Source of the DNA: Opisthocomus hoazin
Taxonomy: Eukaryota > Chordata > Aves > Opisthocomiformes > Opisthocomidae
Length of the DNA stretch: 64,000 nt
Assembly: GCF_030867145.1 (NCBI RefSeq)
Contig: NC_134439.1
Coordinates: 5,679,379 to 5,743,378 of the forward strand
Direction: 5' to 3'
The notes beneath the pieces were generated by a model that saw only the letters and a list, made by a program, of their open reading frames with translations, was not told the origin of the DNA and made no database searches. Shown here piece after piece: positions 1-64,000 of this stretch (position 1 is the stretch's first letter; every line of letters starts with the position of its first letter). The translations under genes were made by a program, and so were the position numbers.

Positions 1-3000
1 ACTCATGCCCTATTTCTCATTAGAATTTGTTGTCTGACTTCAGCTTCCAGCCAGCAATTCCTCACTCACCCTGCAATCTTGTAGAATAAGCATAATTGAG
101 CTGGAGTGAGAAGCAAAACGTGTGGCAAGGGGAGCTAAGTCAGATCTTCCCTCCCCCAACACACATTTCACACACAGAGGGCAAACGGGCTCTGTCAGCA
201 AACTCCAAGCACACGATCTAGAGCGCTTGTGGAGTAACTCCGTATCGCTTTGCACTAGGTTCCTCAAGCGAGCTGCACCTCCCCTCCCTTCAGAAACAGA
301 GCGCCACTAAATAAAGCAACCCACTGTACCGCCTCCTGACCGAAGAGAAGCCTTTAAATAACTGCATACTACTAAATTTGATCCTAAAAACACAGTCAAG
401 ACTTCTTATCTAAAGTGCTGAAAACCACACAGTTATATTTACCTGTTCAGCTTCCACATAAATGAGAGGAAATCCCATCTGTTTGGTCCACGTATTCATC
501 ACAGCAGCAATAGGTTTACCACTAGCTTTTTCCAGGCTTTCCCAGAGGTCCTCTGCAGAAGAAAAGTCTGACTAAGGACTCCCAGAGTCGTGTCAGATGC
601 TGTTAAGGACACTGTATGGGCGCTGGAGGGTGGGAGGCTGTATTATTACTCCGGCTTGCCCTTCATGTTTTGGGCTGTGCTTTTATCAGATTGTGACAGA
701 TGATAAGCAAGAAAAAGGAAATCGTTTAAACCACTCATGGAGGAGAAAAGCAAGCCTCTTTACTACTAAAAAAGTGCAATCAATACACATTGTGATAAAG
801 CATCATAAAAATGAGCATTAAGTATTCAAAATGATAAACAGAAGAACCTTTTCCTTAAGTTTTTCATATATTATGCCAAAAGAGCTGACCGAATGCGGAC
901 GGGTTTTGGCTGACGGAGCATGCATGACGTTCCACTTCCACATTTATGCCTGATACACAAAAAAGGTTTAAGTAAAGAAAGCACTGTGAGATATTAGAGA
1001 AGACTTTGAACTGTTCAATCACACATGCAATCAATACTGCAAAAGGAAGCTTGCAAAAGGCTTACTTGGCAAATCAACATACTCCACTCTAAATGAGATT
1101 ACTACGCAGATGTGGTCATCAACAGTAAATGCAGACCTTTCAGATTACCTCAGCCGCATACTCCCGAGACAGAGAACCCCTAGAGGAGCCTGAGTTCTGG
1201 CTGTGCTGGGGACACATTGCATGAAACTGGAAACAAGCCAATTATTTCCTTGCATTTCAGTTATCTCAGATAGAAAACACAGCTGTTTAAGAATCCATCA
1301 CTTCAGCACTAAAAATTGCCTCCAGAAATCACTTTTCTTAAGCACATAATAACCACCAGTTACCTGTAGCGGCATTCTTCTGCTGGAACTTCGTTAAGTA
1401 TAAATTCATTCCTTTCCGAAAGTCCTGGGAACATACAATTGAATATGTAATGGCACCATAAAGGAGCTCCTTTCTATTCTCACTCTGCACTGCATTTATA
1501 TTCAAGAATCAGCCAAGGAATGTTAGGATCAGTATGTACATCCATAACTCCTTCCATATTTTCCCACTATCTTATTTCTCCTAGGTAAGTTCAAACAGAT
1601 CCCAAATACAAATTGCCAAAAAGTTTTCAAAATACAGAATACACAGATTTATTTTTTTTAAATGGTATTTTTAACTGTAAAAAGATTTCACAATCCACAT
1701 TTGCCTTTTTAAGAACAATCTTTTTACCTCATCACCAATGTAGTCATGTAGCATTCGGATTACAGATGCTCCCTTGCTGTAAGAAATAGCATCAAATATT
1801 TCATCTACTTCAGACGGATGGCCAACACTAACCTGTGGCAAACAGGATAATTACCAGTGAGAACAATTTTAACTGCCATGAAAGATTTTGGGTTTGCTTG
1901 TTCTAGTGTTTAAGGAGCTGACTTTTCTCACTGAAGAAAGCACGTGCACAGCCATCTCTAAATTGTCTTAGAGGAATCTCTGCATGCAGTCAATTAAACT
2001 TATTCACATATGGCTGGGTTAGGAATCGTTTAGAGGTTAAACATACTTTAATTTAGGTTTTGGTATTTAACCATACAGGCTTGGGGATCTCGCTTCAATC
2101 CTTTGGTTCAACATTTACCCAAAAGCAAAAAAAAAAACCAGTGGAAGTTGTTCAGTTCTGGGGCAGCGAACAATACATACTCAGGAAATGCACTCAATGA
2201 GTAAGGCACTCTAAAATGACCTGTTGTACAAAGCAAGGTCATCTCCCAACATTTCTTACATGAAACATTTCCCAAGCTGTCTGAAAACTTGTCCATGGTG
2301 ATCTCTAGGAATTACAAAGGAGTTTGCTTCTAGCACAGCTCCCAGTTTTGTTGTAATTGAGCTCGCTGCTTCTGCCTTCTCTACATCTCTTCCAAAGCAG
2401 CAAGCCCAGCTAGATCCTACTTCTTTCAAGACTGTCTGCATCACACTCACACTTCTGGGAGTACAATGCAGAAACAGCTAAGGTGGCCTCAGAAACGAGT
2501 ACAAGCCCAGCAAAGCTGGTCGCTTGAGCTCTGGGCTATGCTGCGCTTTGGTTTATATTGCTGAGCACTAGAGTAAGTCAGTAGTTACCTCACGGTGCTC
2601 AAGGGCCAGAAAACTACCCACTTTGATCAGAAACCAAACCAAAACACAAATAATCATGAGGTTTGATCTCAACTTTGCCATTTCAAGTCATCAGAGCAGA
2701 AGAACTCCCAAAGAAGCAGCCATCTTCAGACCCTCAAACCTCACTTCTGAAATACTGATTTGAGTAGAGGAAAATCCACAAAGCATAAATGCAGCCTTAG
2801 AATTTCCTTTGCATCATGAATGACTGCAAAGTTCCCTTTCTTCTTTATAGAAAAAAAAGCTTACATGCAGCTGACAAGAAATAAAAGGGGAGACAATCAA
2901 TAGCAAAGACAGAACTTACTTCAATAGGATGACTGTTATCTAAGGCATCAAGCTCTTGAGCTCGTGTGTAATCAGCAGAAACAAACTGAGTCCAGATATC

Positions 3001-6000
3001 GTACTCTGGGAAACAGTGATCTACACACAGGTACTCAATCCAGGAGGCAAATCCTTCATTCAGCCAGAGATGGGTCCACCATTCCTGGAAAGATAAGAAG
3101 GCAGAATCAAGAATAAAATTCCAAGAGCTTCATTTAATCAAGAAGAAGTTTCCAGCAAAGATAAGCTGTTAATGGCCTAGTTCAGTACAAATCAGAGAAA
3201 CGGGTAACACTTGCAAGCACAGATTCCTCTCTAGAAAGAAGGCATCAGCCCAAGAAGGATAATCAGCACCCAATAACTGTCTTGCCCTCTGTCTTAAGTT
3301 TTAGAAGCTCTGCATGGAGGAGAACTGCATCAAGTACAAATGAAATTCCCAGAGACTAGACTAGAGGTCAGAGCAGAGCTGCTGCGGGAACAGCTAAGAG
3401 TGCTAGCTAGAGTGGGGAAGAGAGTCAGCGACATGCAAGGCCACGGTTCCGTAAAGCAGCAGAACTGCGGGCAACACAGTGACAGTGGCTTTCTCAAACT
3501 GAACAGCAACAGCTGCAGAAGGCTGAAATTGTGTTTGGTTTTTTGCTAAAGAGTATGCTTACATAAAGGAGAAACCCTGGAGTCTGAAAAAGCATCCTAG
3601 GCTATGGAAACCTGAAATCTAGTAAACAGTTAAAAGTTGTTGCTCACCAGCCAAAGGTGGGCTTTGTTTTTTTAAGATAAGAATGTTACATTGGCATTTG
3701 AAAATTCTTCCCTTCATTTCTAATATTTAACTGAAGTAGGTGCGATAAGGAAACTGGCTACGGATACTGAGGAAGAAAACACCCTTTTCCACAACTGCAC
3801 TTACCAACTATTCTTTAAATGTAAATAGGGCGGTTAACTCAGACGAGCATGGCTATGAAGATATGGGCCCTTAAGTAAAAAAAACTGAACAGGATGTAGA
3901 ATCAGTCCAGTAAGCTGTTCTACAAAGAACTACTGCTTCTACCACGAATAAAACATTTACCCCAGGGAGGGTGGAATTTCAATAAGGAAAGCTGTGACTG
4001 AAGCTCTACACAGATAAGCCTTGCTTTATTTTTAGAGTGGAGACTATCCAATTTTCTTTTACATTTCTGACCGCATCTGTTTCCAAGACAAGGTTCCACT
4101 GCATACAGATTGGTGCCAGAGGATTAATGCAACTGCAAAATAGATTCTTAGGCAATCAGGTTGGACTTCTAAATCTTTTCACCTCCCTGTTTTTCTCACT
4201 TATCCCACTGGTAATCTAATTGCTCCCGAATCTATTTCTTCCCCTGGAGGTATTCTGATTTCATTTATCTTTGCTACAGAAGAACTGGCATATTGTGCTG
4301 CCCAATAAGATCTGGTACAGGCAAACTAAACCAGTGATGTGACTGAGGCTTTCTGCTGTGCTGTAGGCACCTCAGATTATAGAGGAGAAAAAGCTGACTT
4401 TCTGGCAACTGAGAAGTAAAATTGGAATGTCTTTTCATATTTCACAGTTGCATCACGGAACATAAAATAATGAGAGAATAAATTCTTGAAGAAAATTTTT
4501 GAGAGACCTAGAACTTCAAAAGGAAAATAAAAAGCTCAATATAAGTTTCAGAGATTCTTGTAAATATACTTTCTCCAGCTTACTGCCACAGTTCTCAATG
4601 GTCAGAAGGACCATGAACAGTTTGTGGGTCACGAACAGTCCCCAAGGCACTTGCTGCCATTCTATAGCTAGTCTAGTCACATTGTGCTGGCTCTCTTTGC
4701 TTCCAGCTGCTCAACTGTACTAAAAGCTAAAAATATATGACTTCAATATTATTTTTCCATTTAAATATTGTGTTGCTTTCACATGGAAGCTACCTGTGCT
4801 ACCACAAAGAGGAATGGACACAGCTGACTAGATTAAGAGGCATGGCACTGGAGAAAAGTTTGACAGACTTTGCTTAGTGTTATAATAAATATTTACACGG
4901 AGGTTTTTCCTCCATCTACTCACAGTGCATTTGAGCAGCCTAAAAGCCAGAACAATGCAGATTTGGGGCTCCAGAAGCCATGCTTTTTTACCAAACACAC
5001 TGCTTTTCTTACAATACAAGAAACTTCCTAACCTGTGAAATATTTGGATTCAAGCATGTGATTGCAGGGCTTTGGGAAAAGGAATGTCAGATCCAATTAA
5101 CAGAGTAAGCTGAAGCCATTTGTTAACAGCAGAAGTTCTGACAGATACTGGTTTCAGTTTATAGCACTACATGGAATTTGTTTACAGTTTGCAGTCTTGC
5201 TGTCTCAGATATGCTTTTATTCCCATCAAAATGACTTAACATCAACCCATTCAGACAGCTGGCTCCCCATATATCCAAAGTCATTCCTATGAGTTACTAC
5301 AGAGCAACTTATCAGCTACTGGACTAGAACAATTTGCAGTGCTGAGCTGGTACCGATATGCCTGCTTGGTATGAAAGCCTGATGAGTGAATCATGCCTAC
5401 CTGAAAGGAAAACAGTGGATTATTGCTTCTAAGTAACCTGACTAGCCAAAGTAATTTCCATGGAACACCTGCTCAACTCTAACTAGGCCTACGTTCAAAC
5501 AACTGAACATTGCTTCGCATAGAAAAGATCTAGGAATACTTCTAAAGAACATAGTAGTAAAGAGGAAAGTGGTAATAAAGCTCTATTTAAATATTTAATT
5601 TAAAAATTTTAAAGATTGCATGCCTGCTATTAAGTTTCACTTGAGCACACACATGATATGAAGCACATGTCAAGGAAAACTAGAAGAACTTGTAACTGTT
5701 AGATACCATGGTCACAAGGTTTCCAAACCACTGATGGGCAAGTTCATGTCCTACAACCAGAGCAACCCACTGGCGAGATGAAGAACAGGAATTTTTGGGG
5801 TCAATGAGCAATGCAGTCTCCCTGTATTTAAGAAAGAAAGATAACTGAACATAGCAGTACATGCCAAGGGAAAAACCACAAACAAAAGTAGGTTAAATTA
5901 CCTAAGCAAGCTAAAAAGTGATCAGTGCAACTGAAAAAACCAAAAGCTATTTCAGTTTAGACATTATTTTGGTAAGTTCCACAGCTGTTGGAATGCTTTG

Positions 6001-9000
6001 GAGCAACAATTCCTTACAGCATGCAAGAAGACAAGTGCAAAAACCCAGGCAGGAACAAGAAAGTTTATCCTTTATTTGTACAATAGCTCACCTACATAAT
6101 CTAGGAACCTTAACTGCAACTCCCTTTGCACTGCGTGATGTACGTACAGCAAGTCTTCTCTGCCTCCCTCAGCCCCAGAGGAATTCCACCCCTTCCAAGT
6201 GCACAACCAGCCGTGTTACACTCGCCCCTGCAGACGCACAAGATCCCCCCCACAAGCACACGTGCACACACGCAAGTGCTGCCCAGCTCAGGCACACAGC
6301 CTTCTGCTACAACACCCTGTCACGGCCAGGACTCAGCGGGTCACTCAGAAAGGACTTCTGGGCTGCTGCAACTCAACGGGGGAAAACGTGCAACTCAAAA
6401 CATAGATGGTGCCTGCAGATCATGCCAACCTTCTGTCCCCAGAGGGATAAAGCAAGCGTGCCAAACTCAGCATAAGGGGGGGGAAATTAACAGCACAATT
6501 AAGAAAGGCTTCCAAAAATTCTACTAATCCAGGACAAATATTTTTTTCCACAGGGAGTAAAATATCAGATTTTATCAGAATTGCAATAAGCAGACAAGTA
6601 GATTTTAAACCTGGGCTCAAATTTCTATTTCAGTTTAAGGCCAAATTAACAGTTTAGTAGAAGAAACTCAAACTATTTCAGAATTTAAAGTCCAAATCTT
6701 ACAAGACCAATGTTGTACAAAACGAAGGAAAATCATTCTGACAATGAGCACAGATCAGGTAATAATATCAAGCAAAAGTACAAAAGCTTGATCAGATGAA
6801 CAAAAAAAAAACTGAAAAGGAAGGCAAGTTAATACCTTGATTTACTCACATCCACATGGTTATACTGTGGTTGCTAAATTTACCAACTTGCCTACAACAT
6901 AAAACAAGCAAGTCTTCCAGCTGTGTCAGTAAGTACGTAACTTTTACAGGGGAAAAAGCTGCCAAGAAAAGTTCTCTTGTAGAACAGGCAGTGCTGCCAG
7001 ACACTTAAAAACCTCACACCCTTGGACAGTAGTTGTAACAGCTCATTCTTGCCCTCCTAAGATTTGTACAATAACGCACGCTGCTGCAGAAGTTAAAATT
7101 ATCCAAACCAAAGCAAGAGTTGAATGTATTTACTCAGTCTTATTTGGGATGATACCCAGTAATTACAGCTCCTTAAAACTAATCCAATTACTTCCAAGAA
7201 TTAGTGAACAAAGAGGGGGAAAGACAGTATTTTAACAGCATACCTATAAGTAACAAGGCCCCAGTTCTCCATGGCACCTTTATAAAATAAATACAAAGGT
7301 TTATTGATATTGATACACACCTCTTCCTAAATGTTTAAAATTCATATAAAATACAGTTCATCAATAAAGTGAGTTACTTTACCAGCAGCAAAGTCTGCAA
7401 TAGCTATGAGATCAATTTTAGGAAGAGGGTAAGGAACATTGAAGTAGTCCTTATAAAAAGGTAGAGTTTTAGCAGCAACCTGTAAGAAACAAGAGGAGAA
7501 ACGTTAACTTGGAACAATTAGTAAAACTTGAAAAATTATGACTGAAACTAGCCTAAGCAAGCAGCACACACAAGATTTCTTCCAGAAGCCCCATTTGCAG
7601 CTTCCAGAGCACAATGGTTTGGAAGACTCCCACCCTCTTTTTCTCCCAGGCTGCAGCCTACCCTTCAGTACTTCTCACCATCTTTGGACCAAAGTCTACA
7701 TCACCAAATCAGAACTGAATTAAACCGTATGTTTTTGTCATTACAGACATTAGTTTGTCCACAGCTGAAGTTCTGTTTAACATCACGCCCAGTCTCTCTG
7801 AGCCATTGGAGCAAAACCCACTGGTTTTGCACGGGTTTGGGTGACTGAACCGAGGAGAGCGCTGCGTCCAGCCTGTCAGAGATCGCCACAGCAGCAGTGA
7901 AGTCACCCTGAGCGCATTTACCTCTAATGCAAACTTTCCTTGTTCCGCTTTGCCAACAGGGGTGTAAACACGCACTAAGACGCCATCGAGGGACCTGGCC
8001 TCTACGAAGTCATATTCTCCCACCACGAACGCTACAAGATATGTTGACATGACGGGGGTGCGAGCAAACTTCACTTCCACCAGATTTTCATCATCTGGGT
8101 ATGGCTTCCGGTCAATGACGTTCTTCCAACATGAGAGGGACTCAGTTAGTTTCACGGAACCAAAACTACGTTACACAATATATTTGACTAACTACTCCAT
8201 CATTATGAGTCACGCACTTAAAATGAAAGGACTTATTTTACGATTTTAAGATACAGACCACGGTGTAGTTCCCCTCCTACCTAAAAATGCCCCGCCACAC
8301 AGGGAGGTTACTTTTACAACGTGTACATTATATTCCGTTACCGCACAGGCAGCTGAACACACCAGCTACCAGCTGCTGTCCTTCAAAGAGTATCACCCAC
8401 ATCCCAATAAGGCACCAGGCTTTCACTTTAAATTCTGAAACAGAAACCACGACCACGTGGTCAGTGGGCAAGGCTAGACTTTACAGGTAACTATGAAAGT
8501 TAGCTACTGGAATAAAAAAGGCTTATTTTTAAACTGACTTGCTCTTCTCCAGTAACATCTCCTATAAACATTTGCACCATATTTAGAGTAATAACCTGAA
8601 AATACCCACTTGCATTTGCGACAGAGGTACTTCTACTTGCACATTGTACCCCAGTTCTGGTCAAAAATTCTCTAGGGCAGAAAACATGCTTATTTATCTC
8701 AAGTGCTATGTCTGCTTATGTAGCTATAACAGCTATACAAACACACAAAGGTGCTTTTTTTTTCCCAGTCACTCTTAATCAAGCAGCACGTGGCATGACA
8801 TATGCTAAGACTTTTTTTTTTTATTAAACAAACACTGTGGTTTGTACAACCTTTAGGTTTTGTATTAGCATCTGACATCACAATGTAATCTTTCAAAAAG
8901 TTCTCTCAATTTAGAGCTGCTCAGTAATAGGTAGCAAGACAATCTATATTCCTAATTCTGTCACCAAGACACACTATTAAGTACAAAATAATCAGCTGGC

Positions 9001-12000
9001 ATTACTACAGTTTTATTTAAAACACTGTTTACTTGCCCATCGAGAACTTACCATATTTGACAAAGCTACTCTGTCTTTAGGAACCACCAAAGAAATATCA
9101 AATGTTGCCTTAATAGCAGGCTCATCCCAGCATGGGAAAGCTCTGCGAGCATCAGTAGCCTGAAGGAAATAAGAGCGTTAAACAAATACATCACAAGAGA
9201 CTGTGGCAATAAAACACACACAAAAATTCACCATATTTTACAGGCAACAAGTTGGGTGAATAATGGTTAGTCATCGGTATGACTCCTCACTGACACTCCT
9301 GACCTCTGCATTAGAGCATTTTGTTCTTACTGTGATAACTTTTTTCATTCTTGGCTTAAAAAAAAAAAAAAAATTGCAGCTGAAAAGCACTCTGTGCTCT
9401 GATGGAATTCTACAGTCTGAGTAAAATTTAGCAGAGTCATGACAGGAGCAAAGCTCAGTCATGTGAAAGCACAGAGGGCACCCAGGCATCCACAGACCAT
9501 ACACACAAGACCACCTATTTATATTCTGTCAGTAGACTGCACCCAAGAAATGTTCTATTTGTATGAGGTATGTACTCCATGCTTTTATGTAACCAGGCAG
9601 ATAACTATGAAATTCCAATATGGTATAAAATTCTGTCATTATGTCCAGGGTTTACATAATACTTGAGAGAGAATCTGGCTCACATTTTGGATGTCATTAA
9701 GATACTGAGATAAACACAGAATGTCCTATTAAAAAAATTCATGTACTTCATAAAGCAAAGTTATACACAGGTATTTTACCACATTTGAATAAACAGCAGT
9801 ACTCAAACATTGCAGCAATTGTATAGGTATAACGCATCAAACATCAGCACGATCCTTGACTGGGGAATTTGCCAAATCCAGAATTTACTGACCTTGAAGC
9901 CTCAATGTAAAGGCTGCTTTTAGTATCACCCATCCACACTAAGAGCAAGAAGCAAATAAATATGGATTTTTTAAATTTACCCAGAAGACACAGCTAAAGC
10001 TAGGAAATTGTGTCTTTGCTTCTTTTAAGCATAAATCCTATATTAAGAATGACATTCCCCAAAAACAAAAATGTAGCCCATACCTCAAACTGAGTGACAG
10101 CAGCATAGCGCGTGTCTCCAGTAGGGGTGGTATATTTACTTCGGTAAAAACCCTTCATTTTATCATTCAGCTCCCCTACAAAGTCTATCTTTAGCATCCC
10201 TGTCCCTGTAACAGAAACAGATGGGGCATTGTTATTTGCATGCGCCAAACAGAACATTTCTTTGGTCTGCACCTTCAGGCCAGACTACTCAGCTGGCCCA
10301 CCGCCCTTCTGAAATAAGACATCCCTTCAACTCTTCTCCACCCATCGCTTTTTGCCAGCCTCCCTCAAGCCCTTCACTCTCCTCACATAACATAAGCTCC
10401 AGCAGAGCAACGCAGGCAAAGACAGACTCACCCCAGCATTTTAGCACTTGATCAGCAAAGGCTGCTGCAGTATTCGTTCTCACCTTCTAAACAGTGCAAT
10501 AACCAGGAGAGACCCACCTTCAGCCATTGGAGAAGTCTGATGCCACAATCCCTACCTTTGAGTAAAATTTGCAAAAATATAGGATGGCTAGTAAGTAATA
10601 ATACCATCCTATGAAATCTACTACAAAAGCCAAGACAGAGCACTGGCGGCGTTCAAGCTGGTAAGTCAATTAGTCTCAGGATTTATTCTGCCCTCGACGT
10701 TTCAGTGCAAAAGGGGAAACCTGATCTCGATCAGAGAGGCAGCATGCCAATATCCCACAGAACGACACGCTAGAGTTTTATCACCCTAGAATCTTTCTAT
10801 TTGCATTTATCAAGATGAAATAAAATGGCTTTATTCAAACAGAGGAGCTGAGTTTCAATTGGGAAACTCCTCAGAGCAAAAAAAAAAAAAAAAAAAGTAG
10901 CGGTTTCAAAAGAATTCGTACATTCACGCCTCGGAAAATACGGCAGTAGTTCAGATTAGCTCATGCTCGGTGAGAGGAAAACAGATCATCAGTATCTAAC
11001 ATCAACAGCTTCTGAGCCTAACTCCCAATGGCAGGTAAATAATTGGCGTCACCTCAGGTGTTGGAAGCATAGATCACCATTAGCAAAACAACATTTTCAA
11101 CTCCAGAGGCTCACAGAGTGACTCGGAGTGGACAGACTCCCTGGGGAGCACTACATTCACAGTCAGAAACTTCAGGGAAGACAGAGCTGTCCTGCTCCAG
11201 CTTTTTCACGTGCAAACGTCTTAACCGTGGCTGAAACAAGCAGAAAGCATGAAAATAGCTCTTACCTTTCTGAAGAGTACTGGGAAAGGAGAGAGTAACC
11301 TTTTCATCCTCGTTTTGATAGTTGAACCCTGTGGCATGTACCTCTGAAACAGAAAAACAGACCACTTTGTTCGAAATAAGCCCCAGAGACGTTTTTGTAA
11401 CTCATGAACGTTTAAAACTAACCGAACCAGCCGAACCCAACAACATGCTGTAGCTACTGAACAAATCAATGAAGATGTTGAACAATCCAGAATGATATGA
11501 ATGTAGCAATCAAAGAAATGCCACCCACTGTCAGAGTTCCACGTTACATTATCTCACTTCAGACAAATAATTCTACCACATTTACACCAGACTATACAGC
11601 CACAGACTCCAAGCACCACCTCCGCCATACGTCCCCCGTCCATCAGAACGCTGCACTCGTGCATGGCAGGGAAGTCTTCTGCTGCGCCAGTAATGAAAGC
11701 CGTGCTGTGACATTGTAAACTTGCAGTAAGAACAGTATCCTGTACAGCACCAGGAATGCTGGTAACAGCTACTACAATCCCGACAAATGGAGAAATATTT
11801 CACAAAACTTCCCCTCGATATTAAATGCATACATCAGTGCAGCAGGATTCTTATCAATTACTCCAAACAGGATGCTTATGATTTATTTAACTAATTTATG
11901 GCTCTCACTTTGAAAAGCACACTAATATCCAGAGCAATGTGTTTTTGTTTGGTTTGAACCACAAAGAAAAACACAATGTTGATTTTATTTTAGAATTGCC

Positions 12001-15000
12001 TTCAGAACCAGGGACCTACCTTGGAGTTTACACACCATTCCGCAAGGGCATCCAAAATCAACCAGAATTAAGCAGTATGGCATTTACACAGCACTGGATC
12101 TCTTTGTAGATGCAAACATCTGAACGACGAGGCCAGGCTGGATAGGTGGGGAGGGAATCGGTACACAGGAACTGAACTCTCCTGCAGCGTAGAGTTAGCA
12201 GAGCCAAGAGAGAACACCCAGTGCTGCTGCTTGCTAGTTCACCAAGTCCCACTCGCTGATGATGCACACCGAGGCTCCTTCAACCAAAAGAATCTAAAAT
12301 AGCTACATAGGAGCTCCCTCTACAAGTCCTGCTACCTATGTCACTCTATAGTCCACCACTGCAATAACCAGCTATCTTTGAGAAATGCAGATCTGCACCA
12401 GAACAGACGAGCAGTGCTTTCTACCACACATCAGCATCTCAGACTGCCAAACTTGGTGTGCCTGGACACACCGATACATCCTTCTATGCAGACATACTGA
12501 TGTATAATTCTAGATTACATAAATACAATACACATTTGGCAGTTCAGTATAGTTTTGAAAGATATGGGAAGTGCACAGATAAGTTTAAAATAACAGCATT
12601 CCTAGTACAAGCTGCCTGTCCCATCCCACTTACTTCACTCAAATCGAAGTGAAAACACACCTAGCATACCGAAATGCTAAGCAAGGGTCTACCAATCCTT
12701 TCAGGCACTTTCAAAATAGACCCAGGAAGAATGATTCAGTAAATAGCTTCAGTTATCTACGGAAGTCGATATTAGTTTTAACTGGTCACAGAAAAAAGGA
12801 CAAAAAAGAAAACTGGAAAGTGCTGTGATACATAGAGCTAAACATCCTAAAAGAAAAACGTACCACTATATCAACTTCTTCATTACACGGAATTCTGAAT
12901 GCCAAAGCTTGTTTGAAACAACAATTCAACTTACAGAATGACCTGTTTTCCACGCTCATGTATCACTACAAGAATTCAGGTATTCTGTTTCAGAGGCAGC
13001 CTAAGCACACTCACAAGATGTTCAGCTAAGTTGTTCCATATGTGACAAAAATATCTGGAAACATGTTTTTATTTTCATAAAATTTCAAGTGCTATTTATT
13101 CTGGAATAGTATGATTTCAGCCTTAAGTCAGAGCTAATTCCAACCTCTGCTCACAGAGATCATGAATGCAGAAACTGCATGAATGCATTAGTCTTAACTA
13201 CTGGTTTCACAGTGCTCTGCTCAGCATTTAATCAGAGTTAACCACCATGCTAGGGTACGTAATACATAAATGCTTACAATAAAACAATTCTAGCTGTAGA
13301 AAAAAAGTACAGTACAGAAACAAATTCAAGAAAAAAAACTCCTTATAGGATCAAGTAGAACATCATCCCACTACTGGGCTGTACTGAGGTGTTCCAAGAT
13401 TTTTAAAACCAACTGTAAGAGGGATGAGATAGACCATTTAAACAGAACACACGCCAAGGATATCAAAATGCCAGCAAGCATTGGGCAATGAGCAAGAAAA
13501 AGTAAAGGTTTAGCTTTTCTTTCTATAATTCTGTGGAATACTGAGACAGACAGGGGACGTTATAAGAGAGCTGGAGAGAAGATATCCAGGGGAACAACGC
13601 TGATGTACAACACACTAGCCCGAAAGCGGGCTTCCCGGTGAGAGAGCGTGGAGCCGACTGCTGCCTGCTTTGCTTAGATCCAATGATTTTTGACCCCAGC
13701 TATCTTCAGAGTCCATCAGACAACAAATCTGTTGTTCTGCGATAGCATGTTAGTGACCTCGGTCAGAGGGACGGACGGGCCCAATACCTGTCAGAAATCA
13801 ACGTTAGCCTGCCGGGAAGGAATCCCGCTGCCGGACAGCCTGCAGATGCTGAGCTGTCAGCCTGTGGTCAGAGGCTAAATGCAAACCTGAGAAACGGCTG
13901 ATAAAGATCAGCAGAAGCATGCAGAAACGCTCTCCGCCCAGTGTATTTTAAAATGACCACAGCAAACCAAAAACATTTGTATCTTTTTACAACTTCTAAT
14001 GGAAACAATCTGATACTGAAGACAAACAATACCATGACTTTAGGATCATAGTTCTAACCTCCTGAAACTGAGAAACAGAGAAGCACGCGTGCTATGCAGA
14101 TCTTCTGCCAGAAGCTGACAATGAATATCAAGTTTCCCCCTCCTCCTCTCCCAAATGTGAAGTCCTCCTAAGCCTATTTGAATTTGTAGCTCCGCTACTT
14201 TATAACCTTTTTAACCTGCGCTAGCAAAGCCATAGGAAAGACTCAGGTAAACGTTACCAGTGCTAGGAGGTGAAGACCTTCACAGGGATTTTGGTTTGAT
14301 TTTTTTTTCCCCTGCAACAGCCTGGGAAAGCATATTAACACACTGCAGAAAGCAACCTTGTTTCAAGGAGCTTCTCAACCTTAATTTTACAGTGTTAGAT
14401 CCCAGTTACCCTAAGGTTAGAAACAATGTTCAAACAAGTCATAGTTTAAAGGGGCTGGAAGCAGCCATCTCAGCAGCACGCTGCGCACTCGCAGCGCACA
14501 CTGACCACAACCTCCAGCACAGCAGGGAGACCGAGACCGTGGGCTGCCCCAGGACTGTCCCGCTTGCCGCGACAACCGGCCTCCGGCAGCACCTAGAAGC
14601 CACGGCAAGAGCACACCTGGGACACAAGGCAACGCTCAGTTACAGTTTCACAGGACTCATCGTGTACTCATTGAGGACTTGCTGTCTAGAAGAGTGTCTT
14701 TCCCTGCTCAACTCCAGCAATTTTTTGCAATTCTCCAAGCAGCTGCTTATAGATAAGTTTCCAAAACGGCAGAATATAAAATGAAAGCTTCAAAGTTACA
14801 TTTTTTTTAAAACTATTCAGTGTCAATAATTTAATCCAGAGCAAAAGAACCATGGAGAAGCATCAACAATACTTTTTGTTAAAGTTTAAGGGAACCGCTT
14901 ATAACAAAGATGTAATTGCAGTAAAAGGCTGTCTGAATTCCTAACAGTGTTGAATACAAAAGCTCCTGAAGAGAACAGCACAATTTTGGCAGCCTACTAA

Positions 15001-18000
15001 CTTTGGAGAGTTTGGCACTGCAAGGTTGCAAGTTAATCACTAGCACATTAGTACACAGTCTGGACCAAGTCGCATGAGAAAGTAAAAAGGTGCTAGTGCT
15101 CCATGTCTTTGGAAAAAATGCATAAAAATCAGATCTAGCACCCCTCCCAAACTGAGAGCACTACATACCAAATTTTAGAATAGCATTTTAAATAAATTAC
15201 AGTTCTTCTACAGAGTACTTCCTGCAATTGCACAGTAACCAGATGGATACGTCAATTAATGATCCCAATTTCTGTATTACATGCTTATAGATGTGGATGC
15301 TAGCCAAAGGTTTTAAGCAATGTCAAATGTGCATGTATTTCAAAGCAAAGACAAAGCCAAGAGATGGAATTTTTTCAAGTGGCCCTCATTCCACGGCACG
15401 GAGAAGTCAGAGGCAATTAAGGTATGGTGGCTTAATGAACTTGCATTCATTGACTGAGCTGCAGTGACTGTGTGCACTCTGCCTACTCTATCTGCAAATT
15501 AAACACGTTAGCTTAAAACATCTATGTGTTGACATAGCATACACTGTCCCCCTTCAGCATTAGCCACTGAACTATGCCGATGCAATTCCCGAGAATACTG
15601 ATGCTTTCAAGCCTTTTCACACCTTTTCACGTGTTTCAAACCACTGGCTGTACAACCCTTTCAAGGAGTCAGAAGTATTCTTGCGTATCAGATATTCCCA
15701 AACTGTCCAAGTCAATGCAGCCCAGGCCTCCTTAAAAACCTACCACTAAAAATTCTGTCCCATCAAGTCCTCTCCAGAAGAAAGGATGAAAATGAGCTTT
15801 TCTACAACAAAAAGTTTTCACAACTGGCTCAAATCCAGCCTGCTACAGGCAGAGGCAGTAGTCTCATTTTTCCCACCTGGCCCCAGCTGTGTGCTCCCAT
15901 TCCCTTCCTTCCACTGGCATTCACATACCATCGTCAAGATCAGGAAGATGATCTGTCTCCAGGCTGGTTTTCCCCCCCTTGTCGAGGCAGTTTTCAGCCT
16001 GGGCAGTTTCCTGGTCCACATGGCTGCTCAACAGCACAAACATGAACGCCAACAGAAGGAAAGGAGTGAGGACGAGCGTCACTGCCCCCTTCCACAGCAG
16101 CATGATTTCGAGTGCCTCATGATCTTCGTGAAAGGGCAGCGCTCCCAGGCCAAGGGAAAGCACTACTTATGGGTCACATCGCTTAGCTTCCCGTAAGAGC
16201 TAGTGATCTTCTCTTGTCATTTTTAAACATCAGCTTAGGCTCTGGTGTAACCACTATCTAGCACTACCATCCAAGCATGTCCCTATTATACTAGGAAGGG
16301 AAAGAGTAAAATAGCGAATTCTGGCCTTAAAACCTTTTAAAGGTTGAAGTACAAATCAAAGTTCACTTGATTATTTCTGCTGAACAAACGTCACTATGGT
16401 TGCTTGCAATTTTCTAGGTGAAATTGCCAACTACTACCCTCTAAGCATCTCTACATTTAAGCTGCTGCTTTAGATCCCCCAGCATCTGAAAAGCTTTCCA
16501 AGCTCAAGGCAATGTAATTCACTGATTACGACTTCATCACAATTTCACAGCTCCTTAAAAGAGAGATTCACAGGAAGCTCAAACTACTTTGCGTTCAGTA
16601 AGTGTGAAACTCAACACCCTAAAATTTAAGAATGCCTTTTCAGTTTTTCATTCAGCTGAGCAAAGTCAACCATTTGGACAGAGGTAATACAGCACGTGTG
16701 CACCTAAACACTAAGGCTGCACTAGAAACATTTGAATACAAATGCTAAAAAAAAAATAGCTTCTGGAAAAAAACAAAGCCAATTGCTCGTTATGATTAGT
16801 GGGAGGAGCCAGTCACAACTTCAGTAATGGAAAACTCCATTTTTTGTGTAGCTTTGTTCCATTACAGCATACCTGGCACAAACGGTGAATCCACAGCCTC
16901 CAGTTACAATCACTACATTAGTTTTACGACTAAACAGAGTATTTTTCTACTCCAAAGAACTGAGTAATCAATCTCTCCTGGTTTATTATTCACTACCACT
17001 CAACTGTGGATTATGCAGCAAAATTTTTTCGCTTTGACTTTAAAGGTGCAGAGATCCTCCCTCAGCTCCCTGTCAAATATTGGGCAATAATCTGCTTTCC
17101 CCGCAAATCTGCATTAAAATTCCAAAGACCAAGTTCTACCCTCTGCTGTATCCATCTTTAGAAGAGTGAACAGGAGGAGGAAAACACAGCACACAGTTCT
17201 AAGGTCTATGTCGTTGTACAAGCCACAGTCCAGCAGGCACTCAAGGCTCGCAAGAATTATTAGCAAAATAATAAACTAGTCTGCACAAAAGATGACTGAT
17301 CACCTCCATAAGCAAGGGAAAGGCGTCTGTTGAACAAGGTTCTTTTTCACACATCTACTTTTCAGAACAGAACCACACTTGAAAGAAGATAAGTGACCGA
17401 TTATCTTTTGTCTCATATTTAGAGACAAGCGTGAGACAAATTCTTCCCCACTGAGGTACAGAACTAAAAGAGGTAACAGCTCTTCACTAAAGCCTTTAAA
17501 GGGGAAAGCATCACTAACTTCTCACTCATTTTCAAACATTTTATACAGGCAAGTGGTACGAGGCTCACCGAAGTGACTAAATCCGTGTGTCGTCGCTGTT
17601 TCTGTTGGTTAACTGGACTACAGCTCGCACTCTGGTTTTGAGACCAGTTACACAATTACGATCCACAAGCTGCGCACAATAGCAGCATTAGGGAGACTGG
17701 CTTGATCTGTATCAACAGGTGCCAGCAAACAGCCTGCCAATTTCATGCAATTTTACTTCTAAAGCCATTACGCTGGTTGGCAGTTGACCAAAGCAAAAGA
17801 TATGTTTTAACCCCATGAAGCCTGAGCATAATTATAGTAAACACATAACAAAGCTGCACCTCAAATATTTATGATACAACAGTTTGAGAGGTGAGTGCCT
17901 GTACTCTAGCCAGAGTGCTGTCCTCATATTCCTGTGTGTCCAGAGCACCACATTCAAGGCTATCTGAAAAATCAGAATGAAGGAATTTAAGTCACAGAAA

Positions 18001-21000
18001 CTCACTGCCAGTGTACTTAGTTTTAAGTCTCCATTAAGCTCTACTATTAATACTTTGAAGTTATAAGGAGAGTGTATCGCTGTTAAAGAATAGAAAAACA
18101 CACCCCTACAAGGGAAATCGGCTCCGAAAACAACAAAGATAATACATTAAAATAGACATCCTCTCTATTTTGTGTATTTTTCCTGATCTGACTGGAAAGA
18201 GACTTCATTCCTAGGTGCCTTTTCCATTTATTTTCATTTTCTCAATGACAACATAAAAAATTAATAGGTGGTTTGGGCCTACGGCACTGTGGTAGGTGGA
18301 ACAGACTCCATACACACTCTGCTGCTACTACCACTCTTGTTATTTCCTCATTACTCACTATAAGAAATAGCTCCAGGAGTGCTTAGCAACCCACTGCATC
18401 CAATCAACTAAAGATCACTAACGGCAGCGTGTGAAAGGCACGCAGGAATGGAGCGCCAGGGCACAACCCGCGAGCCCGAATCAAGCACGTAGGAAACCGC
18501 GCTCTGTTCTTTCACTATCAAAACTCGGTGGCCAGATTCCAAACTCTTTGGTAAAACTCTTCTACGCTGCCGCCTCTCGCTGCGACTGCGCTTCCTGCAG
18601 TGAGCTCTACTTTTCCACTACACGCCCACCGAATGCTGCTTCCTCAGGACAGAGGTCCCCATCAAGCACCGCTCGGCTGCTCTTAACTGCACTTTAGAAG
18701 CCATCTGTTTTTTTTAATACTATATTAAAAATAAAAAAAAGTCAAACCAAATAAAATGCAAAGATTCATTGCAGAAATTCCACTTGCCACATACAAATCT
18801 ATTAGCCATAGGATAATGTCACTGCAACAAGAACTGAAAACGTTCCTACCAAATCCAGTCTGGAAAATTAAGATTTCTTTTCTTCATTAGGTGTTCAGAT
18901 ACAGCCTTTCTCTCCAGCTCCCTTCAGCTGTCATATAAGCATGCTAGAGAAGTTTAACCCGAATCAAAAGAACACCTTTCTCCTATCCATTGTCAAGATC
19001 ATTCCTCTAATTCAAAATCATGGTTTCAACCAAGTGTTTCATGACATCATTGTGGCATTTTCCTTACAGAAACGGAAGCTCCGCAGAGCCTTTTATGAAG
19101 GACTTCAAGTCGTACACAGCGGACCAAATAGCTACTGTGTTTGAAGTAGCAAAGGCTCCGCAAGAAAAGCAGAAAGGCTTTGCATCCTATTAGACCATCA
19201 CTCTGTTTCAAGGAGCTTATTTTCCACACCCCAATCATTTCATGGTTCAACTGTTAAAACTTTTTTTTGTGCTAAATCTCCTCGAAATATCTTTGGGCAA
19301 GATGTCAACTGCTATAACCGTGTGTTACAACAGGTACCGCTTCTTTGATTTCTCCAGTAGCTTCCAGCCTTTCACCAAATCGAACCCCACCCATTGTCAC
19401 CTCCACAGTCACCTTTTTCCACGTTGCCCTGCACTTGGAATATCCCACTAAATAACAATTAAGTGTCTTCTGTACTTTTTTTGTAAAAAAATCCTTCCCA
19501 CTGAGTATTTCGCTGCTGCAGGCCATTATTGATGCATTCCTTATCTAAGCCCTTGTCACAGATTTTGTCAATACTGCAAAGTCGATAGGTACAGATCATG
19601 GTCTTACACAGTTATCTGGCATAAAGACACACAATAACGTAAAAACAGTCACATATCCTTTTGCCTACAATGCTCAGGCACGATGGAGTAGAATGTAGAT
19701 TTCATGAAAGTTTGAGGTAATTTTTTTAAATAGAATGCAAATAGTAGTGATGAGAATAGAATAAAGATTAGATAATTAATTTTGTGCTTCTAGGGCTAGG
19801 CTAGCTTATCTAACTATTGCATAATTTTGCAAAGTTGTTAGCTGTTGGCAACAGCATCTCATGACAGAAATGAAACGGATTGACAAGTAAAAACTCCAGC
19901 AAAAAAGTAATCCTACCTTCGTCTCCTTCTGGCGCATAGGAAGCTGTAATGATGTCAATGTCAGCACAGTTCATCACAATTTGGTTGGTTGCCTGTTTCA
20001 CCTGGAAGAGAAATTTTATGAGCATCAGGAAGAAATTGTGTTCCCTACCCCCTTGAGCTCCCTCCGGTAGGCGTTCCCACCTCCCTTTAATCTAAAAACC
20101 CCTCCACCATCAAGCCTTTAAAATAGAATTTAGTGCTTGAAATAAAATATAGCGATCACAAGTAGTAAGAAAGAGAAAGATATTCCACTGACTGCTCTCA
20201 TTTGTTTCCAAACAAGCATGCTTGCATCATGTTCAAGCCATCTAGACCTACTTATCAACACTGTAAATTATTTAAGGGAATGGACTGCCTGTTAAAAATT
20301 GGTATGAAAGCTTGACAATAGGGCCCTTGTACATGCCTGGCAATCCGAGACCAATAAAAATAGATAGAGAGCCTGTCAGCTTCCTTTTAGACATGACCTA
20401 CAGAGGACTATAGTACAAGCTTTTGAACACAAACTTAGACCTTTCAGAGATGATCAGAAATACAACCTACGGTACTGTGTTCTAAACTGTTGACACTGTA
20501 AGAACTTCTTAGGTTAAAAACATCTGCCAAGAAACTCGCCGTTACATTTTCCTGAAAACTTTCCTTCTGCCAGCTCTTGGCTACACACGCTTTGCTTTAT
20601 TTAACAAGTGGCCAGCTCCCAGCACAGTAATAAACTGTCTTACTGTGCCAGCTTTCTATTTGGATGTAAGAGCGTGAATACAGAGGAATTCAAATTAAAT
20701 ATCAATTAATTACAAAGCGGTAAAATATTTGGGAATTAAACTAGGAATTATTTAGAAACTCGTGGCTGAAACCACTAGAATCATTACACTGGATCGAGCT
20801 GGTAACCCTGCTAGTCCGGGACACAATTCCTAGCAGTAGACAATGCCAGTTCTTTAAATGAAAGAGCAAGAAGTTCTGTAACTGCCAGCTAGAGTTTAAC
20901 GTATGCATCAAGTAACTGCTTCTTACCCCAGGCAGTGAGTTCCTTAAAGCATAAGGACTTGTATCCCTTTTCCTGATTTTTCACTATTATAACCTTAAAA

Positions 21001-24000
21001 TGCCCTATCAACACCTGTACCAGTCACTTTGGCCAGCCACACTGGAACACAGCAGAAACCAACTGGACCTCCTTCTGGTGGAAACTGGTTCCCATGAACC
21101 AAGAGCTCCTTTGCCCCTCTGGCAACATCAGTAAAGCACGCTGCATGTGCAAACCCGCTCACCATTCAAGCATCTGAGTGTAAACACATTTATTACAAGT
21201 AAAGTTGAAATAATGAGCTGAAGTGTCACAGTTGAAGCAAACACTTATCACTGCCATAAAGGAGCTGGTGTCTACGCAAGATGAGTAAACGGAAGCAGAT
21301 ATTCAGTCTTAAGCTGTTCTACCTAGGCTCGCTGAAGGAATGGTTCCTTAGTCACTGCGTACATAAAAAGCCAAATTCTAGTCCAGTCAGTGATGAGAGG
21401 CTTAAGAAATTTAAATGTATAACTTAACAGGCACGCCCACATCATAAGAACGGCCCATCTAGTCCAATAACCTGTGAACCAAAGGGCTAACATCAGATAC
21501 TCCAAGGAAAGCCAACCCCCACTGTGGACCGTTAACACAAGACAAACCTAACTCAGAAGTTTCTTTCTAACCTCAGTCACCAACTCTGCTTCTGAGGCAA
21601 ATGTCTATGGCTTATTCCTATTAACAGAATTGTTCATGTAATAAATATCATGTAAGGGCTTACACTTTTTGACAGCGTAACTATTAGTGAATCTTTCCAA
21701 ATCCTGCTTGTCAGGCACCCGGCAGTAGAGTGTCGTACAGAACGGCGCAGAAGAGCTGTGTTGTGCTACCTAATAAACTTCACCTGATCCTAAAAACAAC
21801 ATGCTTACAAAGCATAAAACTAGCAAACGTAACAGCTGAAGTGACACAGGTTAGATTTGATGCTTCCAGTAAAGATTTACAATCTGGAATTTTCCAGTTC
21901 GGTGTGCATGAAACTAATGGATTCCAACACCTCCCAAAATCCAAGATCATCACCCAATAATTTTCATCACGATATTACAGTTTGGGGTTTTTCAAGGTCT
22001 TCTAAAAGACAGAAAATTCAGAATGAGAACAGCTTTTTATAAATGTCTAGTAAGGACCTTTATTGAATCTACAAATCCAAATCTCTCTGGATTAAGAATT
22101 CAAGATGCAAAAAGGGCTGTCCAAACTGCAGACAATACTGGGTTTAACAATAGGCTTGATCTTTAAAAACAACCTCTTCTGAGGACAGAAGAATTGTCAA
22201 CGTAGCACTGTGCCTGCAAAATAAGAAAGTTTAAGTTTCAGCAAAGAGAACTTCAGAGGCTTCTTAGAAAGGCAATTACCTATTTTTAGATTTTTTTCTA
22301 ACCTCCTACAAATATCAAACCAGTTTTACAACAAAATGCAACCTACTGGAAAACACTTAAAGGGATTGAGTGAACTAGTAGCTTAAAAAAACATTTACCC
22401 TCCAACTCCCAAAAAAATGAAGGGCAGAAGTCAGCGTGCAGGTATGAATACTGACAGTGTACAGCACACTTCTGAGGCTCTCATAGTTTAATTCAGGGAG
22501 GTGAAAAAAGTTTTCATGCTGGCACACAGCCTCTAGCATGAAAGCCTCCTCCCTCTGATCCACTAAAAATAACGAAGGACAGACACACCTGTAAGAACAA
22601 ACCCAAACCAAAACTATAAACCACCCAGCATACTTAACTTACAACCACTTTATCTCACAAGCACCTACAGCCTAATGCTTACAGACACCACGTACAGCAT
22701 GGAGATGAATGAAGGTGTTTTACTGTAAGTGACACCTTGAAACTGCTTTTACATTTCTGCCAACACTATGTTTTGGAAGACACATCTTCTGCTCATGCAG
22801 TGCTTCTCGTGAATGCAATCGTATTAAAAGGCAAAAAAAGCATCTCACTGCATCAGGTATAACCAATTACAAAGCTGTACATGTGCGAACTGTCACCCTG
22901 CTTCACCTTGCTCTACAGTATAATAAATTCACTCTTCAACAAGAGGAGGCTAATCAAGGCGAGAGCAAGCTACCAGTGCCCGCAATGAAAGTAGTTTTGC
23001 CGTAAGGCCAACACGCTTGAAAGCGGCAGATGAACCAAGACCAATATGTGGAACGAAGGAATGTTTCAAAACTTTAAACCTGTTGCTTTTGATGGCACTC
23101 TAGTAAGATTAATCACAAGTCAAACACCTCCTGAGATTAGCCAGACATACATACCACCAGCAGGTCTGCCTTGCAATAACACTGCAGACCTTTAAGACGT
23201 TTTAACTTCCCAGCCCCCCGCACATCCCCATTCGTGCTCGCACTTGTTTCTAGGAAGGAAAATCTCACCCTATAGGAGATAACAGCTTAAGTTCCCCCCA
23301 GGGTAACATCATTTGATGGAAGAAGAGCTAAAAAGGTTAATTATTTCATTTTGAAAATGAAGATATTTCCAAAACTCTGCCAAACAGGACTTGAAGACGC
23401 TGTAAAGCTTTTGCTTTTCACCAATTACCAGAGCAGGAAAGGACTTGATGGCAAAACCTTTTCAGGACATTAGAAACCAGAATTTGAATGGCTTCAGTGG
23501 AATGCCAGCCTACCCAAAATACAGGATGAGGTGCACCAAAAGACACCTTCTATAGTCAAAACTAATTCTCTAAAGCCATTCATAAGACAACTAAAATCTT
23601 GTCACTTGCTTCAGAGGCCTTTTCTAAATGCAGCATTATAACAAGCGTGTCTGTTTTTAGCATTTTACTCTTTAAAAATAAACAACTAAAATTACTTCTG
23701 TTCTGCTCTAGCATGTATATTTTTAAGAAATTCAAACTTCAATGAGAAAAGGAATAAAAAGTTTAATTCATCTTCATCTCAAGCAAATTATGGTAGCCAA
23801 GTAGCAAAATTACCAACACCACCACTAACTGGCCTACTGGAAAAATTCACTTCATTCCAAAGAGCACCTAAATTCAGCGTGACCTGGATAGGCTGGAAAG
23901 CTGGGCAGAGAGGAACCTGATGAGGTTCAACAAGGGCAAGTGCAGGGTCCTGCACCTGGGGAGGAACAACCTCATGCACCAGTACAGGCTTGGGGTGGAC

Positions 24001-27000
24001 CTGCTGGAGAGCAGCTCTGCGGAGAGGGACCTGGGTGTCCTGGTGGACGACAGGTTAACCATGAGCCAGCAGTGTGCCCTGGCTGCCAAGAAAGCCAATG
24101 GGATCCTGGGGTGCATCAAGAAGAGTGTGGCCAGCAGGACGAGGGAGGTTCTCCTTCCCCTCTACACTGCCCTGGTGAGGCCCCATCTGGAGTACTGTGT
24201 CCAGTTCTGGGCTCCCCAGTTCAAGAAAGATGAAGAGCTACTGGAGAGAGTCCAGCGGAGGGCTACGAGGATGAGGAGGGGACTGGAGCATCTCCACTAC
24301 GAGGAGAGGTTGAGGGAACTGGGCTTGTTCAGCCTGGAGAAGAGAAGGCTGCGAGGGGACCTTATAAATGCCTACAAATATCTGAAGGGTGGGTGTCAGG
24401 AGGATGGGGCCAAGCTCTTTTCAGTGGTGCCCAGTGACAGGACAAGGGGCAACGGGCACAAACTGAGGCACAGGAAGTTCCGTCTGAACATGAGGAAGAA
24501 CTTCTTCCCTCTGAGGGTGACGGAGCCCTGGAACAGGCTGCCCAGGGAGGTTGTGGAGTCTCCTTCTCTGGAGATATTCAAGACCCGCCTGGACAAGATC
24601 CTGTGCAGCCTGCTGTAGGTGACCCTGCTTCGGCAGGGGGGTTGGACTAGATGACCCACAGAGGTCCCTTCCAACCCCTACTATTCTGTGATTCTGTGAT
24701 TCTGTGATTAATTACATTCATCTCCAGCAGTCACACGCACTCCAGAAGTGTCAAATCCACACAGACAAGTAAATCCCTTCATAACTATGATCAATGCAAT
24801 CATCTTAGCCTTCTGAATCACAGAACTGAAAGCGGCCTTTCTGGGGGGGACAAGAGCAAAGGCATTCCTATTTTTGAAGCTGATGGCATAAGGGTCCACA
24901 GAACCCCAAGGTCCCGACTTTGAAGCACCAGACTTGAACACTCAGCATGGTACCTTTAACACTCAAACTCAGATCTAATTTCATATGCCGGAAATGTAAA
25001 TTACAATGCTGGATAACATGACCACAAATTTATACTAGACAACTTCCCCCCCTCCCCAGCAGATACTGAGCATAAATACTACACCCATTAAACTTAATTT
25101 TTCAAGGTTCACATACAAGAGTGTCACAATTAATCTTTAACTGGCATGCAGCAGGATCAGAAGACTACACATTCTTTAGTCTAGCAAATACTGCATAATT
25201 AACCTATAAAAAGCAACAGATACAGGTTAAACATTGCTAAATAGAACAGAGTATCCTTAAGACATGTTAAAGGGACTGGGAAAGACATTTAAAAGAGCCA
25301 TCTACCTCAGGTTGTAAATTCTTTCAAGTAAAGACAGGTTGGTTTGCAACCAAGAAACACCTCACCGTAGTTTCCAGTTTAAGGCATGAATCACTGCACA
25401 ACACCCTCCAAAGAAGGCAGTTTATGGCGAGGTGAACGCCAGCAAGTCAGGAGACAAGCACGCACCTTTCTGCAGCTCTGCCCCACTACACCCCGCGCCG
25501 GACAGGTGATCGCTTGGAGCCGGGACAGCGTTAAGGATTTCCATTTAGAAGCTTAGAACAACCATTGAACTTTGGAAGCCAGATGCTTGTTTCTGTGGCT
25601 GGTTACTCATGTTTGCCTGTTCAGCACGATGCTGAAGAACACAAGGGCAGCACATCCCCTCTTTGTTCCAGCCCTCGGTTACGCCTCCCAGGAGTCAAAA
25701 GCAGAACAGAAAAAAGTTGACCTAGCCACGGAGCAATACGAGTGCACTGCACTGATAACTAGACCCTGAGAATCAGGGATACAGTAATTAAATCTCGAGC
25801 TAACAGACGAATAAAATAGATGATGTATTTCCACAAAAAAAAAAAAAAAAAAATCTTAATTGTGCTCATGCAGAAACACCCCTACACACCCAACAAATCA
25901 ACAGTTTAAAGTGCCAAAAGACGACATAATGACAGCGTGATCACAGGATTGCAAGCAGGCGACTATTTCAGCTCCAGATCTGCTATCCACATGCAGTCTC
26001 CAGTTCTCCCACAACCACGCTTTGTCCTAGCTGTGAGAAGGGTTCCTTGTAAAATAGTTCATTTAAGGATTTTTGGTTTATTAACTGTGATAATGGTAAT
26101 TACATACTGTCCGTGTATATAATAGTTACACAATTCTACAGACTTCAAAAATATTCATATGACCACAAATTGCATTATGTAAAAATCTTGAGTAACCAGA
26201 CAAAAGTTAATATACAGGTTACCAGATACTTAAGAAGCGCAGCTTCAAAAGGCTGCGAAATTAAACTCTCAAGAGACGGCTTTCAGTAATGTTTCTTTAT
26301 CAAGACAAAGCACCAATTCCCTAACCTGAAAACTTGAAGTGCCACAACAAACTACAAACACGTACCATTTCTTTTTAAGGCTTTGAAATCAACCTGGTCC
26401 CTGCTGACACTGAAGCAACAGCCTTATCTTCTGAATCATAAAAGGCTTTATCCTCTGATGGTTATTTGAAGGAGCCATATAAGTGTAACATTTATTATTG
26501 TGGCATAAAGACAAAATGTGTTGTTAAGTTTTTTATATGTACAAAAGCCAACGTAAGAGTACTGCCCCAAAGCCAAGACTGGAAGGTTACTTAACACTTC
26601 TTTAGAGCTTGGTGCTCAAGTGGAAAGACTTACCAAAATTCTACACAGAGGGCTGCCAAATCCTACTGAATGGCCATGAGTGAGAAACACAAACTGACTG
26701 ATACAGTGTCTACTTGTAACGTCCTGACTAAACAGCACAGCCTTCACTAATTCCAGTTTGCTATTAAAGATGCAAAACAACAAAGCAAACAAACACTTTT
26801 GATGTGCGTAACGAAAAGTTTTCCCAATTTTGTGATTAATCATGATTGATTCTGGTGTCACAGTTTCAGTACTCACCCCGCAGGTCAGAAACCATCACTG
26901 GTTTAAGTACTTGACGTGGATTACTGCTTATCCAGCCATTATCATACCAGAATGGAGCAGAGGGACTAAGAATTATTCTTCATTGGTTATAAAAAATGAT

Positions 27001-29788
27001 ACCTGGATCTTCAAGAGGAGGCAGTGTATGTATTTCCCTACCCAAAATCTGAAAAAATCAAAATTTGTGTCTTAACATAAAATGACTTTCACCTTGACGA
27101 CCATACAATATATGCCAAAGCTCTCCAGTATGCTGAAAACAGAACACCTCCGCTGAGCTCCACTCCACCTTAGTACGAGGTGCTAGCAGAAACGGCCAAC
27201 AGGTCCTTCACTGAACCAGGTAGATCCAAAAGCACACAAAGGATTTTTCATTTTCTAGATTGAACCCCAGCTCAATAACAAACAACTAGTAAATGTTAGC
27301 ATATTCTTAAGTAAGCCATTCCCTTGTACAAAAGGTATCCTGTCCACCCAGTACTGCAGGTGAGCTGGTTGCTCTTCCCTCCATCAAGGTGCAGAATTAG
27401 TTACCCTCTAATCTTCTGGAATGTGCCTTTACCGTGCTTTGGATGCTGGCAGCCACAGCAAACTTCTCCAGGTTTCTAACTCGAGACAAGCACGCGAGCA
27501 CTCACCCTGTACTTACTTGCATACAGCTGGGATGTGGCCTCATGATTCTTCGGTCTATGGTTGTTAAAAGTTATTTAAAAATAAAATACTTGCAATATGT
27601 TTTAAAAACCTCAACCTATATTTCTTAAACTCTCTCTATGGTGGGAACATCAGATCGGCTCATCATGCTGCTGAACAAGAGTTTCTAACAACCTTGAACC
27701 TGCCAGATCAGTGTTCTTCCTTAACGCATGCCCTCAGCTGGCAGGAAAGTCCGGGATTTCGCACTGTCAGGTGGCATCCATTGCTCTAGGAACGCATTGA
27801 GCAATCCCCCGAATGGCAAAACAGTATTAAAAATATCTCAACGGGACTAAAATCTGCAAACCAATGACCATCTCCACAGAAAGCCTCCAAATCCTCCTTA
27901 TTCCTGGATTTAAACTAAGTTTCCAAGGCTGCTGCTCAATACTACTCTCTTCTCAGTGGCAATGCTGGCTTAAAAAGCCACTACTCCCCTCCCCCCGAGT
28001 GTTATTTTTAACCTGGATGATTTCAGTGATCCCATTTACAGCACAGCCCCACAGCTGTAACAGGACTGAGCAGCAACTTGGGTGCAAAGACAGGAATAGG
28101 CGGCTAGGATTAAGACGGAAGAGATTGGGAATTTCTCAAGCTAGCATTTTCACCCAGGCTGATGCACCGTCAAACCGGGACCCCCAAAGACAGCAGCGGC
28201 CCGAGGACTCGAGCTAGAACAAACTCGGCAAGGCGATTTACATTTTCAGTGTTTCTTCCACATGACACAAACTTACTCATCTCTGGTTGTGTTCCTCCAA
28301 GTCCCAAAAGTCACAAGATTCACTATCATCCACAGCTTTCTGCCCTCCCCAGCTTCCACAGACACCAGACACTTGCCCAGCGAGGCACTCGCTCTCTTCT
28401 GCACTCGTGCTTCAGATTCTGCAGCTTTGTTATCCCAACGCTACCTCATTCTAAAACAAGGTTTTAAACCACCTCTTTAGACCAAGATTTAAATCTGTAC
28501 CCAACTCAGGATGTAAAGTCTCTCTCAAATATTTTTCAGCTCTCGATACAGTCATCTCATTTTAAGGAAAAGTCGGGTAAGCCCTTACAATTCTGTATCT
28601 ACTTCAAACCATCGCACGAGGAAAGACATGAAAGCAAATCTAGGAAATCTTGGCACGGCAGCCTGAGAATGACTATGAGACTTCAGGGCTTTCATCACAC
28701 ATTCTGGCTTTGAAGCATGAACGCCGGGAAGGTTTTGCCTTTCAGAAGAGGCAGAAGACCCAGCTTTTTCACTTTGCACACCCCTTCCCACTCTTAACCG
28801 AGCCTCTCGCTTCACTGACTTCAAGCTTTTTCATGACGCTGAGGCCTACCAGCTCACTGCGCTCCACCGAGGGAGCTCTCATTTAATTGCACACGGGGCA
28901 GTTGGTCGTTCCAGCCAAACCCCGAGCCGCCTGGAGGGCTGGCCGCGGATAAAAGCAGCACGCTGGAGGCTGAAAACAGGAACAGGGTGCTCACCACGGG
29001 CTGGGGGGAAGCCGGGGACACCAGCCAGGCAGATCCCCGCGGCTTCAGCCGCTCCACGCCTAACCTAGAGACAGACCTCTGCTAGCGGGGCCGGGAGAGG
29101 AGCCGGGGCCGGGCCGGGCCCCCCCGGGGCAGCCCGAGCCGCAGCGGCGGGGCCCGCAGCGGCGGGGCGAGGTCCCCCGGCCCTTCCCAGGCCGCTCCCG
29201 CCGCTCTCGGGGGACGGAGCGCGGCAGGGCGGGGCCGGCGGGCTGCCCGCTCCCCTTCCCCGCCGCCTGGCCCCGGGCCGGGGGGGGCCATGTACGTATG
29301 GATCCATAGGCTGAATGGAAAGGGAGGGCGGAGACGGCGGGGGGGAGCGCGGAGCGGCCTCCCTGCACCTGCCTGGCCCGGCTCCACCGCGCCGAGGGCC
29401 GGGCCCCGGCCGGCTGACGGGGCGGGGGGAGGCCCTCAGGGCCCGCCGGCGGGGAGGGCAGCGGGAAAGGGGGGGGGGGGGGGGGCCGGGCCCGGTGGGC
29501 TGACGGGGCTCCCTCAGGGCCCGGCGGCGGGAGGGAAGGGGGGGGGGGGGCCGGGCCCGGCGGGCGGACGGGGCTCCCTCAGGGCCCGGCGGCGGGAGGA
29601 GCGGGCTGAGGGAAGGGTCCCCTCAGGGCCCGGCGGCGGGAGGAGCGGCCGCGCCGGGGCCCTACCTGCACGGCGGCCTCCAGCTTGCCCTCGAAGGTGA
29701 AGTCGATGAGGTCGGGCTTGAGGCAGAGTCCGTAGTTGAGGGGGCACACGTCGGCGGGCAGCCGCTCGAAGGGCCGCTTCTCCGGCAT
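1..29788 (-). CDS. NPEPPS: Puromycin-sensitive aminopeptidase (M1 family), first 13 coding exons, 3' part outside window
   Basis: Cytosolic zinc aminopeptidase of the M1 family that trims N-terminal residues from peptides, including proteasome products. Coding exons in transcript order, all with GT-AG introns: 29666-29788, 19917-20001, 11266-11343, 10084-10205, 9052-9159, 7922-8122, 7383-7479, 7244-7277, 5707-5821, 2920-3084, 1728-1832, 1364-1424, 443-552. They join in frame to 1,404 nt, exactly 468 codons. Numbered from MPEKRPF, the exopeptidase motif GAMEN is at residues 272-276, the zinc motif HELAH at 308-312, the third zinc ligand E331 in NEGFA, and the transition-state Tyr at 394. All are intact. 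The start is the ATG in a good Kozak context. Human NPEPPS has about 44 further upstream residues, but no matching leader is visible here. The C-terminal half (ERAP1_C-like domain) lies left of base 1. Identification is by close recognition of the whole sequence; only the splice bases are inferred by eye. Confidence 0.97.
443..552 (-). CDS. NPEPPS: NPEPPS coding exon 13 (last in window)
   Basis: Encodes [14 protein letters not shown] to VEAEQ. It ends on a codon boundary at a GTAAAT donor. Bases 1-442 are the start of the following intron, with no further exon visible. Confidence 0.94.
1364..1424 (-). CDS. NPEPPS: NPEPPS coding exon 12
   Basis: Encodes [13 protein letters not shown] to KNAAT plus one base. 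Acceptor TCCCAG, donor GTAACT. Confidence 0.93.
1728..1832 (-). CDS. NPEPPS: NPEPPS coding exon 11 (transition-state Tyr)
   Basis: Encodes [14 protein letters not shown] to YIGDE. It contains the Tyr of ISYSKG that stabilises the tetrahedral intermediate in M1 peptidases. Confidence 0.95.
2920..3084 (-). CDS. NPEPPS: NPEPPS coding exon 10 (third zinc ligand)
   Basis: Encodes [15 protein letters not shown] to NSHPIE (55 codons). The glutamate of NEGFA is the third zinc ligand. Confidence 0.96.
5707..5821 (-). CDS. NPEPPS: NPEPPS coding exon 9 (HELAH zinc motif)
   Basis: Encodes [13 protein letters not shown] to GNLVTM. It carries HELAH: two zinc-binding histidines and the catalytic glutamate. 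Confidence 0.97.
7244..7277 (-). CDS. NPEPPS: NPEPPS coding exon 8 (34-bp mini-exon, GAMEN)
   Basis: Mini-exon encoding [11 protein letters not shown], the exopeptidase motif that binds the free N-terminus of the substrate. It is too short to form an open frame of its own. It is supported by in-frame joining on both sides and by AAAG acceptor and GTATGC donor. Confidence 0.93.
7383..7479 (-). CDS. NPEPPS: NPEPPS coding exon 7
   Basis: Encodes [15 protein letters not shown] to IADFAA plus one base. Donor GTAAAG. Confidence 0.95.
7922..8122 (-). CDS. NPEPPS: NPEPPS coding exon 6
   Basis: Encodes [13 protein letters not shown] to KFALE (67 codons). This is the largest NPEPPS exon in the window. 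The acceptor is a rather weak TTGGAAG preceded by a pyrimidine tract. Confidence 0.94.
9052..9159 (-). CDS. NPEPPS: NPEPPS coding exon 5
   Basis: Encodes [14 protein letters not shown] to VALSNM, including the FPCWDEP motif typical of M1 aminopeptidases. Phase 0 at both ends. Confidence 0.95.
10084..10205 (-). CDS. NPEPPS: NPEPPS coding exon 4
   Basis: Encodes [15 protein letters not shown] to AVTQFE. Acceptor TTACAG, donor GTATGG. Ends on a codon boundary. Confidence 0.95.
11266..11343 (-). CDS. NPEPPS: NPEPPS coding exon 3
   Basis: Encodes the [14 protein letters not shown] to STLQK segment of the N-terminal beta domain. Donor GTAAGA. Confidence 0.95.
11344..19916. other. NPEPPS intron 2, no gene recognised
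   Basis: About 8.6 kb of AT-rich intron. Only short chance open frames are present, for example near 14.3-14.8 kb, and none has recognisable protein similarity. No clear repeat family or RNA gene was seen. Confidence 0.7.
19917..20001 (-). CDS. NPEPPS: NPEPPS coding exon 2
   Basis: Encodes [11 protein letters not shown] to APEGDE plus one base. Acceptor TTCCAG, donor GTAGGA. It is flanked by the two longest introns of the gene. Confidence 0.95.
20002..29665. other. NPEPPS intron 1, contains one CR1 copy
   Basis: About 9.7 kb. It holds the CR1 copy at 23.88-24.71 kb and a 19-A tract at 25835-25853. From about 28.9 kb it grades into the GC-rich promoter island. No other gene was seen. Confidence 0.7.
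23878..24710 (+). mobile_element. CR1 non-LTR retrotransposon, 5'-truncated, with ORF2 C-terminal fragment
   Basis: About 830 bp of the 3' end of a chicken-repeat-1 (CR1) LINE, antisense to NPEPPS in its intron 1. An uninterrupted frame, with readable codons from about 23,880 and its first ATG at 23,920, runs to the stop near 24,618. It encodes the C-terminal region of the CR1 ORF2 polyprotein downstream of the reverse transcriptase catalytic core; typical words are [23 protein letters not shown] and [15 protein letters not shown]. The element ends in three tandem copies of ATTCTGTG, the diagnostic CR1 3' tail. The catalytic palm motif is missing, so the copy cannot move. The open frame suggests it is among the younger copies here. 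No target-site duplication is evident, as is normal for CR1. Confidence 0.96.
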
Positions 29789-30240
29789 GGCGGGGCGGCG
29801 GCGGGGGGGAGCGGGGGGGGTGCGGGGCTGCGCCCCCCCGCGGCGGGGCGGCGGAGGAGGGAGCGGCGGGGGGCGGGAGCGGGGAGGCTTCCTGCCGGCG
29901 GCCCCGCACCGACCGACCGACCGACACACCAGGCGGGCGAGCGGCGGCGGCGGAGGAGGAGGAGGAGGAGGGAGGGGCGGGGGCGCGCGCGCGCTCCCGG
30001 CACGAGGAGGCCGTGGGGCGGGGGGCGGGGGGAAACGAGGAGGAGGAGGAGGAACAGCGCGTGCGCGCGGCGGCGGCGCCACGCGGCCGCGCACGTAGAG
30101 CGGCGGGAGCGCGTTGCGTAAGCGCCGGGGGCGAAGGCGCGTGCGTGCCGCCGGGGGGGCCCCGCCCCGCCCCGCCCCGCCCCGCCCCGCCCCGCGCGGG
30201 GAGGCTCCGCCCCGCCCCGCCGTGTGCGCGCGCGGCGGGG
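29060..30240. promoter_or_regulatory. CpG-island promoter of NPEPPS
   Basis: Extremely GC- and CpG-rich block covering NPEPPS coding exon 1 and its upstream side. It contains tandem CCCCG/GC boxes at about 30,161-30,196 that resemble clustered Sp1 sites, a 17-G run near 29,469-29,485 and another long G run near 29,540. No TATA box was seen. It is inferred to be the NPEPPS promoter from its position; start sites are not determinable here. Confidence 0.8.
29666..29788 (-). CDS. NPEPPS: NPEPPS coding exon 1
   Basis: Encodes [14 protein letters not shown] through KLEAAVQ (41 codons) and ends at a GTAGGG donor. It sits inside the CpG island. Confidence 0.95.
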
Positions 30241-30261
30241 CTCGCGCTGCGCCGGTCGCGT

Positions 30262-30730
30262 GCAGGGGGGGGTGGCGCGGTGCGCCCGGTTAACGGGGGT
30301 TCCCGGTGCACCCGGTATGGAGGGGCTGGCACGGTGCAGCCTGTTAATGGGGGTTCCCCGTTGCAGAGGGGGGGGGCTGACACTGTGCCTCCCGTTAACG
30401 GGGGTTCCCCGGGCACCCGGTGCAGGGGGGGGGCTAGCACGGTGCCCCCCATTAACGGGGGTTCCCGGGGCACCCCGGTACGGTGGGGGCCTGGCATGGT
30501 GCCCCCCAGTAACGGGGGCTCCCACGGCACCCGGTGCAGGGGGGGGCTGGCACGGTACACCCAGTTAATGGGGGTTCCCGGTGCACCCGGTGCAGAGGGG
30601 GGCTGGCATGGTGTGCCCCGTTACCGGGGGTTCCCAGTGCGGAGGGGCCTGGCACGGTGCCCCCCGTTAACGGGGGTTCCCACGGCACCTGGTATGGAGG
30701 GACCTGGCATGGTGTGCCCCGTTAAGGTGC
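30262..30730. repeat. GC-rich minisatellite, period 46-57 bp, about 9 copies
   Basis: Tandem array upstream of NPEPPS. The conserved core GTTAACGGGGGTTCCC recurs, with variants, from 30289, 30343, 30394, 30451, 30508, 30564, 30620 and 30666, plus a degenerate copy at 30721. It is followed by a GGCACCCGGTGCAGGGGGG-like segment. Spacings of 54, 51, 57, 57, 56, 56, 46 and 55 are mostly not multiples of three, so the long open frame across it is not coding. Confidence 0.93.
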
Positions 30731-31982
30731 GTGGAGGGGGCCGAGAGGCTGCGTGGGGGCTCCCCACACGCCTGGTCTGGCAGCCCCGGGGGGCTCAGGG
30801 GTCCCGGGGTGGGGGGGGGCTGGGAGAGGCACCCCACGGCTGGCAGCACCCGGTCTGCCGGTGGCACCCCCGGGTGCCGGCAGGGCTCGGTGTCGGCCCA
30901 GTCCTGCCCAGCCATCTCCGCTGCTCCAGGGCACGGCGCTGGCGGCAGGGCCCGGCCGCCATGGCAGCCCGCGGCAGCGTGGTGAGCGCCGGCATCGCCC
31001 TGCTTTTCCTCCTGGTCCTGCTCCCCGGAGGATTTACCGATCACCGGCAGCCGGCGCGTCCCGCTCCACCGGCACCCTCCGCACACCGAGCGGGACGGGG
31101 CTCTTCCCGGGCCGCTCGCCACCTCATCCCGCGCTCCGAGCACCCCGCGCCGCGCCCGGCCCTCGTATCTGGAGGGGACAGGTCCCTTCCTCCCCGCGTC
31201 CGGTTGCCTCCAGATAAGACCGTGCTGCTGACGGAACTTGGGGTCTAACTATCGCTGAGAAATGATGAGAATTATGAAAAATTAAATGAGATTAGCTTAA
31301 AACCCCTTGGTCTTCGCAGCAAAAATACGGCACTGTGCACGTGTGGGGCAGAGAGAAGGTGTCCGTCCTCCGGGCTTGCTCTGCGTGTCCGGACAGCTGC
31401 GTGGGGTTGCCTTTCTCCCCACCCTGAGCTAACAGCCACCCTCTTCCTCCTCCTCTTCTTCCTCCCGCTCCTCCCTGTGCTTGAACCGCAGCACCGAGGT
31501 GAAACCCGGGTGTTGCAAGGCTCCCAGTCAAACCCCAGGGCTGCCGACGCGCGTCCAACCCTTTGTGGCCAGGCTCACGTCCTGGAAAATATAAAAAATC
31601 CTCTTCAGCTTTGGGGGAGAAAGGGGTTTCTCTGCCGTTTCCCGTGGCCGAGCGGCCGCTGTGCCCACCCCGGGGTTCCGCGGCCCTGCGGGGCTCTGCC
31701 TGCTCGCCCGGGGTCGGCGGCGCTGCGCAGTGACGCTGCGGCTTTGCGAGGAATCCGTCTCAAAAAGCTGTGCACGCGCTGCGGCGAGCGGTATTTACAG
31801 GGTAAAAAAATGTCGCAAGCGGGTGACGCCGGACGGCTGTTTGGGTTTCTGACAAACACCAGCAGGAAGTTCAAAAAGTCTTAATAAAGACTTTATATGG
31901 GAAAAAGAAGGGTTGAAAAATGGAATTTTTCTGGAAGAGCAGAGCCGGCGGCCGTGGGGGCTTTCCCCACACCCAGCTTGCG

Positions 31983-32331
31983 GGGTGATAAATATCTTCA
32001 CAAATATCTGCAGGGTGGGGGGCAGGAGGACGGGGCCCAGACTCTTTCCAGTGGTGCCCAGCGACAGGACAAGGGGCAACGGGCACAAACTGAAGCAGAG
32101 GAAGCTCCAGCTGAACCCGAGGAAGAACTTCTTCCCTCTGAGGGTGACGGAGCCCCGGCCCAGGCTGCCCAGGGAGGCTGTGGAGTCTCCTTCTCTGGAG
32201 ATATTCCAGCCCCGCCTGGCCGCGGTGCTGTGCAGCCTGCTCTGGGTGACCCTGCTTGGGCAGGGGGTTGGGCTGGGGGACCCCCAGAGGGCCCTGCCAA
32301 CCCCTGCCATGCTGCGATTCTGTGATTCTGT
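31983..32331 (+). mobile_element. CR1 3'-end fragment
   Basis: About 350 bp. It begins in the ATAAATATCT...GCAGGGTGGG segment and continues through the CR1 words for [16 protein letters not shown] and SPSLEIFQPRL, ending in ATTCTGTGATTCTGTGA. The fragment is divergent but clear. Confidence 0.95.
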
Positions 32332-35177
32332 GAGAGCCGCGGCCCAGCGCTGCTCCCGACCCCGGGAGCTGCCACGGCAGCGTTGGAGCCGGCGGCTGAG
32401 CCGCTGCCTCCGCACGGCGCTGAGCGCGGGCCTGGCCGAGAGGAAGCGTGCCGTGCCTCTGCGGGTGCCGCAGCCTCGCTCGCGAGAAGGAACCGCAGCT
32501 CGCAGGGGCAGGAAATCATTCATTCCACCACTAGAAACTAAAATTGCTCCTTTTTTTCTGGCCACCCCCCCCTAAAGATTTATTTTTGCTGAAAGTGGTA
32601 CCTCGCTGTTGAAAATCTCAACGAGAGGGAGCGGGGATTCGCCGAGACCTGGAGGAGCCGGCGGCACAAACCGGGGCGCAGAGAAAGTACAGACAGCTCC
32701 TGGCACCTCGTTATGAAAACCAAACGGGTGACGAGCCTGGGTTCAGCTGCTGCGGGGCCGCGCGGTGCGGCAGAGCCCCGAGGAGAGGAGGGGAGCAAGG
32801 CAGCAGCTGGAGCCACGCGGGGGGTCCGGGCGGCTGCCACCCTCCCCTCCCAACGCCTTGGTGGGCTGCGAAGCCCCCCGGGACGCACAGACGGTGTCGG
32901 GACGCGGGACTGGGGAAATTGTCCTCGTTCTTGCAAGCGAGCTGACGGCGGCGGTGCCGGTGGGGTGCTGGGGGGGAGGTCCTGGGTGCCCCGCAATGAG
33001 GGGGGGGCTGCAGCTGTGGCCCCGGGGTTCGGCGTGGGTTGGGTGGGGAGTCCCCCTGCGCGATCTGCAGCCAGGCTGGACGCGAGGAAGACTCAGCCTG
33101 GCTGTGCAGAGACCTCACCGGAGCAAAAACCCCTTCTCCTCCTGCCTCGCTGCTGCTCTTCATGCCCCGGCGCAGCTCGTGGCCACGGGTGCAGAGCCGT
33201 GGCCGGGCGGGCAGCGAGGTCAGGGGCAGGATAAACCTATTCCTGGCGCGGAGCTGGCTGCTGCGGGAGGCAGGCGGAGGGGATTGTCTCCTCTGAGCTT
33301 TAATTCCTGGCCCCGATGGTTTCACCGGTCGCTGGGTGCCCTCCCGGCGCGTGCCCGGTGTTGGGGGCAGCGAGGGGGCTCGGCGGCCGCAGCGGCCACG
33401 GCGAAGGGGTCCGGGTGCCTTCTGCGGCTGCTGGTCCGCCCGGGAGATATTGTTGGGTGACAGATGCTGCTGTCAGCAAGAACCCAGAAAGAAAGAAAGG
33501 AAGAAAGGAAGAGCCTCTGCCGAGAAAGCCGGGGGGAAGCCGCCTCCTCTGCCGTGTCCTGACCAAACCCGGTTATCCCGCAGCTCCAGAGCGGGGAGGG
33601 CCCGGGGACAAATGGACGGGGTGGGAGCCAGGAGCTGTAATTAGCCCAGAGTCTCTGAAGCCACCAACCGCTGTCAATACACCATTTTAATTAGGAAAAG
33701 AATGGAAAAAAGGGGAAAAAAAGAAAAAGAAAGATCCCAAGAGAGGTTTTTCTTTCCTTCTCTCTTTCGCCAGAGTTTTTGCTGTTCCTCCCAAGAGTGG
33801 GAGCAGCCGGAGGGCACCGGCTAATCCTGCCTCGCAGGTCTGGGCCGGCGGCTTAGGGCAGGAATCTCTGGTATTCGGGAGCATGGGGACAACGCTGCAA
33901 AGTGGCTTCTGGGGCCTCTTGCTCCGCAGGCTGCTCCCGGGGGGGGGGTTGGGAGGCGTTTCGCATCGCTTCCCCCTCTCGCGATGCGTGCGTGCGGGTC
34001 TGCCCGTCGCCCTCCTGCCCCGACGCGTGCCTGGGACGAGCTGCACGAGGACGGAGGCAAACGTGGCCGAGCCCCTGCCCGGAGCTGCCGGGGACAGCTC
34101 AGCTTTGAGCGGGTGCTGAGCACGTCCCGCTTCTGCCGATGCTCCGGTGCCTCCAGATCCCAGCCCTGCTCCCATTCTCCCATGGGACAAATCCCCTGTT
34201 GCAGGGGGAAGGTGACACGTGGGCTGGGGGCATCTCCAGAGGCCACCGCTGCTGGGGCGAGCTGGCAGGGGTGCTCCCAGGCCGTGCTCCCCGGCAGCCC
34301 CCCACGGCGAGGATGTGGCCTCAGGGGGCTGCCAGAGCCCCGAAACCGCTGCCCACGGTGGCGGAACCGGCCGAGATGCCATCACAGGGCAGCTCTGCAG
34401 CCGGGAAAGCCGGACGGGCTGGGAAAATCCAGCCCCACAAGCCCCAAGCTGTGGGAAAGCGCCGAGGCCGTGGGGCGCTGGGGCCGGTGACTCAGCACCG
34501 GCTGCTCCGGGACCGGCTCCGCGGCCACGGGGCTTCAGCTTTCCAGAGGGGAAACCGGCTCCGGTTTTCCTGCCAGGGGTGCAAGCAGGGAGAATCCCCC
34601 CCTCTCCTATTTTTGAGCCCCCGCGAGCATCCCGACGGAGTTTGGGAGCCGCTGCCGGGATGCAGAGGCAATCCCCCCACCCACGGGTGCCCAGCACCCC
34701 CCGTGCCCCCCGGCACAGCCCCGCGGGGCCGCTCCCGGCTCGCCCCGCTCCCGCCGGCACAGATAACGGCGTGGGCCGGGATCAACGGTCTCGGGCGCAG
34801 CGGAGCCGTCACTACACATTAACCAGCCGTCCGGTGGAGCAACGCCGCTCCCTCGTCGCCAAGACCAGCGCTCCCCAGAGCAAACTGGGAGCAAACTGGC
34901 AGCGTGGCCAGGCTGTGGGAGCGTGGCCTGGAGCCTCCTGACGAGCCCCCCGCTCCGACGGGGCTGCCCCGGGGGTCCGCACCCCAACGCTGCGTTTGCC
35001 TTCGGGGCTGCGAGACGGCCCGAGGCCTCACCCTGCGGCTGCAGGTGGGTGCTGAGCACCCACGGGGGTCCTGGAGCTGGAATTCCGAGGGGAGGGGGTT
35101 TGGGATAAGCGTGGGTTGTTTTGGGGCATCAGCGCTGCGCCCCGGCACTGGCCTGCAGGACCCTCGGGCAGGAGCCT

Positions 35178-35360
35178 TGGGTGGGACCCTCGAGTGGGAC
35201 CCTCAGGAGGGACCCTTGGGTGGGACCCTCGAGTGGGACCCTCAGGTGGGACCCTCAGCTGGGACCCTCTGGTGAACCCTTGGGTGGGACCCTCGGGGGG
35301 ACCCTTGGGTGGGATCCTCGAGTGGGACCCTCAGGCGGGACCCTCGGGGGGACCCTCGCC
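35178..35360. repeat. 13-14-bp minisatellite (TGGGACCCTC-type)
   Basis: About 13 imperfect tandem units of the type TGGGACCCTCGAG / TGGGACCCTCAGG / GGGACCCTTGGG, about 440 bp upstream of the MRPL45 start. Some units are grouped in alternating order, suggesting internal duplications. Confidence 0.9.
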
Positions 35361-35479
35361 CCCAGCCCCGCGCGCTGCCGCAGTTTGAAGCACCGAAAGC
35401 AGCGGGCAGTGGGTGCTGCCGCGCCCGGAGCCCAGCGGAGCTGACGGGGGGCTCCGGGGGGCTCAGGGGGGCTGACTGG

Positions 35480-35960
35480 GTCCGATCCCCCCCCCCAGCG
35501 ACCCCTGCGCGGGGTGGAGGGGGTCCCTCGCCTGTCGCGCGTGGCACGGAGGGGCCCGCACCCCCTTTCCCCCGCGCTGCACCAGTCACCGGGGTCCCCC
35601 CGCCGCGCGCTGGGGGCGGAGCTCCCCCCCCCCCCCCCATCCCCGGCCTCCCCCGCCCTCCCCCGCAGCCGATGGAATTTTCCACTCGCAGCCGCGGCGC
35701 GGGCTCCCGACGGCCCCGCCCCGCCTCCGCGCGCGGCCCCTTCGGCTCCGCCCCTCCCCTCCTCGGCCCCGCCCACGTCCCGGCGGGCTGCGCGGCGGGA
35801 AGATGGCGGCCGCCGTGAAGGCGGGCCTGGGCCGGCTGGGCCTGCGGGTGTGCGGGCAGGTGGGGCCCGGGCGCGGGGCTGGGGGCCGGCGGGAGGGACG
35901 GGGGTGCGGGCCGAGGGGCCGCGGGATGCGGGAGTCAGGGAGAGGGATGTGGGGGGGCCG
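35480..35960. promoter_or_regulatory. CpG-rich promoter region of MRPL45
   Basis: CpG-dense, TATA-less block with repeated CCCCGCC/GGGGCGG boxes that ends in the first MRPL45 exon. The assignment is by position and composition. Confidence 0.7.
35803..35859 (+). CDS. MRPL45: MRPL45 exon 1
   Basis: 19 codons, the first part of the transit peptide. Donor GTGGGG. Confidence 0.93.
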
Positions 35961-38900
35961 CGGGACGGGGGGGCCGCAGGCAGTGCCGTTGGGTGTGTTT
36001 ACAGCTGTGTTTGGGAGGCGTGGAGGGAATTAAGATGTCGGCGGTGCTGCTTCTCTGTGGGGCGAACCCCATGGCCCTGTTGTTTCTCTTCCTCAGGCGG
36101 TGGGGTCCGTGCTCCGTCCCGCTGGAGCGGCTCCAGCCTGTCTTGTGGTGCCGGTGAGAACGAAGAAGAGGTTTTCTGTCCCCAGAGAGGACAGAGAGGT
36201 GTCCCCAGAAGAGAAGGAGAAGAGGCTCAGGTCTCTGGCGACAGCATTTCCTGAGGAACGCATAGAACGGACCTTCTACTTGGCCTGCACAGGTGGTAGA
36301 AAGCCTGCTTTGGTCTCTGCTCAGGGGCAAGGCTAACGCAGAGTAGCAGCACAGGGCGGTTAGCCGAAGCGGCGTGACCCTGCTGACCCGGAGTGTTTGC
36401 AGCAGACTGCAGTACGTGCTCTGCCTCCCAGGGAGGGATAGCGGCTGCCCTGCTTTCCTGCAGAAGGGTGTCAGGCCCCTTCGTACCCTGGGACAAGGAA
36501 TAGCAAGGGAGGTCACGTTCTCTGCTGCTGAATGTGTCTGCTCCTCCTGCCCTGGGCTGTGTGGAAGAGGAGAGCAGGGAGCGGGCGCCTGTCACTGCTG
36601 ACAACCTGTGCTGGGCTAGCAGTTCTCTGCGTGCTCATGTTTCAGCTTACAAACATTATCAGGGCGGAATCCTGCTTCTCCAGCACCAGCGAGGGTGTTG
36701 CCTCCTTGTTTCCTTAATTTTGCTGGTTTTGAGCCTCCTCCTGACCTTTTTTCTGTCTCCTGCAGCTGACATTATAGACCCATACGTCCCTCCTGAGGGC
36801 GATGCCCGCTTGACTTCACTATCCAAAGATGGGCTGAAGCAAAAGATGGAGAAGCTGAAGCAGACGGCTGCCTCCCAGCTGGCGTACGTACCTCCTTTTT
36901 AGTCACTCTGTGGTGCTGGAGGTTTGCTGGGTTCTGTCTTGCGGTGGTGAGATGGCACGTTTTATTTTCTACCCGCTTCTTCTATTGCTGCTGTTGTACC
37001 GCTTAGCCAGGAGTCCCTGCTGTGAGAATGAATGCGAGGCGCCCGTCCTGGCGCGAGTGGATGCAGTGTGCACTCGTTTTCTTGAGGCGTTTTTGCAGTG
37101 CTGTGTGTGTTTTACGAGCACCTAGAGGTTATGTCTTAGTGGGGAGTCTCCAGTTCTCGGTTGCTCCCTGGTAAAAGCTGGGCTTGAACTGGACAAGGTC
37201 GCTGCCATCATCTGAAAGACGCAGGACGGTTCCAAGTTGTTTTCTACTCACTGTAGAGCTTTCCTTGTCTTTTCAGTCTGCGGAAGATAAAAGATCACGA
37301 TCTGGATTTCAGCACTAAAACCTTCCCAGAGAAGGCGCAGGAGATATTTATTGAAGCTCACAATTGCCTGGCAAAGTAAGACCCCTTCTCTGACCGATGT
37401 GCTTGTGTAGGACCTGCTTCTCTTTGCTTATGTGCGCTGTTTTTTTCTTTGTCTTTCTAATCCTTGTACCTCCTTTACAACAAATACTTTATCTTTTTTC
37501 TGCCCCCATCTCTGTGGAGAGTAGAGCGTTGGAGATTTGGTCAGTACCCTCTCTTGCTTTTGGTAGTGCAAAGCAGGTTGCAGTAAATTCAGCTTGACCT
37601 GACCTGCAAAGGAAATGAGCTGTTGCACCACTGCTGTTATCAGCAGATGAGTGGGTGGCTGGCGCTGTTCAGAATCGCGCTGCAGGGAATTGTTTGGAAA
37701 TGAAATGATACTCCGCTGGCGTGCTCCACTTTCCAGTAATAGACCAGATTTCCAAACTGCACCATTCTTGGTTACAATTCCAAACATCAATGAAACATTT
37801 AGGTCGTAACTGGCTTCCAAAGGATGTTGTGTCTTTCCCTGATGTCTTGTCAACCAGCTTGCGCTCACGTTTGCATTTCGTGCTGAGATCACAGCTGAGA
37901 ATTTCGCTTCTTCTGTTTCGCCGGTAGATTGTGTGTCTTCTGGGGAAGCAGGAATTTGTGAGTAAGCCTGTTTACAGTACGTGTATTTGAGTAACTGGGT
38001 GTGTTTCACTTGCAGTTTTAACAAGCAGAAACTTCACTCCCTGGTGACGGAGCGCTGCTACCCGGTGAGTGTTTATCTGGCTGTGGCGTGTCCTCGATTT
38101 CTTCCATGGTCTCTAAGGCTCGCTAAACCTGACTGTCTGTCTCATTTTTTCCTGGATACAATAAAGGCAGAGCAGGGAGGGAAAGCACGACTTCTAGTCT
38201 TCTGCTCTGCCTTTATTGTATCCAGGAAAAAATGAGACAGACAGTCAGGTTAGCTATGAATAAATGCTTCGTTATATACAGCAGTTTGCTTGTCATTCAG
38301 TTCACGTCCTAATTAAGTTGGTGCTTTTTTGTCTTCGTAGGAAATGGTCCGTGGGAACAGGTACAAGACCATCCGGTGGAGTTTTGTGGAGTCGCTGGAG
38401 CCTCCGCGAGTGGTTCAAGTTCGATGCGACAGCATCGTGAATCGAGGCAACCTGTACGGCCAGGTGACAGTGCGGATGCACACGCGACAGGTCCGTCCCC
38501 TTGTGCTCCTTGCGTTTCCCAGCTGACTCCACCCGGCTGCCAGCCCAGCACGCGTTTCTTGGCTCTTTTTACAGATTCTGGCAATCTATGACCGCTTTGG
38601 GCGGCTGATGTACGGTGGGGAGCAGGTGCCCAAGGATGTTTTGGAGTATGTCGTGTTTGAGAGGTACTTGGTCAACCCGTACGGCACGTGGCGGATGCAC
38701 GGCAAGATCGTCCCAGAGTGGGCTCCACCAAAGGACCCCATTGTTAAGGTAACACCACCAGCACGGCCTGTGTCCATGAAACAGAGGTCCCCAGTTAATT
38801 CTGGACGAAACCAAAGCTGAGCTTCCCGTGATGGGGAGGTGGTGGATTAATCTGCAAGCAGACCTATTTATTAATGTGGGATTATCAGCCTCTAGCACCT

Positions 38901-39309
38901 GGGAGCTGTAGTAGGAGGCTGATGGTGTTTGACACGTGTGTGTGGTAGTTTAGGGGGTTACTGCTTCGTGTACGTAGCCTGGCAAAGCGATGCAGGTGCT
39001 CTGTCTTCCTGTGTTAGTACCAACAGGTCGGAGGGAGGTGAGAACTACAGTGTAGTACAAGGCATGGCATCCCAGTCCCACTCTGCGTCCGCCCCCATGC
39101 TGCTGCCATCGGGTTGTCTTCCTGTGCGAGGCCTTTGCGTTGCCAGAACCCCCCGCCCGCCCTTCTTATGCTCTGTCACATGAACAATTCCTGTTGCAGC
39201 AGTTCAGAGCTGCTCTGTGCCGTGCTGATTTCGCTCCTTGCTTTTTCAGACGGTGCTGATTCCCGGCCCAACTTTGGATCCCTCACAAGAGTATGAAGAA
39301 ACGAAGTAG
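35803..39309 (+). CDS. MRPL45: Large ribosomal subunit protein mL45, mitochondrial
   Basis: Component of the mitochondrial large ribosomal subunit. The family has a Tim44-like fold and lies near the polypeptide exit, helping dock the ribosome to the inner membrane. Eight coding exons: 35803-35859, 36097-36292, 36766-36883, 37277-37375, 38016-38064, 38341-38490, 38575-38748, 39250-39309. All have GT-AG introns and join in frame to 903 nt, 300 aa plus TAG (human about 306 aa). The N-terminus ([18 protein letters not shown], then PVRTKKRF) is basic and alanine/leucine-rich, as a mitochondrial import signal should be. The Tim44-like part includes [43 protein letters not shown] and [13 protein letters not shown]. 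Start: the first ATG in the CpG island, GGAAGATGGCGG. The middle of exon 2 diverges most from mammals. The gene is complete. Confidence 0.97.
36097..36292 (+). CDS. MRPL45: MRPL45 exon 2
   Basis: Encodes [10 protein letters not shown] through VRTKKRF to FYLACT plus one base. Acceptor CCTCAG, donor GTGGTA. Confidence 0.94.
36766..36883 (+). CDS. MRPL45: MRPL45 exon 3
   Basis: Encodes [16 protein letters not shown] to AASQL plus two bases. Donor GTACGT. Confidence 0.95.
37277..37375 (+). CDS. MRPL45: MRPL45 exon 4
   Basis: Encodes [11 protein letters not shown] to AHNCLA plus two bases. Donor GTAAGA. Confidence 0.95.
38016..38064 (+). CDS. MRPL45: MRPL45 exon 5
   Basis: 49-bp exon encoding [16 protein letters not shown]. 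Acceptor TTGCAG, donor GTGAGT. Confidence 0.94.
38126..38251. repeat. Perfect 50-bp inverted repeat in MRPL45 intron 5
   Basis: Left arm 38126-38175 and right arm 38202-38251 are exact reverse complements over 50 bp, separated by a 26-bp spacer. With one single-base gap the arms extend about 4 bp outward (GCTA / TAGC). The left arm holds AATAAA at 38160-38165. RNA from either strand would form a long hairpin. It matches no transposon family that I recognise. Confidence 0.97.
38341..38490 (+). CDS. MRPL45: MRPL45 exon 6
   Basis: Encodes [13 protein letters not shown] to VRMHTRQ, 50 codons, phase 0 at both ends. Confidence 0.96.
38575..38748 (+). CDS. MRPL45: MRPL45 exon 7
   Basis: Encodes [14 protein letters not shown] to KDPIVK, 58 codons. 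Confidence 0.96.
39250..39309 (+). CDS. MRPL45: MRPL45 exon 8
   Basis: Encodes [19 protein letters not shown] and the TAG stop. Confidence 0.94.
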   Translation, partial: TVLIPGPTLDPSQEYEETK

Positions 39310-39975
39310 GGGGTTCCAGAGCCCGTACAGAGACAGCAGTGCAGACAGCCCTGGAGGGAAGAAGTGGAGAGTGTCTGCAGGGGCAGCGGGTTGGGCATGG
39401 CTGTGCCTTTCCAGTGAGCAGTCAACAAACAAAGCGGCTTCAGAAATGGACTCCAGTCACTAAAAAGTTGTCTTTAAAGGAGCTAGAGGGGCCTGGGAGG
39501 GGATTCAGATGAGCTCTGCTAAGAGCTTTACTCTGTCCAAGTAGACTTGGTGTGCTGCACCTTGACCCTCTCTGTGTTTCTGCGAAGACGAGAAGTCTGT
39601 TCTCTTCAGGACTGCCCTCGCCTGGCCTCTGTCCTGAACTTTCATCTGGAGAGCCGTGGGCAGCAGGAGTCTGTCCAGACGTGGGACGTTTGGCACTTCC
39701 ATGGGAAGTGTCATAGACCTAATGGCTTTCATTAAAACTTGCAGCAGTAGGTGTTGGCTCTTTCTTTTCCCATCCTCTTTGCCTCTCTGTACTGATTCCC
39801 AGGCTTCTTTTCTTAACAGAAAACAGGGAAGAGCAGCAAGCACACTTTAAATCGAATTCTCCTGGGTGGGTGCTGCAGCTGGACTCTTGCGGAGTCTGTG
39901 CTTGTTAGTGGCCAAGCTTCCCAAGGGGGCTGCAGCACAGTGCTGGTAATTTAATAAAATTTTTTGACTTGTAAG
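39310..39975 (+). other. MRPL45: Likely MRPL45 3' untranslated region
   Basis: About 650 bp without coding signs after the stop codon. It contains ATTAAA at 39731-39736 and a canonical AATAAA at 39953-39958. Confidence 0.65.
39953..39958 (+). terminator. Polyadenylation signal AATAAA, probable MRPL45 3' end
   Basis: Canonical hexamer 644 bp after the MRPL45 stop, followed by a T/GT-rich stretch (TTTTTTGACTTG, then GTTTGTGTG). Cleavage is expected around 39,970-39,985. Confidence 0.6.
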
Positions 39976-40805
39976 GTCAGCGTTTGTGTGAACCAATGCC
40001 TTCCTGAAAGGCAGCATTTCTCCTAGCCGATGGGTTTTGGTGTGCTTGTTACAGACACCCACGCAGCGGGACGTTGTTAGTGAGTGGCTGGCACCATCCT
40101 GTGGACACGATGACATTCGCATCGGGTCTCCTGGTTTTGCAGGCTGTGTGGGTCGGGACAACACCTACCCAGAGGTTACCTTTTTCTGTGGCTGGGAGTA
40201 AGCCAGTGCACTCTGCTGAGCTGTTCTTGCTCTGTTTTGCTCAGGTAAGTTCCATTTACTCCTAGTCACAGAGCAAAATATTCAGTAGGCATCAAACAGC
40301 AAAGTATTTTGTGTTTCAACTTTGCGTTGCTTTTTAATTCACCCATTTTCCGGAGCTTCTGAGAGTTAAGGGCATTTTTTCTTCTTCCTTGAAAGAGATT
40401 TTACAAAATATGCAGTGAAAGAGGTCTGGTGCCTTATGCTTGCAGAGTTGTTCAGTGCTTCTTGTGCTTATTCTGAAAGGGCAGAATATCATCTTTATGC
40501 TCTGTCAGGAGAGGAGCCAGCAAAGGAATCCCTTTCATCTTTTTGGAAACGAGAGGGGTGTCACAATCTGTCTGCCTTTCCTGAAAGAACCTACTATATT
40601 GAGCCTTCTGCCTACGCCTCATTCACGAGCTGAAGAGAGCTTCAGTGCTCCAGCACATGTGAGCTGGGCTAGGAGCTAAAAAAAATTAGCGTGAGCTGCC
40701 TGGTCTGTGTCTGGTGTGAGTCAGGTGGCTTACAAGCAGGTACGGACGTGACTCCTCAACCAAGACCTACTGACAAGGTTCTTCAGCTCTGGCTTTGGGT
40801 GAAAA

Positions 40806-41075
40806 GAATCACAGAATCCCAGCATGGTGGGGGTTGGCAGGGCCCTCTGGGGGTCACCCAGCCCAACCCCCTGCCCAAGCAGGGTCACCCAGAGCAGGCT
40901 GCACAGCACCGCGGCCAGGCGGGGCTGGAATATCTGCAGAGAAGGAGACTCCACAGCCTCCCTGGGCAGCCTGGGCCAGGGCTCCGTCACCCTCAGAGGG
41001 AAGTAGTTCTTCCTCGGCTTCAGTTTGTGCCCGTTGCCCCTTGTCCTGTCGCTGGGCACCACTGGACAGAGTCTG
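40806..41075 (-). mobile_element. CR1 3'-end fragment, reverse orientation
   Basis: The + strand starts with AATCACAGAATCCCAGCATGG, the reverse complement of the CR1 tail, and continues for about 270 bp into the region encoding [10 protein letters not shown] and GNGHKL. It is the only one of the six CR1 copies on the minus strand. Confidence 0.95.
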
Positions 41076-41310
41076 TTTTGTGGTGGAGTGGCTGGCTTTT
41101 CTGGGAGAATGGCCCTTCCTTCCAGTCTAGCAGTGTGTGGCTCCCCATCTTCTTTGCCAATATTCAAACCTCTGCAACTAAACCACTTCTGTCCCTGGGT
41201 TTCTTTTACAGCTTCGCTGCTTTCTGCTGTACCTCTTCCTTGAGCATATTTAGTGTCTTCCCCACACCCCATAAATCAGCCGCTAAGGGTGCACTTTGTA
41301 GACAATACTT

Positions 41311-41316
41311 TTTATT
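41311..41316 (-). terminator. Candidate GPR179 polyadenylation signal
   Basis: AATAAA on the minus strand, 1.8 kb after the GPR179 stop. A second one is at 41513-41518. Which is used, if either, cannot be told from sequence. Confidence 0.35.
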
Positions 41317-43147
41317 TTCTGTATGTACACTTACTTACACAACTGGATGATTGACGTTCAGCGCTGACGAGCGCGGACAGCACGCTGCAGCAGCGCTGCT
41401 TCCTAGGGAGAGTGGAAGGAAACGACGAAGGAACGGCAGGACGAGCCCAGAGCCCCCGCCTCGCGTGGAGATCAGAGGGAGAACAGAAACCTGCGCTTGT
41501 GCTGTCTCTGTTTTTATTTGCTTCCATCTAATTGGAGCGGAGGGACAAATCTGGGCAGACTGGAGGCTTTGTTTTTTCCCAGCTGCTGCCTTCCTGACCC
41601 TGAGGCTTCTCCCCATGCTTACGGCCGCGTCCCTTCCCTTGCGCATCTGCGAGAGGCTGGGCTGGAGTCGCGGCAGACCCCGGAGCGCTGCCTGGTGCTG
41701 TGCAGCTCGCAGAGCCTCCGCGGTCGCAGCGCCTGCTCTGTCATACAGGAGTCCCTTCACGTCTCTGCCCCGAGGAATGGGTCTTGCAAGCACAGGGAGC
41801 AGGAGGAATGTGGGGTGATAAAAGGCATCCAGCGCTTCTGCAGGTGGGCTGTAAAAGTGGAGGCTTGCTACTGCCGGTGGAAATGTTGATGGGAAAATCC
41901 TCTCCTGTGATGGGAAGGCGAGCCCTGGGCATGTTTGCACACGTGGTGAGTGTACACACACGGTACGAGTGCAGAAGAAACCAGTAACGACAAAGTGCTT
42001 AGAAAAGTTAATTGTTAGTTAAGACAAGCACCTTCCCAGCCGAGTTGCTGCAAGAATTCGAAGTGCTGTGAAGGGAGTCAGGAGGTTGGTAGCGGCAATA
42101 CCCATCTCGGCCTTCATGGAGATGGAGGTTTCTAAAAGCAGAGCAGCGTTGTGGCCTGAAGCTCGGTTTTGTCCCACCTGGGCTGAGTGACAGAAAAAGG
42201 CATCTGGGAGCAGACGTGGTGGTTGTGGGCATCACCGAAGTGCCCAGTTCAAGAACTGGGCTGGCGTCGCTGGACCGAAGCAGCAGAACGGTTTTCTTGG
42301 CGTGCGTGGGAGTCCTGTGGCTGGCTCGGTGACTTCAGAGGACGTTTAAAAATAAATGACTTTGTGTCAAGGAAGCAAAATGTGTCATGGGGCTGGCTGG
42401 GAGCAACAGCTCCTTATCCCAGGCTTCAGAACCTGCCTGGTCCTCGTGGTGCTTGCAGAAACCACCCTGGCTTAAAATGGAGGCGGCAGCAGCGCTGGAG
42501 GAGATCAGCTGGGCTGCAGGTACTCTGGAAAGCCGTTTTCTTCCCCAGTCGCATCATTGCTGCCCCTGGTTTGACTGTCCCTTGTTTTCACTTGGCTTGG
42601 GATGGAGAGCGTGGTGCCTGGTCCTCCAAACCTCCAGCTTGCTCAGGCTGCGGGACTGTGTCCTTCGGGCTGCCGGGCAAGCCGTTCCTCGCCGTGCTGG
42701 AGGCACAGATCTGCCGGTGTGGTAGGAGGGTGTTCAGCCGCTGGAGAGCTTGTGGGTGAGCGTCTCTGGCTGGCAAGCTGCAGCTTTGCATTTTCTGTGC
42801 TGGTGGGAGCGAGCGAGGCTGGCACTGCGGGTGGTTTGATGCATTTGGGTGCTCTGCGTGGACCCTGTGCTGGGCCAGGGACCCATGGGTGGATGGTGGG
42901 TGGTGTTTGTAGGCTGTGGTCTGGCTTGAGTGCTTCGATGGAGGCAGGAGATGTTAGCTGTCCCCTTGCTGTGTTGGTCCCCAAGCCTGGCTGGCTGATG
43001 GCCACCGCTGGAGCCTGCTGGGAGCGTGGCCGTGCCGTTGGCTTTGGAGAACACTTCTGTCCCCACTCAGGCCATGCAGGTAGGCAGCAGCCTTCAGCTC
43101 GAGGCTTACTGTTCACGAAAGCCATGTCTGCACCCAGCTGGAGGGAG

Positions 43148-46100
43148 CTACTCGTGGTCCCAGGGGCGGATGTTGGGTCTGGTTTCGCTCACAGCCTTGC
43201 CTCCATCTCGAGGGCTTGCGCTGGCTCTGCCCTGCCCGTGGAGGGTCGGACCCACGCTCTCCACCTCCCACGGACACACTTCGGAGGTTTTCCTTGGGTC
43301 TGCGCTGGTCTTGTCAGGTGCTGGTGGACCCTCTTCTGCTTCCCAGGGACAAACCTCAGCTACACTCACGCCTGGGCTGGGGCTGCTGCCCGCTGCGGGA
43401 GCTGTGCTTGCTCCCTGACGCAGCGGCTCTGCCCCGGGCCCCTGCAGGGGCTGGATACCTGGCAGGATGCGGCACAGGGGCTTGTGCTCGGCCTTGCCGT
43501 CAGATCTGCCCTTGGATTTTTTCAGCAGAGATGTTGGAGGCACGGTGCTGGCTCCTGCCACCGGCTCTGACATTCCCATCCCTGTGGGGGCTGCTCTGTC
43601 AGCTCCCTGCGGGCACACGCCTGGTTCGCAGCTTTTCTTCTCCAAGCTGGTGGGCTCTGCTGCTTCCCACGGGCAAATGTCAGGTTTCCTGCTGTCGGTG
43701 CTGTCGGACTTCTTGCGCAGCTCTTTCCCCATTGCGGTGTTCAGGGAGGGCTCCTCTGTGACCAGGGTCTCCCAAGGGCAGATGGCCTCGCGCTTGCTGC
43801 TCCTCTTCTCCGGTGCTGTGGAGGCACCCGCTTTCTTCAGCGGGATGCTCGCCTCACCCAGGGCTGCTCCCTTCTCCGGCAGAGCTGCAGCCACCTCCCA
43901 GGGGCAGATTTCTGCTTTATCAGTGGGTTGGAGCTCTGGGGCCTCCCAAGGACAGACCTCAGCCTTCAGGCTCTCCACACTCTGGGATTTCTTTGACGGC
44001 GACTGGGGCAGCGCTGGGCTCCCAGTGCGGGGTATTTCGGGGGGCTGCTCCATGCCCAGGCTCTCCCAGGGACAGATGGACTCACGGTCTCTGCCTCCTC
44101 TCTCCTGCTTTGCAGACATGCTGTCTCCAATGTCTTTGCAGAGACCCTGAGCTGTCGAAGGGCTTTTGCTCACTGTGGAGAGTCCATCTTTGCCCTCTCT
44201 TGATTCATCTTGGCTTGATGGAGGAGCAGCCACCTCCCAGGGGCAGATTTCTGCTTTATCAGTGGGTTGGAGCTCCTGAGCCTCCCATGGACAGACCTCA
44301 GCCTTCAGGCTCTCCACACTCTGGGATTTCTTTGAAGGTGATTTGGGCAGTGCTGGACTCCCAGTGCAGGGTTCTTCTGGTGGGTGTTCTGTGTCCGTGC
44401 TTTCCCAGGGACAGATAGACTCACGGTCTCTGCCTCCTCTCTCCTTCTTTGCAGACACGCCGTCTCCAATCTCTTTGCAGAGACCCTGACCTGTGGAAAG
44501 GATTTTGCTCACTGTGGAGAGTCCATCTTTGTCCTCTCTTGATTTCTCTTGGCTTGATGGAGGAGCAGCCACCTCCCAGGGGCAGATTTCTGCTTTATCA
44601 GTGGGTTGGAGCTCCTGAGCCTCCCAAGGACAGACCTCAGCCTTCAGGCTCTCTACACTCTGGGATTTCTTTGAAGGTGATTTGGGCAGTGCTGGACTCC
44701 CAGTGCAGGGTTCTTCTGGTGGGTGTTCTGTGTCCATGCTCTCCCAGGGACAGATGGACTCACAGTCTCTGCCTGCTCTCTCCTTCTTTGCAGACGTGCT
44801 GTCTCCAATGTCTTTGCAGAGACCCTGAGCTGTGGAAAGGATTTTGCTCACTGTGGAGAGTCCATCTTTGTCCTCTCTTGATTTCTCTTGGCTTGATGGA
44901 GGAGCAGCCACCTCCCAGGGGCAGATTTCTGCTTTATCAGTGGGTTGGAGCTCCTGAGCCTCCCAAGGACAGACCTCAGCCTTCAGGCTCTCCACGCTCT
45001 GGGATTTCTTTGAAGGTGACTTGGGCGCTGCTGGGCTCCTGGCACGGGGTTTCTCTGGGGGCTGCTCCGTGCCCAGGCTCTCCCAGGGACAGACGGCCTC
45101 TCGCTCGCTGCTGCCCTTCTCCAGGGATCTCCCCGGGCTGGCTAACGCTGCCTGGCGCGTGATGCGCTTGTCCCCCTTCGAAGCCCCCCCTGGACCCTGT
45201 TTTGCCTTTGGTTGATCAGAGGGAGCTGCAGCCACCTCCCAAGGGCAGATTGCTGCTTTATCCAGGGGTTGGAGCTCCCACGGACAGACCTCAGCCTTCA
45301 GGCTCTCCACACTCTGGGATTTCTGTGACAGTGACTGGGGCAGCGCTGGGCTCCTGGCACGGGCTTTTGCTGGGGGCTGCTCCGTGTCCGTGCTCTCCCA
45401 AGGACAGATGGACTCACGGTCTCGGCTTCCTTTCTCTTCCTTTGCAGACATGGTGTCTCCAATGTCTTTGCAGAGACCTCGACCTGTGGAAGGGCTTTTT
45501 CTCACTGTAGACAGAGCATCCTTGTTCTCTCTTAATTTTTCTTTGTTTGATGTTGGAGCAGCCACCTCCCAGGGGCAGATTTCTGCTTTATCAGTGGGTT
45601 GGAGCTCTGGGGCCTCCCAAGGACAGACCTCAGCCTTCAGGCTCTCCACACTCTGGGATGTCCTCGAAAATGCTTTGGGCAGCGCTGGGCTCCCGGCATG
45701 GGATTTTGCTGGAGGCTGCTCCGTGTCTGTGCTCTCCCAGGGACAGATGGACTCACGGTCTCTGCTTCCTCTCTCCTTCTTTGCAGACGCGCTGTCTCCA
45801 ATCTCTTTGCGGAGACCCTGACCTGTAGAAAGGTTTTTGCTCACTGTGGAGAGTCCATGTTTGTCCTCTCTTGATTTCTCTTGGCTTGATGGAGGAGCAG
45901 CCACCTCCCAGGGGCAGATTTCTGCTTTCTCAGTGGGTTGGAGCTCCTGAGCCTCCCATGGACAGACCTCAGCCTTCAGGCTCTCCACACTCTGGGATTT
46001 CTTTGAAGGTGATTTGGGCAGTGCTGGGCTCCCAGTGCAGGGTTTTTCCAGTGGGTGTTCTGTGTCCGTGCTCTCCCAGGGACAGATGGACTCACGGTCT

Positions 46101-49100
46101 CTGCTTCCTCTCTCCTGCTTTGCAGATATGGTGTCTCCAATGTCTTTGCGGAGACCTTGACCTGTGGAAGGGCTTTTGCTCATTATGGAGAGTCCATCCT
46201 TGTCTTCTCTTGATTTTTCTTGGCCTGATGTTGGAGCAGCCACCTCCCAGGGGCAGATTTCTGCTTTATCAGTGGGTTGGAGCTCCTGAGCCTCCCAAGG
46301 ACAGACCTCAGCCTTCAGGCTCTCCACACTCTGGGATTTCTTTGACAGCGACTGGGGCAGCGCTGGGCTCCCTGTGCGGGGTTTTTCTGGGGGCTGCTCC
46401 ATGCCCAGGGTCTCCCAGGGACAGATAGACTCACGGTCTCTGCCTCCTCTCTCCTTCTTTGCAGACACGCCGTCTCCAATCTCTTTGCAGAGACCCTGAC
46501 CTGTGGAAAGGATTTTGCTCACTGTGGAGAGTCCATCTTTGTCCTCTCTTGATTTCTCTTGGCTTGATGGAGGAGCAGCCACCTCCCAGGGGCAGATTTC
46601 TGCTTTATCAGTGGGCTGGAGCTCTGGGGCCTCCCATGGACAGACCTCAGCCTTCAGGCTCTCCACGCTCTGGGATTTCTTTGAAGGTGATTTGGGCAGT
46701 GCTGGGCTCCTGGCACGGGGTTTCTCTGGGGGCTGCTCCGTGCCCAGGCTCTCCCAGGGACAGACGGCCTCTCGCTCGCTGCTGCCCTTCTCCAGGGATC
46801 TCCCCGGGCTGGCTAACGCTGCCTGGCGCGTGATGCGCTTGTCCCCCCTCAAAGCCCCCCCCGGACTCTGCTTTGCCTTTGGTTGATCGGAGGGAGCTGC
46901 AGCCACCTCCCAAGGGCAGATTGCTGCTTTATCCAGGGGTTCGAGCTCCCACGGACAGACCTCAGCCTTCAGGCTCTCTACGCTCTGGGATTTCTTTGAA
47001 GGTGATTTGGGCAGTGCTGGGCTCCTGGCACGGGCTTTTGCTGGGGGCTGCTCCGTGTCCGTGCTCTCCCAAGGACAGATGGACTCACAGTCTCTGCTTC
47101 CTTTCTCTTCCTTTGCAGACAGGGTGTCTCCAATGTCTTTGCAGAGACCTTGACCTGTGGAAGGGCTTTTTCTCACTGTAGACAGAGCATCCTTGTCCTC
47201 TCTTAATTTTTCTTTGTTTGATGTTGGAGCAGCCACCTCCCAGGGGCAGATTTCTGCTTTATCAGTGGGTTGGAGCTCTGGGGCCTCCCAAGGACAGACC
47301 TCAGCCTTCAGGCTCTCCACACTCTGGGATGTCCTCGAAAATGCTTTGGGCAGCGCTGGGCTCCCGGCATGGGATTTTGCTGGAGGCTGCTCCGTGTCTG
47401 TGCTCTCCCAGGGACAGATGGACTCACGGTCTCTGCTTCCTCTCTCCTTCTTTGCAGATGCGCTGTCTCCAATCTCTTTGCGGAGACCCTGACGTGTGGA
47501 AAGGATTTTGCTTACGGTGGAGAGTCCATGTTTGTCCTCTCTTGATTCATCTTGGCTTGATGGAGGAGCAGCCACCTCCCAGGGGCAGATTTCTGCTTTA
47601 TCAGTGGGCTGGAGCTCCTGAGCCTCCCAAGGACAGACCTCAGCCTTCAGGCTCTCCACGCTCTGGGATTTCTTTGAAGGTGATTTGGGCAGTGCTGGGC
47701 TCCCAGTGCAGGGTTTTTCCAGTGGGTGTTCTATGTCCGTGCTCTCCCAGGGACAGATGGACTCACAGTCTCTGCTTCCTTTCTCTTCCTTTGCAGACAC
47801 GATGTCTCCAATGTCTTTGCGGAGACCTTGACCTGTGGAAGGGCTTTTTCTCACTATGGGGAGTCCATCCTTGTCTTCTCTTGATTTCTCTTGGCTTGAT
47901 GTTGGAGCAGCCACCTCCCAGGGGCAGATTTCTGCTTTATCAGTGGGCTGGAGCTCTTGAGCCTCCCATGGACAGACCTCAGCCTTCAGGCTCTCCACGC
48001 TCTGGGATTTCTTTGAAGGTGATTTGGGTAGTGCTGGGCTCCTGGCACGGGCTTTTGCTGGAGGCTGCTCCATGTCCGTGCTCTCCCAAGGACAGATGGA
48101 CTCATGGTCTTGGCTTCCTTTCTCTTCCTTTGCAGACAGGGTGTCTCCAAGGTCTTTGCGGAGACCTTGACCTGCGGAAGGGCTTTTGCTCACTGTGGAG
48201 AGTCCGTCCTTGTCTTCTCTTGATTTTTCTTGGCTCGATGTTGGAGCAGCCACCTCCCAGGGGCAGATTTCTGCTTTATCAGTGGGTTGGAGCTCCTGAG
48301 CCTCCCAAGGACAGACCTCAGCCTTCAGGCTCTCCACACTCTGGGATTTCTTTGAAGGCAACTTGGGCAGTGCTGAGCTCCCTGTGTGTGGTTTTTCTGG
48401 GGGCTGCTCTGTGCCCAGGCTCTCCCAAGGACAGACCTCCTCCTTTATGCTCTCCACACTCTTGAGTTTCTTGGACTCTGCTTTTGAGGACTCCAGGCTT
48501 TTCCTAATGAGCTTTGCAAAGATTCTGGTGTCCCTGCACTCTGGCTGACGGCCTCTCTTCTCTGCCAGCTTTGTTTTGATATCTCCAAGTCCTCTGGATC
48601 CAGGTTTGTTTTCCCCTTTCGAAGTCCCACGCACGTCCTGACTCAGTGTCTCTTTCCCTGTTGGAGCTGCAGGCTCTTCCCAAGGGCAGATTTCTGTTTT
48701 AGGAAGCGGCTCATCCTCCACTTGCCATGGACAGATGTCGGCCTTTTTGCTATCGATGCTTCCTCCTTGCTTAGATGACGTTTTGGGCAGAGCTGGGTGT
48801 TTTGCCGCGAGCCCCGTGCTGGGCTGCTCCGCACCTTCCCTAGGGCTGGGGGATCCTTGCTGGCCGCTCCCCTCGTCCGCAGCCGGTGCCGGCTCTCCTG
48901 TGCCCCTCGGGGCTGCTCCCTGCGGGGAAGTCCGGTTTTTCTCTTGGGAAATTTCACCATCATCTATTTTTCCTGCATCAGATGAGGCCGTTCCCCTTTC
49001 CCAAGGGCAAACTTCTGCATCGCTGTCAGCTCCAACTGCTTCCCAGGGACAAACTGAAGCCCGGGCGCTCGTCGGGATCCTCGAGGTCACTTCTGGCAGC

Positions 49101-51742
49101 TCAGAGCTCCTGGGAGCAGGTTTTGGTGGGGGTTCCTCGCTGCTGGCACTGCCCCAGTGCCGGCCGGCCGCTTGCAGGCTGCTCCCGCTCTCCTGCGCTC
49201 TCAGCAAACCCGGGGATTTTGGCCCGATGCTCCTGACCCCCTTGGCCAGCCGCCTCCTCTCGCCCTCCTGCCTCTCTGGCTGCGCCTGAGCCCCGCATGC
49301 GTCCCAGGGGCAGATTTCTGCTCTGACCGTCCTTCCCTGTTCCCCGGTCTCCCACGGGCAGACCTCAGCCCTCCTGCCCTCCGCGCTGCCCGCCGTCGGC
49401 AGCTCTGGGGTTTTGGCTGGCAGTTTCTCTGGCTCTTCCCCGGGCTGGCCGGGATGCCTCTCGCTGCCGTCCTTCCCCAGGGCTCTGCCTGGCCCCCCGC
49501 CCTCCTCCCAGGGGCAGATTTCTATTTTAATGCTGGAATCTGCCCGGGTTTCCCCAGGACAGAGCTCTGCCTGCCTGCCCGCTGCGCTGCCGGCTTTCCC
49601 CGCTGCAGCTGGGGATACCTCTGCGCTCCGGCTCCTTGCCGGGACCCTCTCGCTGCCCTGGCTCCCGCCGGGACCCAGGGGTTCGGGCTGGCTGCCCCCC
49701 TTCTCCAGCACCTTGGCTGGGCTCTCCCAGCCCAGTGGGACCTCGGTGTCCTCCCGGGAAGCCATGGCCTCCTGGCGCAGCAAGGCTCCTCTTGCTGCTG
49801 GGACGCCCGGGGCTCCCCGGGGACAAACCTCAGCCCCCGGCTCCTCAGCAGCCGCTCTCCGCACGCCGGCGGTGGACGGCTGGGAGCTGCCTGCGATGGG
49901 TTCTGCACGTGGTGTCTCCATCTCCGCATGGTCCTGGGGTTGGATGGTCCTGCTGTCCCCCTCGAGCCCTTTGGCCGGCCCGGCCACCCCCTCCTTGGGT
50001 GTGATCAGCCTCACGATGGCCGCAGAAGCATGGTTCTCCGGCTCAGCCCCTCGCCGAGGATGTACGTGTGCTTTCCCGCTGCCGGCCGCCGCTGGGGTTT
50101 CATGGGGATGTTCATCACCTTGGTGGCCATCACTAGGTGGGATCTCGTGCACCCCCAAGGGTGGCCCTGGGCCCCTGCCAGCATCCCCGTCCTCCCGGGG
50201 AGCACTGGGCTCCTCTGCCATTTTCTCGCCGTCGCCTGTCGCCGGGGCTGGGCTGTGCCCGTCTCCTTCTGCCCCGTCCCCGCCGTGCCCCCAGCCTGCG
50301 GCTGCCCACGCGGTGCCGGCGTTGTTGTTCTGCTGGCAGGGGACTGTCTCCCCGTGCCCCGGCCGGGCGGTGGGCTCGCTGCCGGGCCGCTGCCGCCTCC
50401 ACTCAGGGCTTTTGCTGGAGGTGTCTCGGCCGATCCCACCGAGGGACACGGCTGCCATCTCTGCCAGGCCGGGCCTCTCCCTCCGGCTGCCCCTCTTCCG
50501 GAGGCTCCCCTCGCCCTCCCTTTTGCCCTTCAGGACGCTTTTCCCCCTGGAGCGGTTGAAGGCTTTGATGGCGAGTCCCAGGCTCCGGAGGGACGTCTTC
50601 TGGGAGGGCGGCTTGAGGCCGGAGGGGGTGGCCGCTGCGTCACCGGGGGTCCCCGAGTCTGCCGCTTCGGTGGCTTTTTGCTTCCGACTCAGGATCTCGT
50701 CCTGGACCAGCTCCCAGGGACAGACCTGTGCGGGGATGGAGGCTGCGGGCAGCAGCCGACCCTTCCCCGCCGGCGAGGACGTGCGCCCCGGACCTTCCTC
50801 CATGGTCCCCTCCGGTGTCCCCTCCTCTGCCGGGGGGTCCGTGGGTGGTTCCGAGGGCTCTGGGCTGGCCCCGGCGGGGGCTCGCTGCCCCAGGCTCTGG
50901 CAGCGGACGGGGGGCGGCGGCGGGGTCCTCCTCACCACCCGCACCCGCCCCGGGAGCCGGGAGCTGTCGACGCTGACGCTCTTGATGGGCGCGTAGGTGA
51001 CGTGTTTCTGCACCCTGCCATCGCCCGGGGGGGACGCGTCCTCCTGGGAGCACCCCTCGGCGGGGCTGGAGCCGGCTGGCCGGAGGCCATCGGCTGCACC
51101 GGGGGGTCCCTGGCCCGTGGGGCACCCCGAGGCCGGGGCAGATGGGTGCTGGTTGGCAAGCCACCCCTCTCGAGCGGCTCGGCTGGCAGCGAGCAGGGCC
51201 TCATCCCGTGCCCCGGCAACGACGCTGAGCGACTTGTGCAAGGGGGCTGCGTGGGGCAGGGGGGGCTGCCCGTGCCCCGCCAGGTCGTGGGCGCTGGCCG
51301 ACTTGCACACGAGCGGGGCGGCATCGAGGGACTCGCAGTCAGATTGCTCCGAGGCCGTTGCCACCGTCATCTTCCTCCCCAGCACGGGCTCCCCGAGGGG
51401 GTTGGGGGTGGGCGAGCCTCCCCGGGGCTCCCGTGCGGGACCCTCGGTGCTGCGGGACTTGCGCAGGGCCGCGGCGCGACGCCGGGAGCCGTCACCCCGC
51501 GTCCGCAGGCTGGCATCGGCGAGCCGCTTGGCCGAGGGGCCGCGGCGTGCCGGGGTGCCCAGCCGCTCCCCAGCACCGCTGCTGCGGCGTGCTGCGGCCT
51601 CGGGCAGCTCGGCGAGGCGGCGGGCGATGGAGCGGCCCAGGCTGCGGCGGGAGCTGCGCTTCTTGGGGAGGTGGGGGTTGTTGGCTGCCATCCTCCGCGT
51701 CTTCTGCACCTCCAGCTGCGCGTAGAGCTTCTTCAGCTCCTC
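43148..51742 (-). CDS. GPR179: GPR179 giant last coding exon, cytoplasmic tail with CPWE array
   Basis: A single uninterrupted exon of 8,595 bp (2,864 codons plus TAG) preceded by a CGCGCAG acceptor. It opens with the conserved EELKKLYAQLE coiled-coil-like segment and NNPHLPKKRSSRRSLGRS, followed by a low-complexity, Pro/Ser/Glu-rich region with scattered CPWE motifs. The dense array spans about 43.89-48.45 kb, and the exon ends NIRPWDHE. Keeping a frame open this long across 14 repeat units points to selection on the protein. CPWE motifs are the known family hallmark and are reported to recruit RGS-Gbeta5 complexes. The frame stays open upstream to 52,000 but that part is intron. Confidence 0.96.
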   Translation of the reverse strand, partial: EELKKLYAQLEVQKTRRMAANNPHLPKKRSSRRSLGRSIARRLAELPEAAARRSSGAGERLGTPARRGPSAKRLADASLRTRGDGSRRRAAALRKSRSTEGPAREPRGGSPTPNPLGEPVLGRKMTVATASEQSDCESLDAAPLVCKSASAHDLAGHGQPPLPHAAPLHKSLSVVAGARDEALLAASRAAREGWLANQHPSAPASGCPTGQGPPGAADGLRPAGSSPAEGCSQEDASPPGDGRVQKHVTYAPIKSVSVDSSRLPGRVRVVRRTPPPPPVRCQSLGQRAPAGASPEPSEPPTDPPAEEGTPEGTMEEGPGRTSSPAGKGRLLPAASIPAQVCPWELVQDEILSRKQKATEAADSGTPGDAAATPSGLKPPSQKTSLRSLGLAIKAFNRSRGKSVLKGKREGEGSLRKRGSRRERPGLAEMAAVSLGGIGRDTSSKSPEWRRQRPGSEPTARPGHGETVPCQQNNNAGTAWAAAGWGHGGDGAEGDGHSPAPATGDGEKMAEEPSAPREDGDAGRGPGPPLGVHEIPPSDGHQGDEHPHETPAAAGSGKAHVHPRRGAEPENHASAAIVRLITPKEGVAGPAKGLEGDSRTIQPQDHAEMETPRAEPIAGSSQPSTAGVRRAAAEEPGAEVCPRGAPGVPAARGALLRQEAMASREDTEVPLGWESPAKVLEKGGSQPEPLGPGGSQGSERVPARSRSAEVSPAAAGKAGSAAGRQAELCPGETRADSSIKIEICPWEEGGGPGRALGKDGSERHPGQPGEEPEKLPAKTPELPTAGSAEGRRAEVCPWETGEQGRTVRAEICPWDACGAQAQPERQEGERRRLAKGVRSIGPKSPGLLRAQESGSSLQAAGRHWGSASSEEPPPKPAPRSSELPEVTSRIPTSARASVCPWEAVGADSDAEVCPWERGTASSDAGKIDDGEISQEKNRTSPQGAAPRGTGEPAPAADEGSGQQGSPSPREGAEQPSTGLAAKHPALPKTSSKQGGSIDSKKADICPWQVEDEPLPKTEICPWEEPAAPTGKETLSQDVRGTSKGENKPGSRGLGDIKTKLAEKRGRQPECRDTRIFAKLIRKSLESSKAESKKLKSVESIKEEVCPWESLGTEQPPEKPHTGSSALPKLPSKKSQSVESLKAEVCPWEAQELQPTDKAEICPWEVAAPTSSQEKSREDKDGLSTVSKSPSAGQGLRKDLGDTLSAKEEKGSQDHESICPWESTDMEQPPAKARARSPALPKSPSKKSQSVESLKAEVCPWEAQELQPTDKAEICPWEVAAPTSSQEKSREDKDGLPIVRKSPSTGQGLRKDIGDIVSAKEEKGSRDCESICPWESTDIEHPLEKPCTGSPALPKSPSKKSQSVESLKAEVCPWEAQELQPTDKAEICPWEVAAPPSSQDESREDKHGLSTVSKILSTRQGLRKEIGDSASAKKERGSRDRESICPWESTDTEQPPAKSHAGSPALPKAFSRTSQSVESLKAEVCPWEAPELQPTDKAEICPWEVAAPTSNKEKLREDKDALSTVRKSPSTGQGLCKDIGDTLSAKEEKGSRDCESICPWESTDTEQPPAKARARSPALPKSPSKKSQSVESLKAEVCPWELEPLDKAAICPWEVAAAPSDQPKAKQSPGGALRGDKRITRQAALASPGRSLEKGSSEREAVCPWESLGTEQPPEKPRARSPALPKSPSKKSQSVESLKAEVCPWEAPELQPTDKAEICPWEVAAPPSSQEKSREDKDGLSTVSKILSTGQGLCKEIGDGVSAKKERGGRDRESICPWETLGMEQPPEKPRTGSPALPQSLSKKSQSVESLKAEVCPWEAQELQPTDKAEICPWEVAAPTSGQEKSREDKDGLSIMSKSPSTGQGLRKDIGDTISAKQERGSRDRESICPWESTDTEHPLEKPCTGSPALPKSPSKKSQSVESLKAEVCPWEAQELQPTEKAEICPWEVAAPPSSQEKSREDKHGLSTVSKNLSTGQGLRKEIGDSASAKKERGSRDRESICPWESTDTEQPPAKSHAGSPALPKAFSRTSQSVESLKAEVCPWEAPELQPTDKAEICPWEVAAPTSNKEKLRENKDALSTVRKSPSTGRGLCKDIGDTMSAKEEKGSRDRESICPWESTDTEQPPAKARARSPALPQSLSQKSQSVESLKAEVCPWELQPLDKAAICPWEVAAAPSDQPKAKQGPGGASKGDKRITRQAALASPGRSLEKGSSEREAVCPWESLGTEQPPEKPRARSPAAPKSPSKKSQSVESLKAEVCPWEAQELQPTDKAEICPWEVAAPPSSQEKSREDKDGLSTVSKILSTAQGLCKDIGDSTSAKKERAGRDCESICPWESMDTEHPPEEPCTGSPALPKSPSKKSQSVESLKAEVCPWEAQELQPTDKAEICPWEVAAPPSSQEKSREDKDGLSTVSKILSTGQGLCKEIGDGVSAKKERGGRDRESICPWESTDTEHPPEEPCTGSPALPKSPSKKSQSVESLKAEVCPWEAQELQPTDKAEICPWEVAAPPSSQDESREGKDGLSTVSKSPSTAQGLCKDIGDSMSAKQERGGRDRESICPWESLGMEQPPEIPRTGSPALPQSPSKKSQSVESLKAEVCPWEAPELQPTDKAEICPWEVAAALPEKGAALGEASIPLKKAGASTAPEKRSSKREAICPWETLVTEEPSLNTAMGKELRKKSDSTDSRKPDICPWEAAEPTSLEKKSCEPGVCPQGADRAAPTGMGMSEPVAGASTVPPTSLLKKSKGRSDGKAEHKPLCRILPGIQPLQGPGAEPLRQGASTAPAAGSSPSPGVSVAEVCPWEAEEGPPAPDKTSADPRKTSEVCPWEVESVGPTLHGQGRASASPRDGGKAVSETRPNIRPWDHE

Positions 51743-54700
51743 CTGCGCGCGGCCGCGGCGGAGAGGGGAGAGAGGAGAGCACGTACGATGGCACCGCACG
51801 GGGGACGTGCCCCCCAAACCCCCTGCCTTGGCCCCTACGGCCACGCTGTCCCCGTGTCCCCAAGCTCCCAGCTGCCCGTCCCTCCCGCCCAGGGACGCAG
51901 CAGCTTTTCCCACGCGTGGCCGGGGGGGGGGGGGTTCACCCCGCACCCCCTTCTCCCCCCCCCCTCTGCTTTGTATCAGGAGAAAGATTGCGAAAGGCAC
52001 CTCTTACTCTGCGCGGGGCTGCATAGCTAGCGTCAAAAGAAGGTCCTGAGTGTGGCACCCACCCGAATGTCATCGGGGTCGAGACTGTGCTCGCTCCAGG
52101 CGGACGCGATGCTGCTGTTCAGGCACGAGCCCGAGCGCCGCATGTCCAGCTCGTCCTCGTACACCTCCGCCGCAATCTCCTCCCGCAGCGGCGAGCCGGC
52201 GTGCAGGAACTGGGGGAGGGGAGCGATGGGTGAGCTCACCGAGGGGTCCCCAAAACGCCGGGGAACCCCAGCCCCGCCGCCCCGAGCCCCTGGGCCGAGC
52301 GGTACCTTCGGGATGAAGAGCAGGGCCAGGGTCATGGTGATGGTGCCGTGGGTGTGAGCGAAGAAGAGCAGCAGGGTCCAGTCGGGATGCAGCGAGGGGA
52401 CCATGATGAACCTGGAAGGGGCGAGGAGGGCAGCGCCGGGTCCCGCCGAGGCGTCCGCAGCCCCCTCCCCATCTCCGGACCCCCCAGCCTCCTCCAAGCC
52501 CAGGGTCCCACGCAGGGAACCGCTGGCTCCGGAGATTCCCTGCCGGTTCCTCTGCATTGCCGGGGCCGGGAATGTCGGCTCCCAGCCCCGTCACGGCCCC
52601 GTGTCCTACCTGACCACGTGGAAGGCGGCCGAGACCATGAGCTCGTTGTGGAGCGCGATGCCCATGTAGCGGGGCTCGTGGAAGGCGGAGGGCACGGCGC
52701 GTGTGGCGTAGCACAGGGAGCTGCCCCACAGCAGGAACAGCATTTCGGCTGCGGGAGAGAGCGGCGGAGCGACGCTGAGCATCCAGCCCCGTCACCCTGC
52801 TGCCGTCGGTGGGTTTTCCTGCGTGGCACCGATGGGTGCTGAGCTGCGGGGTGGGTGCTGCTGCCCGCCAGGACCTCCCTGAACATCCAGCCCAGCGTGT
52901 TCACCGCGGCTGCCGCCGGCACGTGCCGTGGCTGGGGCCGGGTCCGGTGCAGAGCATCCTCCGGCACAGCTGTCCCGAAGGCCACCAGGACACACTGCCT
53001 GCGCCCGGTGATCCACGCTGCGCCAGGGTGGGTCCTAGGGACGCTCACAGGAGGAGGCAGGAGGCAGCTCGGGCACCCCAGCCCTGTTTGCAGGCTCCAG
53101 GAGGTTAAATGGGCGATGAAATGAAAACCCCGCGTGCTGCATTGATGGGAGGGGGTCCTGGGGCTGTGGGGACCCCCCGGGACACCGCGGGGGCTGGTCT
53201 CACCGGTCACCATCATGTAGTCCCAGCGGTCGTGGCCGCAGATGGAGAAGTGGAGCCCGCGGGCGGTCTGGGTGCGGATCACCAGCGGGATGTTCCTGTC
53301 GACGTTCTCCAGCATCCCGATGGTCCAGGCCGCCAGGAACCACAGCACCAGGAGCAGGATCAGCCCCAGCATCTTCAGCACCCGCCCGCTCGACACGTAG
53401 GGCGACCGCTGGGCCGTGCGGGACAGGAACACCTTCAGCACCCTGCGAGGCGTGGAGGGGTGAGCCCCCAGCCCGTCCCCGCCGCGGGGGTCCCGAGCAC
53501 CCAGCCCCCCCGGACCCGGCTACCTGTACAGCTTGAGGGTGATGGTGCCGTAGACGATGGCGAAGCCCAGCATGCGCACCCAGCGCAGGACGATGCAGCG
53601 GAAGATGCTCGGCTTGAAGTACAGGATGAACACCTAGGGCGAGGGGAGAGGGGGGTCGGTGGGCGGCATGGGGCCGGATCCCACCTGCCGGGGGGGCAAC
53701 AGATGCCGGAGACTCGGAAACCAGCGGCTGTCGGGCCAGTCCCGCTGCCGCCCATCCCTCTCGGCTCTCCAGCACCCGCCGCAGCTCTTGGGGAAGGGAG
53801 AGGGGATTTGGGCGGTGATTAATTCCCGTGGCCAGCGGGAGAAAAGGGATTTGGCTTCCCGAGCAGGTTTGTACCGCAGCTGCCAGGGGCTGTGCCAGCA
53901 AAATTAACAATGAGCTGGAGCTGTGCCCGTGCCCTGCGTGGGGCCAGCTCGACGCCCTTGCCCGGCGGGCAGCTGGCCTGGGCTTAAACCCCAGCCCAGA
54001 GGTCTTCGGCGCCGGGGCGGGCTGGATACTCACGGGGAAGTAGAGGAGCAGGGACCCGAAGAGGATGGTCTCCAGGAGGACGACTCCCGACGCCCGGATC
54101 CTCTGCGGGGACAGAGGCGTGAGGGTGCAGCCAGGAGCCTCGCCCGGTGCCGGAGGGGATGGACCCAGGGCACAGAGATCCCCCAGGCGTGCCAAGGCGT
54201 CTGGGGGCTGCAACTTTATAAATGCTTATAAATATCTGCAGGGTGGGGGTCAGGAGGACGGGGCCAGACTCTTTCCAGTGATGCCCAGCGACAGGACAAG
54301 GGGCAACGGGCACAAACTGGAGCAGAGGAAGCTCCAGCTGAGCATGAGGAAGAACTTCTTCCCTCTGAGGGTGCCGGAGCCCTGGCCCAGGCTGCCCAGG
54401 GAGGCTGTGGAGTCTCCTTCTCTGGAGATATTCCAGCCCCGCCTGGACGCGGTGCTGTGCAGCCTGCTCTGGGTGACCCTGCTTGGGCAGGCGGTTGGGC
54501 TGGGTGACCCACAGAGGGCCCTTCCACCCCCCACCATGCTGGGATTCTGTGATTCTGTGATCTCCTTCCCGCTGCTGTGACCTCCCCCCGTGAGAGCCCC
54601 CCGAGGCCGTGGGGTTTGGGGGTGGGAGGACCTGGGGACGCCTTGCCTTGCTCCGTCGGAAGTGGTAGGAGACGAGCATGCTGAGGAAGATGGCCAGCAT

Positions 54701-57691
54701 GCAGCAGGCCTGGCAGGAGAGGACGGCCGCCCGCAGAGCCCGGTCCTCCTGGATGAGGCAGGGCGCGTCGTCCTCGCAGGCGGCACATCCCCGGCGGCAG
54801 GGCCGGCATGCCAGCCGGGACCCCTCGTCTGCCCCCGCCGCGCTCCCCGCCGTGCCTGGGGACGGAGCGATGACCGGGTGACATCAGCCTCGGTGGCACT
54901 TACCAGAGCATGGGCTGGGGCTTCCCAAAGCCCCCCAGCCCCGGACCCCACCGCTGCAGCCGTGTGCTGCGGGGTGAAACGGGGACCCCGGGGCTGGGCA
55001 GAGCACCCACCTGCCCAGGCATCGCTGGCCGCTCCGCCGGCGCTGTAAAACCCCGGCTTGCACCGGCACTGGTACCTCCCGAGGACGAAGCCGTGGCTCT
55101 CCTGGGGGACACACTGCAGGAGACAGGCTGAGACGCACGGGACGGCAAGGGTTCATCCTGCATCCCCCCCCCTGCCCCCATACCAGGGGCTCTGGTGCAC
55201 CCCAGCTCCCGGGTACCCAACCCCACACCAGGAGGAATCAGTGCTGGAATTAAAAGCCAAAGCCTGGCCCCCAAATCCCTCCCTAAAACCTAAATGGACA
55301 CCTAATGCAGCAGAGCGCACTAATCCTGCCCGGCCGTGACGGCAGTGGCAGGCAGGGCCCTGCTGCCCTAATCCCCCCTGGCCGCATCCTGCCCGCAGCG
55401 GGCGCGCTGCCCGCATCTCTGGGTGTTGTTGTTGTCAGGACGGATGCCCGGCAGCAGAGCCCGTCGCTCCGGAGGGCATCGCCCGCGGGCGCTGGCGGGA
55501 AGGAGAAGTCGGTGACGACTTTCCCACTCGGGGACAGATTTTTCCCTTTGGGGTGGGACCCTGAGCTGGGGGGGCTGCGGGGTTTGCCCCGGCCGGGGAC
55601 GCTGCCAGGCGTGCTGAGCCCAGAATCGCGTTTGGGCATCAGCGGAGGGGAGCGGGGGCTGCCGATCGGGGTGCTTCGCCCGGAGCCCGGCCGTCCCCGC
55701 GGTGCCCGGGTCACACGCTGGCGCTGGCAGCGGGGACGGCAGATTTGCACGATAAACCCCTGGGCTGCGGCACAGGGAGCAGCTGAGCGAAGCAGATGGA
55801 TCGGCCGGGAGAGGATAAAGCTCAGCGCGGAGGGAGGGACACGCGGCGGGGACAGCCTGGCCAGGGGGACGGGAACGGGTGGGCACGGGGGACCCCCAGC
55901 CCTGCCGGGCGAGGGGATGCGGTGCCGGTGGCTGATACCTGGGTGCTGTTGAGGTCGCAGCGGTGCGTGTCTGCGAACCAGCCCGGCCCGCTGGCGCACT
56001 GGTCGATGGCCACGTCCCGCAGCTCGACGTCCACCCGCACGACGCCCCTGCGCAGGGGGACGGGGTCAGCCCCGGGCCCACCCCTGGCCCCCCACCCAAG
56101 CTTGGCCGCGCCCCGGGGCTGCCCCTGGGACCCGCAGCAGGGCAGGACGCGGCCACGGGGGTGGTGGGTGCTGGTGCGGGGACTGGTGGGGTGACGCGAG
56201 GTGTCAGCGGCGTCCCCGGACCCCCGGCCAGGGATGTCCCCCCCCCTCAGAGCCGTGTCCGGGGTGGGGGCAGCAGCTCCTGGCTGTGATTTGTGCCCCT
56301 CAAGAGGGGCTTTGACGCGACCCGTGGGGAACCAGGAGCTGATGGGTGGCCCCTGCGTGCCGTTCCCCACACCGACCCCCCACCCTGGGTGCTCGGTGAG
56401 GGACAGGGCTTCACCCTTGGAAGCGGGGACATGTCCCCCCCCCGGGACCAAACCCAGCTGCCCCCTTCCCTCCCCACCGCCTCCCACCACGGCTCCTCGT
56501 GCGGGGGCTGCTGGGGTGCAGGAGGGACCCACCAGCCCTGGAACACCCCAGGAGAGACCCCAGCCCGGCTCTCCCACCCCCAACGCAGCCGTGGTGGGGG
56601 GCTCTGGGGGTGGCAGCCCGGGGACAACCGAGGGGGCACGGGAGGCACCTCCATGCCTGCAGACGTGCAAATACCCACGCACACGCGTGTGCACATGCAC
56701 AGGGACACAGGCAGGGGCTGGCACACACCTTGCAGCCCACCACCTGCGCCCGGGGTGATGCTTCCAGCTGCCCCCCCCCCAGCATGCACACGGGGCACCC
56801 CCCAGCCCCTTCACCACCCCCCCCCCAGCCCCTCCAGGTACCACTTACTTGAATTCGGGGCTGAGGTCCGGCTTGAGCCCGTAGAAAGCGGAGGAGAGCG
56901 TGACTGCCCAGGTGGGCAGGAACCTGCCGTCCCGGCACTCGAGGAACGGCGGGGACCACCGGACGTGGGCCGGTTCCCCCACGTAGCCGTCACCCCGCTG
57001 CCATTTGGGGGTCTCCATGCTGCGCAGGTCATTGCTGAGCAGGCGCTTGCGGAGGAGGGGGCTGCGCTGGGACTTGAGGGCGTTGAACCATTCGTGGTCC
57101 CAGCTGAGGTTGCCGAGGTCGGGGACGGCGGCGGAGAGGTCCTGCAGCAGGATCTCGCCGTCCCCCTTGGTGGCCTGCAGCACCAGCCGGGGCTTGGCGG
57201 CCAGCGGGTGGGCGTCCAGGGCGAGCACCGCCCGCCGCACCCACGGGTGCCCCTCGGCCAGGCTGCGGACCAGCGCCTGGTACCACTCCACGTCCTCGGC
57301 CACGCTGGCCTCGCGGATGTCGTTGGTCTGGAAGAGCATGTTGAGGAAGTTGGCGGCGTGGGCCAGCGCCTCGGGGGCGGCACGCAGGGCGGCTCGCAGC
57401 GCCGGGGGGGGACCGCGACCCGCTGCCCCCGCCGCGACGCCCCGGCTGCAGTTGGCCCGGGCCAGCCGCTGCGCATCGCCCGTCTGCAGGAACGCCATCG
57501 CCGCCGCCGAGCCCTCGGGGTCCCCCGACGCTCCCGGCTCCGGCGTGGGTGCCCAGGAGGATGACGGAGCCGGGGACCATCCCGCCGGCCGAGGGGGGTC
57601 CCTCCTGAGGGTGCTGGCCCCCCGGGAGGACGGTGCCACGGACCAGCGTTGCGTGGAAGCACCAGAGCAGCGGCCACCGCCAAGGCCCCAT
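43148..57691 (-). CDS. GPR179: Orphan class C receptor GPR179 with greatly expanded CPWE repeat tail
   Basis: Class C-like orphan receptor on dendritic tips of retinal ON-bipolar cells. In mammals it anchors RGS7/RGS11-Gbeta5 complexes near mGluR6 and TRPM1 and binds pikachurin; loss causes congenital stationary night blindness. Coding exons: 56849-57691, 55939-56047, 55011-55113, 54647-54855, 54034-54102, 53524-53633, 53204-53442, 52610-52748, 52306-52411, 52063-52209, 43148-51742. From the Cache-like ectodomain on, they join in one frame to TAG. Order: signal peptide, Cache-like domain, cysteine-rich EGF-like segment (CASGPGW to CRCKPGFY), seven membrane segments across exons 4-9, then a cytoplasmic tail starting EELKKLYAQLEVQKTRRM and holding about 54 CPW(E/D/Q) motifs. 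Predicted length is about 3,540-3,555 aa, much longer than the human protein (about 2,370). Oddities: a frame break in exon 1, one GC donor (exon 4), a tandem repeat in exon 11, and a CR1 copy in intron 4. Confidence 0.97.
43890..48450 (-). repeat. Coding tandem array: 14 units of about 339 bp in a 1,671-bp higher-order repeat
   Basis: The landmark GGCAGATT(T)CTGCTTTATC occurs at 43903, 44242, 44581, 44920, 45244, 45574, 45913, 46252, 46591, 46915, 47245, 47584, 47923 and 48262. Spacings are 339, 339, 339, 324, 330, repeated twice, then 339 three times. All are multiples of three. Each unit holds three motifs: (E)S-I-CPWES, KAEVCPWEA and KAEICPWEVAA. The sum of five units is 1,671 bp, and a distinctive variant unit (QAALASPGRSLEKGSSERE) occurs twice, exactly one period apart (for example c45121 and c46792). 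Confidence 0.96.
52063..52209 (-). CDS. GPR179: GPR179 exon 10
   Basis: Encodes FLHAGSPLREEIAAEVYEDE to HSLDPDDIR, the conserved start of the cytoplasmic tail. Confidence 0.94.
52306..52411 (-). CDS. GPR179: GPR179 exon 9 (TM6-TM7)
   Basis: Encodes FIMVPSLHPDWTLLLFF to TLALLFIPK. Confidence 0.94.
52610..52748 (-). CDS. GPR179: GPR179 exon 8 (TM5-TM6)
   Basis: Encodes AEMLFLLWGSSLCYATR, FHEPRYMGIALHNEL and SAAFHVV plus two bases. Confidence 0.94.
53204..53442 (-). CDS. GPR179: GPR179 exon 7 (TM4)
   Basis: Encodes VLKVFLSRTAQRS, membrane segment LGLILLLVLWFLAAW, and CGHDRWDYMMVT plus one base. Confidence 0.94.
53524..53633 (-). CDS. GPR179: GPR179 exon 6 (TM3)
   Basis: Encodes VFILYFKPSIFRC to ITLKLY plus two bases. 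Donor GTAGCC. Confidence 0.94.
54034..54102 (-). CDS. GPR179: GPR179 exon 5 (TM2)
   Basis: Encodes RIRASGVVLLETILFG to LLYFP. Acceptor CCGCAG, donor GTGAGT. Confidence 0.94.
54212..54561 (+). mobile_element. CR1 3'-end fragment in GPR179 intron 4
   Basis: About 350 bp from TTTATAAATGCTTATAAATA through the NFFPLRV region to ATTCTGTGATTCTGTGA. It is antisense to GPR179 and lies wholly inside the GC-AG intron. Confidence 0.95.
54647..54855 (-). CDS. GPR179: GPR179 exon 4 (TM1), GC splice donor
   Basis: Encodes a cysteine-rich segment (CRPCRRGCAACEDDAPC) and membrane segment 1 (ACCMLAIFLSMLVSY), ending at FRRSK. The donor reads AAG|GCAAGG, a GC rather than GT donor with otherwise good consensus. 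The join to exon 5 is exactly in frame and matches the family. Confidence 0.92.
55011..55113 (-). CDS. GPR179: GPR179 exon 3 (EGF-like)
   Basis: Encodes CVPQESHGFVLGRYQC, then CKPGFYSAGG to DAWA plus one base. These are the cysteines of an EGF-like module. Confidence 0.94.
55939..56047 (-). CDS. GPR179: GPR179 exon 2
   Basis: Encodes GVVRVDVELRDVAIDQC to DLNSTQ. Donor GTATCA. Confidence 0.94.
56849..57691 (-). CDS. GPR179: GPR179 exon 1: signal peptide and Cache-like ectodomain (frame break near 5' end)
   Basis: The ATG at 57691 opens a convincing signal peptide (MGPWRWPLLWCFHATLVRG). The ectodomain (MAFLQTGDAQRLARANCS, FLNMLFQTNDIRE, VEWYQALVRSLAEG, YGLKPDLSPEF) is read one base out of phase with it. 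One extra base between about 57,540 and 57,640 would explain this; the six-base C run at 57618-57623 and G run at 57593-57598 are suspects. Donor GTAAGT follows base 56849. Confidence 0.85.
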
Positions 57692-59435
57692 GGCGGGGGG
57701 CTCAGCGCAGCCCCCCAGCCCCCCGCCGCCCCACCGGCCGGGCAGGGGGGGGCATGGCGGGCAGGGTGGCCGGTGCCGGAGCCCCCCGCTCTGCTCCGCG
57801 GGGGCCCGACTCCCGCTCCGTCACCCGCTTTTCTCCCTCGGCGATGCCGGAGCAGACGTCACCGGCTCCAAAACAGGTTCATCTGCTGGTGATGCCCGCC
57901 CGGAGCCCCCCCCCCCCCTCCCCGCCCGGCCCCCCCGCCTCGGGCGGTTTGCGCTGCCAGGGACCCCCGCCCTCCGGCCCCAGCCTCCCCCGGGGACCCC
58001 CGCACCCCGGGCCCCTCGGGCTGGCCGTGATGCAAGCGCATCCCGGTGGGAAGCCATGGCAACGGGGCCGGGAATTTTCCTCCCGGCGTCCCCCTCCCCT
58101 CTGCAGCCGAGGGGGGGGGGGAAAGGGGGGGGAAGGTCGCCCGCTGGGTCCCCATATGGTCCCGGGCTTCAATCCCGCAGCGCCCGGCCCCCCCCCGGGC
58201 AGGGGATGGAAATGGAGGGGGGGGGGGCACCCAGGCAGGGCGTCCCCGTGGGGGGGCAGGTGGGGAGTGCGGTGTGGGGGTGGGCGCTGGCAAGGTCCCC
58301 ACGGCAGGGACTGAAGCCCCCCCCCCGCCCCAAGCTGAGGGAGGATGTGCGGGGTCCCGGGCAGCACTGCCCTGGTTGCGGAGGGGAAACTGAGGCACGG
58401 GACGGGGCTCAACCCCCCGCCCCCCGGCAGCCCCCGGCCTGGACAGACCGGGCCCAGCCCCCTCCTCCGGCGGGGCACGACGCTGTGCCAGAGCCGTGCC
58501 AGAGCCGTGCCAGAGCTGTGCCAGAGCCGTGCCAGAGGTGTGCAAGGGCCGTGCAAGAGGTGTGCCAGAACTGCACCAGAACCATGCCAAAACTGTACCA
58601 GAACCGTGCCAGAGCCGTGCCAGAGACACCCCAGAACCATGGTAGAGCCATGCCAGAACCATGCTAGAGCGGTACCAGAACTGCGCCACAGCCGTGCCAA
58701 AGCTGTGCCACAGCCGGGCAGGAGCTGTGCCAGAGCCATGCCAGAGCTGTGCCGGAACAGTGCCAGCGATGTGGCAGAGCCACACCAGAACCGTGCCAGA
58801 ACCGTGCTAGAGCGGTGCCAGATCCGTGCCAGTGCTGTGCCAGAGCCATGCCAGAACCATGCCAGAACCGTGCCAGAACCATGCCAGCGCAATGCCAGAG
58901 CTGTGCCAGTTCTGTGCCAGAGCCGTGTTAAGAGCCGTTGCAGCGCTGTGCCAGAGCCATGCCAGAGCCATGACAGTGCCGTGCCAGAGCTGTGCCAGAG
59001 CCGTGCCAGATCCGTGCTAGAGGTGCCCCAGCCGTGCCAGAGCCGCGCAGGCCTCGCCGTTCGCCTGTTCCGGCCCTGCCTCAGTTTCCCCTCCCACAGC
59101 CCCGGTCCCGGGCCGGGGGGGGGGGGGGGCTGTCACCGCTGCTCCTCACGGCCCCCCCCTCAACTGCCCCCTGGGGGGCGGGGCCTCGCTCAGCCAGGGG
59201 GCGGGTCTTGGGGCGGGGCCTCAGCGCCGGGCGTGGCTACACCCAGCGGGGAGGCGTGGCTAGCTCCCAGGGGCGGAGCCGGCGGCGGAAGTGGGGGGGC
59301 GTGGCGCCGCGCGGCCGTCGCCGCGGAGGAGGCGGGAGGGAGGGGGGGAGCGGTGGCGGCGGTGGCCGCGGCCGTGTGCGGGCGGCCCGGCCCGGTCCCG
59401 CCCCGCTCCCGCTCGGCCATGCGGCGGCCGTAGCC
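57692..59435. other. Divergent intergenic region between GPR179 and SOCS7
   Basis: About 1.7 kb, very GC-rich with many G/C homopolymers, containing the 15-bp array. It must hold both promoters and 5' untranslated regions. No TATA box is evident. Confidence 0.65.
58484..59050. repeat. 15-bp minisatellite, about 38 copies
   Basis: Imperfect tandem array of GTGCCAGAGCCGTGCCAGAACC-like sequence, unit AGAGCCGTGCCAGAG and variants, with occasional indels. Because the period is five codons, several frames stay open on both strands (ARAVPEPCQ-like forward, WHGSGTALAR-like reverse). This is an artefact of the repeat. Confidence 0.95.
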
Positions 59436-60340
59436 ATGCAGCGCGCCGAGCTGCGGGACGGGGAGGCGGCGGCGGCTGCCGCGGCCTCCTACCGGGTGCT
59501 CAGCCGCCTGCTGGGCTACGGGGCCGGGCCGGAGGCGGGCGCGGCGGGCGGTGCCGTTACCGGCGCGGGGCTCGCTGGGCCGCTGGGCTCCGGCGGCGGG
59601 CGGCTGGCGGCGGCCTTGCCGGGCGGCGGAGCCCTGCGCTCCCCGCGGCCCCCGCCGCAGCTGATGGTGTTCCGCAACGCGGCGGAGGGGCGGCCCGGCG
59701 AGGAGGGCGGCCCGGCGGCGGCGGGAGGCGGCGGAGGGGTGGGCGGGGGGGAGCCGCTCTGCCCCCGGCACCGCTGCGCCCTGGAGCCCAAGGCGGCGGC
59801 GGGGTGGGGGGCGGCGGCGGCGGCGGCGGGGGGGCTGGAGCTGCAGCTGGCGGCGCTGGGGCTGCGGCCGCCCGGGCTGGGGGCGAAGGGAGCGGGGGGG
59901 TGCCCCTGCCTCGGCCCCCCCCCGCCGCCCGCCGCCGGGCCCCCCGCCGAGGAGACCAGCGACGCGCTGCTGGTGCTGGAAGCGCTGGAGCCCGACGAGG
60001 CCGGGAGCTGCTCCGAGGAGGAGCCGGGTTCGCCCGGCCGCGGAGCCGCCCGCGCCGCCGGGAGAGGAACCGCCGGTACCGGAGCCGCCGGGCCCTCGCC
60101 GGCCCCCCCCTGCGCCGGGAAGGGCTCGTTGAAAACCCGCCTCAGCCGCCTCTTCCGCACCAAGAGCTGCAGCGGGGGCTCGGCCGCCGGGGACACCGGC
60201 GCTGCCCCCCAGGGCCGCCGCACCGGGGAGCTGCCCGCCTCGGCCGGGAGCCTGACCGACGTCTGCGGGGCCCGCGGCCGGGAGCAGGAGGCGGGCAGGT
60301 ACGCGGGGGGGGGGTCCCCGGCTTGGGGAGGGGGGCTGAG
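59150..60340. promoter_or_regulatory. CpG island covering SOCS7 5' end
   Basis: CpG-dense block with GGGGCGGGG boxes near 59,170-59,280 immediately upstream of SOCS7 exon 1 and extending through it. It is inferred to be the SOCS7 promoter island. Confidence 0.75.
59436..60298 (+). CDS. SOCS7: Suppressor of cytokine signalling 7, coding exon 1 (rest outside window)
   Basis: SOCS-family adaptor. The family's SH2 domain binds phosphotyrosine partners and its SOCS box recruits elongin B/C-CUL5 ubiquitin ligase. SOCS7 is linked to insulin/STAT signalling and Nck binding. This exon encodes only the long N-terminal region. Its recognised landmarks are MVFRNA, LCPRHRCALEPKA, LELQLAALGL, ETSDALLVLEALE, SCSEEE, LKTRLSRLFRTKSC and GELPASAGSLTDV. 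The exon ends ...GGC AG|GTACGC, in the same phase as mammalian SOCS7. The usual start corresponds to ATG 59664. An in-frame ATG at 59436 (MQRAELRDGEAAAA) would add 76 residues, and the feature is drawn from there. Expanded Ala/Gly/Pro runs reflect GC-rich codons. SH2 and SOCS-box exons lie beyond base 64,000; none was seen up to the window end. Confidence 0.92.
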
Positions 60341-60710
60341 TTGGGCGGGGGGGGGTTCCCCTTTGGGCTGGGGGGGCTGAGCTGGGCGGGGGGGGGTTTC
60401 CCCTTTGGGCTGGGGTGGCTGAGCTGGCGGGGGGCCTGCCCCCCAGCCCAGGGGGGGGGATCGGTGGGATGGTTGGGGGGCTGCAGGGAGACCTCGGGGC
60501 TGGTGCCGGCCATGCCGTGACCCCATGGTGCAGGGGGAGAAGGGGTCCCGGTGCCGTGCCGCCTTGCCGGAGGTGGAGGGTGGCTGTGAGGCGCTGGTGC
60601 CATCCCGCAGCCCATCAGCGGGGCCGTCCGTTGGCCCCCAGCTGGGCTCGGGCCTCTCCTGAGCAGCTGCCGAGGCCTCGTCCATCACGCGGGGATGGCG
60701 AGCACCGCTG

Positions 60711-61125
60711 GAGCCCGGGGATGCTGCAGCGAGGAGGAGGAGGAGGAGGATGCTCTGGGCCCTGCATCCGCACAGGGCAGGGCGGGAAACCGCCCGGGAG
60801 CGGGACCAGTGAGGTGCTGGGTGGCTTTGAGGAGCCACTGGAGCCCAGGGATGCTGCAATGAGGAGGAGGAGGATGCTCTGGGCCCTGCATCCACACAGG
60901 GCAGGACAGAAAACTGCCTGGGAGCAGGACCGGTGAGGTGCTGGGTGGCTCGGAGGAGCTGCTGGAGCCCAGGGATGCTGCAGCGAGGAGGAGGAGGAGG
61001 AGGATGCTCTGGGCCCTGCATCCGCACAGGGCAGGACAGAAAACTGCCTGGGAGCAGGACCGGTGAGGTGCTGGGTGGTTTGGAGGAGCCGCTGGAGCCT
61101 GGGGATGCCGCAGCGAGGAAGCAGC
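60711..61125. repeat. 124-130-bp tandem repeat in SOCS7 intron 1, about 4 copies
   Basis: Units start with GAGCCC(A/G)GGGATGCTGCA at 60711, 60841, 60965 and 61095 (last copy partial), spacings 130, 124 and 130. Each contains a GAG/GGA run of variable length followed by GATGCTCTGGGCCCTGCATCC. Length differences lie mostly in the GAG run. Confidence 0.93.
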
Positions 61126-61756
61126 GTGCCCCGGGAGCGGCCGCTGGTGACACCGCGCTGAGACCCAAGGGGCTGGCGTTCCCGCTCGCCGTCCCGTGTC
61201 TTGGGGAATGATTCCCGAGGCTGGCGAGCGTCGCGGCCGGGTTCTGGCCGCGGTGGTGGTGCCGTGGGGGGCTCTCCCGGGGCTCCGTGGCCGGAGGAAG
61301 TGTCAGCAGCCAGAGCCTGGCTGAGCTGTGCGTTAGAGAGGCCGGAGGGACAAGCCCTGGGAGCTGCTGGTGCAGGACCCCGTGTTCCCCAGCCCTGTTC
61401 TGTCGGCTCTGGTGCTGCTCGCCCTGCTCCAGCCTCGTGTTTCCGCAGAAGACGCGCGCTGCATGATGCCAGCCGGGGAGGGTAAAAAAAAAATCTGTAC
61501 GCGCTGCCCGGGCTCCGGTCGGGATGGGCCTCCTGTGCTCCAGAAACCACGTTCTGCAGCGTTTCCAGCAGCAGAACTGCGATTCCTCGTGGAGGAGGCG
61601 GGGAGAGCCTGCCCCAGGCCTGTGCTGTCAGCCCAGAAGCACCATTAAATGATGGAATGGACTCGGAGTATTGCAGCACGGCGCTTTCCCCGTGGGGTTG
61701 GTTAACCCCGCGTCAGGCTTTTGGGGTGCGTTCCCTCGGTGCAGCTCGAGACCTGG

Positions 61757-62095
61757 TGACGGTATATGCTTACAAATATCTGCAGGGTGGGGGTCAGAAG
61801 GATGGGACCAGACTATTTCCAGTGGTGCCCAGCGACAGGACAAGGGGCAACGGGCACAAACTGGAGCAGAGGAAGCTCCAGCTGAACATGAGGAAGAACT
61901 TCTTCCCTCTGAGGGTGATGGAGCCCTGGCCCAGGCTGCCCAGGGAGGCTGTGGAGTCTCCTTCTCTGCAGATATTCCAGCCCCGCCTGGCCGCGGTGCT
62001 GTGCAGCCTGCTCTGGGTGACCCTGCTTGGGCAGGGGGTTGGGCTGGGGGACCCCCAGAGGGCCCTGCCAACCCCCACCATGCTGGGATTCTGTG
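61757..62095 (+). mobile_element. CR1 3'-end fragment
   Basis: Starts near TATATGCTTACAAATATCTG and runs through the NFFPLRVMEPWPRLP region to GGGATTCTGTGA, with only one tail unit. Confidence 0.94.
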
Positions 62096-62913
62096 ACGAG
62101 GGAGCAGGAGGCTGTCTCCAGGCTCGCTCTGAGGATGCTGACCTTGGCTTGGGTGTGACCCGCAGCGCTGGCTTGGGGTGACCGGGCACTCTGGCAGCCC
62201 AAAAGGCTGCGACGAGGCATGAATTACCGAGGAAGGCTTCGGGGCCGGGGCAGCTCCCAGCCCTGCGCTGGTCGGGCTTCACTTTTGCGTGTGGGGTGGT
62301 GAAGGAATTGTGGACAACGGCTTCGCTCCCCGCAAATGACTAAATGGGCCTCGAACGGGCGCGAGCCGCGTTGCCTGTAATGACATAACGCTTTGCTAAT
62401 GGGCCTGTGGTTGGTTTGGCGTTGGTGCTGGGTGAGGGCGAGGAGTCCTCGGGGCCTCGCGACGCGGGGAGGAAGTGGTGGAGAGCTGGCAGTCGCGTCC
62501 TGGCAGGTTGGGAGCAGAGGAGGACGGTGTCGCTGCCCGGCTCTTCCCCCCAACCGGGGAGCTCGACCGTCACTGCTTGTTCTCCGGCATCGTGCAACTC
62601 CGCCGCGCTAATTAGGCAGCGTTTTAACAAAGGTTACTTCAAGGTGCCTGCTGCAGCAGCTCCCGTGGTTCGGGGACGACTTTGCTGCTTCCAGTTCGAG
62701 GATTCCCCTCCTGCTGACGAGGGCTGCGTTATTTGAACGATGCTTTGTGCTCCCGTGGAGAGAAAGGCCCGCGGCTCCCGCGCTGGTGGGATGCAGGGTG
62801 GGAGGCTGCGAGTTGGCGGAACAGTCCCTGCCGGCCCCGCTCTCGTCAGCGAGGACGTGTGGTTGGGGATGCTGGGATGCCCGGGATGCCCGTGGTCCGG
62901 GATGCTGGGAGGA

Positions 62914-63216
62914 TTCAGGAGGATGGGGCCAGACTCTTTCCAGTGGTGCCCAGCGACAGGACAAGGGGCAACGGGCACAAACTGAAGCAGAGGAAGCTCC
63001 AGCTGAACCCGAGGAAGAACTTCTTCCCTCTGAGGGTGACGGAGCCCTGGCCCAGGCTGCCCAGGGAGGCTGTGGAGTCTCCTTCTCTGGAGATATTCCA
63101 GCCCCGCCTGGCCGCGGTGCCGTGCAGCCTGCTCTGGGTGACCCTGCTTGGGCAGGCGGTTGGGCTGGGTGACCCACAGAGGGCCCTTCCAGCCCTCACC
63201 ATGCTGGGATTCTGTG
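62914..63216 (+). mobile_element. CR1 3'-end fragment
   Basis: Starts near AGGATTCAGGAGGATGGGGCC and ends at GGGATTCTGTGG. It is more strongly 5'-truncated than its neighbours. A GGGATGCCCGTGGTCCGGG-type motif occurs on both sides (about 62,877-62,900 and 63,218-63,245), so the element sits within a small local repeat. Confidence 0.93.
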
Positions 63217-64000
63217 GATGCCCGTGGTCCGGGGTGCCGGGATGCCCATGCTCTCGTGAGTGGGTTAGGCGCAGGTTAGCTGAGCTGAGCTTGCTGGGAA
63301 GTGGCTCTTTGGCCTCAGCAGACGCTGCTTTTCTTCCCTTCTCCTCCCAGTTGCCCCAGTCGCCCAGTCTGGAGATGTGTAGTGCAGTGACTCGGTTTTC
63401 TGCCATGGTCTTTGCTAGACTTCATGCCACGCTGGCGGATGCTGTCTGCTGCTTTGCACCCATCTTCGCTGGTTGGCTGAAGGACGACGATGACGACCTT
63501 TCCTTCGCTCTGCTGAGAGCTGGAGGTTGTTAACTCCCAACCTGTGCTCCACCTTGGTGTAGGACGGGTCTGGTGTTCACCGCGAGTCGCTGCTGCGGTC
63601 GCTCGTGGCTGACGAGGTGGGCTCAGAGCAGCTTCTGGGTTCCTTCGTGGCTCTGCTTGCTGCTGAGCTCGCTCTGCGGGCTGGCGCTGAAGGGTGCTCC
63701 TTCGGTCGGCGGTGGGGGTTATCTAGTCCAGCTCTTCTTTTTCCTAAACATCCCCAAGAAGCAGAATTCCTGGCATTCGGAGCTGGTATTTGGTGTCCGC
63801 CTGCAGCAGCCGTGCGGAAGCAAACCAGCTCCGTGATCTGGAATCAGTCGCTGGGCTCCGAGCTGCGAGAGGCTGAGAACCTAGAAGTGGAGATACCCCT
63901 GAGCGGCTTCTCACCCGGGGCCTGGTGCTGTGATTTAAAGGCAGCACCGGTGAAATGGCTTTTTTTTTCAAAGTGATTTGTGCCGCAGAGGGGAGGGGAC

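Follow-up and report, generated by a model that had tools for sequence, protein, structure and literature searches.

Variants in GPR179 cause congenital stationary night blindness (PMC13205639), and the receptor is needed for the synaptic anchoring of RGS7 and RGS11 (PMC6203450). The human protein has 2,367 residues (PMC13205639) and carries a CPWE motif that appears in print within the segment EVCPWEVTE (PMC11291154); the literature we found says little on the role of its long tail. In the complex of GPR158, a member of the same family, with RGS7-Gbeta5, the DHEX domain of RGS7 contacts ICL2, ICL3, TM3 and the cytoplasmic coiled coil of a construct that ended at residue 863, with stoichiometries of 2:1:1 or 2:2:2, that is, one or two RGS7 per dimer, and similar RGS7 binding is expected there for GPR179 (PMC8611064). 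A review following Hajj 2019 describes the interaction of GPR158 with Go as regulated by its two VCPWE motifs, with G-alpha-o trapped (PMC9027133), and in brain lysate activated Go was accompanied by GPR158 and RGS7 (PMC12796736). Another review calls conserved C-terminal regions of GPR158 crucial both to the binding of RGS7 and to a stronger GAP effect (PMC9716020).

Here we describe a GPR179 gene of Opisthocomus hoazin whose terminal exon carries a long tandem array of CPWE motifs, found in a window of 64,000 nucleotides, the whole stretch of DNA analysed. With this array the gene stands out as a striking form of one already known, and not as a new kind of system. Open-access literature on GPR179 in chicken, bird evolution and tandem repeats, covered by titles and the starts of abstracts, did not mention it among the matches listed.

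Gene identity and model

The joined exons encode 682 residues, 681 of which align with human GPR179 (8d1b, 8irj; E about 1e-289), at 965.3 bits versus 858.5 bits for GPR158. Two Pfam models passed their cut-offs, 7tm_3 (PF00003, 150.2 bits versus 33.5) and GPR158_179_EC (PF22572, 134.3 versus 28.1). A separate GPR158 gene of the same genome (L019, on C4) scores 214 bits with human GPR158 and 61 bits with human GPR179. Because of the better match to human GPR179 and the presence of GPR158 elsewhere, the gene is, as judged by sequence, the GPR179 orthologue, predicted to encode an intact receptor of the GPR158/179 family, and the identity given in the preliminary description stands.

From the residue aligned with human residue 60, the model (Table 1) joins 11 exons in frame across ten introns, all GT-AG but for one GC-AG, and ends at a single stop; the protein start likely lies in another frame than the receptor-frame part of exon 1. 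As 3,491 residues are counted from the Met aligned with human residue 60, the full protein is predicted at about 3,550 residues, which agrees with the earlier estimate of some 1,200 more than in human GPR179. The ectodomain, the 7TM region and the start of exon 11 can be aligned with the human protein. Without its 1,551-residue array the protein would be shorter than the human one, and the difference therefore exceeds one insertion. The array lies within one open exon, as had been proposed: on the minus strand an open frame of 2,951 codons runs from 52003 to 43148, and exon 11 takes up 2,864 of these codons plus the stop. Exon 11 also passed the whole-protein cut-offs of the Pfam models RET_CRD and MRI with no single passing stretch; both were rejected because weak scores add up over the repeated tail.

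GPR158 of the same genome also carries CPWE, and the first 183 residues of exon 11 are 38% identical between the two, but its terminal-exon open frame has 499 codons, two CPWE motifs and no array. The coiled-coil stretch EELKKLYAQLE of the GPR158-RGS7-Gbeta5 complex is found here too, and the region that binds RGS7 in that complex corresponds to sequence outside the array (PMC8611064).

Table 1. Coordinates of GPR179 features in the window
Feature	Position	Strand	Basis
Exon 1, receptor-frame part, from residue aligned with human 60	56849..57498	-	gene model, match to human GPR179
Exon 2	55939..56047	-	gene model, match to human GPR179
Exon 3	55011..55113	-	gene model, match to human GPR179
Exon 4, GC donor	54647..54855	-	gene model, match to human GPR179
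Exon 5	54034..54102	-	gene model, match to human GPR179
Exon 6	53524..53633	-	gene model, match to human GPR179
Exon 7	53204..53442	-	gene model, match to human GPR179
Exon 8	52610..52748	-	gene model, match to human GPR179
Exon 9	52306..52411	-	gene model, match to human GPR179
Exon 10	52063..52209	-	gene model, match to human GPR179
Exon 11 (terminal), 2,864 codons + stop, 52 CPWE	43148..51742	-	acceptor GCGCAG before GAGGAG
Exon 11 upstream of array: GPR158/179-like start (EELKKLYAQLE...), 8 CPW[E/D/Q], older decayed doublet modules	48443..51742	-	
Tandem array, 14 units, 1,551 aa, 42 CPWE	43790..48442	-	repeat and motif analysis
u1, 113 aa	48104..48442	-	
u2, 113 aa	47765..48103	-	
u3, 113 aa; DNA identity to u8 96.2%	47426..47764	-	
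u4, 113 aa; DNA identity to u9 98.5%	47087..47425	-	
u5, 105 aa, divergent type; DNA identity to u10 95.2%	46772..47086	-	
u6, 113 aa; DNA identity to u11 95.6%	46433..46771	-	
u7, 113 aa	46094..46432	-	
u8, 113 aa	45755..46093	-	
u9, 113 aa	45416..45754	-	
u10, 105 aa, divergent type	45101..45415	-	
u11, 113 aa	44762..45100	-	
u12, 113 aa	44423..44761	-	
u13, 113 aa	44084..44422	-	
u14, 98 aa, last third divergent	43790..44083	-	
Higher-order repeat, five units	43887..48016	-	self-match at 1,671 bp offset
Exon 11 downstream of array: 4 CPWE, decayed modules, stop codon	43148..43789	-	

Structure of the array

Fourteen in-frame units of about 113 residues with three CPWE-type motifs each had been described, with about 54 motifs in total by eye, and the counts are borne out. 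Unit division gives 14 units (113 residues in 11, 105 in u5 and u10, 98 in u14), every one of them with three CPWE motifs and none with a stop or frame break, and exon 11 as a whole holds 52 exact CPWE motifs or 54 as CPW[E/D/Q]. Shuffling its residues 1,000 times yielded a mean of 0.01 motifs and a maximum of one. Tandem Repeats Finder places 13.6 copies of a 339-bp period at 43887-48435. A 29-base repeat probe run against the assembly with up to three mismatches gave at least 11 matches, and all those listed fell within the GPR179 array. None of 96 pattern matches in the genome contig collection or 20 in the viral contig collection was confirmed as a relative of the 14-unit alignment, which is no surprise for a vertebrate gene.

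Within the array, five units (1,671 bp) make up a higher-order repeat, newly described here: 43887-46345 matches 45558-48016 at that offset with 148 mismatches in 2,459 bp. The lag-5 similarity of u1 to u13 was equalled, at any lag from 1 to 7, by 43 of 20,000 shuffled unit orders.

Constraint on the motifs and composition of the tail

Pooled over 91 unit pairs, dN/dS was 0.043 at the 15 motif columns versus 0.471 elsewhere. The C, P and W of the motifs are invariant in all nine columns of the unit alignment, as are 37 of the 104 other columns; in u5 and u10 the alignment has a gap at the middle motif's E, where the protein reads CPWE (CPWELEP, CPWELQP). These figures point to strong protein constraint on the CPWE motifs, newly described here, although the linker part SQSVESLKAEV varies as little as the motifs do, and gene conversion can raise constraint between repeats. 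Among pairs listed singly, the closest, u4/u9, has a dN/dS of 1.17, based on just five changes; values for the nine others lie between 0.20 and 0.68.

The array is predicted to be disordered and is acidic (net charge -38), with 70% disorder-promoting residues. AlphaFold2 on the 14 aligned units gave a mean pLDDT of 58 and a pTM of 0.10, and any helix or strand in its prediction was too short to report. Every Trp of the array, 42 of 42, lies within a CPWE motif, also newly described here, and Phe and Tyr together number two in 1,551 residues.

Possible roles of the enlarged tail

The analysis shows that the array is coding and intact, how it is built from repeats, and that its motifs are constrained. 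On its role, our tentative preference, to which we give somewhat less than an even chance, is that the GPR179 tail has grown into a 42-motif array that could act as a multivalent holder of G-alpha-o beside a few docked RGS complexes. The disordered cytoplasmic tail would have been enlarged by tandem duplication and by higher-order duplication of five units, and each CPWE, by analogy with the VCPWE of GPR158, would be a putative site that binds the Go alpha subunit weakly. In ON-bipolar cells, Go is the G protein through which the mGluR6 cascade signals. RGS7 or RGS11 with Gbeta5 would stay near the membrane, on the loops and coiled coil, and each receptor dimer would carry one or two of these complexes at any motif number. 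A long tail would then hold more captive G-alpha-o locally, while the number of neighbouring GAP complexes stays fixed, and this pool might serve as a buffer or a feeder for GTP hydrolysis without extra RGS docking.

Such a tail departs from the model of the preliminary description, in which each CPWE docks one RGS7 or RGS11-Gbeta5 complex and more motifs mean more GAP and faster vision. That model draws on the need for GPR179 in RGS7/11 anchoring (PMC6203450) and on the C-terminal regions of GPR158 tied to RGS7; because of the latter the GPR179 tail may influence RGS7 (PMC9716020). However, the GPR158 structure puts RGS7 on the loops and coiled coil, at one or two per dimer (PMC8611064), and VCPWE is linked in that receptor to Go (PMC9027133). 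We therefore consider CPWE docking of RGS-Gbeta5 very improbable and a multivalent G-alpha-o-holding tail the better reading. Of the link to fast vision, what survives is that loss of RGS slows the response (PMC6203450), but in mouse ON-bipolar cells G-protein deactivation by GAP is normally not rate-limiting (PMC4412108), leaving the link weak.

An alternative that we weigh more heavily, while still thinking it unlikely, is near-neutral minisatellite growth, in which unit number drifts by unequal crossover in a disordered spacer with redundant motifs and little added function. The higher-order repeat is a mark of unequal exchange, non-motif columns are fairly free to evolve, and further minisatellites lie in the same 64-kb window. 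However, 14 units free of stops and frame breaks, each with three intact CPWE, and the low motif dN/dS both speak against it. The motifs might instead be stickers by which the disordered tail gathers the postsynaptic complex into clusters that may be condensates. The evenly spaced motif Trp residues, nearly the sole aromatics of an acidic disordered chain, would suit such a scaffold, and the cascade components have been described as one macromolecular complex (PMC4412108), but clustering or self-association through CPWE goes beyond these observations, and we hold the scaffold to be improbable.

That the array is an assembly duplication, or that internal splicing removes units from the mRNA, strikes us as highly doubtful. 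In favour of splicing, 10 of the 13 borders between units carry a donor-like site that scores 7 of 9, the ten modelled GPR179 donors scoring 6 to 8, and six AGs within the array have 10 of 12 pyrimidines upstream. Against these readings, even the closest units, u4 and u9, differ, and therefore no exact assembly duplicate is present; the window contains no N, and frame and motifs are kept throughout. The null result of a strict splice-site scan was set aside, as the scan proved too strict when calibrated with the gene's own sites.

Equally doubtful in our view is that CPWE and the residues after it form TRAF6 sites (PxExx[FYWHDE]), the tail gathering a ubiquitin ligase; its control of receptor turnover is our own inference. 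Human EVCPWEVTE has been predicted as a TRAF6 site, with matching segments in all vertebrate homologues examined there (preprint PMC11291154). The consensus fits 21 of the 42 array motifs and occurs 23 times in the array, where 1,000 shuffles averaged 3.9 and never exceeded 11, but shuffling breaks CPWE, itself the source of the P and the E. Moreover, the invariant third motif of the unit (CPWEVAA) fits in none of 14 cases, four fits carry a disfavoured proline at +4 (CPWEAPE), only 3 of the 12 motifs flanking the array fit, and the authors of the prediction consider knowledge too scant to judge TRAF6 binding (PMC11291154).

If GPR179 holds Go, the expectation changes: bound G-alpha-o, not RGS, should scale with motif number. 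The 42 near-uniform natural motifs are ready constructs for finding the CPWE partner and for relating motif number to sensitivity or speed. A bolder extension, which we rate as improbable, though marginally less so than the scaffold, is that a mutable minisatellite sets the CPWE count and so acts as a genetic dial for how strongly G protein is buffered at the first synapse of the visual pathway, varying among bird lineages and perhaps individuals. As to the timing of the five-unit duplication, the pairs u3/u8, u4/u9, u5/u10 and u6/u11, summed by hand, show 21 synonymous changes in 303 sites. At an avian neutral rate of about 2e-9 per site per year, the duplication would be some 15 to 20 million years old, a figure that ignores gene conversion and on which our argument does not rely.

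Results

We confirmed that the terminal exon of the retinal signalling receptor gene GPR179 carries an intact, constrained expansion of CPWE motifs. The repeat array divides into 14 tandem units (u1 to u14), 113 aa long in 11 cases, 105 aa in u5 and u10 and 98 aa in u14, each holding three CPWE motifs at spacings of mostly 40, 16 and 57 residues. To the 42 motifs of this 1,551-aa array, flanking sequence of the exon adds 12 CPW[E/D/Q] (8 before, 4 after), and 52 of the resulting 54 are exact CPWE; the highest CPWE count among 1,000 residue shuffles of the exon was 1. Both the 14-unit, 113-aa array with three motifs per unit and the total of about 54 motifs claimed in the preliminary description were borne out. 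Among the best candidates scored in the assembly, a 29-base repeat probe gave at least 11 matches at up to 3 mismatches, all within the array, and at the protein level the open frame, taken as far as the last residue of u1, matched at least 14 times (13 in GPR179, 1 in GPR158).

Features located in the window
Feature	Position	Strand	Detail
CPWE array, 14 units	43790-48442	minus	unit division of open frame
Tandem repeat of array	43887-48435		339-bp period
Open frame	52003-43148	minus	2,951 codons
Antisense open frame	49058-52030	plus	990 aa, opposite start of exon 11
Donor of modelled exon 4	54641-54646	minus	GC instead of GT
Signal-peptide-like start	Met ~57691	minus	out of frame with receptor reading from 57498; 57498-57691 GC-rich
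Minisatellite	58485-59045		11-bp, 51 copies, adjoining GPR179
Tandem repeat	30367-30725		57-bp, 6.6 copies
Tandem repeat	60705-61119		130-bp, 3.2 copies
LINE-like fragments, similar	54219-54646, 23872-24618, 31853-32575, 61486-62181, 62718-63533		first in GPR179 intron 4

The gene model joins eleven exons in phase across ten introns, of which nine are GT-AG and one is GC-AG. Its receptor part (682 aa) scored 965 bits against human GPR179 and 858 bits against GPR158, and lay above the Pfam cut-offs for 7tm_3 and GPR158_179_EC. The latter domain has four exon matches in the assembly at two loci, this one and a second, whose terminal exon scored 214 bits against human GPR158 and 61 against GPR179. 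Judged by these comparisons, the array-bearing gene is GPR179. The modelled protein has 3,491 aa counted from the Met aligned with human residue 60, and we estimate about 3,550 aa at full length; against 2,367 aa given for human GPR179 (PMC13205639), the excess of about 1,180 agrees with the roughly 1,200 residues first proposed. Because the array alone exceeds this difference, the protein apart from it is shorter than human GPR179. The signal-peptide-like Met is the likely start, and its frame difference in exon 1 may stem from an indel in the assembly or from a genuine frameshift, or translation may begin at another site.

Pooled over 91 unit pairs, dN/dS was 0.417 for all columns, 0.043 for the 15 motif columns and 0.471 elsewhere; ten pairs given singly, with few changes each, ranged from 0.20 to 1.17. 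All nine columns of C, P and W are invariant, against 37 of 104 others, and the linker segment SQSVESLKAEV is likewise invariant. Every tryptophan of the array (42/42) lies inside CPWE, Phe and Tyr together number two, 70% of residues are disorder promoting, and the net charge is -38. AlphaFold2 with 14 units returned a mean pLDDT of 58 and a pTM of 0.10. We read the array as a predicted disordered chain bearing one repeated, putative binding element.

Discussion

What the motifs bind is the point at which the preliminary description, which provisionally treated them as RGS-Gbeta5 docking sites, probably went wrong. In the GPR158-RGS7-Gbeta5 structure, each dimer carries one or two RGS7, seated on ICL2, ICL3, TM3 and the coiled coil, and its authors expect GPR179 to bind RGS7 similarly (PMC8611064), while a review citing Hajj 2019 reports that two conserved VCPWE motifs of GPR158 regulate Go interaction and trap G-alpha-o (PMC9027133); together these accounts make the RGS premise doubtful. 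The GPR158 terminal frame of the same genome, with 2 CPWE in 499 codons, agrees with those two motifs. Closer to the RGS view is a review tying RGS7 binding and GAP enhancement to conserved C-terminal regions of GPR158 (PMC9716020). Since G-protein deactivation is normally not rate-limiting in mouse ON-bipolar cells (PMC4412108), extra RGS alone is not expected to speed vision. As our best mechanism, held tentatively and at somewhat less than even probability, the repeated CPWE motifs would hold G-alpha-o multivalently on the GPR179 tail. The assembly has four matches, at three loci, to DHEX, a domain of R7-type RGS proteins.

TRAF6 could be a partner for some array motifs: a possible TRAF6 site, EVCPWEVTE in human GPR179, is put forward in a preprint, and the vertebrate homologues covered there have matching segments (PMC11291154). 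In the array, 21 of the 42 motifs fit PxExx[FYWHDE], four of these with a disfavoured proline. First and middle motifs of units often fit. The third (CPWEVAA) never does (0/14), and outside the array the fit is limited to 3 of 12 flanking motifs, so TRAF6 does not explain retention of all three per unit. The three motif classes may not share one partner.

The main rival to a G-alpha-o-holding tail is near-neutral repeat drift, which we consider less likely.

As to how the array grew, a search (hmmsearch) with its motif doublet found older, decayed copies on both sides, three stretches before it at E 2.3e-8 or better and others weaker; the array is therefore an expansion of a pre-existing element. 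DNA identity between units is 67.6 to 98.5%, peaking at a five-unit lag (mean 90.7%, 9 pairs; other lags 79-85%), and a self-match at 1,671 bp offset covers 2,459 bp with 148 mismatches. This is a newly described higher-order repeat, five units long and present about two and a half times; without u14, 43 of 20,000 shuffled orders reached, at any lag from 1 to 7, the mean seen at lag 5. Even u4 and u9, the closest pair, are 1.5% apart, and this speaks against a duplication made in assembly.

Units may also be skipped in mRNA, a possibility raised by 13 donor-like sites scoring 7 within the array (10 at unit borders; the ten modelled GPR179 donors, our calibration, score 6-8 of 9) and by six AG sites with 10/12 pyrimidines.

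Among the other features of the window, the recurring LINE-like fragments are presumably CR1; a Pfam scan of three of the five (23872, 61486, 62718) gave no match. CR1-like LINEs, together with the neighbouring genes, suggest a bird-like genome. The antisense open frame, which has no Pfam match at E 0.01, probably exists only because codon usage is GC-rich.
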